Below are positions 1 through 64,000 of a stretch of 64,000 bases of DNA, piece by piece; within the stretch, counting starts at the first letter, position 1, and each line of letters opens with the position of its first letter. The DNA lies in the NCBI GenBank assembly GCA_947579605.1, contig OX388325.1:2351572-2415571 (forward strand), written 5' to 3'. The notes below the pieces were generated by a model. The model did no database searches. It was not told where the DNA came from and saw nothing but the letters and a program-made list of their open reading frames with translations. The position numbers were made by a program, and so were the translations under genes. The DNA is from Athripsodes cinereus (lineage: Eukaryota; Arthropoda; Insecta; Trichoptera; Leptoceridae).

Positions 1-1573
1 CTGAATCAAAAGCTTTTTTATAATCTATCCATGCTATCGAAATGTTACGCTTGTTATGTCTCACTTGTTCACATATGACACTATTAATCAAAAGCAGTTC
101 TTTGATGCACGAGATCCTTTCGCACAAACATTTTGTCTGATCGATAAAATGTTATTTTGATTGATGAACAATTTGATTTTATTTGGCAAAATGGATGTCA
201 AAATTTTCGATGTTTTTGGCATTAACTATGTGATAATTACGCGACATGATTAGAAAATGAGTTTAATTCACAATGTATTTAAATTATCACTTGATATTTA
301 TATGTAGATCTGCGACCGGTTTCGATACGCTAGTACCATTCACGAGCAGAATATAAATCAGTTTATATTCTGCTAATCATGAATGTCAAAAGCTTATAAA
401 TAGTTGGTAAACATGTTATCGGTCGAAAATCTTCTGGAAGTGTTGCGTTATTTTTTTTAGGGATCATATACGTGACACCAGTTGTAAAGAAACTAGGAAG
501 TACACAATCCTCTAATGCAGTCCTCTAATTGATTTGCGTAAATTTGTAAATATTTTAAGCCAAAAATTTTGAATTCCATCATTACCAGGTGATTTCCAAT
601 TATTAGTATTTTTTAAAGAATCAAATATATATCGTCAGAACTTAAAGAAATTTCTTCCATTTCAGGTAACTCACTGTTTTGATTTTGAATTTCATTAATG
701 CAATTTGCATTTGAATCATGCTCTATAGGAGGGGTCTCCAAACTTTTCAGCCTTAGGGCCATACTGATTACTCCAGTAAGTTCCGAGGGCCAAAACCATA
801 TTATTATTGTTGCCGGGGGGCCAACGGAGGGCCAAAACCATAAATCTCAATTACATAAATCTCATTTGTATTTCATATGTCATTATGCTTGTTATAAGTT
901 ATGTTTTTATTTAAAATGTATAAAATGTTAGTTGGATTCATTTCAATAATTTGTTAGATATTATATATTGAAGTTAAATTTTCTGCATATTATACATGTC
1001 TTTACTTATTACAATTCTGTGTTTCTTTATCCAACTTATCACAAAAACAATGACAATAAGCCTACAACAATGTTATGAGTAGTTAGTTCATGACCATATC
1101 AATATAGATGTCATATCAATAATATATTCAACATAAAATTAGAATACTGATTCAGTAAACTAAATTTAATTTGCTATAAAAAATATGTTCTCTAAAAGGA
1201 GTTTTCAAGTATGCTAGCTCTCCGCGGGCCGGACAAAATCTGTCCGCGGGCCGGATGTGGCCCTCGGGCCGTAGTTTGGAGACCCCTGCTCTATAGGATT
1301 AGACCAAATATTTTCCCAGAATGTGGACATTTTTTCCTTATTTGCAACATTTACATTAGTTGAGCATTGTGTACCTTCTAAGTTTCTATATAAAAAAAAA
1401 TGGTTATTTATGAAGAGCATGTTCTGCTTATGTCTATTAGAACGTTCTTTAAATCTTTTGATTCTTTTTGCTAAAACTTGAATCCTTTGTTTATAATAGT
1501 CTAATTTTACGTTTATAACTTCATTTAATAAATAATAATAATAATAATAATAAATAAATATTTCTTTATTCAA
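1..1573 (-). pseudogene. Non-LTR retrotransposon reverse transcriptase relic, split by a hAT insertion
   Basis: On the minus strand, fragments of one LINE polyprotein can be read in order. About 1570-1290 encodes a basic region followed by FWENIWSNPIE. About 720-600 encodes INEIQNQNSELPEMEEISL. About 605-575 encodes NWKSPGNDGI. About 482-430 encodes TGVTYMIPKKNN and an LPEDFRPIT stretch. About 35-1 encodes AWIDYKKAFDS, the RT core motif, running off the left edge. Frameshifts lie between the blocks, so the copy is dead. Removing the hAT element at 729-1288 and one duplicated octamer makes the protein continuous across the gap. The AWIDYKKAFDS style suggests an R4/Dong-like clade, but clade is uncertain. 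Confidence 0.75.
729..1288. mobile_element. Non-autonomous hAT element (MITE) with 8-bp target duplication
   Basis: The ends are GAGGGGTCTCCAAAC on the left and GTTTGGAGACCCCTG on the right, an inverted repeat with one mismatch at the outermost base. The octamer CTCTATAG flanks both sides (721-728 and 1289-1296), as expected for hAT. Both subterminal regions are rich in GGGCC. No transposase frame is present. It interrupts the LINE reading frame, so it is younger than the LINE copy. Confidence 0.85.
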
Positions 1574-1783
1574 TCAATATCATACAAACGTTGAAACAAT
1601 ATATCACCAATTATCTTCAATTAAGTTGCAGCAGCCTCACTAGGTTGCCCTGTATCGAGGCGTGCTGCGTAAAAAATATATAAAAAAAAAAAAAAACATA
1701 CATTCACCAAGGATTAATACATCTCACAAAAAAAATAAAATTGTATAAAAACAATCACATCAGCAAATTAATAAATCGATAAC

Positions 1784-1995
1784 AAATGAATAAATGGATG
1801 AATGAACAAATGAATAAATGAATAAATGAATAAATGAATAAATGAATAAATGAATAAATGAATAAATGAATAAATGAATAAATGAATAAATGAATAAATG
1901 AATAAATGAATAAATGAATAAATGAATAAATGAATAAATGAATAAATGAATAAATGAATAAATGAATAAATGAATAAATGAATAAATGAATAAAA
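1784..1995. repeat. Octamer microsatellite (TGAATAAA)n
   Basis: About 25 head-to-tail copies of the 8-mer TGAATAAA. The first few units are degenerate (TGGATGAA, TGAACAAA) and the rest are almost perfect. Because 8 is not a multiple of 3, every frame reads as a 24-base peptide repeat, which creates a spurious minus-strand ORF. Confidence 0.95.
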
Positions 1996-2647
1996 TATTT
2001 ATTTAAAATATTTATTTCATTTATATGATTAACATTTAATATTTTTATAATCGTTCTAACAATTCTTGGTCGTCTATTTCCTGTAGAAAATGATATCAAC
2101 CTTCCAATATTTAATCTAAAATTTTTTTTTTTTTTTCAATTCTTTTTTGCCAATTTGGTTTGATAGAATTAATATGATTTTGTCTGACTGGTTCTATAAT
2201 ATTAATATTGGCCAAAGCGCAACAAGTTGCAGCAGAACAATAAATAATTGAATGTGTAGGTATCTAATAAATTTTGACTATTACCAACATATTCTATAAT
2301 AATTTTATTTACATCACGGACAATCCTATCAAATTTATAACTGTTTGGAAATTTTGGCAATTTTGGTATTTGAGTGGGTTCTAAATATCCATATACATCT
2401 CTTCATATTTGCTTCTGATAAACTCTTCCGTAAATGAGTGGTCTTCATAGACCATTAAAGGTCACGTGGTATTGTCTATGGATTTGCTTTTGCTTGGGGG
2501 GCAAACAGTCAGATTGCGCAAATCATCCTTGTAGGATGTTATGCCATAAGAGAAAAAAATGATAGTCAGACGACAAAATAATAACAAAATCGACACTGAC
2601 AGTTTTTTTGATTACTATGTATTCTTTAGGCGTTCCACCTAATATTA

Positions 2648-3573
2648 GGTCCTTACATATGAAATTGGCGTTTCATATGGCAGAAATGAAAACCATTTTT
2701 TTTTATGAAACTATTTTTTTATTTAGTCAAAGTATGTACCATGGCTATCTATGCACTTTTGCCATCTCGAAGGTAGTTCATTGATTCCTTTACTAAAAAA
2801 AGTGTGTGAGCGAGAATCAATAAAATCTTTGAAGGCCGTTTGGACAGCCTCGTGAGAATTGAATTTTTTTCCTTGCATGAAGTTGTCCAAATTCCGAAAA
2901 AAATGGTAATCAGTTGGAGCAAGGTCCGGGGAGTATGGTGGGTGTCGAAGACATTCCAGTCGCAGCTCCCGTAGTTTTGCGGTCGTCAAACGTGCCGTAT
3001 GTGGTCGAGCGTTGTCCTGAAGCAGCAGTACCAATTCATGCGGTACCCATTTTTCAAGTTTTTTCACTTTTCCAATTTGTTTCAAGTGAATCAAAATGGT
3101 TTTATCACTCACACCGAAGCCTGCCGCTAACTCTGACGTGGTTTGCGATGGATCTGCTTCCACAATTGCTTTTAATTCATCGTTATCAACTTGTGTCTCC
3201 GGCCGTCCACGAGGCTTGTTCTGTAGGTCAAAATTTCCAGAACGGAAACGTTGGAACCAATAACGTACCGTATTTTCTTTTGCAGTAGCTTCCCCATACG
3301 CATTGTTAATCCTACGAGCCGTTTCTGCAGCACTAGTGCCGAGGTGAAACTCATATTCGTAAATATAGCGATATTTTAAGTTCTCCATATTGTGAACAGA
3401 ACGATGTGAAAGAAAAACAAATGACGCCATAACAAATAAATTTCGTAATTCGAACACAGAAATACATGGTCTTAAATTTGAAATAAATTTGAATTTGGAA
3501 TTCCTAGCCGAACGCCACATATTTTGAATCAAAGTTGCCAGTTCGCCAAACGCCAATTTCATATGTAAGGACT
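2648..3573 (-). mobile_element. Internally deleted mariner transposon
   Basis: The inverted ends read GGTCCTTACATATGAAATTG on the left and the complement of AGTCCTTACATATGAAATTG on the right, flanked by TA dinucleotides (2646-2647 and 3574-3575). At 926 bp it is shorter than a complete mariner of roughly 1.25-1.3 kb. The missing part lies inside the transposase gene. Confidence 0.9.
2723..3388 (-). pseudogene. Mariner transposase, catalytic core partly deleted
   Basis: The start at 3388 gives MENLKYRYIYEYEF, the usual mariner N-terminus; the longer frame upstream only runs into the terminal inverted repeat. An N-terminal helix-turn-helix DNA-binding domain is readable, including WFQRFRSGNFDL and the GRP-type linker GRPETQ. 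The sequence then jumps from KWVPHEL straight to LLLQDNARPH. The second catalytic aspartate (in QDNARPH) and the third (in YSPDLAPTDYHFF) remain. The segment with the first aspartate, roughly 100 residues, is gone in frame. The product could bind DNA but should not catalyse transposition. Confidence 0.88.
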
Positions 3574-3734
3574 TAATATTACACTGTAATCGTCTGTTGT
3601 GTTGGGATGCCTGATGCCCCTCAATGATTTTTCTGTGACGTCATCCTTTAATGGTCTATTCTCTGGGGGATCAAGATTTGTAATAAATTGATTAGAATTA
3701 TCATTATTAGAATTTATATTATCTATTGAATTCA

Positions 3735-3885
3735 TATTTTGATTCTCACCCGGATACTTACCCGGTACATTTAAAAAAAAGGTACTACATGAAAATATTC
3801 TTTGAAAAAACCGAGGAGTTTTGAAATATTTTAAATTCCTATACCTTTTTGAAAATTCGGCGACGGGGGCTAGAAATTTTAATGA
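3735..3885 (+). repeat. Dispersed repeat with poly-G core motif, copy 1
   Basis: This copy holds the recurring string AACCGAGGAGTTTTGAAAT, then ATTCCTATACC, then a GGCGACGGGGG run, then TAGAAATTTTAA. The same order recurs at about 4255-4385, 5155-5240 (reversed), 33785-33880, 38815-39141 (two copies) and 51935-52230 (two copies). Element type is unrecognised. Confidence 0.7.
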
Positions 3886-4229
3886 ATGAGCAATATTGTA
3901 GAAATCTAAGCAAGTCAATATTCGCTATTCGCATTCGCGAATGTCAGCAACAAATATTCGCATTCGCGAATATCCAAAATCACACATGCGTTACATCACT
4001 ACTACATACCTATATGCTGCGGTTAATGTAAAGAAAATGTTCACACATGGGTGAACTTGTCTCACAGTATTGAGGCGATTGCTTGTTTTCATTTATCTTA
4101 TTGATTTTGTTGTTCGTGTTCAATTTATTTGAGTATCTACTCTTGTTACCAGCGTGAACACATTTGGTAGTTTTGGAGGCATTGGGAACAATGTTTAGTA
4201 GTTTTTAGTATTTAGTCGGTAATCGGTAA

Positions 4230-4385
4230 TTCGAAAACAATTGTCAGTACAAATACATTGTAGAAAAAGGTACTGCGAGAAAATATTGTTTAAGAAAACC
4301 GAGGAGTTTTTGAAATACTTCAAATTCCTATACCATTTTGAAAATTTGGCGACGGGGGGGGGGGGGGGTAGAAATTTAAGTTTGT
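4230..4385 (+). repeat. Dispersed poly-G repeat, copy 2
   Basis: Same core as the copy at 3735, with the G run expanded to about 14 between GGCGAC and TAGAAATTT. A reversed copy at 5155-5240 carries the matching run of Cs. Confidence 0.7.
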
Positions 4386-5019
4386 AACTTTTGTCGTCGG
4401 TATGGAAAGTAACAATAGTCAAAAACTAGTTTTTGAAAATATAATCTGGTCACACTGCTTGTTACCTATTTTTGCTACATTTCTAACTAGGTATGATTTC
4501 TGTAATATAATATATCTGACTTGATATTCTATAAACTTATCCACACATAAATATTGGAACCCATCCGTAAATATTTATGTATGTTTGTATGTCCTTAATG
4601 AACTTTAAAATTAGGAAAAACAGAAGTAAAATAATACACTCTTTACAAGGTCAAATTCTAGGCAGGCTTTGGGCTAAAAACATTTTCAATATTTTATGTA
4701 TGGATAAAGTTATTACAGTTTTAATGCGACTCTGTCATAAAATTGCTAAGCAAATGTAGGAAAATTTATGTAAGGTGTACCAAATAGCAAAATTCATAGA
4801 CAAAATACAACAACACGGAAACTAAATATTAGGGGTTATTTTCCTAATAAAATATCGTGTTTGCTTATAATAAAAACTCTTTAATCATGTGAATTTAAAT
4901 GGATAGCCTAGTATTCACAGCAATTTTAAAATTTTCGACGCCGGGACCCTCTACAGACGGACGCCCGAAGCTTTTTCGTTTGTAACGGTGGCGCATTATT
5001 CGTTTTGTTTATTCATGAT

Positions 5020-6514
5020 TAGTGATGTCAACACCGGATATATTTTCATACCGAGTACCGTGGGGTAATCCGAGCAAAATACCCGTTATTAGATAACGGG
5101 TATTTTACCGATGGAAGGAATAATCCTAAGAGTAACTTCAGTAAATACCTTTCCTTACAAATTTCTACCCCCCCCCCCCCCGTCGCCAAATTTTCGATAT
5201 GGTATAGAATTTTGAAATGTTTAATGATCTCTTCGGTTTTGTTAAAGAATATTTTCTAAGAATAAATTTTTTGATCGATTTTCATTTATTTTTTTAGATT
5301 ATTCATGATCTCCTTGGTTTAAATATATAAATTTTAGAAATAGGTCAATAGTGCGTAGATTATTAAGTACAAAAACACATAATCTTGGCAACAATTATTT
5401 TTTTTTTTATGTATTTATATACATACAGTTTACGCAACACAAGAAGTCAATTAATACATACATTATGACTAAAAATATATACCTATAAACAAGTATTATA
5501 CCTCATGAGGACAAGCCTGTGTAGAGGTATTACTCAAAAATAAAATATTAAACTTACCATAACACAGACTCCAGAAAAAGAGACAGTTTTAAATGTTGAC
5601 TGTATTCATATAATAAATAAAAATAATTCAACCCCCAAATTAATGAATGTTAGGTACTTTTATAATTTTTTGATCGATGTATCTACTATTCGTTTCTTTA
5701 TTTGAATAGTATCAAAAGTATTTGAAATATTCGATTCCATAGATTAGGTGTTTCAATTTTAAGCATAAACACTAAACTAGTCTAGATGAGAGTAAAAAAA
5801 TATTGACTAATCTTAACACCTATTCCTTTGTACTCATCAAAAATAACGAAAGTCTCGGCAAAGTAAATAACGTCACTATCTGCTCCAGTATTGCCGCGAT
5901 TCTTCCCCGACACATTCGAAGAAAATAAATATTATGTTATTAATTAACGGTATATACCAGCACACTGTTTTCACTGCGTACTGTAACTTGTGTTAAAAAA
6001 AAACTTTAAAACTAGACATTAAAGTCGTGTATAAAATTTTTGACCTAAAACGAGTATTAAAAGCACAAAATGGGTGAACGAATTTCACACTATAATTATT
6101 ATCAATAATTAATGTATGAAGTTATTGTCGTTATTGAGAAAGAATACATAAAATGTTTTTCACAATTTTATTTTGAAATCTGGTCACACTGATTGCTCCC
6201 AAAGTCCTAAGGTTTCCCGTAGTTTTTGTAAAAAGCCATTAAATGTAGGTACACCAATACACTCACAGCGCACCAATACTTCCACAGTAGGTACGTATAT
6301 GTACACAATACCGATGGATTGAAGGTCGGTATTACTCGGGTACCGTGGTACCGCGGGTACCGCGTTACCCGAGTACCCGAGTAATACGCGTATCATAGTA
6401 CCGCGGGTAGATAATACCGATCGGTATTATCTACCCGCGGATCCCGCTCGGTATACCGAAAAAACAAAGTAACGAGTAGATAATAACGGATATATGCCAA
6501 ATTTGACATCACTA
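5020..6514. mobile_element. Non-autonomous hAT element nested in a TIR element
   Basis: Ends are TAGTGATGTCAA and TTGACATCACTA, perfect 12-bp inverted repeats. The octamer TTCATGAT is present at 5012-5019 and 6515-6522. Near each end there are dense GGTA/TACC motifs, for example GGTACCGCGGGTACC around 6340-6420 and CGGTATTATCTACCCGCGG near 6420, which are probably subterminal binding sites. There is no coding sequence for a transposase. Confidence 0.85.
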
Positions 6515-6684
6515 TTCATGATTCGTTCATTGCCTTGTACGTTTTGAGAGATAACACAAATTTATAAATCTGATAGAAAGGTTAAGAAGTGCATGATCGA
6601 TAAAAAAATTAATGAAATACTGCATAATAAGATTCACAAGGCTTTTAAATTCAGAGGAAAGAAAAATAAAATATTACTGAGGGG

Positions 6685-6945
6685 AACACAGGATAATAAA
6701 TTATAAGTGCTATTGCGTGGAATAGGCTTCCCACAAACATCAGGGAAGTAGAGACCTTGACCCAGTTTAAGACCCATTTGAAAACGCATCTTTTTAAGAA
6801 ATCATATGGATTAAACTGAAAATATATGTAAGGTCACTGTTAATATTTTGCAACGCTATAGCGAATACCTTAAAACATCCTATGCGCCCTTGAGGTGAAT
6901 CTGTCCACAAAACGGCGCTATAAAAATCATCCGATTATTATTATT
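6685..6945 (+). pseudogene. LINE 3' end (CR1-like) with ATT microsatellite tail
   Basis: A short frame reads ISAIAWNRLPTNI, then TLTQFKTHLKTHLFKKSYG and a TGA. This is the typical C-terminal WN.LP...FK..LK..LF motif of CR1/Jockey-like ORF2 proteins. The 3' untranslated part contains GCGCCCTTGAGGTGAATCTG and ends in an ATT-rich tail. A similar untranslated sequence (GCGCCCTTGAGATGGATG) occurs near 10287. The copy is 5'-truncated, as is usual for LINEs. Confidence 0.75.
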
Positions 6946-7079
6946 ATTATAAACTTAATATTACTGCTTTCTGCTGACTGCCATACCCCTACAGCATGTC
7001 GAACAAGTAATAAGCATGCAGATTGTCCTCTTCGTGCCAATAAAAAATAAGACATTCAGGATTCTTTTGTTTTTCCTTG

Positions 7080-7265
7080 GAGCACTTGCCAAAGAAGTGG
7101 TCTCCAACTCTTCCGTAAGTTTTCAGGTGTTCGAAAAAATAAAGAAACATATTTTTTTTAATTCCAAGTATCTTAAATTTTTGTTGCCACAGAAAGGATG
7201 GCTTGCATGTTTATCACACGCGGCTGGTATACTGGCTACCCACTTGCGCGATATACTGTGATGGT
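7080..7265 (-). repeat. Dispersed SINE-like repeat, copy A
   Basis: Reverse-oriented copy of a family whose + strand reads ACCATCACGGCATATCCC, CACAAGTGGGGTAGCCAGC, AGATCAGCTGCATG, then a stretch ending CTGTCCTCTTCGTGCC. Copies occur at 7080-7265, 8040-8265, 10046-10175, 18040-18150, 24335-24505, 33308-33410 and 34026-34115. The small ORFs called over them are not genes. Confidence 0.75.
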
Positions 7266-8039
7266 GTGGAATAGTACATTCAGAATAGGTGCAAATTGTA
7301 GTAGGTATATATTATTATGTGAAGTTTTGAGACTCGATACATAATAATACGCCAGCGTTACAAACGAAAAAGCTTCGGACGTCTGTCTGAAGAGGGTCAC
7401 GGCGTCGAAAATTTTAAAATTGCTGTGAATACTAGGCTATCCAATTTAAATACGTATTTTTGACACATTGGACTATTTTCATAATGGAGGACATTATGAA
7501 ACTATAGAAAACTATACTGTTGAATAAGAATAATAAATATTATTATGTTTTTTTTTACATATTATGTTAAAAAAAACATAAACAATGTTAAATGATTTTT
7601 TTAAATAAGTACATAGGAGTAGTAGCCATGATTACCTAATATTTATTTTCGCCTAATATTTTTAGTATGCATAAGTAAAATACTCTTCTAGGACGTACAA
7701 ATCCTTTTGGGAATATAGATATCAAATCACTAAGGTGACAATTATTTCTTTACTATTTTTTTCATTATCAATATGTAACTAAGTACTTTATTTTTTTGTT
7801 TTTATTGTTTTGACTGTACTGATGATTTTACTTGCATGATTGAATTTTTTTTAATTTTACATACATATTTCTATTTGTTTTTTACTCGATTATTTTATTC
7901 TTGTGTTTTTATCGTTTTAATTGTTGTTGATGGTTTTACATGATTTTGCTTGCATGACTAATTTTACATACATATTTTTTTAATTGATGCTGATGATTTT
8001 ACTTACATGATTGATTTTACATACTCGTATTATATCTCC

Positions 8040-8265
8040 CACTCTTCTGCGTAAGTTTTCGAATGTCCTGTAAAAGGCAGGTGTTCGAAAAAAATAAGAC
8101 ATTTTACATATTGAATTCAGCGATGAGGTTTGCCACCCATCCTGAATGTCTTGATTTTATATTGGCACGAAGAGGACAGTTTGCATGTTTCTTACGTGCA
8201 GCTGATCTGCTGGCTACCCCACTTGTGGGATATGCCGTGATGGTATAGTATAGTATAGTATTATA
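8040..8265 (-). repeat. Dispersed SINE-like repeat, copy B
   Basis: This is one of the most complete copies of the family. It includes the TTGCCACCCATCCTGAATG segment and a short (ATAGT)n run at its end, after GCCGTGATGGTATAGTATAG. Confidence 0.8.
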
Positions 8266-10045
8266 TTCATTCGCTCAATTTTAATAATTGTTTTGTTCTT
8301 ATATTTTTATTATTTCAATCTTCAACCAGGTTCAACAAATTTATAAGCAGGGATTACACCAATAATCATAGTGTACCGTATGCACTGGCTCTCGTTTATT
8401 AGTTAACCGAAGTGTCATAGCTTATGACAAAACTTTCTTTCACTACGTAGTAACCCATATTTTATGTCTGCAGTGACAGACATATTATCCTGGTCGCGGC
8501 GCCACTTTTGTCATAGTCCAGCTTTTCACAAAAGAAAAACTCGTGAAACCATATTGACTAACGAGATTTATAAATAAATTCCTAATCTGATGAATCAATT
8601 TTTACCCATTTTTATTCGATTTGGAAGTACTAAAACTAAAGAATCAAGATCATCCAATCTATGCAAATTAAAAAATTTCTTTTCGCAATTCCGTCTTTAT
8701 AATATTCCGATTAAAAATTAATAATACAAAATACATTCTTATCACCTAATCTACTTATAATACCAATGAATAATAATATTCGTTGTGTGTAGAGATATCA
8801 TACGTACATAATAATACGTACCCCCTAGTTTAACCTAACTCATTTCACACCTAATGTCATTAAAATTATTTTAAACGCTTTACGCAAGACCCGTCAAAAG
8901 TGTCGATCGGTAAATTTTACAAATTTCATTTTTAAAAGATTTTGGCACATGATATATTTAGTTTAAAAAATACGTTAAGGACCCCATCCACGTTGTGTTA
9001 ACGTTTATAAAAGAAATTTTCATCAATGAAAACAAAATAATATTTTCTATCCAGAACACATAAAACATATTTTTATAACAATCAAATTAAATTTCTATTG
9101 TGTATAAAATGTTAGTAATAAAATGTTATCTTTTATATTCGATCCTGGCGAATATAAAACTTATCGTGCTGCTGAAAATATACAAAGAAAACAACACACA
9201 ATAACAATCAGGTATCGATATCGATTTTTTTATACACGATTGAACCCCAATGTGTTAATGGTTAGCAATAGTCAATGAGATAAAATTCAGCAAAACTTAG
9301 TTCAGCGTTATAAAAGGCTTATTTCTGTAATTATTATATTACAAATTCGTTTTGGATGCGTTTTTATTTACGCATCGGCTATTCGTCAGTAACAGGAATT
9401 ACTGTCACTGTCACTGTCAAAAATGACAGTTTTGACCTTGAAGTATTTTACAGTAAATAATGTAAACAAAGCGGCATGTTTTTGACGTCTGTCAATAAAA
9501 TAGCTATTCGTCAGGAATTTTTTGTAAACATAAACAAAGCCATGCTGTTTTGACGTCTGTCAATATTGGCAGTTGTAATATGGTTGTAATGTCCGATGAC
9601 ATTTCGTTTTCGGTTAGTTTACTATATGAGAAAGCAAACTTTCAATGCTTGAATAGTGTAATATCATTAAACATTTGTCATCTTGTATATTTCATGTTTT
9701 ATAGGTATGTTCCCGTGTAAAGAGCATTAAGCTCGTATATTTTTGTCTGAGAACAAAGCTATTTCCATAACCAGATAAAGTGTAATAAATCGGTTAGAGC
9801 TTTTTAAGGTTTATTAACTCACCGTTTGCAAACTTTAGATCTGTGGGTACTACTACAAGGATGTTTTTTTTTTTTTAATAAAAAGCGCTGTTTACATTAA
9901 CATTTGACCTTAAATCTAAAGATCTACATAATTAAAAAAAAAATGTACTTTCCCAAATAGCTGTTATGTTGATAAATTAATTTTGGTTCTTATAGGTTCG
10001 ATTTATTTTAAGTCCTAATATATTCATAATAGAGTGGACTTCAGT
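8266..10045. other. No gene recognised; AT-rich with a short internal duplication
   Basis: No frame of note. Around 9375-9575 a segment is duplicated imperfectly. Each half carries GCTATTCGTCAG, TAAACAAAGC(C/G) and TTTGACGTCTGTCAAT, and the first half also has (CACTGT)3. I see no TIR or coding signal that would explain it. Confidence 0.6.
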
Positions 10046-10175
10046 ACAAGGTGAGTTTTTCTGCCCATCCTAAATGTTTCATTTTTATATGGCACGAAGA
10101 TGACAAACTGTGTTTTCATTACATGCAGTCAGTTCACCGACACCCCACTGTGAGAAATGTCATGATGGTATGGAT
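10046..10175 (-). repeat. Dispersed SINE-like repeat, copy C
   Basis: Diverged reverse-strand copy with TTTCTGCCCATCCTAAATG, GGCACGAAGATGACAAACTG and CTGTGAGAAATGTCATGATGG in the family order. Confidence 0.7.
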
Positions 10176-10542
10176 GAATGAAATTAGTAGGTACTTAATA
10201 ATAGCAAGTAGGTCCTCCACCACTACTTGTATTCTCAATGTTCACTTGGTTTGTGTGAACCGCTAAGCTTAGTAATAATATCCGCGCCCTTGAGATGGAT
10301 GCTCCATTAAATAGTGCGGAATGAATAAGTGAGTTTTATAGCACCATTTTATTTTATTTATTTATTACAATATACGGCTTGAGCCTTTTACATGCTGAAA
10401 ATATGTGAGAGACATAAAAAGTAAATCCATACGAGACAAAGAGTAGCCCCAATTAAAAAAAATATTATTTTGTGGGCAGCTCCGCCTCAGGATCTTATAA
10501 ATAGTATTAACTTCTTTTTCTGTGCCCTGTCAGGTCCCCTCG

Positions 10543-10690
10543 ACGTTGGCGATCACTCTGGCATAGGATTCTCTGTCCTGCACTGTCTGGAATAACTCCT
10601 CCACGCCTTTCATTCCAGTCCAATCTTGTATATTGCGCAGGCACGATGGCGTCCCTCTATTTTGCCTGTCATGATCAACCGCTAAATGTG
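10543..10690 (-). pseudogene. RTE-like LINE, C-terminal coding end
   Basis: Minus-strand translation gives IQDWTGMKGVEELFQTVQD, then RESYARVIANVEGT and a TGA. This is the characteristic C-terminus of insect RTE-type endonuclease/reverse transcriptase proteins. Only the last ~45 codons are clear. Confidence 0.7.
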
Positions 10691-10699
10691 GTTACATAA

Positions 10700-11335
10700 G
10701 GCACAGTCCAAGTACACTAGCGCTGAACTTATCTTTTAGATTGAGACTCAAGGGAATTTTGTCTCTGATTTAATGGTTATAGATTACAGAATTCCGAGAT
10801 GTATTCCGGACCCATACCATTTAATGCCTTGAATACTGTAAAAAAAGTTTGAATTCAATTCTCCCTGGTCACTTAAGCCAGTAAAAATTCTGGAGTCCCA
10901 ATAATGTTTGTGAAAATAAATCCATTTTGTAAATAAGCTGAGTAGCAGCATTAAAAACCGACTGAATTCTTTGGAGTTGCAAATTGGATAAATTTACCAA
11001 GATACCATTTCAGTAATCTAATCGGAATGCAACAAATTAATTTATTATTCTTGGTCCCTTCTATTGACAAGCATTTTCTCACATTCCTTAGAGCAAAGAA
11101 ACATTGACTAACAAATGACGGTATGTTTCTCCATTGAAAGAGCACTAACCAGATGAGCACCAACATTAACAATTTTTCGTTGACATTATATTCATGTTTT
11201 GTACATAGATGGGATATGAACCTATAAGATGTCTCCTTTTAGAGGCTACACATAAGAATTCAGTTTTTGTGGGATCTATCTTGAACATTTTTTCTGACAT
11301 CCAGGAGGATATTTTCGATGTATATGAGACCACAT
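10700..11335 (-). pseudogene. CR1-like LINE RT C-terminal relic
   Basis: Minus-strand reading gives WMSEKMFKIDPTKTEFLCVA near 11310-11250 and, after several frameshifts, RLDY.NGILVNLSNLQLQRI near 11030-10960. These match the order DI..WM..N.LKLN..KTE and RLDYCN.....LQ..QN.AA known for CR1/L2 reverse transcriptases. Stops and shifts show it is dead. Confidence 0.65.
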
Positions 11336-12365
11336 TGTATTTTAGAATGTCTTCAGATCAAATGTGAACTTATTACCCAACTAGTGGGAACATTTATTCA
11401 CATCTTGAAAGTGCACTATGAGATCGTGTAAACAAGGAATTAAATACAAAGTACTAAACTTAGGGTACATAAGTCTACAGTAAATAAATCATAAGTTTTT
11501 TATTTTTATTTTATTTGAATCAAATATAAACAGAGAATACACATGGTCCTGTTAAGTCGTAAAAGTTGACTTCTCAACAGGTTCTACTATAAAACATAAT
11601 TATTAAATAACTTTCCAATAATACTTCATTTTTCATACTCTAATTATATTCTATACAATAAAATGACCTCTATTACATTGAAAACAATTTCTACTACCAA
11701 TGATTTACTCTATGATTTCTACGCTAAATTAATATATCTTTTGGCGGTACAATATACCAGGTGCCAGTAAACACCCCTTTCACGACACAAGCTTTTAGCT
11801 TACTGTGAAAGATGTAGAAGGTTGCGTTTGGGTTTGTGACAAACCCCAGATATATCTTTTAAATATATATATATTATACAATTTAATATCATTTATTATT
11901 CTTATATCTATTAGAAGTGCCGATACCCCATGATCACACACATAAAAGGTTGCTCTGTATGTTATCTTTTTTCCTTAGTCTGTCCCATTTATAACAAAGA
12001 TGATAATAATGCACGTTATTTCATATCACAAAGTAATGGGAGAATATTTCTGGCAGTTCCTGTGTAGTTTGGAGGTGATTTTTACCCAGGCATTTCAAAT
12101 GCTGTGAAGATCGTTGATTCACAATTGAGACAGTAATTGTTCTGCTTCAGGTGAACTCAGCAATCCAAGTCAATGATCTAGGACAACAAAGAAAATAAAA
12201 ATTATATAAAAAGAATTCATTCATACCATCACACCATTTCCCATAAGCGGGGTAGACACCCTCAGACATATTCCCAGACCACTCATTGATTAAATTATTC
12301 AAGATGGACAAACGATTATCAAAACATTTTTCCCCGGAAGTTTTTAGAATCTCTGTCAACTGTTT
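11336..12365. other. Intergenic; includes a SINE body fragment
   Basis: At about 11757-11875 there is a copy of the SINE body found complete at 49698-49872 (ACCAGGTGCCAGTAAACACC, CACAAGCTTTTAGCTTACTG, CCCAGATATATCTTTT); its tRNA-like head is lost. Near 12225-12260 a CATCACACCATTTCCCATAA string resembles the start of the dispersed SINE-like family. Otherwise there is no coding signal. Confidence 0.6.
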
Positions 12366-14284
12366 TCAAGCTTTAGTTGCTAAATGGTATTTTTCGGTTT
12401 CTTTGTTTACAAAACATTTGGTCACTTTACTTTTTATCTGTTTTGAACATGAATTTTTATATGTTTTGAAGGTTTTTATAGTATTCAAAGTGTTAATATA
12501 AAATGACAACCGCCATCTATTTATAATTAATGTTTCGTCAAATATATTATTTTGTAAATGGATTCTAAGGAAGAATATATGACGACAGGGTAATTTATAC
12601 ATTGAAAAAAAACTACATGAACAATAATCACAACTAGTTATAAATTTTTTATTGTTTTCAAAAATATTTTCATTAAGTGCAGACTCTTGAAGAATTTTAA
12701 TATTATTTTTATTGGTTAACGCGTCAATAATTTGTTCTAAAATTTTATAAGATGCAAATTTTGTACAACATTTAAATATACTTTGAACAATTTCTGGGGA
12801 TAAATCTGACACAATAGATATTAATTTAAACTCATGACTAAAGCCAAGATTTTGATATTTGTCTAGCATGCTGGATAACTGAGATTTTAATTTAGCATAA
12901 AAATCATTTAGTGTTGAATATTTTGTTTCAACTTTTGGTTAAAACATTCCAGTCTATTATCAGTGGTGTCACATATATTAAATGTATTGGTACGGTAACA
13001 GTGTACCCATGCTTCTTTCCAGGGATACCAATTTTTGTTAAAATCATTTAAAATTGAATAATTTATAAAAGTTGACACAAATTTTTGGTAAGTGTTTTGA
13101 AAATCAAGCTCTGTATGTGAGTAAGCCATTGACTCTAAATATGATTTAGCTGTATCAACAAGATGTTTAGGAATGTTTGATTTATTTATCATTATTTTGA
13201 ACGCTTTTAAAACATGAAACAGGCAAAGTTCGTGTTTGGCATTTGGGAAATATTTCTTTAAGGCATTTATTTCTGTTAAATCTTTATCAGTAATTATTGA
13301 CTGGACAAAAGCAAAAGATGGATTGTGAGTAAAAAAAATTTCTACAAATTTCTCAATATATGTCTCAGTTTCGTTACAAACTAAACAAAATGCAACTGGG
13401 ATAGATTCACCCATCCCATCGACAATCATTACAATGTACAAGGGCATACGTGTATTCGTCAAACTATATGTTGCATCTACTAGGATATGCTCTGGATAAT
13501 TTTGGAAAAATATCTTCATCCAAGAAAATTGAAAAAAGAGTAAACACACTTCATCTTTAAGACTAACTGTCTCAAAAATTATATTACCTTCGTTTTGATC
13601 CTTTTGTAATGCTAGTAAAAAATTATCATTAAGACCTACATTACCTGTGGATTTTATACGACACTTTATATTTGTAATGTTTTTACTTGAAATACTTGCA
13701 TTATGATTTGATAAAAAATCCTTGATTCTAGGTAAGCTAGCATCATACTGCATTAAAAGAAGTGAATTATCTTTAATAACACTACGTTTATCTTTAGTTA
13801 CTTGAGCAACTTCACCAGTGCTCGAATTTTGTAAAGCTAATCGTGGAATTAAATGATCGAAGCTACGTATACCCCTGTTGGCACTGTACAGTTTAAAAGT
13901 ATCTTCATCAATTCTATGCAAAATTTTACCAGAAGAATCACAATGGGTACTTTGGAAACTAGTTATAACAAATTGACCAATACTTACCTTGTACGTCACA
14001 CACAACTTAGCCTGGCACCCTAATTTTAAAGAATGCTGTGTGGGACGCACACCTGTAGAAGTACTGAGAAACTTTCCCCTGTGAATACATCCAAACTCTA
14101 CATAATAATACCCAGCACAGGGAGGTATGGTATTCTTACCTAGTTTTCTATTTCGTGCCTGTGCAGTACTGCAATCAACGATTACAAAAAGTGGGCTGTA
14201 TGTAGATCGCAGATAGCTCTCGTAGGTAGCTGCAAACAAATTCCAATCCGAAAATTGCTGGCCAACAAAAATTGACATCTCCAT
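12366..14284 (-). pseudogene. MULE-type transposase with SWIM zinc finger (ZSWIM1/3-like), one frameshift
   Basis: The first frame (14284-12908, 458 residues) has an N-terminal FAR1/ZSWIM-like region (FSDWNLFAATYESY, cysteines in CQAKLCVTY). A DDE core follows: ILVDATY (first D), SIITDKDL (second D), the MULE C/H motif HELCLFHVLKAF, and DNRLECFNQKLK (candidate E). At about 12905 the frame shifts by one base. Reading resumes as STLNDFYAKLKSQL and runs to 12366 through CDYCSCSFFSMYKLPCRHIF, a CxC..CxH SWIM finger. About 625 residues in all, close to the size of ZSWIM3-like proteins. No terminal repeats were found, so it could be a Mutator-type transposon remnant or a recently lost domesticated gene. 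Confidence 0.78.
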
Positions 14285-14602
14285 CTTCTATGTAGGGATG
14301 TCGATGTCAAGTCAACTGCGTGCCACTAAAAAACTACTACTTTTTGCATAAAAACCTAAAATAATACACAAAGAAATCAATATTATTATTCAAACACTGT
14401 TCGGCAATCAAAATAATGATAAAATGACGTAAATTATAGTATAATATTAAAGTATTGATAAAAATTCTGAATGCAAGTAAAGTGCTTTGGATACATACAT
14501 TGAGAATGAGTTGAGGGGAGCCCGGAGCAAAAATTATAACGGCTACGAAACATTCAAAACTTACGGGTGGTACCCTTGCGTCTTGCTACTATATATAATG
14601 AG

Positions 14603-15066
14603 TTACAATCCACTAGATTGGTCTGCAACGAGTTTTGACTTTCTTCTCCATTCCTCCCTATTCTCAGCCAGTCTTTTCAGCTCTACGTATGAGCCACAAT
14701 TCATGTCCCTCTTCAGTTGGTCCATATACGAATCTCTTGGTCGGCCTCTGCCATTTGTCCCCTCGGTCTTACCCTCCGCAATGGCGATGAGTAGTCCTGG
14801 GTGCCTGATGTTGTGGCCAATCCAGTTAGCTCGTTGTTGGCTGATTCTCTTAAGAAGTTGTCTTTTTTCGCCTACCCTGGTTAATACTTCTTCGTTTTCG
14901 ATGTGTTCCGACCAATGGATCTTCAGCATGCGTCTGTAGCACCACATTTCAAAGGCCGCCAACCGTCCGCTTTCCCTCTTGCTGATGGTCCACGTCTCGC
15001 AACCATAAAGCAGAATGCTCCATACAAAGGCTTTAGTAAGGTTCTTCCTTACGCTTAAATCAATGT
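14603..15066 (-). pseudogene. RTE-like LINE, C-terminal part of reverse transcriptase
   Basis: Minus-strand translation starts NIDLSVRKNLTKAFVWSILL at about 15066 and continues with YGCETWTISKRESGRLAAFE. It then reads MWCYRRMLKIHWSEHI, RVGEKRQLL, RANWIGHNIRH and GRGRPRDSY. This is the standard C-terminal region of insect RTE-clade ORFs. The frame is open to about 14603, so the copy is 5'-truncated rather than riddled with stops. The + strand ORF at 14487-14939 is its antisense shadow. Confidence 0.85.
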
Positions 15067-16231
15067 TTGGGGATTGCTACTACATTCACGATTTTATTTT
15101 CATATTGTGAAAACCAAGCTAGGCAATAACACAACGTCAAACCGTTTGCTGATGTTTCTAAGTGACAGTTTTTGCCATAGAGTATAATATTATTATACTA
15201 CATTTTTCATAAACAAAATAATTCAATATTTGCATGGACCTAAATAGAGTAATGGACAGACACTTTGGTAAACATTTTGTAGCTGCGCGGGGAGGGGAAT
15301 GACGACCATTTTGTAAGAAATAAATTTTGTTCGGTGCGTCGCATTTGGGCTGCGTTCAGACAGTCACCGAGTGATCAGTCGACGACGCATATTTTGAAAG
15401 TACCTATACAATGCCAGAACGCATTCATAGTGTTCATGTACTGTATGTTACTATGTTTTCAAAATGTGTAACAAAATAAGAATTATAGTCTCAGAAAATA
15501 TACTCGATTTCTGCGTAATTGTCATTTATAATTTCTGACGCTGATTCAGTGAATTCGTTTGGATAAATTTAGGATATAAACTTGTAACAAGTATTTGGGA
15601 AGTATACAAGCTCAGAAAGTTAGATAATGGAATAATTTAAAAAAAAAGTATAAAGCAATTAGTTATACACTAATCAAGTAGTTATTACTTTAACTGTTAA
15701 TTTTAAAGATACCTATTAAAATAATTTATTCCTTCGTTAGAGACAAAAATATTTTTATCATTTAAAAGAAACACAAAAGTACTTGAATGCTACTATAAAA
15801 AGGCGCCAGTCAAATAATAATAAAAATATTAATTATTTAAATATATTCATAATTTACGTCTTTTACACGTCGGCGAATTTAAGAAATTATAACAAAAAGT
15901 AAATCCAAAAAAAAATTTTTTTTTTAAGTTATAAAAGCAATAAAAAAAATAATAAAAAGACGTAAAAAATAATGGCGCCATTACGATAACATTGGGTCAT
16001 AAAACGCTCTAAGTTATTCACGATTATCCGGATTACATTCACCACTCACTGCAACTTCATGGTCGTTCAGGTCAAACGACGCCGAGTGACATTTATGCTC
16101 CCATGAACCAACCCTTGTATTTGTATGTTTAGTTGTTTTAAAAATGTTTCAAGTTTTGGCACATCAGTTGAATTTTTCATATCGGTTTTTGTTTTTATAT
16201 CTAGAAGAATAGGAATCATCTTATGATTAAC
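15067..16231. other. No gene recognised
   Basis: AT-rich sequence with long A/T runs around 15890-15960. No terminal repeats, coding frame or known repeat motif were identified. Confidence 0.5.
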
Positions 16232-16780
16232 ATGGTGATGTGCGCTATAAATGGTTGTGGTTATAAATCCAATCCAACTTTCGCAGGAAACAGGATTGTC
16301 ATATTTTCGGTAAGTTGTTTTGTATTGTAGTTTTTATCTTAATATATTGCGATTTTAAAGTCGTTTATATTATAATTCGTATACTTATAAATGATCATAA
16401 TAATGTTATAAACGTTCTATATAATTATCTGTCCTTATTCTCCTATATCTACACACGTAACTTGTTTTCCATTCTGTCATCTGACAATACAAAGAACCTA
16501 CAATCTGATGTTTGGTTTGTTTACCCGTTAGAATGAAATGTTTCATGCATACAAATCTGATCAGGTTAATGATATTATCGCATGTTTATAAACAAAATCT
16601 TTTTTTGTAGTTTTCCAAAGGATTCAGAAAGGAGAAACTGGACATTATCCAATATTTGACACCAAGTAAACGTAGTGTTTTGTGTTCAAAAACATCTCGT
16701 TTTTCTGCGAGGTCGGAGAAAAACGTCATTCTTACGAAATATCCTGAGTTTCCCGCTCATTTGCAAGTTCGTGTGTTTTA
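16232..16780 (+). pseudogene. THAP zinc-finger gene fragment with one intron, frameshifted
   Basis: Exon 1 (16232-16309) encodes MVMCAINGCGYKSN and ends in IVIFS, followed by a donor GGTAAGTT. A pyrimidine-rich TTTTTTTGTAG acceptor ends at 16610. The next exon reads FPKDSERRNWTLSNI in one frame and, after a shift, LTPSKRSVLCSK in another. The CxxxxC, the FPKD loop, the W and the PSKRSVLCS stretch match the order of the THAP C2CH DNA-binding domain. The final His-Phe pair expected after SVLCSK is replaced (SVLCSKTSRF). The frame does not stay open, so this is a decayed fragment of a THAP protein, perhaps transposase-derived. No downstream domains are visible. Confidence 0.6.
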
Positions 16781-16869
16781 TATTATTCATTTAGATATAT
16801 CCTTCAATTGTCATTCATTCTCTCCATATTGTGTGTATATGAAAACAAAGTTTAAAAATAAATAATGAT

Positions 16870-18039
16870 TTTGAAATGAAATACTCAATTTTATTTACTC
16901 ATCCTATTCCCTATTTCATCAAGTATATGAAAACATTAAGTTATGTGGCATTGTAATTATTTTAAGAAGTAAATATAATGTTTTCTGATACTGTGAATAA
17001 TTTCCATACATTGCCCATACAAATGTTAAATAAAGTATTTCCTACAAAATGGCCACCGTCGATTTCCCTTCCTCACTTTTTGGCTTCGCTGTCATTCATA
17101 CAAATTACTATAAACGTTCCATCCCCTACCTACATACATCCATGAATATTTGTATATGGAAATAGTTTACCATAGACAAATTTTATAATTTCTCTATGGA
17201 AAAGTTCACCATAGATAAATTTGATAATTTCTTTCTTTTTTCTATGTAATTACGGACAAATAGCCTTTGCCTTTTATTTATAAAAGACACATGATTTCAT
17301 ACATAACTAGAATCTTGCCTATAACGCCAGTGGCGTATTCAGGTCAAATATTAAACTGAACCAAACTTCACAAAATTCGATCAGTTGACCATTTTTGTAA
17401 ATTTAACAATCAAATTTGGTTTTGTTAGTGGATCAAGCCCCTCCTCACGCTAAATCCGATCTGGACCAACCTTGCATTCGCTACGTCCAGCCTCATTAGT
17501 ATACAAATATGATAAATTAGGAGAATATAATACATAACATGCAAATAATATAAATATTTATGTATAAATCTGCGCGGGTTGGCTTTTTTGTGGCCTATAA
17601 GGCATAGCAGCCACCAACCTTAATTTTTTCACGCTAGGAGATCACTGGCCTGTAGTTAGCGATCGTTGAGGTGGGTAATTTTGGGTATTAATTTATAATA
17701 TAATAAAGATATTTACATAAAATAAATAAGAGTTAAAATTCATGCTTGTATTAGTATTCAAAAATAACGGAAAATAATAATTAATAAATGTTTCTGAGTC
17801 CATCCCTGTTCATATTATCAAGTAATGTCTATAAATTTAATTTGTAATTAATATTTATAAGTTGTTCAAATTTTATTAATTTTAGAAAATAAAATAATTT
17901 ACAAGGTCGGTCTCACAACACATTCATTAAAACATTATATAAAATTTATCAATCTTTTGTCTGCAGAAAGTTCACTTATCTGAGACTTATCAAACAAGAG
18001 TTTTGATATTCAAAGAAAAAGGCAATGTCATTATGCCAA
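16870..18039. other. No gene recognised
   Basis: AT-rich intergenic sequence. There is a short internal repeat at about 17155-17220 (ATGGAAA.AGTT.ACCATAGA.AAATTT, twice). No protein signature seen. Confidence 0.5.
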
Positions 18040-18150
18040 AATATACTATACTATACTATACCATCACGGCATATCCCACAAGTGGGGTAGCCAGCAGATC
18101 AGCTGCATGTAAGAAACACGCAAACTGTCCTCTTCGTGCCAAAATATCTA
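18040..18150 (+). repeat. Dispersed SINE-like repeat, copy D
   Basis: Starts with ACTATACTATACTATACCAT and continues CACGGCATATCCCACAAGTG; it ends at CTGTCCTCTTCGTGCC. Confidence 0.8.
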
Positions 18151-18772
18151 TTTCGAAAATTTAAAATAAAATATAATAATATCTTAGCTTTGGGTTAAAG
18201 ATGATAAACTGCCAATGGGTGGTTCTGAAATACTGCATTTATCGTTACTTCTAATTAATTTATGAAGATTTTATTATTATCTTCGTGTGTGAAAATAATC
18301 ACTAAAATATTGTATTTATTACTTAGAGATGTTTACAAAATCAATTTAAACCAAAACAAACACTGAATTTATGAATTTAAAACATCTCTCTTCTAGTCGC
18401 AAGCAAACACTATCCCAGAGTGACCAAGAGTGACCCTTTTCTCCTCTCACCAGCCCTTTTATAAAATCCTCTCCTTTGTTACAATTAAAGTAGGTAGATA
18501 CTTTCTTCATTCGAAGACAAACTATATTCTATGTACCTTCCTAATAAAAATATATCCAATAGATACATACTCTCTGAAGTATGTACCATTTAACTATCAA
18601 CAAATATACTTCGAGTAATACACTCATGTACCACTTAAAATAGTAAACAAAATATTTATTCAAATTTCTAACAAAGTTTGTTAAAAAAACTAAACCATGA
18701 CAGAAGGTAAAATTGTGCGATGTCAGCAAAAATATATACATACCTACTAGATTGGTGATTCGAAGAATAAAT

Positions 18773-18985
18773 CGGTTAAGCGGCCGATCAAATTTTGCAG
18801 TCAGATTTAAACTGATGCTTTAAAGGGATGCGGGTTCAAGTAGTCCCGTCCGGGGCACTACCGAATAAGGTGACGGTGTCTTTTCTAAGCCTTATATGGT
18901 AGTTTCATGCATAGACATACTAGACTTGCAACGCGGTACATTTTATCGGAATTTTTGTGTTCCAACATCGATGACCTTCAAGTAT
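18773..18985 (+). repeat. tRNA-derived SINE
   Basis: GGTTAAGCGGCCGATC resembles a Pol III A box, and 50-60 bases later GCGGGTTCAAGTAGTCCCG resembles a B box. The body continues to TTGCAACGCGGTACATTTT and TTTGTGTTCCAAC. The same 3' body occurs reversed near 24023-24070, supporting a dispersed family. It does not fold as a normal tRNA. Confidence 0.6.
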
Positions 18986-21429
18986 AAGCCATGTATTGTC
19001 TTGACGTTAGCGTCAGTTTTAAAACTGGATTTAAAATTTGACTGGCTGCATGACGGATTTTTTCTTTGAATTACCTATCTAGTATATCTTTGGTTTCATG
19101 TGTTAAATTAACATACTTATACATTTTATTTATTTATTTTCAAAAATTGACATCACTCACAGTTGACAGTTTTCACCTTTGCGGCGAGTGATGTAAGCAA
19201 AACACACAACATAACACTATTTACAAATCACAATATCATTCACATAAGTTTAAAAAAAAACAAACTTATTAGCAATAATTATAAAAAAAACGACTTGAAG
19301 CGAAGACATTCCTAAGCATCCCATGATAAAAAATGAAGGAAACAAATATGGATTAAACATTTATGTTTTCCTATAAAGATGTCTGGCGAATCTTTTTTGT
19401 ACTCTCTCAATCAAACACATGTACGAGTTTTCGTGTGGAGCCCATATTATAGATGCCGATTCCAATATTGAACGCACTAAGGATTCATAAAGCAACAAAA
19501 GAGTGTTTGGATCTTTAAAATGTGTAGAATTGCAAAGTACGAATCCCAACATCATATAAGCCTTCTCCACCATAACGGATATGTGGTTCTTGAATGATAA
19601 ATCGAATTTAAAAATCACGCCTAAATCTTTCGTTTCAGTTAACTGTAGCAATTTTGTACCGTCCATAGTATATTCAGAGGCAATGGGATTGCGTGCTCTA
19701 GTATATGACATGATATGACATTTGGGGGAGCTAAAATACAATTTATTTTTATGTGACCACACTACCAATGCATCGATATCACTTTGCAAAGCAGTCACAT
19801 CATCTTGGCACTCTATTTCTTTGTAAAGTTTGAGATCATCTGCGTACAATAAATATTTTGGTCTTTCAATGTTTGCTACTATGTCATTAATAAATAATGT
19901 GAACACCAATGGTCGAAGATTAGAGCCCTGTGAGACACCTGAATAGGTGATATACTTCCTTGAACTACAATGACTAAAGGCTACAAACTGTTGTCTATCA
20001 CGCAAATAGCTGTTATTAATATTCTACAAGTCCATTTGACAACCCGTAATCATTCAACTTAGATATTAAAATATCGTAGTCTACCCTGTCGAACGCTTTC
20101 TCGAAGTCCGTGTAGACAACGTCGACCTGTATTCGTTTATCAAGATTCTTAGCAACGTATGTACTAAAATAAAGTAAATTTGTAACAGTGGATCTTGTAC
20201 ATAGGTCTAAAACCATGCCGTTCATTAACAAGAAGGTGATTTACGTTATCCCAAATTCTCTTCTGAATTATAATATCAAGCAACTTTGCTGGAGCAGATA
20301 ATATCGCGACTGGTCTATAGTTTTTCACATCTGATTTATCTCATTTTTTGTGTATTGGACTAACTCTGGTAGTTTTCCATTGTTTTGGAAATACTTTTGA
20401 TTTAATTGATAAATTGAATATAAAATACAAAATTGTCGTCAATTCTTTACCCGTTTCTTTAATTATAAATGTAGTTGGGCATTTTCAAATTTTTTTGCTT
20501 CGTTACGTAGTGGAACCTAAAAAAATATGTGTAACAAATTATACCTGATTTTGTATTTAAAATATATATACAACAGTAACGGACGTGAGAAATCAATTAC
20601 TTTTAAGTTTAGTGTTTTCTTTTTGTCAGGGAATGCGTTTTCGTGAAGCAATATCTCAAGAAATTTCCATTACATCACACAATTCAACGGGGTTTTAAAT
20701 AAAAACATTTTAGTGAATAGTTGTCGAAAGTATTTAATATAGTTATAATCACAATATTCTTTAAGAAAATATATAATTTTATTAGGAAAATAACGTAAAA
20801 TGTCACATTTTCTGTCCAATTGGTCCATTACGTTACGTTTTGTACTATACAGTAATGAGTTTTCTTATATTCTACACTAATAATGGCAAATTTGTTGGTG
20901 ATTTGCACTTTCCAACAACAATTCAGTTCACATACTATATTTTATATATTACAATAATACAGTTGTATCAGTTGTTGGAATAAAATCTAAAAAAAATAGT
21001 CGGAGATATAATAGGACAGTAACGTAATAGGAAGTCTCTCGTTACGTAATGGAAAAGTAAAGCTAACGTCGCATGGTAATAATTTTCATTAATTATATCA
21101 GTCGAAAATCCGAGATAAGTTTTTAATTTTTTTTTTATATATTTTATTTATTTATTTATGCATATTCACGGCTTTCGCCTTTTACATGTTAATAAAGGGA
21201 AAAAAAAAATAACAATTAAATCCAAAATAATATAAACAATAAGTAAAAAATGATAATAGCAATTAAATTCATATGTCAGTTTATAAAAAGTAATATTATG
21301 ATGTCGTATGCAATGTCAAAAAATATACACACACACACACAATATGTAACGGGTATTTGTACCGACTATTATTTTTTATTTATTTTCAATTTTTGTTGAA
21401 AAAGTTGTTGAAGATAAAAACGTGATCAT

Positions 21430-21512
21430 TTTTTAAAATATTATATTACTCGCGGGCCGCAGGAAATACGCGGCGGGCCACATGCGGCCCGCGGAACGCA
21501 GTTTGCCCATGC
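21430..21512. mobile_element. hAT-like terminal fragment
   Basis: The sequence ACTCGCGGGCCGCAGGAAAT through CATGCGGCCCGCGGAACGC to GTTTGCCCATGCCTGG is typical of one end of hAT MITEs (GGGCC-rich, ending in a CAGGCATGGGCAAAC-type repeat). No matching second end was found, so this is a fragment. Confidence 0.5.
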
Positions 21513-21917
21513 CTGGTTTATAGAATACCAATATGGACTAACTAAATTTGGAACGTTACTATTTTAGTTAGTGCACACTAAAAATGAAATAGAATCGGGG
21601 GTAGCATTTGTCGTTTTTGTTACACTTGATTGGCCTGACGTACTGATTTATGATTTACTAGCAATCACTTGAACTGTTTTCATAATAATAAATAAATATT
21701 GGACATCATAACGCCATCATAATAATTATTAACATCTTTTAATATAGTCGGAAGATTAAAATATTCAATGTAAGCTAGGCTTTACAATTCCATTACGTGA
21801 CAGCTTTTTTCCACCAATACATAACGTTCCGTAATGGACGTGACGTATAAGTATCGATCTCTGTTCATCCACATGTTTACACCTTGTTAGTGAATATAAG
21901 GATGCATTCGACTTGTA

Positions 21918-22299
21918 ATTCAAAATGAACAATATTTAATATGTAGTTAGAGTCCAAAAGAAACAAATAAAACTCTTAACTTACCTTAGGAATCTGCGTT
22001 CGTAATGGAACACCAATTTTAGTGAGCAAAAACGTGGACCAGTTCCGTCACAATAATCTGCACAACCGACGTTTTTACACAATATAGCGGCATTCATAGA
22101 CTAATAGTTATATTAGTCTATGAATGCCGCTATATTGTGTAAAAACGTCGGTTGTGCAGATTATTGTGACGGAACTGGTCCACGTTTTTGCTCACTAAAA
22201 TTGGTGTTCCATTACGAACGCAGATTCCTAAGGTAAGTTAAGAGTTTTATTTGTTTCTTTTGGACTCTAACTACATATTAAATATTGTTCATTTTGAAT
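21918..22299. repeat. Perfect palindrome, 189-bp arms, 4-base spacer
   Basis: The arm 21918-22106 is the exact reverse complement of 22111-22299 by eye, with only GTTA between. The arms carry CGTTCGTAATGGAACACC and a TTACCTTAGGAATCTGC string. As RNA or single-stranded DNA it would form a near-blunt hairpin. It may be a foldback duplication within the host element or an assembly artefact. Confidence 0.92.
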
Positions 22300-24334
22300 G
22301 GCAATTAATGGCAACGTTAGTTGCCATTAATTATAATCGACACTCGATTTGACCAAAATAAGTAAAACAGAGGTTTAGAATGGCCGTGACGTAATAGGAA
22401 TTCCACTTTTTGTGATTTGAAGGACAGGAAAAATATACATATTTAACATATTTCTGGTTTGCTTTATGATATTTTATGGGACTTTATTGAATTTAGAGAA
22501 AATTAAGTTTTGAATGAAGTCATAAAACCTGTGAATATAATGGGCAGACAAATATAATTTTAATAATTCAAGAGTTTTTGTGTTTACGCTGTGGAAATCC
22601 ATTTTTAATTTTAATAAATAAAATATAAAAATATATTATTGAGCACTGTTTAATCTCCACTATGTTTGGCTAAATACCAAATATAATTTTGTTGTTAAAG
22701 TTGAGAGGTACGCTGAAGACATGTTGAAATACGTCATTCCGTGTTATTGATTTACACATTAACTTGCAAAATTTAAATAGTTACCTGTTATTTTTATGCT
22801 TAACTATGAAAAAAAATCATCTTTTTATCAATAATTGTGATTTCGGGCAAAACTGAAATAATTGGTCATTTAAGAAACAATTTTGAATTCTCGAGACGCG
22901 TACGTTATACTCATAGTAAAAAAATCTGAAAATGCCCAGGTATCAGATCTGGACTAGATGAGGGATTTGGCTTAAGTTTAGATAAGCTATATTCAATTTC
23001 ATCTAGGGATATACTCGGTAGGTTACAATTTGTTGGAAACATAGAAGATGCAACATTACAAAAATCAGGTATGAGCTTTGGTGGCGTTGGGTTATACACC
23101 GAAGAAAAATATTCAACAAAAGCATCAGATATCTGTTGCGGTTCCGAATATATTATATCATTGTAGATCATATCGTTAGGCAACTTTCCAACATCTCTTT
23201 TAGTTGAAATAGAATTCCAAAACTGTTTAGGATCCTCGCAAATATGTGCTTCTGCACGAGCAATATGTTGCTGATAGCACTTGCGTACTTATATCCTCTT
23301 TTACTGAAATACGAAACTTACAAAACTTTTTATAGGTCTAATCTGACGCTGTTTGTTTCCATAATTTATGAAGAAAATGTTTTTTCTTAATACATCTTAT
23401 CAATTGTAATGAAAACCAATCTGGATATCCAGTACGAATATCTACATGTGACTCCTTAAAACAACTATCAAATATACAATACAATTTATCATAAAAACAT
23501 TCCACAGCTTGATCAACATCTGAAGCTTCAAACAATTCTACCCAAGAACAATTAGTGATCATATTTTTAAGTAAAGGTATATTATTTCCTTTGAATTTCC
23601 ATCTAACATTATTGGAAGTTTTACGTGTAGCATCACAATGATATTTGCATGACGATAATGAAACAGAAATATCTAAGGAAGGATGGTGTTGATCCTCACT
23701 CACTAAAGGTAGATCGTGCCTCTTTATTACAACAGAATCGGAATGTAAATTGGTATATATTAAATCTTAAGTTCGACCATTACTATTTTTTACATGATTG
23801 AATTGAGAAAGGTCAAATAATTTGAGAAAATAATTATGCTCATTTTTTGGATATTTACAAGACGACAAATTAAAATCTCCAAATTTTTTTTTTTTTTTTA
23901 TCTCTAATCTTATTGCCTGCCGTTTCCAAACTACTATAGAAATTACAGATACATATGACCTCGTACAATGGTTAATTGTAAAAATAGATCAATAAAAATA
24001 TGACCATTGTTATTATTAATGTTGGAACACAAAAAAATCGAAAAAATGTACCGCATTGCAAGTCTTGTCTAAGTCTGTCAGTTGTTTTATGGGTGGCAGT
24101 TATATATCAATATGAGTTAATTTATATGTTTTTTGAATGTTTTTTAAATATTCTACAATGCACATCCGTTCCTTGATTATTAAAATCGCGATCGATTTCG
24201 GTAAACCTATACCATTGACGAGCGAGATAATACTGACTAATATTTTTGGTTAAAACATCTACAAAAACAAAATAATTGAAAACAATAGCTGTACCTGTTA
24301 AGGATTAGGCATTGTAAACATTGTGAGAAGAACT

Positions 24335-24505
24335 TCTAAAATACTACTACTATACTATATACTATACCATCACGGCATATCCCACAAGTGGGGTAGCCAG
24401 CAGATCAGCTGCATGCAAGAAACATGCAAACTGTCCTCTTCGTGCCAATATAAAATCAAGACATTCAGGATGGGTGGCAAACCTCATCACTGAATTTAAG
24501 ATGTA
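24335..24505 (+). repeat. Dispersed SINE-like repeat, copy E
   Basis: Full-length-looking + strand copy, from an (ACTAT)n run through CCATCACGGCATATCCCACA, CAGATCAGCTGCATG and CTCTTCGTGCCAATATAAAA to GGATGGGTGGCAAACCTCAT. Confidence 0.85.
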
Positions 24506-25090
24506 AAATAACTTCTAAAATAACTGATATTATATATTTTTTTTGTGGTATGTTATAGTAGATACTCGTAAAAAAAACTTAGAAGTGAAATGGACAATTG
24601 TCTTTTTACTATACCATGTATAGTTTATTTTTGCATAATAAGTAGCCAGCACCGTCTTATACGTGAAGTTCAACGAATACCTGACTCCAAAACTTAGAGA
24701 AAAGAGTTGGAGATCTAATCTTTTCCGTGAACTCCCTGGTAGATTATTATTAAACACATGCATATTACAGAATATGTTTTTATTTATTTATTTATATTTA
24801 CAGATGGTATTTTAAACTTGCAATGGGACATTAAACTAGGATGGTAAAACCTGAGATGATAAATGCGACCACTAAAGTAGATACCAGCAAATAACGTATT
24901 CTAATAAAGAGATTTAGTCACATTAATCTGAACTCATCACATAGGACTAAGGGCCGACTTAATATTTAAGTCTTTCACAAAAACATTGAATATGGTAAAT
25001 AAACTATACAACTTCATTCTCTTCTCTTTTCTCTCTATTCTCATTTATTGTTTGCACTGCTATTTATTTTATTATTTTTTCTCTGTTTAG

Positions 25091-26860
25091 GAAAATCGTA
25101 TACGTTACAAAAAAAGTAGTTCAGCGAGCGATCATGGAATCAAGAATGAAATTTATATTGCAACAGCATTTTTACTCCAAGTCAATAAGGAACGTAAGTT
25201 TTCAATCGCAACGCAAATGGAACAGTCTGAAGTCGGAAAGTTCGATGATTTGATCATCAAGTGCGATGAAGAAGAACTAGGGAAGCAGTCGTCCATATTT
25301 ATGCAACTTAAATATAAAGAAAATCTGGAAAAAAAGATAACTAAAAATGATTTACTCAAATTTGATAATAAAAGTGAGTTTGGTCTTCCTAAATATATAT
25401 GCTCATGGTTAACATCACTTCAACACAATGAAGACCTGGGTAATGTAAAAACCTTTATTTTAAGCACAACTGTAGATATTCACTCAACTTTTAAAAATGT
25501 AAATAAAGTGACATCGCTTCCAAGTTGCATACCAAATTTTAAAAAGGAAATTGGTGGAGAGATGACATTTTACAATCTAACCACCGATTTAATCACTGAA
25601 TTGAGCGAATGCTGTATAAAATATCACTTAAAGTACACACTGGCCAAGAATTTAATAGGTGATATCTTGTTACGCAATGGTCCGTTTAACCGTCAGTCAG
25701 TGGATATTTCTCTCTCTACAATTATATGTTTGAAGGCAATTGAATTGAAAGTGTTCCGTAAAATATTTGATTTAGATGAAAATAAAAGTGTTAGAAAAAT
25801 GACCGATGACTTTATAGACGGAAATAATAATCTAGATGATATATGTTCAGAATTTCGAAGATTTTTCATAGAAGAAGTGATTACTACGACAAAGCGTGAT
25901 CGGATAGCCCTAGAAGGTATGCAACCGTTGGTTTGGATCAACAAATTCTTCAGCCAACGTCAATACATACTTAAATATAAACAGGAGGAACCGCAAGAAT
26001 CAGATCTGCTGGGGGAAAAATTGAAAGAATTTTTTAATTTATTCCAGTTGGCTGTGAATCAACCCAACGTTAACGACATGGAAGAATTAATAAGGAAACT
26101 AATGGAACAAAATCCTCTATTCAAAAATCGACCTGTGTCAGTGGCTTATTTGGTTAATGAAGTAAAGAAATGGCATAACGCTAAAGAAGGATATTTTATA
26201 GACAAAGAGAATTATAAACATTTATATCGGCGTGCTTTTCTATTCGGAATGAGTTCACAGTATGTTACTTGTAAATCTAATGTCGCTTTAGAATTCGATG
26301 AAACATCCAACAATAGTTTTAGAGAAAAAATATTCAATATTGGAAAGCCAATTATTCTTTTCTCTGTGAATAAAAATCATAGTCCATTGATTATGAAATT
26401 CTATGAATCTTTTCAAAATATTATTGGTAATATTTACTCGTATATATTGGATGTGAAAAAACTTATAGAAAGAGAAATCTCTCTGCAAGACGTGATAGAC
26501 TTGTTATATAACTATACTCCAGATGGTTCGAAGATAATAGTTGTATTCGATTGTAATTGTTGCAGTACAGGCGAATGGATTGAGTTAAGTAATATGTACC
26601 AAAATAATAAAAAAAATAAAACACTAAAACTTGTGTTCATTGACTCAATCTATGATATAAAAAAAAAATTATGCGAAAAATTTGTCAATAAAGTTTACAA
26701 AACGTTTTTAAAGGAAAATTATAATGAAGAAATAAATATTATAAACAAAAAGGAATCACTATTACGTTGTTTTGAAGAATCAGACCTGAGAACCTTATTT
26801 GAATTAAATTATACAAAGTGTGACAACTCGTCATGTGAATTTTTATATCATCTTTGTTAA
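25091..26860 (+). CDS. Nuclease-like N-terminal paralogue of the NLR-like gene (3' exon), lacking NACHT and ankyrin domains
   Basis: The open frame starts after a strong splice acceptor (TTTTTTCTCTGTTTAG, ending at 25090), so the first methionine at 25217 is probably internal. Residues from 25091 align with the protein starting at 39369: YKKSSSASDHG against YRKGNSANNQG. The nuclease-like signature is complete here: Glu44, FDD at 51-53 and MQLKYK with Gln71 and Lys73, counted from 25091. Further shared blocks are FRRFFIEEVI, FFNLFQLAVNQPN, KKWHNAKEGYFIDKENY and LKLVFIDS. The frame ends at TAA 26858-26860, soon after SLLRCFEESDLRTLFE, before any P-loop. After the stop the same frame is open for 54 codons to TAG at 27023. 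The upstream exon with the true start was not identified. It may be a pseudogene or a short partner protein; molecular role is unproven. Confidence 0.75.
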   Translation, partial: ENRIRYKKSSSASDHGIKNEIYIATAFLLQVNKERKFSIATQMEQSEVGKFDDLIIKCDEEELGKQSSIFMQLKYKENLEKKITKNDLLKFDNKSEFGLPKYICSWLTSLQHNEDLGNVKTFILSTTVDIHSTFKNVNKVTSLPSCIPNFKKEIGGEMTFYNLTTDLITELSECCIKYHLKYTLAKNLIGDILLRNGPFNRQSVDISLSTIICLKAIELKVFRKIFDLDENKSVRKMTDDFIDGNNNLDDICSEFRRFFIEEVITTTKRDRIALEGMQPLVWINKFFSQRQYILKYKQEEPQESDLLGEKLKEFFNLFQLAVNQPNVNDMEELIRKLMEQNPLFKNRPVSVAYLVNEVKKWHNAKEGYFIDKENYKHLYRRAFLFGMSSQYVTCKSNVALEFDETSNNSFREKIFNIGKPIILFSVNKNHSPLIMKFYESFQNIIGNIYSYILDVKKLIEREISLQDVIDLLYNYTPDGSKIIVVFDCNCCSTGEWIELSNMYQNNKKNKTLKLVFIDSIYDIKKKLCEKFVNKVYKTFLKENYNEEINIINKKESLLRCFEESDLRTLFELNYTKCDNSSCEFLYHLC

Positions 26861-27025
26861 TCGAATAATTCGCATTTGAATGGATTTTTTAGTAGGATTG
26901 GTGAACGTATCGTAGGTAAAGTGCACTTAAACCAGCCTGAGCCGATTCGTAAGCATCGGAACACCTTTCCTATTAAAGAAAGTTTGGATAATCGCGCAGA
27001 AAAAAATATAATTATAAAGATCTAG
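26861..27025 (+). pseudogene. Post-stop coding continuation of the nuclease-like paralogue
   Basis: In the same frame as the preceding gene, 54 sense codons follow the TAA, including HLNGFFSRIGERIVGKVHLN and QPEPIRKHRNTFPIKESLD, then TAG. The composition looks like protein rather than 3' UTR. It suggests the TAA is a secondary nonsense change or that a read-through or spliced form exists. An AATAAA lies at 27136. Confidence 0.5.
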
Positions 27026-27367
27026 TAATGCGTAGATTGTGTTGTGAAGCAATTGATTTCTGAAAATTATGAACTGAAAAGTTTTATTGTGTGAATTTTA
27101 ATTATATAATCTGCTTTAAGAGCAAGATCTACTCAAATAAAATATCATGATCAGGTAAAATGGCGTTAAGTATATAATAAAAAAATTCCGCCAAATTCTC
27201 CAATAGGAGAACACCTTTATTGCTTAAATGTGTGTGTGATATGTGTGACAAAATGGTATATTTGAATGCGGTAGTGCAATACGACACGGCGGTATAAATA
27301 ATAATAATAGTGCATCTCAATACGAGTATCGAAGTTCCGCTGATAATATTATTATTTTCTCAGCTCA
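27026..27367. other. Downstream flank of the paralogue
   Basis: Non-coding AT-rich sequence with one AATAAA (27136) that could serve as a polyadenylation signal. Nothing else recognised before the foldback element. Confidence 0.45.
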
Positions 27368-28595
27368 TACCCAGGTAGCACAAAGAAGCTGCTTATCAGC
27401 CGAATAACGGATTCCCATCACGCTCAAAGCTGAATAAAAAAGCTGCATAAGGGCTGTATAGGGCCGTATACAGCTCTTATAGCTCTTAAATGGGCACAAA
27501 TTATTCAGCCTTAAGTTCACAGATCTGTGTAGCAGCAATTTAACAGTGTTTTAAAGGGTAACGACGTACTATGCGCTGAATATCGACTGACTAAGAGATC
27601 ACAATTTACTCTTTATTCAGAAAATATGTAACATGTACGCTCTAATTCATATTTTAATCCGGGAAAAGCTGTTTGCAACATGTGTAAAATCAAGTGAACA
27701 TATTATTTAAGCAACCTCTAGCTGCCAATTTATTGCAAACACTTATGTTTCGTGGAGTGAATTTGATTAAGTATAAAAAATATAAATGGTGGATAATATT
27801 TTTATATTCCCTGGTATAAGTACATTGTTTTACACATCAATGAAAGAAAAATTAATGGGAACGTATATTTACTGACATTATACGTACATATTATCTAAGA
27901 AAATTTTAGTGCGCCACGAAAATATTTTGTTTTTTATTAGTTTTGTGATTTAAATAAGCCGTGATGAAAACTTGACTAAATATTTTTTAGTGCTTGGAAA
28001 AGAATTACAAGATTAAAAATTATTATTATGATATTAGGAAGTAAAAACTAATGCAATACATTCTTAATTCATACACAAAACATCATAAAAGTTGAGAAAT
28101 AAATCAGAATATTTATAGGTTATACAATAAAATGGTGGATTCATATTAAACAGCGACGTGAATAGTTAAAACTCTTATATTCTGCGAAAGGCTGTCTAAT
28201 AGTTCACTCTCTCTCACTCGTGTACTGTTAATCAACAAAAAACTGAATAAAATTACACATGTAAACTGCATGCAGCTATAAGCTGTAATACGGGCCACAT
28301 GTCATTTATTATACAGCTATTCACTTCATAATAGTTCACACGTGCCCCTTAATAAGTCAGTGTAATAAGAGTTCACAAATACTAATGAAAATGTTAAAAG
28401 CTGAATAGAGTCATTTTTGTCGGTCTTAATTAGCCTTAATGCAGCTCTTAAACAGCCTAACCTGTTTAAATATCACTGACAACTATTATGCATCTGTAGG
28501 ATCACCAGTGTACCTTTAAAAGAGTCTTAATACGCAAAGCGTTTCAAATAGGTCTAAAAGTGAGTAGTTATATAGCTATCTATGCTACCTGGGTA
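27368..28595. mobile_element. Foldback/MITE element A, termini TACCCAGGTAGCA
   Basis: It begins TACCCAGGTAGCACAAAG and ends TATGCTACCTGGGTA, a 13-bp inverted repeat that includes a TA which may be the target duplication. Internally there are many GCTGTATAAG, CAGCTCTTA and AGCCTTAA-like motifs on both strands. It encodes no protein. Most of its length is repeated in reverse orientation in element B. Confidence 0.75.
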
Positions 28596-28879
28596 CCCAT
28601 GCTGTATAAGAAGGTATTTGTGAACTCCTATTACACTGACTCATTAAGGGCGCACGTGTGAACTATTATGAAGTGAATAGCTGTATAATAAATGACATGT
28701 GGCCCGTATTACAGCTTATAGCTGCATGCAGTTTACATGTGTAATTTTATTCAGTTTTTTGTTGATTAACAGTACACGAGTGAGAGAGAGTGAACTATTA
28801 GACAGCCTTTTGCAGAATATAAGAGTTTTAACTATTCACGTCGCTGTTTAACATGAATCCACCATTTTATTGTATAACC

Positions 28880-29100
28880 TGTTAAGGATTTATTCCATAG
28901 CACACTAATTTTGTCTATGAAATCATAATGTATAGATATCAACTTTACTTCTTTCTTCTGTGCTAAATCTTGTAAGAACTGACACTGTATTTTGCTGTGC
29001 TCTGTATATTAAAAATAAAAGTCAATACTTAAGTAATATAAAATTATATTTTATTTCAAATAAATAAAAGTGAACCTTCAATCCATAAAGAACATCAAGA
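28880..29100 (+). repeat. 5' LTR of the Copia element at 28.9-32.2 kb
   Basis: 221 bp, beginning TGTTAAGGATTTATTCC right after the TAACC duplication and ending immediately before the primer-binding site. It does not end in the usual CA, but the end is fixed by both the PBS and the matching 3' remnant. Confidence 0.75.
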
Positions 29101-29160
29101 GGTTATGGGCCCAGTTGCTGTGTTAATAATAAAATCGTAAAAATAACAAAAATTATAAAG

Positions 29161-32100
29161 ATGGCGACAAGTGTGGTGGATTCAATCCAACAGCTAAAAG
29201 ATGGAGTGAATTTTCCAAACTGGAAATATCGACTATTACTCATTTTAGAAGAACAAGGATTGAAGGAAGTAATAATAAATAATAAATATATAGAAAGCAA
29301 GAGCGCAGATGCAATAATTAAAAAAGAAGATGCACGTGCAAAATCTCTGATAGCACGCGGTCTATCAGACAAATACATAGAATATATCAAGAAAGCAAAC
29401 ACATCATATGAAATGATGAAGTGCCTGGAGCACATATTTGAAAGAAAAAGTGCATTTAATAAACTATATTTGAGGAAACAACTCCTAACCTTAAAATGCG
29501 GTATGAATGAAAGCCTACAAGAACACTTTCTAAAGTTTGATGCAATCATCAATAAATTACAAAATATGAGCACAAACGAAATGGAAGAATGTGACAAAAT
29601 ATGCCATCTCCTGTTAACTATCCCAAAAAAGTACGATAGTGTGGTATCAACAATAGAAACATTAAGCAACGACAAGGAATTGACAATAGAATTTGTAAAA
29701 AGCTGTCTGCTGGATGCTGAGCTTAAAGTGAAGGAGGAAAAGAATCCAGAAGAAGCAAGTTTCATGTCGAGAATACCGGTGTGCAGCCACTGCAGAAAGA
29801 GAGGCCACAGAACTGAACAATGCTGGTTTAACCCGGAAAACAAAAAAGATAAACAACAATTCAAAAAAAGAGGTCACTATAATCAAATAAAGAAGAAGAC
29901 ATTCACAAATGTAGCAGTAAAAAACAGGGAAGAACTTTTATTCTCTAATGATAATTATTATACATATAAAAATTGTAATATAGAATGGGTCGTTGACTCG
30001 GGGTGTACAGAACATCTCATACAACATGATTATGTAAAATACATGACAGATCTAACAGAGATTGAGGATATAAAAATATATGTAGCTAATGGTCAATATC
30101 TAACATCAAATTTGAAGGGTAACATTAAGATGCAGTACAAGGGTAGAAATTTCAGTATGGAAGCATTAGTTGTTAAAAATTTAAAGTTTAATTTGTTGTC
30201 AGTAAAGAAAATGGTACAAAAGGGTTATAATGTAACATTTAAAGAGAAATTTGTGGAAATTTATCATCTAAAGTCTAGACAAAGTATTTATGGAAAATGT
30301 ACTGATAAATTGTTTATTTTGCAGATGGAATGCATTAGCGTAACCACAGATACCTGCAATGCAACAGTAAGCTCGATGGATTTGTGGCACAAGCGACTCG
30401 GACATTTGAATAGAAAATCTCTACGTTTAATGAATCTGCCAGTCAGTACAGAACCTTGCTCATCCTGTATCGAAGGGAAATCTACAAGATTACCATTTAC
30501 AACAACAATAAAAACTAGATCGAGATATGTTGGCGAATTGCTTCACACAGATATATCAGGCCCTATAAATGTGAGTACATTAAATGATGAAATTTACTAC
30601 CAAGTCATAATAGATGATTATTCTCACTTCACACAAGTATACCTTCTAAGAAACAAATATGAAGCTACGGAAAATCTCATTCAATATATAAAACAACTGG
30701 AAAGACAAACAAATAATAAAGTACAACGTATAAGGTGTGATAATGGAGGCGAATTTAAAAACAAAACAATTTATAATTTTTGTAAGAATACTGGTATAAG
30801 AATTGAATACACACAACCATATTCTCCACAGCAAAACGGAGTAGCAGAACGAATGAATCGAACATTAATGGACAAAGTTCGAACATTATTCGCTGAAACA
30901 AAATTACCAAAATATCTATGGGGTGAAGCCATATTATGTAGCACATATCAACTTAATCGTTGTCCATCATCAGCAATTAAATATAAAACTCACCAAAAAT
31001 ATTCACCAGTGGCAAGATTATCTACAATAAGATTATTTATTAGCTATGCTCTTCAATATAATTTACCTATTAGACAGTTGGATATACCAACAGCATTTTT
31101 AAATGGTGAACTTGACACTGAAGTTTACATAAAACCTCCAGAGGGTTTACAAATTAAAAAGGAAAGAGTCCTTAAATTAAAAAAGGCTCTATATGGATTA
31201 AAAGAAGCATCCATATGTTGGAACAAACAATTTTATAAATTTATGTCAAAATTAGACTTCAAGCAGTCTAAACATGATTTTTGTCTTTACTACAAGGATA
31301 ATACTTATCTATTAACATTTGTTGATGATATAATTGTTAAGGGAAACCATAAAAATGTAATTGAAAAACTAAAAGAAGAATTTAAAGCAAAGGATTTGGG
31401 ATATTTACAGAATTATTTAGGAATGGAAATAACGAGAAACAAGAATCAAATAATTATCTCACAAGAAAAGTTTATTTTAAAGATTTTGGAAAGATTTAAT
31501 ATGGAAAATTGTAACGGAACAAAAACTCCCATGGAAGTAAATTTTAAAGCAAATATGGAAGACAAGATAATAGATGTTCCATATAGAGAATTGATAGGAT
31601 GTCTTATGTATCTGTCTACTACAAGCAGACCTGATATAACATATGCGACATCATATTTAAGCAGATTTTTGGATAAACCAACAGAGAACTTATGGAAAGC
31701 TGCAAAGAGAGTATTGAGATATCTAAAATTTACAAGTGAGAAAAATATGGTATATGAAAGGAGCAGTTGTAAAAATCAACTAAAAGCATACAGTGACTCA
31801 GACTGGGCAGGTGATATATCAGACAGAAAAAGTACAAGTGGGACAGCCATTCTATTTTGTGGAAATCTGATATCATGGAATTCAAGAAAGCAAGGTGTTG
31901 TAGCATTATCTACGGCAGAAGCTGAATATGTCGCTGCTGCCACAACTACGTCTGAACTGTTGTATTTGCAAGGTATATTGAAAGATTTCAATTGTGGTAA
32001 TGTTAATTCATTTCTATTTTTAGATAACCAAAGTACTATAAAATTAATTGAATCAAATGAAAATAGTAAACGATCAAAACATATTGATATCAAATATCAT

Positions 32101-32178
32101 TTCATTAAAGATAGTTTCAATAAAAGACTCTTTAATATTAATTATGTTCCATCAGAACAAAATTTGTCAGACTTATAA
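29161..32178 (+). CDS. Copia Gag-Pol polyprotein, in-frame deleted (1005 residues)
   Basis: Order of domains: Gag (UBN2-like; FPNWKYRLLLILEEQ), CCHC knuckle CSHCRKRGHRTEQC, protease VDSGC, GAG-pre-integrase (WHKRLGHLN), integrase with HTDISGP, RCDNGGEF and QQNGVAERMNRT, RT with FVDDI, and RNase H with SDSDWAGD and ALSTAEAEYVA. At about 30992-31000 the sequence passes in frame from CPSSAIKYKTH to QKYSPVARLS. This removes the integrase C-terminus and the RT start, roughly 200 or more residues. The true C-terminus is also shifted: KSLTRDKHEFFVCL follows the stop in another frame. The long open frame is therefore not a functional polyprotein. Confidence 0.85.
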   Translation: MATSVVDSIQQLKDGVNFPNWKYRLLLILEEQGLKEVIINNKYIESKSADAIIKKEDARAKSLIARGLSDKYIEYIKKANTSYEMMKCLEHIFERKSAFNKLYLRKQLLTLKCGMNESLQEHFLKFDAIINKLQNMSTNEMEECDKICHLLLTIPKKYDSVVSTIETLSNDKELTIEFVKSCLLDAELKVKEEKNPEEASFMSRIPVCSHCRKRGHRTEQCWFNPENKKDKQQFKKRGHYNQIKKKTFTNVAVKNREELLFSNDNYYTYKNCNIEWVVDSGCTEHLIQHDYVKYMTDLTEIEDIKIYVANGQYLTSNLKGNIKMQYKGRNFSMEALVVKNLKFNLLSVKKMVQKGYNVTFKEKFVEIYHLKSRQSIYGKCTDKLFILQMECISVTTDTCNATVSSMDLWHKRLGHLNRKSLRLMNLPVSTEPCSSCIEGKSTRLPFTTTIKTRSRYVGELLHTDISGPINVSTLNDEIYYQVIIDDYSHFTQVYLLRNKYEATENLIQYIKQLERQTNNKVQRIRCDNGGEFKNKTIYNFCKNTGIRIEYTQPYSPQQNGVAERMNRTLMDKVRTLFAETKLPKYLWGEAILCSTYQLNRCPSSAIKYKTHQKYSPVARLSTIRLFISYALQYNLPIRQLDIPTAFLNGELDTEVYIKPPEGLQIKKERVLKLKKALYGLKEASICWNKQFYKFMSKLDFKQSKHDFCLYYKDNTYLLTFVDDIIVKGNHKNVIEKLKEEFKAKDLGYLQNYLGMEITRNKNQIIISQEKFILKILERFNMENCNGTKTPMEVNFKANMEDKIIDVPYRELIGCLMYLSTTSRPDITYATSYLSRFLDKPTENLWKAAKRVLRYLKFTSEKNMVYERSSCKNQLKAYSDSDWAGDISDRKSTSGTAILFCGNLISWNSRKQGVVALSTAEAEYVAAATTTSELLYLQGILKDFNCGNVNSFLFLDNQSTIKLIESNENSKRSKHIDIKYHFIKDSFNKRLFNINYVPSEQNLSDL

Positions 32179-33307
32179 ATCGCTTACTAGAGATAAGCAT
32201 GAATTCTTTGTGTGTCTCATAAAGAACATCAAGATAACCTATAAATATTCTGATTTATTTCTCAACTTTTATGATGTTTTGTGTATGAATTAAGAATGTA
32301 TTGCATTAGTTTTTACTTCCTAATATCATAATAATAATTTTTGATCTTACAATTCTTTTCAAAGCACTAAAAATTATTTTGTCAAGTTTTCATCACGGCT
32401 TATTTATATCACAAAAATAATTAAAAACAAAATATTTTCGTGGCGCACTAAAATTATCTTAGATAATTTATATGTATAATGTCAGTAAAATTACGTTCCC
32501 ATTAATTTTTCTTTTATTAATATGTAAAACAACGTGCTTATACCAGGGAATATAAAAATATTATCCACCATTTATATTTTTTATACTTAATCAAATTCAC
32601 TCCACGAAACATAAGTGTTTGCAATAAATTGGCAGCTAGAGGTTGCTTAAATAATATGTTCACTTGATTTTACACATGTTGCAAACAGCTTTTCCCGGAT
32701 TAAAATATGAATTAGAGCGTACATGTTACATATTTTCTGAATAAAGAGTAAATTGTGATCTCTTAGTCAGTCGATATTCAGCGCATAGTACGTCGTTACC
32801 CTTTAAAACACTGTTAAATTGCTGCTACACAGATCTGTGAACTTAAGGCTGAATAATTTGTGCCCATTTAAGAGCTATAAGAGCTGTATACGGCCCTATA
32901 CAGCCCTTATGCAGCTTTTTTATTCAGGTTTGAGCGTGATGGGAATCCGTTATTCGGCTGATAGCAGCTTCTTTGTGCTACCTGGGTAGTCAGGACCAAG
33001 GATTAATAATAATAATACTTAGACCAAAATATTCATCCAAAGTTTTGTGCGTTTATAATATGTACTAGCTCAGTAACCGGCTTTACCCTGAGAATATTGT
33101 CAAATAAAAAGTATGATTAGAACATTCTTGACAAAGAAAAAAAAATTATAAATAACATTTTTGATATTATTGTTGATTTCTAAAAATTGTAAATTTTAGG
33201 TTAGATTAGTTGAAAAACATTAATGATTTATTTTATATCATAGTCTAGTATTTATTATCAGTTGAAATATTATTTTTTCGAAGTTGACATTATTTATATC
33301 TAATAAA

Positions 33308-33410
33308 AATATACCATCACGGCATCTCTCACAATTTTTTATTCAGTGAACTAACTGCATGTAAGGGTTACTGTTCATAAAGACAAGATCACATTTTGTG
33401 CCTATTTTCA
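33308..33410 (+). repeat. Dispersed SINE-like repeat, copy F
   Basis: Diverged + copy: ACCATCACGGCATCTCTCAC, then AACTGCATGTAAGG. The middle is altered. Confidence 0.6.
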
Positions 33411-33779
33411 AATTGTCTAATAATATTGTCTCAATCATAACCAGATATTATAATTGTATGATAGCACCCACATTTAAGGATAATCAATAAATACCGACCT
33501 ATAACATGAAATACACAATGATTATAATTATGCATTTCTATTGGTTGTTTAATAAAAACTTCTGTATCACAATACACAAACAATACAAGCACACATACGA
33601 ATTTACTCAAATTATTTTTACAAAGTCCAGTGAGTGAATACTGTAATGAAGCGATGAGAAGGGAGGGGAGAGATTAGAGGGGGACACACTACAGGGCATC
33701 ACACAGCGGGACACACAGTGGCGTGCTTTCCACCATGCAAAATAGCACCTGATTGCATATTTTTCATATAAATTTCATA

Positions 33780-34115
33780 TAGGTAATGAAAATAATTGGA
33801 ATATTCCTATGTATCGTAATGGAAATTGGAAAATTCCTATGTATAGTAATGGAAATCTGGCGACGGGGGATAGAAATTTCAAAAATTTGGGTAAGTTGTG
33901 AAATTGTAGGCACATACAAATATCTACTACTTCTATACTATCACGGCTTATCCTACAAGTATGTATGGATGACATAGGAATTGATATTCCTGTAACATTC
34001 ATCGGTGAGGGAGGGTGCAACTTTTAATATATTATCCCACAAGTGGGGTGGTCAGCATCAGCCGCAACAAAAAATAGGACATTTAGGAACGGTGGCAAAT
34101 CTTATCGCTGAGTTT
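33780..34115 (+). repeat. Poly-G repeat fragment followed by SINE-like copy G
   Basis: 33785-33880 has the CCTATGTATAGTAATGGAAAT and GGCGACGGGGGATAGAAATTT core of the poly-G family. 33935-34115 holds pieces of the SINE-like family (CTATCACGGCTTATCC, ATCCCACAAGTGGGGTGGTC), split by unrelated bases. Confidence 0.55.
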
Positions 34116-34545
34116 AAAATTCAAATTTTTTTTAGTTTCTCTTTAAAAGTGGTTGACCTATTCTTTACCGAGTGCTCAACGGAGAACGGAGAGAAGAAAT
34201 CAATACAGATATATTTTAATTAGAGTAGTAATAAATAATTATTCTACCCGTTTATTATAGTTGCAGTATTCTTGTTGATTAGTTGAATTACTCAAATCAA
34301 GTATGATGTGTAAATAGGTATAAATTGAAAACGAAAATGCATACCTTATGTGAATCGTGCAGTAATATTAAATATAATTAAAAGATGTGCAACGTTTTCT
34401 TCTAAAGTTTGATTGCTCTACTTCACTTTGTGAACAGTTTCAACACGTTAAAATTATTTTTTAAACGAGAGTAAATTTATAGTACGTCTGTCAATGTTAG
34501 ATATATGTATATGTCATATTAATATTGATCACTCATTGATTATTA

Positions 34546-34574
34546 GGCGGTATGAAGTTCGTTGGGTTAGCTAG
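34546..34574 (+). mobile_element. Helitron 3' terminus
   Basis: AGGCGGTATGAAGTTCGTTGG followed by GTTAGCTAGT: a short hairpin upstream of a CTAG end, then T, as for Helitron 3' termini. A near-identical terminus lies at 39256-39285. Confidence 0.65.
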
Positions 34575-34585
34575 TATAATGTATA

Positions 34586-34845
34586 TCTTATAAATAAAAA
34601 TGGATTGACCATGTATGTCACTCCATAACTTGAGAACAGCTGAACCAACATGGTTAATTGTTTTTTTGTTATGTTCGTAATTATCAGGAGTCTGTTTATA
34701 TAAAAGAAAATTTTAGGAAAATCAAACGGAAAAGTCGGAAATTTGGATTGTATTTTTGTATGAAAATGCCGTTTGTATGACAGTTCCGCTGTCACACAAA
34801 CTACATGGAAAAGAAATTGGCTCATGGAAAAGAAATTGGCTCATA
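34586..34845 (+). mobile_element. Helitron 5' terminus
   Basis: TCTTATAAATAAAAATGG starts after an A. It continues CACTCCATAACTTGAGAACA and GCTGAACCAACATGGTTAAT, the usual Helitron 5' style in insects. The 3' partner may be the terminus at 39285, which would enclose the LINEs between. No Rep/helicase is encoded. Confidence 0.55.
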
Positions 34846-37024
34846 GAAAGTAAGTATAAGGAGACATCTGACAGTGATGATTACAATAACTTTTCTGAAT
34901 TGCGCAAAAAATGCACTTCATTGTCTAAAAATGTTATAGTGAACATATAGAACATATTGAAGATAATCTGACTAGACTCAGAGTTTGTGGAGATTTGTGA
35001 ACACAATGAGAGAAAATCGGGTTGACATACCATCAAAGCTTTATTACAATAATCAATATTCTGAATCACTTCAAGAAGCTGTAAATCTCTTCGCGTCTTT
35101 TTTTCAAAGTGTGTATGATACTCCAAATACTCATTTTGGCATTAATTTCTCCTCTGATAAACTTATCGACTTTCACAGCATTAATATTACTCTCGACGAG
35201 GTCAGGAGTGCGATTCTTGCACTTGGTTCTTCAAGGACAGCTGGCCCAGATGGCATTCCCAATGTCTTTGTTGTGAATTGTGTAGATGTTCTAGCTCAAC
35301 AGCTGCACATACTATTTAACACTTCTTTAAAGTTAGGAGTTTTCCCTGATATTTGGAAAACAAGTTTTATAACGCCAATTCATAAAAAGGGCGAAAACAA
35401 TCAGGTAACCAATTATAGGCCAATATGTATACTTTCCGCGATTCCAAAACTTTTTGAATCCATAGTTGTAAAAAAGATAAACCAACCTATGAATGAGGTT
35501 TTAACAAAACTCCAACATTGCTTCGTTCCAAAAAAATCTGCACTCACTAATTTGGCTATTTATCAGGAATATATAATTAACATACTTTCTGAAAGGGGCC
35601 AGGTCGACTCCGTGTACACTGACTTTATCGAAGGCCTTTGACAAAGTTTCACATGACATAATATTACTTCGAAAGTTACGTGGGTACGGGGTCGATGGAG
35701 TTTTCCACGGTTGGTTAGCGAGTTACCTGAAAGATCGATCTCTCAGAGTTAGAATTGGAGATTGTACATCCGAGCCAATTTATGCGTCTAGTGGAGTACC
35801 GCAGGGGTCGCACTTAGGTCCGATACTATTTAATATATTCGTTAATGACATAGTACAGATCTTCAGAGATGTTGAGGTTCTTTTGTTTGCTGACGACTTA
35901 AAATTATATAAATTTTATAAATTAAGACTGCATAACGCTTCAGAATAATTTGAAACTTTTGAATGACTGGTGCAAACCAGGGATGTTGCGAATGTTCGCA
36001 TCCGCATCCGCAAATGCGGAGCTTCCGCATGTATTTGGACATCTGCATCCGCATCCGCAAATAACAAAGAAAAAAAAATTCGCCAAAGAATCCATAATAT
36101 TATTGTAGCAAAAATTTCGTCACATATTTGACAGTGGGGCCTACCAACTAAGATAGTTCCTACTTTTTTCTATAATATCTTAAACATCCGCATCCGCATC
36201 CGCGGATGTGAGCCTTCAAAAATCCGCATCCGCATTCACATCCGCGGATGTGTAAAAATCGACATCCGCAACATCCCTGGTGCAAACTAAACCAATTAAA
36301 TTTAAATATAGCAAAGTGTCAAGTCGTCAGATTTCATAAAACTAGGTTCCAAGTCACCTTTAATTATTCAATTGATGATATTGTTCTTATCTGTGTTTCT
36401 AGTTTGAAAGATTTGGGAATCACATTCTCTGAGGATTTGACTTTCAATATATATATAGAGGAAGTTGTTGGTAGAGCTATGAAAGCCTTGGGTTTTATAT
36501 TTAGACTGGCAGATGACCTTAGAAAAATTGACTCTTATAGATTGTTATTTGTATCCCTTGTTAGACCTATACTTGAGTATAATTCTGTAATATAGTCTCC
36601 GAACTATAATATTCACATCAACTGTATAGAAAGGGTACAAAGAAAGTTTTTAAGATTGATAAATTATAAACTTGGTATTCCAATCGAAAGAATAGATTAT
36701 TTTAATCTAATTTCAGAGCTTGGATTACCATGCCTCGAAGATCGAAGAAAAGTCTTCGATATTTCTTTTCTAAACAAGTTGTTAAATGGCTCAATTGATT
36801 CCCTAGAATTATTAGACCATATTCATTTCAATATTCCCACCAGAACAACCAGACAATGTGTAATGTTCCATGAGCGTAATGCTCGGACCAATTATGTCTA
36901 CCATTCTCCATTACCTAGATTACACAGACTGGGGAATATGGTGGGAGACTGCACAGACATATTTGCCGACAATTTTCTCAAATTTAAATCAGACGTAATA
37001 CATTTCTTCGGAAATTTTGAATGA
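34845..37024 (+). pseudogene. CR1/Jockey-like LINE RT, split by a hAT MITE
   Basis: Fragments in order on the + strand: SKYKETSDSDDYNNFSELRK, WRFVNTMRENRVDI, SSRTAGPDGIPNVF (RT block 1), FPDIWKTSFITPIHKKG, NYRPICILSAIPKLFE, YTDF then a frameshift at ~35630, SGVPQGS (~35790), and LFADDLKLY with the catalytic DD at about 35885-35912. After the 302-bp MITE the thumb resumes (KLNQLNLNIAKCQVVRF), then PILEYNSVI with an in-frame TAG at ~36595, IERVQRKFL and the C-terminus to 37024. Several shifts make it inactive. Confidence 0.85.
35978..36279. mobile_element. hAT MITE, 302 bp, with 8-bp target duplication
   Basis: Starts CAGGGATGTTGCGAATG and ends ATCCGCAACATCCCTG. The octamer GTGCAAAC flanks it (35970-35977, 36280-36287). 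The interior is made of repeated CATCCG and GCGGAT hexamers near both ends. Excision in silico restores the sequence GACTGGTGCAAACTAAAC of the host LINE. Confidence 0.92.
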
Positions 37025-37109
37025 CTTTGGGCATTCGGGACTATTTTTGACTATTTGTATTTCCTTCCCATTCTGACATCTACAAAACTGACTTAATTCA
37101 AATTTGTTA

Positions 37110-37195
37110 TACAGGCGGACCTCGACTTTCGCACATGATTGGTTCCTGAAAATGTGTGCGAAAGTTAAATGTTCGAAAGTAGAGGTATGTAAAAA
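37110..37195 (+). mobile_element. Pogo/Tigger-like terminal fragment
   Basis: CAGGCGGACCTCGACTTTCG followed by an inverted partial copy GTGTGCGAAAGTTAAATGTT resembles the end of pogo-type elements. The second terminus was not found. Confidence 0.35.
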
Positions 37196-37544
37196 AAAAC
37201 AAAAAAGTACTTTAAAAGTTTTATTTACATATAAATAATTACTGACAATAAGTACATACATTTTAAATGTAAATTATATTCTTTTAACGAAGTTGTCAAA
37301 GGTTGTACTTTATGTACCTACTATTTTTTTTCTTTTCTTCATAGAGAGCTCTGTAACATGCAGTACTATTATGCATCGCCTATAATTAAAATGTACTATG
37401 ACATCGTTTTATTTGTTGTGACGAAGTGTAATACCATCATACGTAATACCTACTCTGGTTTTTATGCGTTTCATTGTGTGACAGGAAAAAAAAACTATAC
37501 GGAACAATTATTTTTACTCAATTTTTTCAACAAAAATTGTTAAA

Positions 37545-37853
37545 ATACACGGGGAGTTTAAAGCCAAGCTCTTTGAGTTAGGGCTGACGGACGACCCGTG
37601 GTGTGTTTGTGGGACGGGAGCTCAGTTTGTGGGTCATATCCTGTGGGAGTGCCCAATGATGACGAATGCGAGGGATGTAATGATTGATAGTTTGAGTGAT
37701 GATACTCCGAGACTTGTTTGGTCTGGGGAATTAATGATTAGTCCGAGAAATTTCAGGGCCTTCTTGGAATTTACGGATGTCTGGGTGTCTCGGTGGGACC
37801 TTCTGCGTGAGACGGGCTTACCCCCCGCTTACTTGGATGAGCTTGATGGTTGA
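37545..37853 (+). pseudogene. R1-like LINE, C-terminal end of ORF2
   Basis: The frame from about 37548 reads HGEFKAKLFELGLTDDPWCV, CGTGAQFVGHILWECPMM, then to the stop at 37853. The CxCG...H....C arrangement is the C-terminal zinc-binding motif of R1/Jockey-type ORF2 proteins. The copy is 5'-truncated and GC-richer than its surroundings, suggesting a younger insertion. The 3' untranslated region runs to about 38400. Confidence 0.7.
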
Positions 37854-38655
37854 TTTTGCCTTGTGTGATCGTGGCTGTCGCGGGCGAACTCGTTTCTTCG
37901 TCTTTTGTGCTGTCCTGTCTCCCTTGGTGGAAAGTCTTAGGTCTGGGAGGGATGTCCCTTGGGGAGGGAAGCGTGTCTGCGAAGACTCCAGTATCAGCGA
38001 CCCTCGGGTTCACCGGCATGAATACCTAAAGAAGTTTCCGGACACCTCAACTCGGCTCTCTGCTCATTTTTTATTTCTTTATTTACTTAATTTTTATTTC
38101 TATTATTTTGTTTTAAATATTGATTTGTTATCTAGGTTAAGGAAATGCCTTTGTAAATATATTGTTAGTTTTATATTATGAATGTATTTGCTTCTCTCGG
38201 CTAGAGAAACATCGAAGGAGTGTAGTCAAAAGATTCCACACACGGGGTTGTTTTTGGCCGGCCAGCCCCTCAGGCTGCCCACTATGGCGCCTCCGGTGTG
38301 GACAAACTTTGTGCAGTGTAAAATTCGGATAAATGGAAGTCCCCAGACTTATGCGCTATCCGGATGGTCGTTGGGTCTCCTTCAATGTTTTTATTTATAG
38401 AATAATTTTTGTGCTTATACATTTTCAAATTAGAATCTTTATCCATAAAATTTAACATCTGTGGTTATGATATTTCAATATTGAAAAAATCGTGGAAAGA
38501 ATTTTTATAAATTTAAAATGAATAGGTATCTATCTAAAAAAAAAAATTAGTACCTACATATTATATTAGTACAGGGTACAGTAGATAATTTATAAACAAA
38601 TCTGAGTTAAATGAAATTGTTCAACATAAATGATTTTTATTTTTTCACACTATAC

Positions 38656-39141
38656 CAGTGATTCCCAAAGTGGTCCAGGTGGATCCCCAGAGATCCACGG
38701 GAGACTCGACGGGGGTCTACGATGGCGTGACTAAAAATAGGGGTGCAAGAGTCGTAAGTGGGGGTCCACGAAGCCATAAGTATCTGATATTCGTTAAAAA
38801 AAAAACAGATATTGAAATAAACAATATTCGGTACAAATACCCGGTACATTGTAAAAAAGGTACTGTGAGAAAATATTCTTTAAGAAAACCGAAGAGTTTT
38901 TGTCTAATTTCAAATTTCTATACTATTTTTAAATTCGACGACGGGGGGGGGGGGTATAGAAATTTAAATGCTTAATATTTTTAAAGTAAACAATATTCGG
39001 TACAAATACCCGTTACATAGCAGAAAAAGGTATTGTGAGAAAATACACTAAATAGAATGTAAGAAAACCGAGGAGTTTTTGGATTATTTCAAATTCCTAT
39101 ACCATTTCGAAAATTAAGTGACGAGGGGAGGGTAGAAATAC
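38656..39141 (+). repeat. hAT-like left end followed by two poly-G repeat copies
   Basis: CAGTGATTCCCAAAGTGGTC at 38656 looks like a hAT terminus, with no clear partner. Two tandem copies of the poly-G family follow. Each has ACAATATTCGGTACAAATAC, CGAAGAGTTTTTG or CGAGGAGTTTTTG, and a G-rich run before TAGAAAT. They lie directly upstream of the NLR-like gene. Confidence 0.5.
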
Positions 39142-39255
39142 AGGGGGTCCACCGGAATCAGCAAATTTTTGAAAGTAGTCTATGAGAAAAAATGTTTAGG
39201 AACCTCGGGAGTTTGTAAAGAGATTAAAAATAATATTAATCACTCATTGATTGTT

Positions 39256-39285
39256 AGGCGGTACGAAGTTCGCTGGGTCAACTAG
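39256..39285 (+). mobile_element. Helitron 3' terminus upstream of the NLR-like gene
   Basis: AGGCGGTACGAAGTTCGCTGG then GTCAACTAGT gives the hairpin-CTAG-T arrangement. It ends 57 bases before the splice acceptor of the large gene, so a Helitron occupies its 5' intron or promoter region. Confidence 0.65.
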
Positions 39286-39326
39286 TATGTTATAAATATT
39301 GTAGGTACTTGACTAACCTGTTGACT

Positions 39327-39342
39327 CTGTTGTTGATTTCAG
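39327..39342 (+). promoter_or_regulatory. 3' splice acceptor of the NLR-like gene
   Basis: A T-rich tract followed by TTGATTTCAG ends at 39342. The in-frame sequence upstream of it is probably intron. The open frame drawn back to 39309 begins with TTG, not ATG, so 39369 is the better start. Confidence 0.65.
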
Positions 39343-39368
39343 GAGCTCAGTCTGTGCAGTTCAATATA

Positions 39369-42300
39369 ATGGATTCCATTACAATGGAATGCAGCACAGA
39401 AGAGTGCAGTACAACACAGATATATCGCAAAGGAAATTCAGCTAACAATCAAGGTGCGTCATATCTAATTAATTTGTCACACGCTCTGTTGCCGTGTTTA
39501 GCTTCTGATGAAACTTATAGTGACGTAAAGTTAATGGTAGAACTTCATGAAGATATCTCAGGTAAATTCGATGACCTTAACATTGTACAACAAGTTGAAA
39601 GTAAGAATTATGTAACAATGATTCAACTTAAACATAAGGCATCTAAAGGTGCGATTATAAACAAATACACGTTAACATCGCATACAAAGCCGCAGTTTAA
39701 TATTTGGCGATATGTTAATTCTTATTCTACAAAAATTAAAACTTATGTGTCTACAAATAGTGATAATCAAACCTTAAAACATTTAGTACTCTACACCAAT
39801 AGCCCCGTTGAGGAATCCTTCAAGAAAGATTATCTTACGGAGCCCAGTGAAATACCTTCCTTCCTAACGCGCATACATCCATCAGGATTCCACAAACTTA
39901 GATATGATAAATGCTTAGAGCTGTGTTTAACATGCATTGCCAATGAATTTCGTTCGAACATCAAGAAACAAAAAATCTTTGATTTATCCAAAGTTGATTT
40001 CAATTTATGTAGAGATGTGATTCAGCTCGATGATGAAAGCCGCATTACAGAATTGAAAAATGATTTTGTCACGGGTGAAGGAAAGTTCAAAGACACAAGT
40101 TCAATACATGCATGTTTCAGAAGACATGTCATCTCGGAATTAAACAAAATAGGAAGTAAAATCTCAGACAACGAATTCACAAGAAAAAAACTCAAATATA
40201 CGGACGACGAAACGTCACAAGGGTCAGAAGATATTTGCCTCATGTTTGAAGAGTTTCTAAGAGACTTTTGTGATTTATTTATTTTGGCCACGAATCAACC
40301 AGATGACAGTGCTATGATTATTAATGCAAAAGAAATCCTAAATGAACATTCTTATTTTAAAGGCTGCAAAATTGATGGCATATACAATTTTATTTATAAT
40401 AAAATGAAAAAGTGGTTTAGTGACAAAGAAGGGTATTTTTTCAATAAAGCAGATTGCAAGAATTTATTAATAAAGGCTCGTCTGGATCAAAAATCCATAG
40501 ACCAGAGAAATGAGCTAAACAAGACATATTCCTCCATACATTTCACTGAGGACTCCATCAATAAGTTTAAAACACAAATAAAAGACGAAGCTGAAACTGT
40601 TATATCAATCAACATAAATGGGAAGTCCTCCTGCATACTGATAAAGAAATTCATTGAAGTTTTCCACGGGCAGGGTGATAATAATTCCCTGTATATTGTC
40701 AATGTGAAGGAAGTGATGGAGACAATGTCTCTGCAAGACATTGTGAATGGAGTGGGAGAGATTGTGCCTCTGAAGGATAAGTCTAGTGAGTCCTCTTCCT
40801 CAATAGTAGTGTTGCATTGTAGTAACTGTAACGTTAGCGATGACTATAATAGTAATTGTGATATGAACCTATGGATAAAGGAAACTAATTTCGGTGAAAT
40901 CATCAAAGATCTTACAAATATCAAACTGGTTTTCATTCCATGTGATGATTTAAGTGTTAAAGATGTAAATGTACATTATGGTATTACTGGAGAAATATTG
41001 GCAAATGATATATCAGACGAATCTGAGATTTTCGCTCGAGAAACGCTTAGATTTAATGGAGTAGAAAAATCTTTAATAAATATATTAGGACAGTCGTGGC
41101 AAACTTTCAAGGAATGCAAAATAGATAACACCGATATGTTCAGTGAGCTAGCGCAGTCTATTGCAAAAAATAAAAAAATCATAATAGCGGAAGAACCACA
41201 AAATACATCTCAATTAGATGCAGCACACATGCAATGTAATTATGAACTTAATGTGGAACGTTTCAAAAAAATCTTATCAGAAGATAGTGGGTGTGCGTTT
41301 GCCGTTAGTCGTCATATGGAAGATGAAATACAGAGGTTATGTCAACTAGATGAGGCCCCATTTAAAAAATATAAAAAAGACAAGAAGATAGTTTTCTTCG
41401 ATATAAAAGATAAAAAACAAAGAGTATTAGAAGATTTTTGCGATAATTTTCAAAGGAATAACGCAAATTTTCAGAAGATATTCTGGATTGAAATAAAAGA
41501 CGATTCTCTAATTGTACGTGCGGTATTTAATCCAACATACTACATACAGAGAGAACTTATTCAGAAGAGTAAAATAATAAAAGTGAACACAGAGAAGATG
41601 GCTGAAATACTCCATAGTGGTAAGAAAGTTAGTATTGTGGTGAAAAATTTTACTAATAATAAAACTTTCAAAAATAAACTAAAAGATAATGATGATCCTA
41701 CTAAAATAGAAATATGTATGCAAAATATTAAAATGTACCCAGGAAATGAAGGAAAGCTAGAGTATAAGAATCTATGCAAAGAAAACAATACAGTTCACTT
41801 GCTGGAATGGTGCGATGATGAAGATCTGAGGTGGATACGATCACACGGATCCATGGAACTATTGAGGGAAAGTGAGCGTGGTGATCAAGTTATAGACTTG
41901 ATTTCATCAGGATCTCCATCATTAGTAATCATATCAGACGATCCTGGGATGGGCAAATCCACATATCTGACTTACATATCTCAACTTATAAAGGAATCCA
42001 AATGGATTATCAGAATAAACTTTAGGGAAGGGTTGGTCACAAAAGCTTTGGAAAGTTTTGATAGTGATAATATTGTGGAGTTCTTGACTAATATTGAATT
42101 TCTAAACACAAACACTTCTGTTGTTGCAAAATCATTGTTACAATATTATCTAAGGGAAGATATTTCTTCAAATGACAACATATTGTTGTTCATCCTGGAC
42201 GGGCTGAATGAAGTTCCTGGAGAGCTACTGGAGAAGGCTAAAGAGTTACTTAAAATCTTAGTGAAAGATACAACTAGTACTGTTTATATCGCAACTCGAC

Positions 42301-45300
42301 AACATTATACATCTTTGCTTGAAGACCAACATTCATTTCTCTCTATGAAACTCAAAGAAATATCATTCGATGATCAGTGTAAATTCTTAATTAATTACTG
42401 GGAAAATAATTTAAATAAAAATGTTGAGTACAAGACTGCTGAAAATTTCCTAATGACAATGTCTGGTGTATGGGGAGACACTACTGAGTTCATAGGAATA
42501 CCTTTGTACCTAAGAATGATATCAGAAGTTTCCTTTAAAGATAAAAAAAATGAGGAATTATATAAGAAACAATTTGATGTGAATATGTTATATGAATATT
42601 TCATTGAAAATAAATATGAAATATATTTTAAGGATAAGTGTAATGATTCGTTCACCAAACAAACACGCAAAAAAATGGAGAAACAAATACAAAACATTCT
42701 TAGTGAGTTCGCCTTCATATATTTATTTCCTAAGTATCGCAATCGCCTTGGAAGAGATATAGAGGTGGACATAACAGAGAATCGAGAAGATTATTTACTG
42801 TTAGGTTTGTTGCAGGCTAAAGGTTCCTATGAGGAGCTTTATTTTCCTCATAGAACCTACTATGAGCATTACGCTGCGCGATTTATAGTGGATTCTTTAC
42901 AAAAGAAAGAGAGCAATAAGACCAAGTACACTTTGGCATTGGATGCTGTTAAATCTGGATTATACTCGGAGAAAAATAGAGGAGAGAATAAAATGTTGAA
43001 AATGTTTATGGATTGTATACTGGTTGCTGAACTTCCATTACACAAGGCAATATTTAATAAGGACCTACAGTTATTTTACAAGTTGTCATATAAGGAGCCA
43101 AGAGATGTACAAGATGCACTGGGTAGATCGGCCTTGCACATGGCTGCACAATATGGAAACACAGATTTAATTAATGATCTGATACTTGCTGGCTGGGATG
43201 GAACTATTAGTGATGTTTTGGGTAGGACACCTTTACATTGGATGATATTGAACAGATATATTGATTGGGAAGATATTAAAATATTGATTGAGTCTCACAG
43301 TGACATAAATATGGAAAACAATATATTAAAAAATAAAAATGTAATAAAAGGGAATATAATAAATATATTTGGAAATGAATATGACACTGAAAGTAAGATA
43401 CTAAAGATGATTAATTCAAAAGATGTGTATGGATACACCCCTCTGTACTATGCAGGAAATAATAAGAATTGGAAGATATGCACTGAATTGTTATACTACG
43501 GAGCCAACTGTAATGCACTCAGTATGGTAACACAAACTTATTTAAGTTCTTACATATTGAAAGACGTAATCAATTACGTAGAGTGTTCCCATTCAATATT
43601 CCCATTACTTGTGTTACAAAATCGTATAAATATATTTGAGTATGATGAGGAAATTTCATTAATACCAGATTATATTAATACTTGTCTTGAACATAAATTA
43701 TACATAATAGTTAATAATCTAATTAAAGAAAAGGCGATACAAGATCTAATAAAACGGAAAGAAATAAAAATGGAAAACATAAATGTAATTATATATGAAT
43801 GCTTAGGATACTTAATAGAAGATATTCATTTGAATGATGAGGACTGTTTAAGAATTTTCAAATTTTTACACGAAAATGACTCAAGACGACAAGATGCGAA
43901 TATTAATTATCTACAAGAAAGTATAAAGAAAGCAGCTGAATGTGATCGCTTAGAAACATTTAAATATATACTTAAAGTAAAGAATAACAATATAACACCA
44001 GATGATGTAGTGAGTTGTCTAAAGTTAGCAATGGATAGATCCTGTATGGATATTGTGAAATATATTTGTACAGAACACAGAGATAAAGTAGCTGCTGGTA
44101 AGGTTGCTCTCATGTACGCTGCTCAGTGCGGGAGGTTGGCTGTAGTTAAATACTTGGATGAACATGGAACTGATTTAAGTTACAGGAACAGTGAAGGGAT
44201 GACAGCACTTCACTATGCAGCTCAGAGTAGCAGGATGGATATTATGAAGTACCTTGTGAGCAGAGGAGGTGATGTTAATCTTTGTGATTCTCATGGGAAG
44301 ACAGTCTTAGACTATGCATTTAACAGTAAGAGAAGTGGTACTTATCTTTTAGATGAGAGTTTCTCATGCGTCCAGTATTTAGTAATGAAATGTGAAGCAA
44401 GATTAGGATCTGACACTTCTAATGATTCCTATTACAGGGATTTAGAACAGATTTGTGGAGTATCCCGCGAGTCTGTAAATATACAAGATACCAATGGAGA
44501 AACTCTCTTACACAAAGCTGTTAAAGTGAACAGTGAAGTCCTTGTCAGACATCTTATATCTTTGGGAGCAAATGTGAATGCAGTGGACAGTGAAGGTAAA
44601 ACACCCCTAGAATGTTTGAAGGAGCCATCGGATATTTCTCTCGTGTTACTTCTAAATGGTGCTCATTGTAAATCTTCATACAAACACCTTATTCCACTAA
44701 CATACTGTAGTGGTGTGCTATCAAACAACTCTGTTATCTGGAATATAAAGAATTCTAACTTACAAACATTAATACACATGGCTGCTCACTTGGGATGTAA
44801 CAGAGATGATGACAGTAGTTCTGATGATGAGGATGACGACAAATGTTCTACTCAAATTGATGAAACTAATGTTTTGTCTTCGATACTGAATATATGTAAT
44901 GACGTCAGAAGATGCAAGCCACTGAATATAATATCTACACAAGATGATGCTGGGGACACTGCCTTACATATCGCAGCACGCCTCGGTGACTGTAAAAATA
45001 TAAATATATTGTTAAAACAATCTGCAAAGTATAATATTCTCAATAACAAAGGAGAAACACCAGCAGAATGCTGCAGTACATCAAACGCCAATAAAATTAT
45101 CGAACAATTTGATATCATTTGTAATTTCTTTGCAATAATCAAAGAAACAAAACTTGAAGAATTTGATATTAAGTTAATATCCTATAAGTACATTGATGTA
45201 AGAGACGCAGATGGAAGAACAGCTCTACACTGGGCTGTGCTTCTTAAGAGCTCCCAAATAGTAGAATCTCTGTTGAGGAAGGGTGCCTGTACAGAAGTGT

Positions 45301-48300
45301 CTGATGATTATTTACTAACTCCTCTGCACTACGCTGCTATTGAGGGAGATAGAGAGATTATATGTCAGCTGCTCGCACATGGGGCAGCGTTCAACTGTCG
45401 AGACAAAAATAACAAGACACCAGCTGATGTATGCAGTGCACAACTAAATGTAATCAGAGAGATAGAAGATATATTCAATCGTATAAGTAATGAAGGCAAT
45501 AATAGTTGTACAATCATTTCAACTCGATTAAATTATTCAACACTAGAAGACGATGTTGCACTGGCTGCAGCAGGAGCTTGCGATGAGAGAGGAAATACTT
45601 TGATTCATTATGCTGCTCATAGGGGAAACGTGGAAGTACTAAACTTCTTATTGAGCAGAAGTGGAGTATATAATAAAACTAATTCATTGGGATATACACC
45701 TGAAGATGTAACTGATAATAAAGACATTCTAAAACGCTTTAAATTAATAAGAAACATATTTGAATTGTATAAAAGAAATAACATTGTATCAACATACAGC
45801 TTCATTCAGCCCATGTTAGACGATAAAATAATAGAATCTTTAGTAAACTGTAAAGATATGAATGGAAATACTCTACTGCACTTCGTGGGTGACATATATT
45901 TTGCAAAAGAGATCGTAAAGAAAACAAAGTATTTATATTGTCCTAATAAAAAGGAACGCACTCCATTAATGAATGTTGCTAGTAGAGGTAATGCTTATAT
46001 CATTAAACTAATCTGTGAAAAGGACAAATGTGGTATTTTTAAAAAAGATAATTATGGGCAGACTGTACTACACATGGCTGCGACAAGTGGTGATATAAAC
46101 GCAGTAAGGTATTTGGTTAATAACGGAGTAAAAAATATAATTAATGAAAAAGATTATAAAGGACGCACAGCATCAGAATTGGCAGTCACAAAAGGACATA
46201 TGAATATAATGAACTTCTTAGAAGATAATTGTATCATAGAAAATAAAACACATAATCAAATTACATCAGCTGCATATTTTAAAAACAAACTTATTAAAAA
46301 TATTCAACTAACGGATATTGATATGCTACATAATATTATTAAAAATGGTGACATAGATGTAATCAAGGTAGGGATGGAGAAACCATTTAATATAATTCAT
46401 GAAAAAAATAAAGATGGAAAAATTACGATACATGTTGCTGCTAAGTATGGACACAAGGATATAGTAGAGTATCTGGTTCAAAAAGGGGGTGAAGGTATTA
46501 TAAATGAAAAAGATAACAACGGTTGGACTGCATTACATATAGCTGCCCAGAATGGACATAAAGAAGTAGTAGAGTATCTGGTTCAAAAAGGGGGTGAAGG
46601 TATTATAAATGAAAAAGATAACAATTGTTGGACTGCATTACATATAGCTGCCCAGAATGGACATAAAGAAGTAGTAGAGTATCTTGTTCAAAATGGGGGT
46701 GAAGTTATTATAAATGAAAAAGATAACAAGGATTGGACTGCATTACACAAAGCTGCCTGGAATGGACATAAAGAAGTAGTAGAGTATCTTGTTCAAAATG
46801 GGGGTGAAGGTATTATAAATGTAAAAGATTACGACGGTTGGACTGCATTACATATAGCTGCCCAGTATGGACATAAAGAAGTAGTAGAGTATCTTGTTCA
46901 AAATGGGGATGAAGGTATTATAAATGAAAAATATAACAAGGGTTGGACTGCATTACACAAAGCTGCCTGGAATGGACATAAAGAAGTAGTAGAGTATGTT
47001 GTTCAAATTGGGGGTGAAGGTATTATAAATGAAAAAAATAACAAGGGTTGGACTGCATTACACCAAGCTGCCTGGAATGGACATAAAGAAGTAGTAGAGT
47101 ATCTGGTTCAAAAAGGGGGTGAAGGTATTATAAATGAAAAAAATAAGGACGGTGTGACTGCATTATATATAGCTGCCCAGAATGGACATAAAGAAGTAGT
47201 AGAGTATCTTGTTCAAAATGGGGGTGAAGGTATTATAAATGAAAAAGATAACGACGGTTGGACTGCATTACACAAAGCTGCCTGGAATGGACATAAAGAA
47301 GTAGTAGAGTATCTTGTTCAAAATGGGGGTGAAGGTATTATAAATGAAAAAGATAACGACGGTTGGACTGCATTACACCAAGCTGCCCAGAATGGACATA
47401 AAGAAGTAGTAGAGTATCTTGTTCAAAATGGGGGTGAAGGTATTATCAATGAAAAAGATAACGACGGTTGGACTGCATTACACCAAGCTGCCCAGAATGG
47501 ACATAAAGAAGTAGTAGAGTATCTTGTTCAAAATGGGGGTGAAGGTATTATAAATGAAAAAGATAACAATTGTTGGACTGCATTACATATAGCTGCCCAG
47601 AATGGACATAAAGAAGTAGTAGAGTATCTTGTTCAAAATGGGGGTGAAGTTATTATAAATGAAAAAAATAAGGACGGTGTGACTGCATTACACCAAGCTG
47701 CCTGGAATGGACATAAAGAACTAGTAGAGTATCTGGTTCAAAATGGGGGTGAAGGTATTATAAATGAAAAAGATAACGACGGTTGGACTGCATTACACCA
47801 AGCTGCCCAGAATGGACATAAAGAAGTAGTAGAGTATCTTGTTCAAAATGGGGGTGAAGGTATTATAAATGAAAAAGATAACGACGGTTGGACTGCATTA
47901 CACCAAGCTGCCCAGAATGGACATAAAGAAGTAGTAGAGTATCTTGTTCAAAATGGGGGTGAAGGTATTATAAATGACAAAAATAAGGACGGTGTGACTG
48001 CATTACATATAGCTGCCCAGAATGGACATAAAGAAGTAGTAGAGTATCTTGTTCAAAATGGGGGTGAAGGTATTATAAATGAAAAAAATAAGGACGGTGT
48101 GACTGCATTACATATAGCTGCCCAGAATGGACATAAAGAAGTAGTAGAGTATCTTGTTCAAAATGGGGGTGAAGGTATTATAAATGAAAAAGATAACGAC
48201 GGTTGGACTGCATTACACAAAGCTGCCTGGAATGGACATAAAGAAGTAGTAGAGTATCTTGTTCAAAATGAGGGTGAAGGTGCTATAACTGAAAAAGATA

Positions 48301-49337
48301 ATGAAGGTTGGACGTCATTACATAAAGCTGCCCAGAATGGACATAAAGAAGTAGTAGAGTATCTTGTTCAAAATGGGGGTGAAGATATTATAAATGAAAA
48401 AACTAATGATGGTTGTACTGCATTACATATAGCTGCCCAGAATGGACATAAAGAAGTAGTAGAGTATTTGGTTCGACATGGGAGTGAAGATATTATAAAT
48501 GAAAAAACTAATGATGGTTGTACTGCATTACATATAGCTGCCCAGAATGGACATAAGGATGTAGTTGAGTGTCTGGTTGAAATCGGAGATGAAGATATTA
48601 TAAATGAAAGAAATAATGATGGTTGTACCGCATTACATGTAGCTGCTCTGAATAGACATAAGGATGTAGTAGAGTATCTGGTTGTAAAAGGAGGTAAAGA
48701 TATTATAAATAAAAAAACTACTCTTGGTTGGACTGCATTACATATAGCTGCTTTGAATCGACATAAGGATTTATTACATCATCTGATTCAAAACGGCAGT
48801 AAAGGTATTATAAATGAAAGAAATAATGATGGTTTTACCGCATTACATATAGCTGCTGAGAATGGACATAAGGATGCAGTAGAGTATCTGGTTCTAATTG
48901 GAGGTGAAGATATTGTAAATGAAAAAAATAATGATGGTTGTACTGCATTACATATAGCTGCCCAGAATGGACATATGGATGTAGTTGAGTGTCTGGTTGA
49001 AATCGGAGGTGAAGATATTGTAAATGAAAAAAATAATGATGGCTCTACTGCATTACATATAGCTGCCCAAAATGGACATAAGGATGTAGTTGAGTATCTT
49101 ATTATTTTCGAAGATAATAATATTATAAAGGAAAAAAATAGTAATGGTTGTACTGCATTACATTTAGCTGCTGAGAATGGACACAAGGATGTGGTAGAGC
49201 ATCTGGTTCTATTCGGAGGTAAAGGTATTATAAATGAAAGAAATAATGATGGTTGTACCGCATTATATATAGCTGTTTTGAAGAAACATAAGGATGTAGT
49301 AGATTATCTGCTTCTAATTGGAGGTGAATTATTATAA
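39369..49337 (+). CDS. NLR/STAND-like protein: nuclease-like domain, NACHT NTPase, ankyrin array (~3322 residues)
   Basis: Start chosen at the first ATG after the acceptor (MDSITMECSTEE). Numbered from there: residues ~20-120 hold a PD-(D/E)XK-like signature, Glu58, FDD 67-69 and IQLKHK with Gln86 and Lys88. Residues ~120-840 are mostly helical linker and share LFILATNQPD and KEGYFFNK with the gene at 25091. NACHT: Walker A DDPGMGKST (Lys863), Walker B LLFILDGLNEV (Asp944), sensor IATRQHY (Arg977), GIPLYL (Pro1045), winged-helix FPHRTYYEHYAARF (His1161). Degenerate ankyrin repeats start at ~1251 (GRSALHMAAQYGN), with an acidic stretch SSSDDEDDDK near 1820. Residues 2349-3322 are 28 regular ankyrin repeats. 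No signal peptide or membrane segment is seen, so cytosolic or nuclear location is likely. Function as a nuclease-effector sensor is inferred by analogy to bacterial Avs proteins. Confidence 0.88.
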   Translation: MDSITMECSTEECSTTQIYRKGNSANNQGASYLINLSHALLPCLASDETYSDVKLMVELHEDISGKFDDLNIVQQVESKNYVTMIQLKHKASKGAIINKYTLTSHTKPQFNIWRYVNSYSTKIKTYVSTNSDNQTLKHLVLYTNSPVEESFKKDYLTEPSEIPSFLTRIHPSGFHKLRYDKCLELCLTCIANEFRSNIKKQKIFDLSKVDFNLCRDVIQLDDESRITELKNDFVTGEGKFKDTSSIHACFRRHVISELNKIGSKISDNEFTRKKLKYTDDETSQGSEDICLMFEEFLRDFCDLFILATNQPDDSAMIINAKEILNEHSYFKGCKIDGIYNFIYNKMKKWFSDKEGYFFNKADCKNLLIKARLDQKSIDQRNELNKTYSSIHFTEDSINKFKTQIKDEAETVISININGKSSCILIKKFIEVFHGQGDNNSLYIVNVKEVMETMSLQDIVNGVGEIVPLKDKSSESSSSIVVLHCSNCNVSDDYNSNCDMNLWIKETNFGEIIKDLTNIKLVFIPCDDLSVKDVNVHYGITGEILANDISDESEIFARETLRFNGVEKSLINILGQSWQTFKECKIDNTDMFSELAQSIAKNKKIIIAEEPQNTSQLDAAHMQCNYELNVERFKKILSEDSGCAFAVSRHMEDEIQRLCQLDEAPFKKYKKDKKIVFFDIKDKKQRVLEDFCDNFQRNNANFQKIFWIEIKDDSLIVRAVFNPTYYIQRELIQKSKIIKVNTEKMAEILHSGKKVSIVVKNFTNNKTFKNKLKDNDDPTKIEICMQNIKMYPGNEGKLEYKNLCKENNTVHLLEWCDDEDLRWIRSHGSMELLRESERGDQVIDLISSGSPSLVIISDDPGMGKSTYLTYISQLIKESKWIIRINFREGLVTKALESFDSDNIVEFLTNIEFLNTNTSVVAKSLLQYYLREDISSNDNILLFILDGLNEVPGELLEKAKELLKILVKDTTSTVYIATRQHYTSLLEDQHSFLSMKLKEISFDDQCKFLINYWENNLNKNVEYKTAENFLMTMSGVWGDTTEFIGIPLYLRMISEVSFKDKKNEELYKKQFDVNMLYEYFIENKYEIYFKDKCNDSFTKQTRKKMEKQIQNILSEFAFIYLFPKYRNRLGRDIEVDITENREDYLLLGLLQAKGSYEELYFPHRTYYEHYAARFIVDSLQKKESNKTKYTLALDAVKSGLYSEKNRGENKMLKMFMDCILVAELPLHKAIFNKDLQLFYKLSYKEPRDVQDALGRSALHMAAQYGNTDLINDLILAGWDGTISDVLGRTPLHWMILNRYIDWEDIKILIESHSDINMENNILKNKNVIKGNIINIFGNEYDTESKILKMINSKDVYGYTPLYYAGNNKNWKICTELLYYGANCNALSMVTQTYLSSYILKDVINYVECSHSIFPLLVLQNRINIFEYDEEISLIPDYINTCLEHKLYIIVNNLIKEKAIQDLIKRKEIKMENINVIIYECLGYLIEDIHLNDEDCLRIFKFLHENDSRRQDANINYLQESIKKAAECDRLETFKYILKVKNNNITPDDVVSCLKLAMDRSCMDIVKYICTEHRDKVAAGKVALMYAAQCGRLAVVKYLDEHGTDLSYRNSEGMTALHYAAQSSRMDIMKYLVSRGGDVNLCDSHGKTVLDYAFNSKRSGTYLLDESFSCVQYLVMKCEARLGSDTSNDSYYRDLEQICGVSRESVNIQDTNGETLLHKAVKVNSEVLVRHLISLGANVNAVDSEGKTPLECLKEPSDISLVLLLNGAHCKSSYKHLIPLTYCSGVLSNNSVIWNIKNSNLQTLIHMAAHLGCNRDDDSSSDDEDDDKCSTQIDETNVLSSILNICNDVRRCKPLNIISTQDDAGDTALHIAARLGDCKNINILLKQSAKYNILNNKGETPAECCSTSNANKIIEQFDIICNFFAIIKETKLEEFDIKLISYKYIDVRDADGRTALHWAVLLKSSQIVESLLRKGACTEVSDDYLLTPLHYAAIEGDREIICQLLAHGAAFNCRDKNNKTPADVCSAQLNVIREIEDIFNRISNEGNNSCTIISTRLNYSTLEDDVALAAAGACDERGNTLIHYAAHRGNVEVLNFLLSRSGVYNKTNSLGYTPEDVTDNKDILKRFKLIRNIFELYKRNNIVSTYSFIQPMLDDKIIESLVNCKDMNGNTLLHFVGDIYFAKEIVKKTKYLYCPNKKERTPLMNVASRGNAYIIKLICEKDKCGIFKKDNYGQTVLHMAATSGDINAVRYLVNNGVKNIINEKDYKGRTASELAVTKGHMNIMNFLEDNCIIENKTHNQITSAAYFKNKLIKNIQLTDIDMLHNIIKNGDIDVIKVGMEKPFNIIHEKNKDGKITIHVAAKYGHKDIVEYLVQKGGEGIINEKDNNGWTALHIAAQNGHKEVVEYLVQKGGEGIINEKDNNCWTALHIAAQNGHKEVVEYLVQNGGEVIINEKDNKDWTALHKAAWNGHKEVVEYLVQNGGEGIINVKDYDGWTALHIAAQYGHKEVVEYLVQNGDEGIINEKYNKGWTALHKAAWNGHKEVVEYVVQIGGEGIINEKNNKGWTALHQAAWNGHKEVVEYLVQKGGEGIINEKNKDGVTALYIAAQNGHKEVVEYLVQNGGEGIINEKDNDGWTALHKAAWNGHKEVVEYLVQNGGEGIINEKDNDGWTALHQAAQNGHKEVVEYLVQNGGEGIINEKDNDGWTALHQAAQNGHKEVVEYLVQNGGEGIINEKDNNCWTALHIAAQNGHKEVVEYLVQNGGEVIINEKNKDGVTALHQAAWNGHKELVEYLVQNGGEGIINEKDNDGWTALHQAAQNGHKEVVEYLVQNGGEGIINEKDNDGWTALHQAAQNGHKEVVEYLVQNGGEGIINDKNKDGVTALHIAAQNGHKEVVEYLVQNGGEGIINEKNKDGVTALHIAAQNGHKEVVEYLVQNGGEGIINEKDNDGWTALHKAAWNGHKEVVEYLVQNEGEGAITEKDNEGWTSLHKAAQNGHKEVVEYLVQNGGEDIINEKTNDGCTALHIAAQNGHKEVVEYLVRHGSEDIINEKTNDGCTALHIAAQNGHKDVVECLVEIGDEDIINERNNDGCTALHVAALNRHKDVVEYLVVKGGKDIINKKTTLGWTALHIAALNRHKDLLHHLIQNGSKGIINERNNDGFTALHIAAENGHKDAVEYLVLIGGEDIVNEKNNDGCTALHIAAQNGHMDVVECLVEIGGEDIVNEKNNDGSTALHIAAQNGHKDVVEYLIIFEDNNIIKEKNSNGCTALHLAAENGHKDVVEHLVLFGGKGIINERNNDGCTALYIAVLKKHKDVVDYLLLIGGELL
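46413..49337 (+). repeat. 28 tandem ankyrin repeats, exact 105-bp period
   Basis: The TALH-type codons recur every 105 bases from 46422 to 49257 with no indel. Each 35-residue unit is of the form DGWTALHQAAQNGHKEVVEY plus LVQNGGEGIINEKDN, two residues longer than the canonical 33-residue ankyrin repeat. Units 2-18 are nearly identical in DNA. Units 19-28 diverge (HKDVVE, IGGEDI). Variation concentrates at the residues after LH (I, K, Q, V) and after AA (Q, W, E, L), on the first helix. This part lies inside the large gene. Confidence 0.97.
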
Positions 49338-49374
49338 ATGAAAAAATAATGACGGTTGGACTACATTATATATA
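49338..49374 (+). pseudogene. Frame-shifted 29th ankyrin repeat
   Basis: After the stop the DNA still matches a repeat unit: ATTATAAATGAAAAA, then TAATGACGGTTGGACTACAT. It has small deletions in the GGEDIINEK and NEKNND codons. The match resumes after an insertion at 49607 (CTACATTATATATAGCTGCT, i.e. TLYIAA). The array was once longer. Confidence 0.75.
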
Positions 49375-49606
49375 AAGTTGATATTTTCAACCGACGGTAC
49401 TTGGTGGAAATTCATGTTGAATTAATTAAAATAAAACACTTATTAGTAGTATATCCACGGTGACTTTTTATTAGTAGTATATCCACGGTGACTTTTTATC
49501 TTTTCGCCAGCCTGATGATGAGAGCGGAAGCTCTTGAAAGCCGGCTCGCGTCCAATAAAAAGTCACCGTGGATATACTACTAATAAGTGTTTTATTTTAA
49601 TTAATT
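49375..49606. mobile_element. Inverted-repeat insertion in the ankyrin array tail
   Basis: CTACATTATATATA is present on both sides (49361-49374 and 49607-49620), apparently a 14-bp target duplication. Inside, about 52 bases starting AATTAATTAAAATAAAACAC (49419 on) are inverted at 49552-49606. Part of the left arm (ATTAGTAGTATATCCACGG and onward) is duplicated in tandem. The spacer holds CCTGATGATGAGAGCGGAAG and CTCTTGAAAGCCGGCTCGCG, a hammerhead-like arrangement. Confidence 0.7.
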
Positions 49607-49697
49607 CTACATTATATATAGCTGCTCCGTTCATATCAGTAATTGTATTGATGGTATACAATGCCAATTTCTACTTTTCATTAATTATAAACTATAT

Positions 49698-49872
49698 GAG
49701 TTCGTCGATAGCCTGGAGGTAGAGTCTCGGCCTCTTGAACAAGGGGTCCGCAGTTCGATACCAGGTGCCGGCAAACTCCCCTTTCACGACACAAGCTTTT
49801 AGCTTACTGTGGAAGGTGTATAAAGTTGTATTTGGGTTTATAACAAAACCCAGATATATCTTTTTAAAAAAA
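49698..49872 (+). repeat. tRNA-derived SINE with A-rich tail
   Basis: GATAGCCTGGAGGTAGAGTC (A-box-like) and GCAGTTCGATACCAGG (B-box-like) are spaced as in a tRNA gene. A body follows (CCCCTTTCACGACACAAGC, CCCAGATATATC), then an A-rich tail. The related copy near 11757-11875 lacks the head. The body extends well past a tRNA 3' end, so it is a SINE. Confidence 0.75.
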
Positions 49873-51190
49873 ATGTACAACTGCAATCATATTCACATAT
49901 GTACAACTGCAATCATATTCACATCTACAGAGATTAGCAGACAGGCAAGATAATTATGAACCATTTTCATATATAATTGTAATTGGCTATTTTCATGTCC
50001 CTGGTTTGAGTTATTTGATTAAGTACCAGATACCTGGATATAGTTCTAGGAGTAGGGAGTTACTGTATTATGATAATTATTCCATGAACTATGTGAGAAA
50101 TGAACTGGTAAACGATATTGATATGTTTAATATTTATTTTTCTACATTCAAGGGGATCAGGGAGATGTTCAAGCCACAAATTGCTTCTATGTGTCTTTTA
50201 ATATAATATGTTAGATTTGGGTGACAAAAAATTAATGAGGTTTTTAATTTGTAATTAGGTAATTTGAAACAAGTGTTTCTTTCTGCTACTTATAAGTTAT
50301 TGATTCGACTTATCAGATCATTATCAATCTCTCGTCAAAGCACGTCCCTCTTGTGATCGACACTTGTTTCAAATAACCTCATTATGGAATTTCACTACGT
50401 ATGCACCAACACAATTCTAGGGTGGGCGGACTAAAGGACATAGTCAAATATTCCATCCCTATTTTTATTGTTTCAACTTGATCAATACACACCTACTTAA
50501 GAACACAAGTCAAATATGTCTACAAATTAACATTTTTAATAAACTTTTGTGAATTAAAAATACTCTTTTTTTTTTATTTAACTAGACTATTTAATTGTAT
50601 TTTTTTGTTTCTCCTGTAAAGTTGCCATTTCTGACTTAGGTGCTTTAGTCTGCCGACCCTAGAATTAATACTATTATAATTTCCTAAAGTGTTTTTACTC
50701 GCCTACAAGGTTGTGTTAAAGAATGTCCACATAATTAATTTCTAAGTAAATTATTTTTACTATCGGCTCTCATTTTATTCAGTGCTTTTATACCTTCCTA
50801 TTGTATAGTCAATAAATATATATTTTTAAATATGTTATCATTTTATATCCATGATTTTAATGATTTTGTTTATCCCTTTATAAATATTTGAAATTGATTT
50901 TTTTTTATCTGATTATCCTATATTGTTTATCATCTAATTATTCTTCTATGTGCCTATTTTGCTAATCAAATTATAATTTATCTTGTCCAATTTTGTATTG
51001 TCATTTGAATTTGTTAACTAATTTCTGTTGTTCCATATAACATTAATTGTTTTATTATTATTATAATTCATTAATTTTATTTTATTGATTTTGTGCCACA
51101 ATTTAATATGTTATAACTGTATTAATCATCAATTGAATTAGTTCCGCATTAGCGGAGTCCACTGTAGTAGATGTTTGATTATCAGTTATT
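49873..51190. other. No gene recognised
   Basis: AT-rich sequence. A short direct duplication AATCATATTCACAT occurs at about 49885-49925. No coding or terminal-repeat evidence. Confidence 0.5.
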
Positions 51191-51199
51191 AAGTGATGT

Positions 51200-51740
51200 A
51201 GGCCAGTCATTGTGGCATACCCGGCAATGAAACAGCGGACTCCTTAGCTAGAGAGGCGGCAGTCTCAGGTTCAAACAGATTTTATAGTACTCCGTCTTCA
51301 GATCTGTTTCCCAGCAGTCAGCTTGGGAGATATCTAGTAACGAAAATGGAAAAGCATATTTTCAGGTTTAGCCAGCGATATCCAACAAACCGTGGATTGT
51401 TAGGACCAAATTCAATAAATATATAGATAGATATCATCCATTTGTCGCATGAGATTGGGACATTGTTGCATTGGATCCCATCTTCATTGCATTGGAATCA
51501 TGGAGAGCCCAAACTGTGAATGTGGTTTGGGTGAGGACAATCTGAACCATATATTTTTGGCTGTCTAATATATGACGGATACCCACGGTTTCTGAAGGAA
51601 TTGTTAACTTTGAATGTCCAACTCCCCACGAGCGTTGTTATCCTCCTATCTAGAAATAACCGAGACAGCGAATTTTCTAAAGCGAGATTGAAAGCAAATT
51701 TTCTAAAGACAAACCAAATTAAGTTGTAGATAGAGAGGAT
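51200..51740 (+). pseudogene. LINE RNase H and C-terminal relic
   Basis: About 51210 reads SHCGIPGNETADSLAREAAV, the RNase H C-terminal motif of I/R1/Jockey-type LINEs. It continues with SSQLGRYLVTKMEKHIF. From 51499 MESPNCECGLGEDNLNHIFL gives the CxC...H zinc-binding motif. Stops and frameshifts break it between blocks. Confidence 0.7.
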
Positions 51741-51934
51741 CACTAACTCCTTCAATCAAAACTCGACACTGGAAAGAACACTCCACCAAGAGGTGAGTTG
51801 CCACACAAAAAACGAAGAAGTGATGTACATTCTACAACATGCGACCCTTGGTCGGTGTATCTGCGGTCCGCCAGCGAATTATATACTTAATATAAAAAAA
51901 ATTGATAATACCACTGATAATCGGGTAAAAGTAC

Positions 51935-52230
51935 TAGGATACTTAATAATACGAGTAAATATTATATAAGAAAACTGAGGAAATTTCGAAATATTTCAAA
52001 TTCCACTACTATTTTGTAAATTCGGTGATGGGGACAGGGGTAGAAATTCAAATACATAACATTTTTAGTATCCGGTATTGACTCAAACAATCGGTACAAA
52101 TACCTGGTTCATTGTATAAAAAGGTTCCGCGAGAAAATATTCTTTAAGAAATTCGAGGAGTTCTTGAAATATTTTCAATTCCTATACCATTTTGAAAATC
52201 CGGTGACGGTGGGGTAGAAATTTTAATGTG
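51935..52230 (+). repeat. Two tandem poly-G family copies
   Basis: Copies at about 51950-52050 and 52085-52230. Each has AGAAA(A/T)(C/T)(T/G)GAGGA, AAATATTTCAAATTCC or its variant, and GGTGA(T/C)GG..GGGTAGAAAT. The G tracts are shorter than elsewhere. Confidence 0.65.
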
Positions 52231-52377
52231 TGAGCATTTCTAGAAATTAAAACTTTTAGTGTTAATTTTCTTATAGCGGCCCGTCCTTGGCTCATAATGT
52301 TCCCGAGTGGCCCCTGCTCCCTATAAGTCTGTGCATCCCTGCTCTACAATGTGTGTGCATTGGTTTATATTGAGAAT

Positions 52378-52802
52378 ATTTTTTTACTTTGTAACGGGTG
52401 CAGTGTGTATAGAATAACTATTGTATGATTAGGTATGTATTGCTTATATTTAGAATAATTATTTACTTTGTAACGGGTGCAGTGTGTTTAGAATAACTAT
52501 TGTATGATTATGTATTGCTTATATTTAGAATAATTATTTACTTTGTAACGGGTGCAGTGTGTTTAGAATAACTATTGTATGATTAGGTATGTATTGCTTA
52601 TATTTAGAATAATTATTTACTTTGTAACGGGTGCAGTGTGTTTAGAATAACTATTGTATGATTATGTATTGCTTATATTTAGAATAATTATTTACTTTGT
52701 AACGGGTGCAGTGTGTTTAGAATAACTATTGTATGATTATGTATTGCTTATATTTAGAATAATTATTTACTTTGTAACGGGTGCAGTGTGTATAGAATAA
52801 CT
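52378..52802. repeat. Minisatellite of 75/79-bp units, left part
   Basis: GTAACGGGTGCAGTGTGT recurs at 52391, 52470, 52545, 52624, 52699 and 52774. The spacing is 79, 75, 79, 75 and 75. The 4-base difference comes from TTAGGTATGTATTG against TTATGTATTG. The array is cut at 52802 by a transposon and resumes at 59107. Confidence 0.93.
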
Positions 52803-53302
52803 GAGTCATATATTTCCAATAACCGCCAACTCCATAACACTCAATTATTCAGGAGAATCAAAAATCTGTCTTGGTTTTAAATAACAAAGTGAATCGAATA
52901 TCTGTATGATTTTACAATAAGTGCAATATTCTGATTATGTACAAATCTTAATTTATGAGATTAATATATAAAATATATAAAAAAACAAGCTCCAAAAAAT
53001 ACCAAAACGGGAGTTATCGTATTTTGGAATTCACTTTTAAAAATAACGGATTTTGGAAATAACAATATTGGACTTGGCGGGTTTTGATTGTTATTATTAA
53101 GGGAACTAATTTTATAGTTATATACAGGATGTTAAATAATACATTTTATAAAAAAACACATGCTCTTAATTTATTAAGTAAAAATATATAAAGAATAAAG
53201 GTGACAAAAGAAAGGAGACATGAATAATTAATTTTGAACATTAATATTAATTAAAAATTATATTCAGAATATAATATGAAAAAATGGTAGCTTGCTACTT
53301 AG

Positions 53303-54006
53303 TTAAACAAATTTTTCATTTTCCTCCATACCCTCACACTGTATATCGTTGTCTTCGTTATAATCGGGCGTTTGTTGGTCCCGGTTAAAATATGCTTGCT
53401 CGGCAATACAATAATAGGCTAGATCTGAAAGCTCTCGCCATTTATTCCCATAATGCTTCTCAAGTAACTTGCAAACATCTGTCACTTTTTCTTTTTTTAC
53501 GTTACTAAAAGGCGCTATGTTTACAGGTTCAATATGGGATACCAATTTACTTGATGCAACTTTATTCTTTGTCCATAAAACAAATTGTGAATATGGATCA
53601 AATCAGTCATCGTTAGAGATCCACACTTCAGTGACTTGGTGTTGTGTTTACATTTGGGAGAAGTAGGCAGATCACTAGGGGTGTACCTAAATATGTAAAA
53701 AATATTGCTTGATAATGGATCCAAATTAGTCTTAAGATATATGAAATCTATTTAGTTGATGACAAAAAGTAGCAATCTCATGAAAGAAATTAGTCTCAAA
53801 AAATAAATTTAGAATATTTTACAAAAAAGACAAAATTTTGTACAGCCTGTATATGATGCACGTGCTTATCATCACATAGTAAGTTGACAAATATTTACAT
53901 ACCTTTTTTCGCGTAAAATGTTCTTCTTCCATAATTCTGGTTGTTGAACACGCTTTCTTCCTTTATTAGGAGGTGCTTTATTAACTATTTTTTCTAAATC
54001 ACACAT
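53303..54006 (-). pseudogene. Transposase-like gene of the AACT element, two exons, middle deleted
   Basis: Exon 1 (54006-53903) encodes MCDLEKIVNKAPPNKGRKRV then QQPELWKKNILREK and ends at a GTATGT donor. An acceptor TACATATTTAG precedes exon 2 at 53686. Splicing keeps phase and gives a Cys-rich KCKHNTKSLKC, then LTMTDLIHIHNLFYGQRIKL. The RKRV..PE.WKKN start followed by a cysteine cluster is common to a large insect protein family often linked to transposons. Around 53560 the frame changes to VSHIEPVNIAPFSN and KLLEKHYGNKWRELSDL, which looks like the family's C-terminus. The catalytic middle is therefore missing. The start codon lies 1-2 bases from the Copia target site. Confidence 0.6.
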
Positions 54007-54012
54007 TGTTTT

Positions 54013-54377
54013 TGTTAGAATAAAACGCAGGTTTCGGTTTTTATTAATTGGTTTAATGGATGCAAACACGATAGTGATCAGTTACAAACACAATGGGGTG
54101 AGGCACTCATCAACTGCGACACCAGCGCCACCACATAAGAAGGGCATGGTGTACACAGCGCTACCGTCAGAATGGCGCCAATTTTAATTTTTAACATAGA
54201 ATAAAACGCAGGTTTCGGTTTTTATTAATTGGTTTAATGGATGCAAACACGATAGTGATCAGTTACAAACACAATGGGGTGAGGCACTCATCAACTGCGA
54301 CACCAGCGCCACCACATAAGAAGGGCATGGTGTACACAGCGCTACCGTCAGAATGGCGCCAATTTTAATTTTTAACA
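54013..54377 (-). repeat. Two tandem copies of the 184-bp LTR (3' end of Copia)
   Basis: Copies 54013-54196 and about 54197-54377, the second lacking its first bases (TAGAATAAAACG instead of TGTTAGAATAAAACG in + orientation). Each contains GGCGCCATTCTGACGGTAGC on the minus strand and ends CGTTTTATTCTA. Tandem LTRs at one end can arise by unequal recombination or by reverse-transcription slippage. Confidence 0.9.
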
Positions 54378-54484
54378 CTCCCACCAAAATTGGAGCCATT
54401 CACTGAGGCATTGTTAATACATAATGAAACAAAAAAAAGAACAACATGAACAATTATAACTGTAATTACAATTTTTACAGAATC

Positions 54485-57400
54485 TTAAGTCTCTTTCTGA
54501 GTGATCATACCCAGCATCCTTCTTAATTTTTCAAACTTCTCTCTAGGCAATGGTTTGGTAAGAATGTCAGCAATCTGGTCATCTGAAGGAACATACTTTA
54601 ATATAAAACTGTTGTCATTGTACTTTTCTCTGATGAAGTTGTATTTAATGTCTATGTGCTTGGTGGATTTATGTTTGTTGGAATTTTTGATGTAGCTTAT
54701 AGTGCTCTGATTATCTATATGGAGTGTGAACATAATGTTATCAATATTTGTCATATTTGCCATTACTTGCTTTAGCCATAAAATCTCCTTGACAGCGGCA
54801 CATGCAGCCATGAATTCTGCTTCCATGGTGGAGAGTGCTACAGTTGGTTGTCTCTGAGAGTTCCATGTAACAGCAGTGTTCATGTGCATGGTGGCATATC
54901 CAGTAGTTGAGCGGCGAGTATTGCAGTCACTTGCGTAATCAGAGTCTGAGAAAATGTTAATTGATTCTATACTCCCACCCTTATAGTACAGTCCTAGGTC
55001 TTGTGTTCCTTTCAGGTATCGAATGATTCTCTTGGCTGATATCCAGTGTGAGGTACTATAGCTATTAAGGTAACGGCTCAAAACACTCACAGCGAACATT
55101 ATGTCCGGTCTACTCACAATGGCAAGATACATTAGAGAGCCAATAACTTCTCTGTAAGGTAGTTTGCCGTTGAGTTGCTGCTCTTCCTGAGATGCTGTGA
55201 TATTTGGATCAGCTGGAATACATACTGCATTTGCCTCGTCCATATTCCATTTGGTGATTAGTTGCTTGGTATATTTTTCTTGGTGAATAAATATAGAACT
55301 GTTCTGCCTGTTTCTCTTTATCTGTATGCCTACATATTCCTTGACCTCTTCCTGCGTTGTCATGCTAAAGTTACAAGCCAGATCCCTCAGTACATCCTTC
55401 AGCACTTGGGAACATTGGGATAATATCAATCCATCATCAACGTACAGTAAAAGATATATTGTATGCTCCGACTTGGAACCAATGTACAAGCATTGGTCAG
55501 CTTCAGTAGGCTGCAGGCCATACTTGTTTAATATGTTGGTAAACTTGTTATTCCAGCACCTCGGTGACTGTTTCAAGCCATACAGTGACTTATTCAATTT
55601 GCATACAACATTTGGTTCTGAGACATTTAAGCCCTCAGGGGGCTGCATGAAAATGTTTTCCTTCAGTTCACCATAAAGAAAGGCTGTCTTTATATCAAAT
55701 TGATAAATTTCTAAGTTCCCTGCAGCGGCGTGTGTCAACATTAGTCGAATTGTGTCATATCTCACAGTTGGTGCAAATGTCTCTGTATAGTCTATCCCTT
55801 CCACTTGAGAGAAGCCTTTTGCACACAGTCTGGCTTTGTGTTTTACCGTGTTGTCCATTTCTTTTGACTTGAACACCCATTTGCATCCAATTGGCTTGAC
55901 ATTTGGTGGTGTATGTACTAATTGCCATGTTTCATTATCTTGATGAGCTGCTAGTTCCTCTTCAATTGCAGTTTTCCACACAGATGAGTTTTCACATTCT
56001 ACAGCTTCCCTGTATGTTGTTGGCACAAACTCTGTAATGTTGACTTCATACCTCTTGGGTACTTTGAGAGTATTCCGTGGCCTGAAGTTGACAATGTTTG
56101 GAGGGTATTCGTTGCTTGTACTAGGACATTCAAGAGCGAGGTCACTAAGCAGACGCAAGTCATCCGTGTCTGTAGATTCTGGAGATAAATTATGGGACGC
56201 ATTTATTTCCTCACTATTCTGTGTAAGAGTAGGCATTTGTTCTTGTGCAAAGTTCTCAAAATCATTATTATCATATCCTACGTCAAGTGTGCTTCTAGGA
56301 GTGGCTTCATGGCTACCAAATATCAAGACGGGCGTGTTATTGTCATTTTCTTCGACTATTGTGTAGTTTTCAAATACTTCCTCTTCCGCAAATATCACAT
56401 CTCTTGATATGGTAACTCTTTTGGTATTGGGATTATATAATCTGTAGTTACTTGAATTTCCATCATATCCTACAAAAATAAGTTTTTCGCTCTTGCTGTC
56501 GAACTTCCTTCTTTTCTCTTTAGGAATGTGTACATGTGCAACAGACCCAAAAGTTCGCAGGTGGCTTAGGTCTGGTTTTGTTCCTGTCCACTTCTCATAC
56601 GGTGTGGTCTCATGTTTGAAAGGAGTTCTGTTTAGAATATATACTGCAGTGTTAACGGCTTCCGCCCACAGATACTTTGGAAGATTTTTAGATTGCATCA
56701 TAGATCGAGCACTTTCTACAATAGTACGGTTGGATCGCTCACTGACCCCATTCTGCTGTGGAGTATATGGCGCTGTGGTTTGAAGCTGAATTCCTCTTTG
56801 AGCTGCATATTCTCTGAAAGCTTCATTACAGTATTCGAGCCCATTATCAGTGTGTAGAACTTTAACTTTATTTAATGCTGTATTTATTTTCCATCAGAGA
56901 TACATAATTTTTAAACACTTCCAATGTCTCATTCTTGTGTTTGAGAAATTTCACTACTCGGTAATTAGAAAAACTGTCTGTAAATGTTACGAAGTATTTG
57001 CTTCCAGCTATGGATGGTGCCTCCATGGGACCACACAAGTCACTATATATGATATCTCCATTTTCAAAGCTGGTAGGGAGGGAACCCTTTAAAGGACGTC
57101 TATGTTGTTTCCCTTTGATGCATCCCTCACACACAAAATCGTCGAATTTGTCAATTTTTATGCCGGTCACAGAATTCTTTGTTATCATGTTTCGTATAGT
57201 GTCGAGGTTCACATGCCCTAGGCGTTCATGCCATTTCTTAATTTCCGCCATGGCTACTGTCTTCCTGTTGACAACAGTTTCAAATTGCATCTCATAGAGA
57301 TTGTTTCCATTTTTTCTTGCATATGCAACTAGTTGCTTTCCCTTAAAAATCTTGGCAGTGTTATTTTCCTTGGTGATTTTCATCCCCTTCTGTGTTAAAA

Positions 57401-58358
57401 CTCCTTCTGCAAACAAATTCTTCCTCAACCCGGGGACATACCACACCTCTGATATTGACGACTCGTGCCAACATCCATCCACGAGTTTTTTAATTTTTAC
57501 CTCTCCTTTTCCTTTTACTTCTAACTCTACGTCATTTCCTAAGACGACATTGAGCCCTTGGCAGTTGTGGAAAGTTTCAAAGTAATCTCTTTGGTATGTC
57601 ATGTGGGCAGATGCTCCGCTGTCTAGTATCCATTTGTCTGAGCTTTTATTGGAAGGTCCCTCAGCACTGAAGGCACAATTTCTTGATTCAGACGTTCCAT
57701 TTCTTTTGGCTTGACGACAATCTCTTGCTAGGTGCCCTAACTTATTACAGTTATAACACCTGAATGTTCTTTTCTTTACAGATGCTAAAGCACTCCCATT
57801 AGAAGTGTTATCAAGAAGTTTTTCGTGTACTTCTTCATCAATGAGTCTAGCTGTGAGGTTGGATACCGTTTGCCTCGATGTGTCCATTGAAAGCCAGGCT
57901 TGCCTAAAAGTTCTGTAGGCTTCTGGAAGGCTGTTCACTATTTTAGTGATCATAGCGATATCACTTACGTTTTCACCAGCCTCTCTGAGTTGCCTTACAA
58001 TGTTCTCCACATTAGTTATGTGTACATTTATTGGCACATCCATGGTAATTCGATAGTTGGAGAATTGTTCGTATAAGAGCATTTTGCTCAGTTCTCCTTT
58101 TCTATTGTAGACAGTATCCAGCTTCTCCATTATTGCCATCGCACTTGTGCAGCTCTCCACAAGAGCGATTTGTTCCAAATCTAAGGCAGTGGAGATTAGA
58201 AACATGGCTTTGGCGTCCTGTTCCTCGCACACCTTTTCCGATGGTACATATACCACATCGTATAACTTGTTTGCCTTGAGCGCACAATTGATTTGGAATT
58301 TCCACTGGCGGTAGTTGAGCCCTGAGAATTTCGGCAGGGACTGACTGAAGGTGTTCAT
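54485..58358 (-). CDS. Copia Gag-Pol polyprotein with a single frameshift
   Basis: First frame 58358-56868: Gag (FSGLNYRQWKFQI), zinc knuckle CYNCNKLGHLARDC, protease ILDSGASAHM, GAG-pre-integrase (WHERLGHVN), integrase zinc motif and SDLCGP. At about 56870-56885, in an A-rich stretch after MENKYSI, the frame slips by one base. It continues with KVLHTDNGLEY, QQNGVSERSNRT, RT (KARLCAKGFSQ, YVDDGLIL), RNase H (FSDSDYASD, ALSTMEAEF), KHIDIKYNFI and a C-terminal DILTKPLP to 54485. About 1290 residues in total, close to full length for copia. All catalytic motifs are present; only the slip would stop a single polyprotein. It may be a sequencing error, a true mutation or, less likely, programmed. 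Confidence 0.9.
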
Positions 58359-58596
58359 CCTGATCTAATTGATGTGGGTTTCACGGTACTTTCTTAGTTG
58401 AGCAGCCCAACCGTTGTCAATTTTCAAACTTGTCGGCACACGTTTTCACCGATGCACTAGGTAACCTCACTTTTGTCGGCGTGTTCTTCTACGGAGTTCG
58501 ATACGCGCGTTTTTACTGTGAACTTGTCGACGCACGTTTATCGGCGAACTATGCAACCTTACTTTTCTTTAAAGGCGTATATCTGGGCCCATAACC

Positions 58597-58780
58597 TGTT
58601 AGAATAAAACGCAGGTTTCGGTTTTTATTAATTGGTTTAATGGATGCAAACACGATAGTGATCAGTTACAAACACAATGGGGTGAGGCACTCATCAACTG
58701 CGACACCAGCGCCACCACATAAGAAGGGCATGGTGTACACAGCGCTACCGTCAGAATGGCGCCAATTTTAATTTTTAACA
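58597..58780 (-). repeat. 5' LTR of the Copia element at 54.0-58.8 kb
   Basis: 184 bp, minus-strand start TGTTAAAAATTAAAATTGG, end TTATTCTAACA. It has TG...CA termini and is next to the primer-binding site. Confidence 0.9.
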
Positions 58781-59106
58781 GTTTTATTAAAAATATACGG
58801 TAAAAGCAGGACAACTCAAACAACACAATAACCGAATAATCGTACTAGTTGCCATATTGAAAATGGTCGAAATGACGCGATGTGATTGGCTGAGTCGCAC
58901 GTGCCGGTTTTTGGAACTAACTAATGGTAAACATATCGCTTTTTGGAAATAACATAATTTTTAATAGTTATTTTTCTATGAATGTGTCGGTTTTTGGAAG
59001 CAAATTAGTGACTTTTCAAGTACTAAATAAGATACAAATAACGAAAAAGTAACAAGGTCATATTTGAAAATAAATGGAGTTAGCGCATATTGGAAATATA
59101 TGACTC

Positions 59107-59305
59107 AACTATTGTATGATTAGGTATGTATTGCTTATATTTAGAATAATTATTTACTTTGTAACGGGTGCAGTGTGTTTAGAATAACTATTGTATGATT
59201 ATGTATTGCTTATATTTAGAATAATTATTTACTTTGTAACGGGCGCAGTGTGTATAGAATAACTATTGTATGATTATGTATTGCTTACATATATTTAGAA
59301 TTAGA
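59107..59305. repeat. Minisatellite of 75/79-bp units, right part
   Basis: Continuation of the array interrupted at 52802: GTAACGGGTGCAGTG at 59161 and GTAACGGGCGCAGTG at 59236. The last unit degenerates after TTGCTTACATATATTTAGAA. Confidence 0.92.
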
Positions 59306-59589
59306 ATTTATTGATTCAAATTATTTTTTTTCACTTTAAGATGTGGTTTTTTTTAGGCGCATCGATTTTATAATTAGCAATATTTTTATTTTTAGATTAT
59401 ATATTTACTTGCTTGTAATGTGTATATATGAAGTATGTAAACTTTTATTGTTATAGGCTAGTGTGCCGTATATGATGAATAAATAAATGAACTTTTATTT
59501 TTCTTATATTTTATAATTCTGGCTTGGATTTTTATACTTTTTGTATCATGTATATTTAAATGTGTAGAATAATGGATGTTTTTCATTCA

Positions 59590-59715
59590 TTCATCGCCCT
59601 CAGCGCTCCTCTCGGGAGCACAGGGCAGAAATCAGCCTCCTCCATTCAGAGCATCTCTGCGCCAATTGCGTCACCTCTTTTCACGACATTCCCTGCTCTC
59701 TGATTTCGTTGTCAT
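59590..59715 (-). pseudogene. RTE-like LINE C-terminal relic
   Basis: Minus-strand reading gives RRDALNGGG, then a broken stretch with LPCAPERSAEGDE. This resembles the C-terminal end of insect RTE-type proteins (RDALNR..WR.LI..LC). It is short and shifted. Confidence 0.45.
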
Positions 59716-59879
59716 AGGAACGGTGTATTGTGTTTTTATATAAAGTATATTAAAAAAGTTCTTGTAATTAAAGAGGCAACAGCTGTTTATTGTTTAATAG
59801 GTACACGAAAGGAAGTGGTGAAGGTATTATAAATAAGTTAAGCCAGTGATTGTAATAAGTAGTCCTTTCATTTCATTCT

Positions 59880-60985
59880 ACTTATATCTATATTATATTG
59901 TTACCACTTTTATCTGGTAGGTACAGCAGGCTGCAGTAACATATCACAAGTTACTTGAAATCCTACCTATATCTATATTATATTGTTACCACTTTTATCT
60001 GGTAGGCACAGCAGGCTGCAGTAACATATCACAAGTTACTTGAAATCCTACCTATATCTATATTATATTGTTACCACTTTTATCTGGTAGGCACAGCAGG
60101 CTGCAGTAACATATCACAAGTTACTTGAAATCCTACCTATATCTATATTATATTGTTACCACTTTTATCTGGTAGGTACAGCAGGCTGCAGTAACATATC
60201 ACAAGTTACTTGAAATCCTACCTATATCTATATTATATTGTTACCACTTTTATCTGGTAGGTACAGCAGGCTGCAGTAACATATCACAAGTTACTTGAAA
60301 TCCTACCTATATCTATATTATATTGTTACCACTTTTATCTGGTAGGTACAGCAGGTTGCAGTAACATATCACAAGTTACTTGAAATCCTACCTATATCTA
60401 TATTATATTGTTACCACTTTTATCTGGTAGGTACAGCAGGCTGCAGTAACATATCACAAGTTACTTGAAATCCTACCTATATCTATATTATATTGTTACC
60501 ACTTTTATCTGGTAGGTACAGCAGGCTGCAGTAACATATCACAAGTTACTTGAAATCCTACCTATATCTATATTATATTGTTACCACTTTTATCTGGGAG
60601 GTACAGCAGGCTGCAGTAACATATCACAAGTTACTTGAAATCCTACCTATATCTATATTATATTGTTACCACTTTTATCTGGTAGGTACAGCAGGCTGCA
60701 GTAACATATCACAAGTTACTTGAAATCCTACCTATATCTATATTATATTGTTACCACTTTTATCTGGTAGGTACAGCAGGCTGCAGTAACATATCACAAG
60801 TTACTTGAAATCCTACCTATATCTATATTATATTGTTACCACTTTTATCTGGGAGGTACAGCAGGCTGCAGTAACATATCACAAGTTACTTGAAATCCTA
60901 CCTATATCTATATTATATTGTTACCACTTTTATCTGGTAGGTATAGCAGGCTGCAGTAACATATCACAAGTTACTTGAAATCCAC
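59880..60985. repeat. 85-bp minisatellite, about 13 units
   Basis: TATCTGGTAGGTACAGCAGG recurs every 85 bases (59911, 59996, 60081, 60166 and on). The unit continues CTGCAGTAACATATCACAAG, TTACTTGAAATCCTACC and TATATCTATATTATATTG. Only single-base variants (GGCACAGC, GGGAGG, GGTTGCAG, GGTATAGC) separate copies, so the array is young or homogenised. A stray AGGTATTATAAAT at ~59822 precedes it. Confidence 0.96.
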
Positions 60986-62580
60986 TCACATAACGCATCT
61001 CTCCTTATTAGTTTTTCACATTTACAATTCGCAATTAAATAATTATTATAATATTTTACATTATAATTTTCATCAAATCTTTGTTTGAATTTATATATTT
61101 CTTCCATTTAACATATATTTTTATATCTTCCCAGCCTCACTAATATTATAGTAAATACTGTAGTAATTATTTCAGCATTTCTGTATTATGATTATTGTTT
61201 TATTTATTTTAATTTGTGTATAGGTACTTAATTTCATTAATATTATACTAGTCGTAAGAGAGTGATTGTTATTTTATTAATTAATTATTTCTTTGTATTA
61301 TATTATTTAACATCATTTTGTTAATACTTTTGTAGACCAGTTTTTAAATAACATCAACCTTCATTGATGACAGTTTTGTATTTATTTCTTTATTATTTTG
61401 TCCAGAGGTTGGAGACAATCATATTATGTAATAGTTATTTGCAAAAATAATATTATAGACATTCTCACTTAAATCTTAGTGTTGTGCATTGTAGGTAATA
61501 TAAATTTTATATTTTATTGTGAATTTTATATTCTCTTAAAAAACAGTGCAAATAAACCAAAGCAACAAAAAAATAAAGCATGTACAAGAAAATGCAAGTA
61601 ATGATATAAAAAAAAAATTACAAATAAAAATAATTGCACAACACATTTTTTTACCAAATATTGTTTGTATACTATTTTATATTTTAACAAAGTTTTATCT
61701 TACTATTTTAACAAGATCGAGTGGTAATTAGTTTAAGCAGTGAAATGTAAGGTTTGCACATATTACAAACACATGAATTATCCATTGTTTTGCCTTTCTA
61801 TATCAGCATTTGGACATAGATTATTATTTTAAAATATCACCCTAGATAGGTGATAAGGTGATCTCAGCAGGAAGAATGAAAAAAAAAATGCCAAGTCAAA
61901 AAATGACAGAAAAACTCAAAAGATATCATCAAAAGAAAACGGAATCAAAGGAGAGTCTCTATCCTGGCGATAAAATCATTGTATGTTATGTTGAAAATAT
62001 CGACATGAACATTCAAATCATAAAACAATTTTATAAGCCTTACCGACAGGAAAATTTGGTATTATGTTTGTTATACTATCAGTAAAAATTCTACCGTGGG
62101 GTAAAAAAGTACATGCTGTCGAGAACGATTGTACGAACTGGGACGTATGTAGATACTGCACTCACTCAAAATCATTGGATTCCTTATACTGCCACTTAAG
62201 AGTTTGATAAAATACCTCGCACAATATACATCTCGAGGGTGCATCATTAATAGACATATCCAGTCTTCCACACTGAAACATTCATACTGAAATGGTCACT
62301 CTTCACAATCAAGCATTTTATCTTTCATAGTAATAGGAACAGACATGAAGGCACACTCCCAGCTTAGGATAGTAGTTCCTACACTACATAGAGAAGGGCA
62401 TCAACAAATAAATTCATACCCAATAACGCTTCAATGATCACAACACTCAAGATTTGTATCGTTATGCAACCATTCTCAAAGAGACAGACACCGTATAGCG
62501 GAGAACATCTCCAGTTACAATAACGACTCATCCCAAGATCATCAAACAATTAAAACTTACAGGCATACAACCCTTCTAGT
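60986..62580. other. No gene recognised
   Basis: AT-rich to 61850, then more balanced composition to 62580. The small ORFs (61546-61731, 61858-62085) are lysine-rich, low-complexity and without domain signatures. No RNA gene is apparent. Confidence 0.5.
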
Positions 62581-62995
62581 AGATGTGAGTCAAACAGAGG
62601 GACCACAGATGCAAGTCAGCATACTCTTCTAATAGATGTGGGCCAAACAGAGGGACCACAGATGCAAGTCAGCATACTCTTCTAATAGATGTGGGCCAAA
62701 CAGGGACCACAGATGCAAGTCAGCATACTCTTCTAATAGATGTGGGCCAAACAGAGGGACCACAGATGCAAGTCAGCATACTCTTCTAATAGATGTGGGC
62801 CCAACAGAGGGACCACAGATGCAAGTCAGCATACTCTTCTAATAGATATGGTCCAAACAGAGGGACCACAGATGCAAGTCAGCATACTCTTCTAATAGAT
62901 ATGGTCCAAACAGAGGGACCACAGATGCAAGTCAGCATACTCTTCTAATAGATGTGAGCCAAACACAGGGACCACAGATGCAAGTCAGCATACTC
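62581..62995. repeat. 53-bp minisatellite, 8 units
   Basis: GGACCACAGATGCAAGTCAG recurs about every 53 bases from 62600; one unit is 2 bases shorter (CAGGGACC for CAGAGGGACC). Units also vary at GATGTGGGCC, GATATGGTCC and GATGTGAGCC. It is followed by a 15-bp palindrome GACAGAAGCTTATTT...AAGCTTCTGTC near 63010-63035. Confidence 0.93.
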
Positions 62996-63097
62996 ATTCA
63001 ACTGGCCTGAGACAGAAGCTTATTTATATAAGCTTCTGTCTTATATAAATAAATAACTGTCATTAACAGCTTAAATAACTGTCATAACACAATCTTG

Positions 63098-64000
63098 AAT
63101 GACAAAATATCTGCCGATGTTGATAGAAGTCCGAGGTGGAATTTTAATTATAAATGTATGCATTTGTTCAATAACTGTTTGGCTAATGCTTGCTGGTCGG
63201 ATGTTTTCTCTGCTGGAGATGTTAATACTGCGCTTGATCTTTTGTATGCAAAATTGTATGATATTTTTGATAATTGTTTTAAAGTAAATGGTCAAGCTAA
63301 TCGCGGAAAATATCCAATTTGGTTCACCAGTGCTCTGAAAAGAACGATTGAACGGAAGCATTTAATGCATAAATTATGGAAATCCAATGGTTCAACACAA
63401 GCTTATGACAAGTTTAAGGAGCTTCGTTCATTGGTGAAAAAGATGATTAACGATGCTCATAATAAGTTCGTTGATGAAGCAGAAAGAAATATTGCTAATG
63501 AACCCAAAAAATTTTGGAATTTCATAAAAAGTAAATCAAAAAGTGATTTTGAACCTTTGAGCTATACATTGAATGATGTTTCTTTTATGGGAGGAGAGAA
63601 TATAGCGGGTGCCTTTGCGAGTTTCTTCTCTTCTGTGTATCGTGACGATGCTCCAGTTTTAAATGTAAATGATGTATCATCATCCTCAGTGGCAAATCAG
63701 CACATAAATATAACAAGTTTTACTCTGGCTGATATGACTGAAGCATTCTCTAGGTTAAAGCCAAAATATGCGGCTGGCCCTGACGAGATTCCTCCATTTG
63801 TGATCAAAGGAGGTCAATTTTATTTGTGCGAAGTGCTACTATTTATTTTCAATTTATCAATTAGTAGTGGTATATTTCCTGAAAAGTGGAAAACAACAAG
63901 AGTTAAGCCCATTTATAAAAAAGGTGATAGATCTAATATTGAAAATTATAGACCTGTGGCAATTCTTGCGGCTCCAGCGAAGTTATTTGAAATGATGTTG
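63098..64000 (+). CDS. LINE (CR1/Jockey-like) ORF2, open to the window edge
   Basis: A single frame stays open for about 300 codons from 63098 to the last base: NYKCMHLFNNCLANACWSDV, YPIWFTSALKRTIERKH, NEPKKFWNFIKSKSKSD, FTLADMTEAFSRLKPKYAAG, PDEIPPFVIKGG (RT block), FPEKWKTTRVKPIYKKGD and NYRPVAILAAPAKLFE. It parallels the minus-strand LINE at 19361-23895 block by block. The 5' part (endonuclease) is missing because the element begins right after the minisatellite and palindrome. It has no stop, unlike the other LINEs here. Confidence 0.88.

Follow-up and report, generated by a model that had tools for sequence, protein, structure and literature searches.

A single long reading frame in Athripsodes cinereus (Trichoptera) raises the question of whether an insect protein can join an NLR-type switch to a nuclease of the kind found in bacterial anti-phage receptors. 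The window analysed is a 64,000-nucleotide stretch of contig C21, in a genome of 716 Mb. The frame runs uninterrupted for 3322 amino acids plus a stop codon, and the chance of a stop-free run of 3322 codons is about 1e-115 at the base composition of the window. An earlier note, made from the letters, had proposed this frame and had picked out a set of residues in it, all of which were confirmed: Glu58, Phe67-Asp68-Asp69, Gln86-Leu87-Lys88, Lys863, Asp944 and Arg977 at the numbers it gave, and the FPH motif, with His1161. A short exon upstream of the start codon is likely, because an acceptor-like site, read directly from the sequence, ends at 39342, 26 bases before the start codon. The gene encodes a giant protein with the layout of an immune receptor and a probable DNA-cutting domain at its N-terminus (Table 1); a plain ankyrin protein is ruled out by the family-wide conservation of the N-terminal domain and of the NACHT domain.

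Table 1. Positions of the gene, its parts and a truncated paralogue in the window
Feature	Position	Strand	Observation
Truncated paralogue, N-domain and linker, ending before NACHT	25091..26860	+	26% identity over 548 columns, E 6e-34; Glu33/Gln58
Splice-acceptor-like sequence TTGTTGATTTCAG	39330..39342	+	26 bases upstream of start codon
Whole ORF, nuclease-like/NACHT/ankyrin protein	39369..49337	+	36 further loci in own genome (lower bound)
Cap4/DUF4297-like PD-(D/E)XK domain (predicted), residues 20-160	39426..39848	+	
Leu33, helix-1 position	39465..39467	+	Usually Glu in external homologues
Glu58, end of strand 1	39540..39542	+	Kept in main paralogue group of own genome; 27/27 own-genome rows with a letter, window copy included
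Phe67-Asp68-Asp69, start of strand 2	39567..39575	+	F67 63/65, D68 64/65, D69 65/65 rows
Gln86-Leu87-Lys88, QxK at end of strand 3	39624..39632	+	Q86 65/65, K88 64/65 rows
Linker region, residues 161-820	39849..41828	+	Common to family
NACHT NTPase, residues 852-1011	41922..42401	+	Pfam match, below cut-off
Walker A DPGMGKS (Lys863)	41940..41960	+	Lys in 61/61 rows with a letter
Walker B FILDGLNE	42189..42212	+	Asp944 and Glu948 invariant; Asn947 unique to window copy, Asp in 60/61 rows with a letter
Arg977, sensor-type arginine	42297..42299	+	30/30 own-genome rows; 26/28 rows with a letter in mostly external set
FPHRT, winged-helix-type motif (His1161)	42843..42857	+	His in 29/29 own-genome rows with a letter
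Irregular ankyrin region, residues 1215-2350	43011..46418	+	Pfam; residues 1215-1700 fastest-evolving part sampled among close paralogues
Tandem 35-residue ankyrin repeats	46422..49334	+	

The truncated paralogue is the only other piece of the family that tblastn detects in the 64-kb window. Apart from it, the window's other long frames resemble the remains of retroelements and transposons. Those at 29161-32178 (+) and 54485-58364 (-), the latter split into two frames, are presumably Copia-like retroelement frames, and those at 2723-3640 (-) and 12366-14287 (-) are taken to be remains of mariner-type and MULE-type transposases. Satellite-like arrays lie at 59878-60983 and 62573-62995 (85 bp x 13, with 99% matches, and 53 bp x 8, respectively), and an 8-bp unit, AAATGAAT, is repeated in 26 copies at 1784-1994.

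Residues 1-1260, used alone as a query, retrieved two proteins, one of them a NACHT-ankyrin protein of Periplaneta americana, and a four-sequence profile retrieved at least 35 proteins at E <= 0.001; the full protein with the search region set to residues 1-1260 gave no match, unlike the same stretch alone or the profile. Of the profile matches listed, 28 are Periplaneta entries, isoforms among them, and 17 of these 28 lie on one 190-Mb contig; Cryptotermes, Mythimna and Cotesia contribute a single entry apiece, and the list has four others. The FDD motif is absent from the Cotesia protein (P0036) and from P0037. In the A. cinereus genome itself, the N-terminal 1260 residues match at least 42 stretches, grouped as at least 37 loci; this is a lower bound, as the best candidates were scored, and the truncated paralogue of the window is absent from the 42 stretches. 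Among the loci listed, 19 are on C21, 10 on C24 and 8 elsewhere, the majority on contigs at least 15 Mb long; 34 of the 37 are stop-free in the matched part, and the open frames around the own-genome matches are mostly of about 2000 to 4844 amino acids.

It is very improbable that the gene was acquired recently from bacteria or from the Wolbachia phage WO, or that it is a contaminant. In phage WO, a NACHT-ankyrin gene with arthropod affinities has been described (PMC5062602), and by fold the N-domain's relatives come from bacteria, but the genome-contig searches gave only a NACHT-level match, a splice-acceptor-like site is present and the named homologues are insects. The empty searches of phage, plasmid and viral-contig collections and the spread of at least 37 loci, mostly over contigs of 15 Mb or more, led us to reject a recent bacterial or phage gene and a contaminant. 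In the searches made, the bacterial and phage relatives all stood further away than the insect ones; an ancient transfer may nevertheless have occurred.

The N-terminal domain had been proposed to be nuclease-like, and modelling bears this out: the predicted fold is of the restriction-endonuclease type, of the Cap4/DUF4297/LmuA/Avs3 kind, rather than an unrelated one. The alpha-beta-beta-beta-alpha-beta core of Cap4/DUF4297-like folds is found, and the window copy has both the Asp at the start of strand 2 and the (D/E/Q)xK on strand 3. The Pfam model PF14130 (Cap4_nuclease) matches the window domain with an E-value of 1.4e-5 (4.4e-4 when 385 residues of the protein are given) and 25.8 bits, below the curated cut-off of 26.2, and the domain is therefore called Cap4-like here and is not filed as PF14130. 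This match is unique to the window domain among the ten members of one alignment (A5); PF14130 had no match in six other homologues and the truncated paralogue, matched two of ten own-genome paralogue domains, and gave no match in a six-frame scan of the whole genome, nor in any of 14 controls. The A5 members matched six PADLOC models, namely two for LmuA, two for SAVED-PD-(D/E)XK, an endonuclease effector and the candidate system PDC-M13A; the match of the window domain is to LmuA (E 0.0013). With residues 1-1260 as the query, neither PADLOC nor NCBIfam gave a match, and sequence searches of the PDB returned no credible match, the GCN5 and MutL rows being at chance level.

The putative active site was followed in an alignment of 65 N-domains, 34 from the A. 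cinereus genome (including the truncated paralogue) and 31 external, with P0025 omitted because it has no stretch before the motif. The N-domain comparison covered 33 of the 37 loci (29 of L001-L030, and L031-L034), leaving out L009, whose N-terminal part is a separate match, and those at C21:19684488, C24:2511938 and C48:22965. The FDD and QLK motifs, singled out beforehand as candidate catalytic residues, proved to be conserved among the homologues, with Phe67, Asp68, Asp69, Gln86 and Lys88 each kept in 63-65 of the 65 rows. D68 and K88 are broken in a single row, L022 (C2:6479871-6483131); no other aligned row has in-frame stops, of which L022 has two, and on this pattern it can serve as a natural control for constraint on the two residues.

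The case of Glu58, listed beside these residues in the earlier note, is less simple. It holds in the own-genome rows of Table 1 and mostly fails elsewhere: the residue is Asn in 29 of the 32 rows with a letter in a mostly external set, and these 29 rows carry an acid at residue 33 instead. Filtering on the FDD motif had removed four proteins from that set, P0036 and P0037 because they show no such motif and P0026 and P0032 because their sequences begin beyond it. The view that Glu58 was the wrong residue, Asn being usual in external homologues, was overturned by the own-genome copies, in which it is the acid of the window group. Overall, the acid stands at residue 33 in 32 rows and at residue 58 in the other 33, with both or neither in 0 of 65. 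The two arrangements coexist within the A. cinereus genome: E33/Q58 in L031, L034 and the truncated paralogue, Q33/E58 in L024, L032 and L033, and P33/E58 in the main group. The pattern is read as one catalytic Glu that may be supplied from either of two places. A tree built by a quick method needs three exchanges between 33 and 58, parts of it being unsure because of long branches, and the two sites move in opposite directions in three of three independent pairs (sign test p 0.25, too few for significance). The N-domain could instead have kept the nuclease fold as a binding or dimerisation module, with signalling through partners and no cutting, as the replacement of the helix-1 Glu by Pro or Leu in the window group might suggest; this appears unlikely, given that exactly one acid is found at 33 or 58 in 65 of 65 rows and that no aligned copy other than the one with stops has lost D68 or K88.

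Downstream of the linker, Walker A, Walker B, the sensor arginine and the winged-helix motif follow one another in the order that had been claimed, with Asn947 as an exception to the family's Walker B. The Pfam NACHT model (PF05729) scores 17.4 bits in the window protein, under its cut-off of 26.7, and exceeds the cut-off in four of the eight homologues scanned (P0002, 33.7; P0029, 37.1; P0034, 30.2; P0031, 29.3). The structural model of another homologue, P0023, matches the NACHT fold of NLRP3, NOD2 and NLRC4. A bacterial NACHT protein from a Tannerella MAG (L035) shares 21% identity with the family, confined to the NACHT region; it has hydrophobic segments, and no FDD-QxK stretch was seen in it. 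The window copy may be weaker than its relatives because of the substitution at 947, a position otherwise occupied by Asp in 60 of 61 rows. It could have reduced function or act as a decoy while the rest of the family is active, in which case the best explanation of the family as a whole would still hold. Leu33 also occurs in the window copy alone (Pro in 27 own-genome rows), and yet the frame stays open over 3322 codons and the copy retains the nuclease motifs, Walker A, Asp944 and Glu948. We hold this possibility to be a substantial one, though less likely than not.

Pfam support for ankyrin repeats in the window protein is overwhelming. They had been said to extend to the C-terminus, and do so: 27 tandem 35-residue units follow from residue 2352, with a DNA period of 105 bp at 46429-49374. 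The variable positions of the array are those that we take to be randomised in designed ankyrin proteins (mean entropy 1.37 vs 0.56; permutation p 0.0013), which is weak evidence of ligand binding, because structural ankyrin positions are conserved anyway. Two nuclease-NACHT proteins, P0002 and P0034, have a weak or absent Pfam ankyrin match, and the family may include other sensor types.

In four groups of close paralogues, dN/dS is below 1 throughout (nuclease 0.26-0.60, linker 0.37-0.72, NACHT 0.31-0.51, residues 1215-1700 0.53-0.93), the pairs being non-independent and the values open to bias by gene conversion. The ankyrin part has the highest value in all four groups, barely so in one (0.53 vs 0.51); the sensor region is evolving faster than the effector region. 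Between two sets of loci (L010, L011, L012 and L024 vs L015, L017, L018 and L023), dS is 0.83-1.13 in the nuclease and 0.04-0.21 in the NACHT domain, a disparity indicating that paralogues have exchanged nuclease domains, two types of which occur with almost identical NACHT domains. The genes might instead act outside immunity, for instance by controlling mobile elements or symbionts or by degrading DNA in a programmed way, and the one studied here does sit among retroelement-like frames. We regard such a role as improbable, since genes that have multiplied, swapped effectors and kept a rapidly evolving repeat sensor look more like receptors for changing ligands, although this is an argument from pattern only.

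The explanation preferred here, and held to be probable by a modest degree, is that these genes form a large arthropod family of STAND receptors, in which a Cap4/DUF4297-like nuclease domain, a NACHT switch and an ankyrin sensor together provide ligand-triggered cutting of nucleic acids. By analogy with Avs3, HerA-DUF4297 and NLRs, the ankyrin array would bind a ligand that is foreign or signals danger, the NACHT domain would swap its nucleotide and oligomerise, and oligomerisation would bring the nuclease domains together as dimers that would cut nucleic acid, probably double-stranded DNA; a role in immunity is likewise suggested by these systems. To our knowledge, animal NLRs signal via adaptors, without a nuclease of their own, and the earlier note adds that canonical NLRs are regarded as absent from Drosophila. 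Two reports describe Avs3 as binding a viral protein, which gathers its nuclease domains and activates them, and DUF4297-HerA as a double-stranded DNA nuclease active on assembly (PMC11291478, PMC12198126). More tentatively, and with a likelihood that we place a little short of even, insects may hold a large, recombining repertoire of Avs-like receptors, in which ankyrin sensors trigger NACHT-driven assembly of a DNA nuclease, the catalytic Glu has moved between two positions and nuclease domains have been exchanged between paralogues. If true, animal NLR-type immunity would have a nuclease-effector branch that parallels the bacterial Avs and CBASS effectors. The union of an insect NLR-type switch with the effector fold of bacterial anti-phage receptors would tie bacterial to animal immunity directly, and insects would gain an NLR-like arm that is testable at once, because one genome holds dozens of open-frame copies.

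The earlier note had left it undecided whether the family had been described, and the answer differs between its two halves. Arthropod NACHT-ankyrin proteins, which like the window gene combine NACHT with ankyrin repeats, were noted in 2016 through a NACHT gene of phage WO, with homologues throughout arthropods and crustaceans; the phage copy carries a latrotoxin C-terminal domain, unlike the window gene, and the main text of the paper has no word starting with "nuclease" (PMC5062602). A literature search, covering sources other than preprints and most subscription papers, yielded no description of insect NACHT-ankyrin proteins that bear a nuclease. The NACHT-ankyrin part is thus known, and what appears to be new, from sequence and structural models, is an animal receptor of the Avs-like kind that uses an NLR-type NACHT together with ankyrins. 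Bacterial Avs3 and Avs4 have an N-terminal Cap4-like PD-(D/E)XK nuclease, a STAND NTPase and a C-terminal sensor, as the family is predicted to have; the order nuclease, STAND, repeat sensor is the same, and the P0023 model aligns to Avs3 over residues 15-425. The family differs from them in its animal host, its NLR-type NACHT and its ankyrin sensor, that of Avs3 and Avs4 being of the TPR type. The resemblance is taken to be one of likely working and the family is not filed as an Avs member, because searches with residues 1-1260 and with the profile, and those of plasmids and genome contigs, found no close bacterial relative. The nuclease of HerA-associated DUF4297 works with HerA and that of Cap4 (CBASS) with a SAVED domain, not with NACHT-ankyrin as in the window family; LmuA (Lamassu), which works with an SMC-like protein, and HamA (Hachiman), which works with a helicase, are likewise not joined to NACHT-ankyrin. 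Animal NLRs have death-fold effectors and LRR sensors, and no Pfam match to either was found in the window protein (E <= 1) or in the N-domain. With NLRP3, NOD2 and NLRC4, the family shares the NACHT fold and the order of Walker A, Walker B, sensor and winged helix; in place of the effectors and sensors of animal NLRs, it has a nuclease-like domain and ankyrins.
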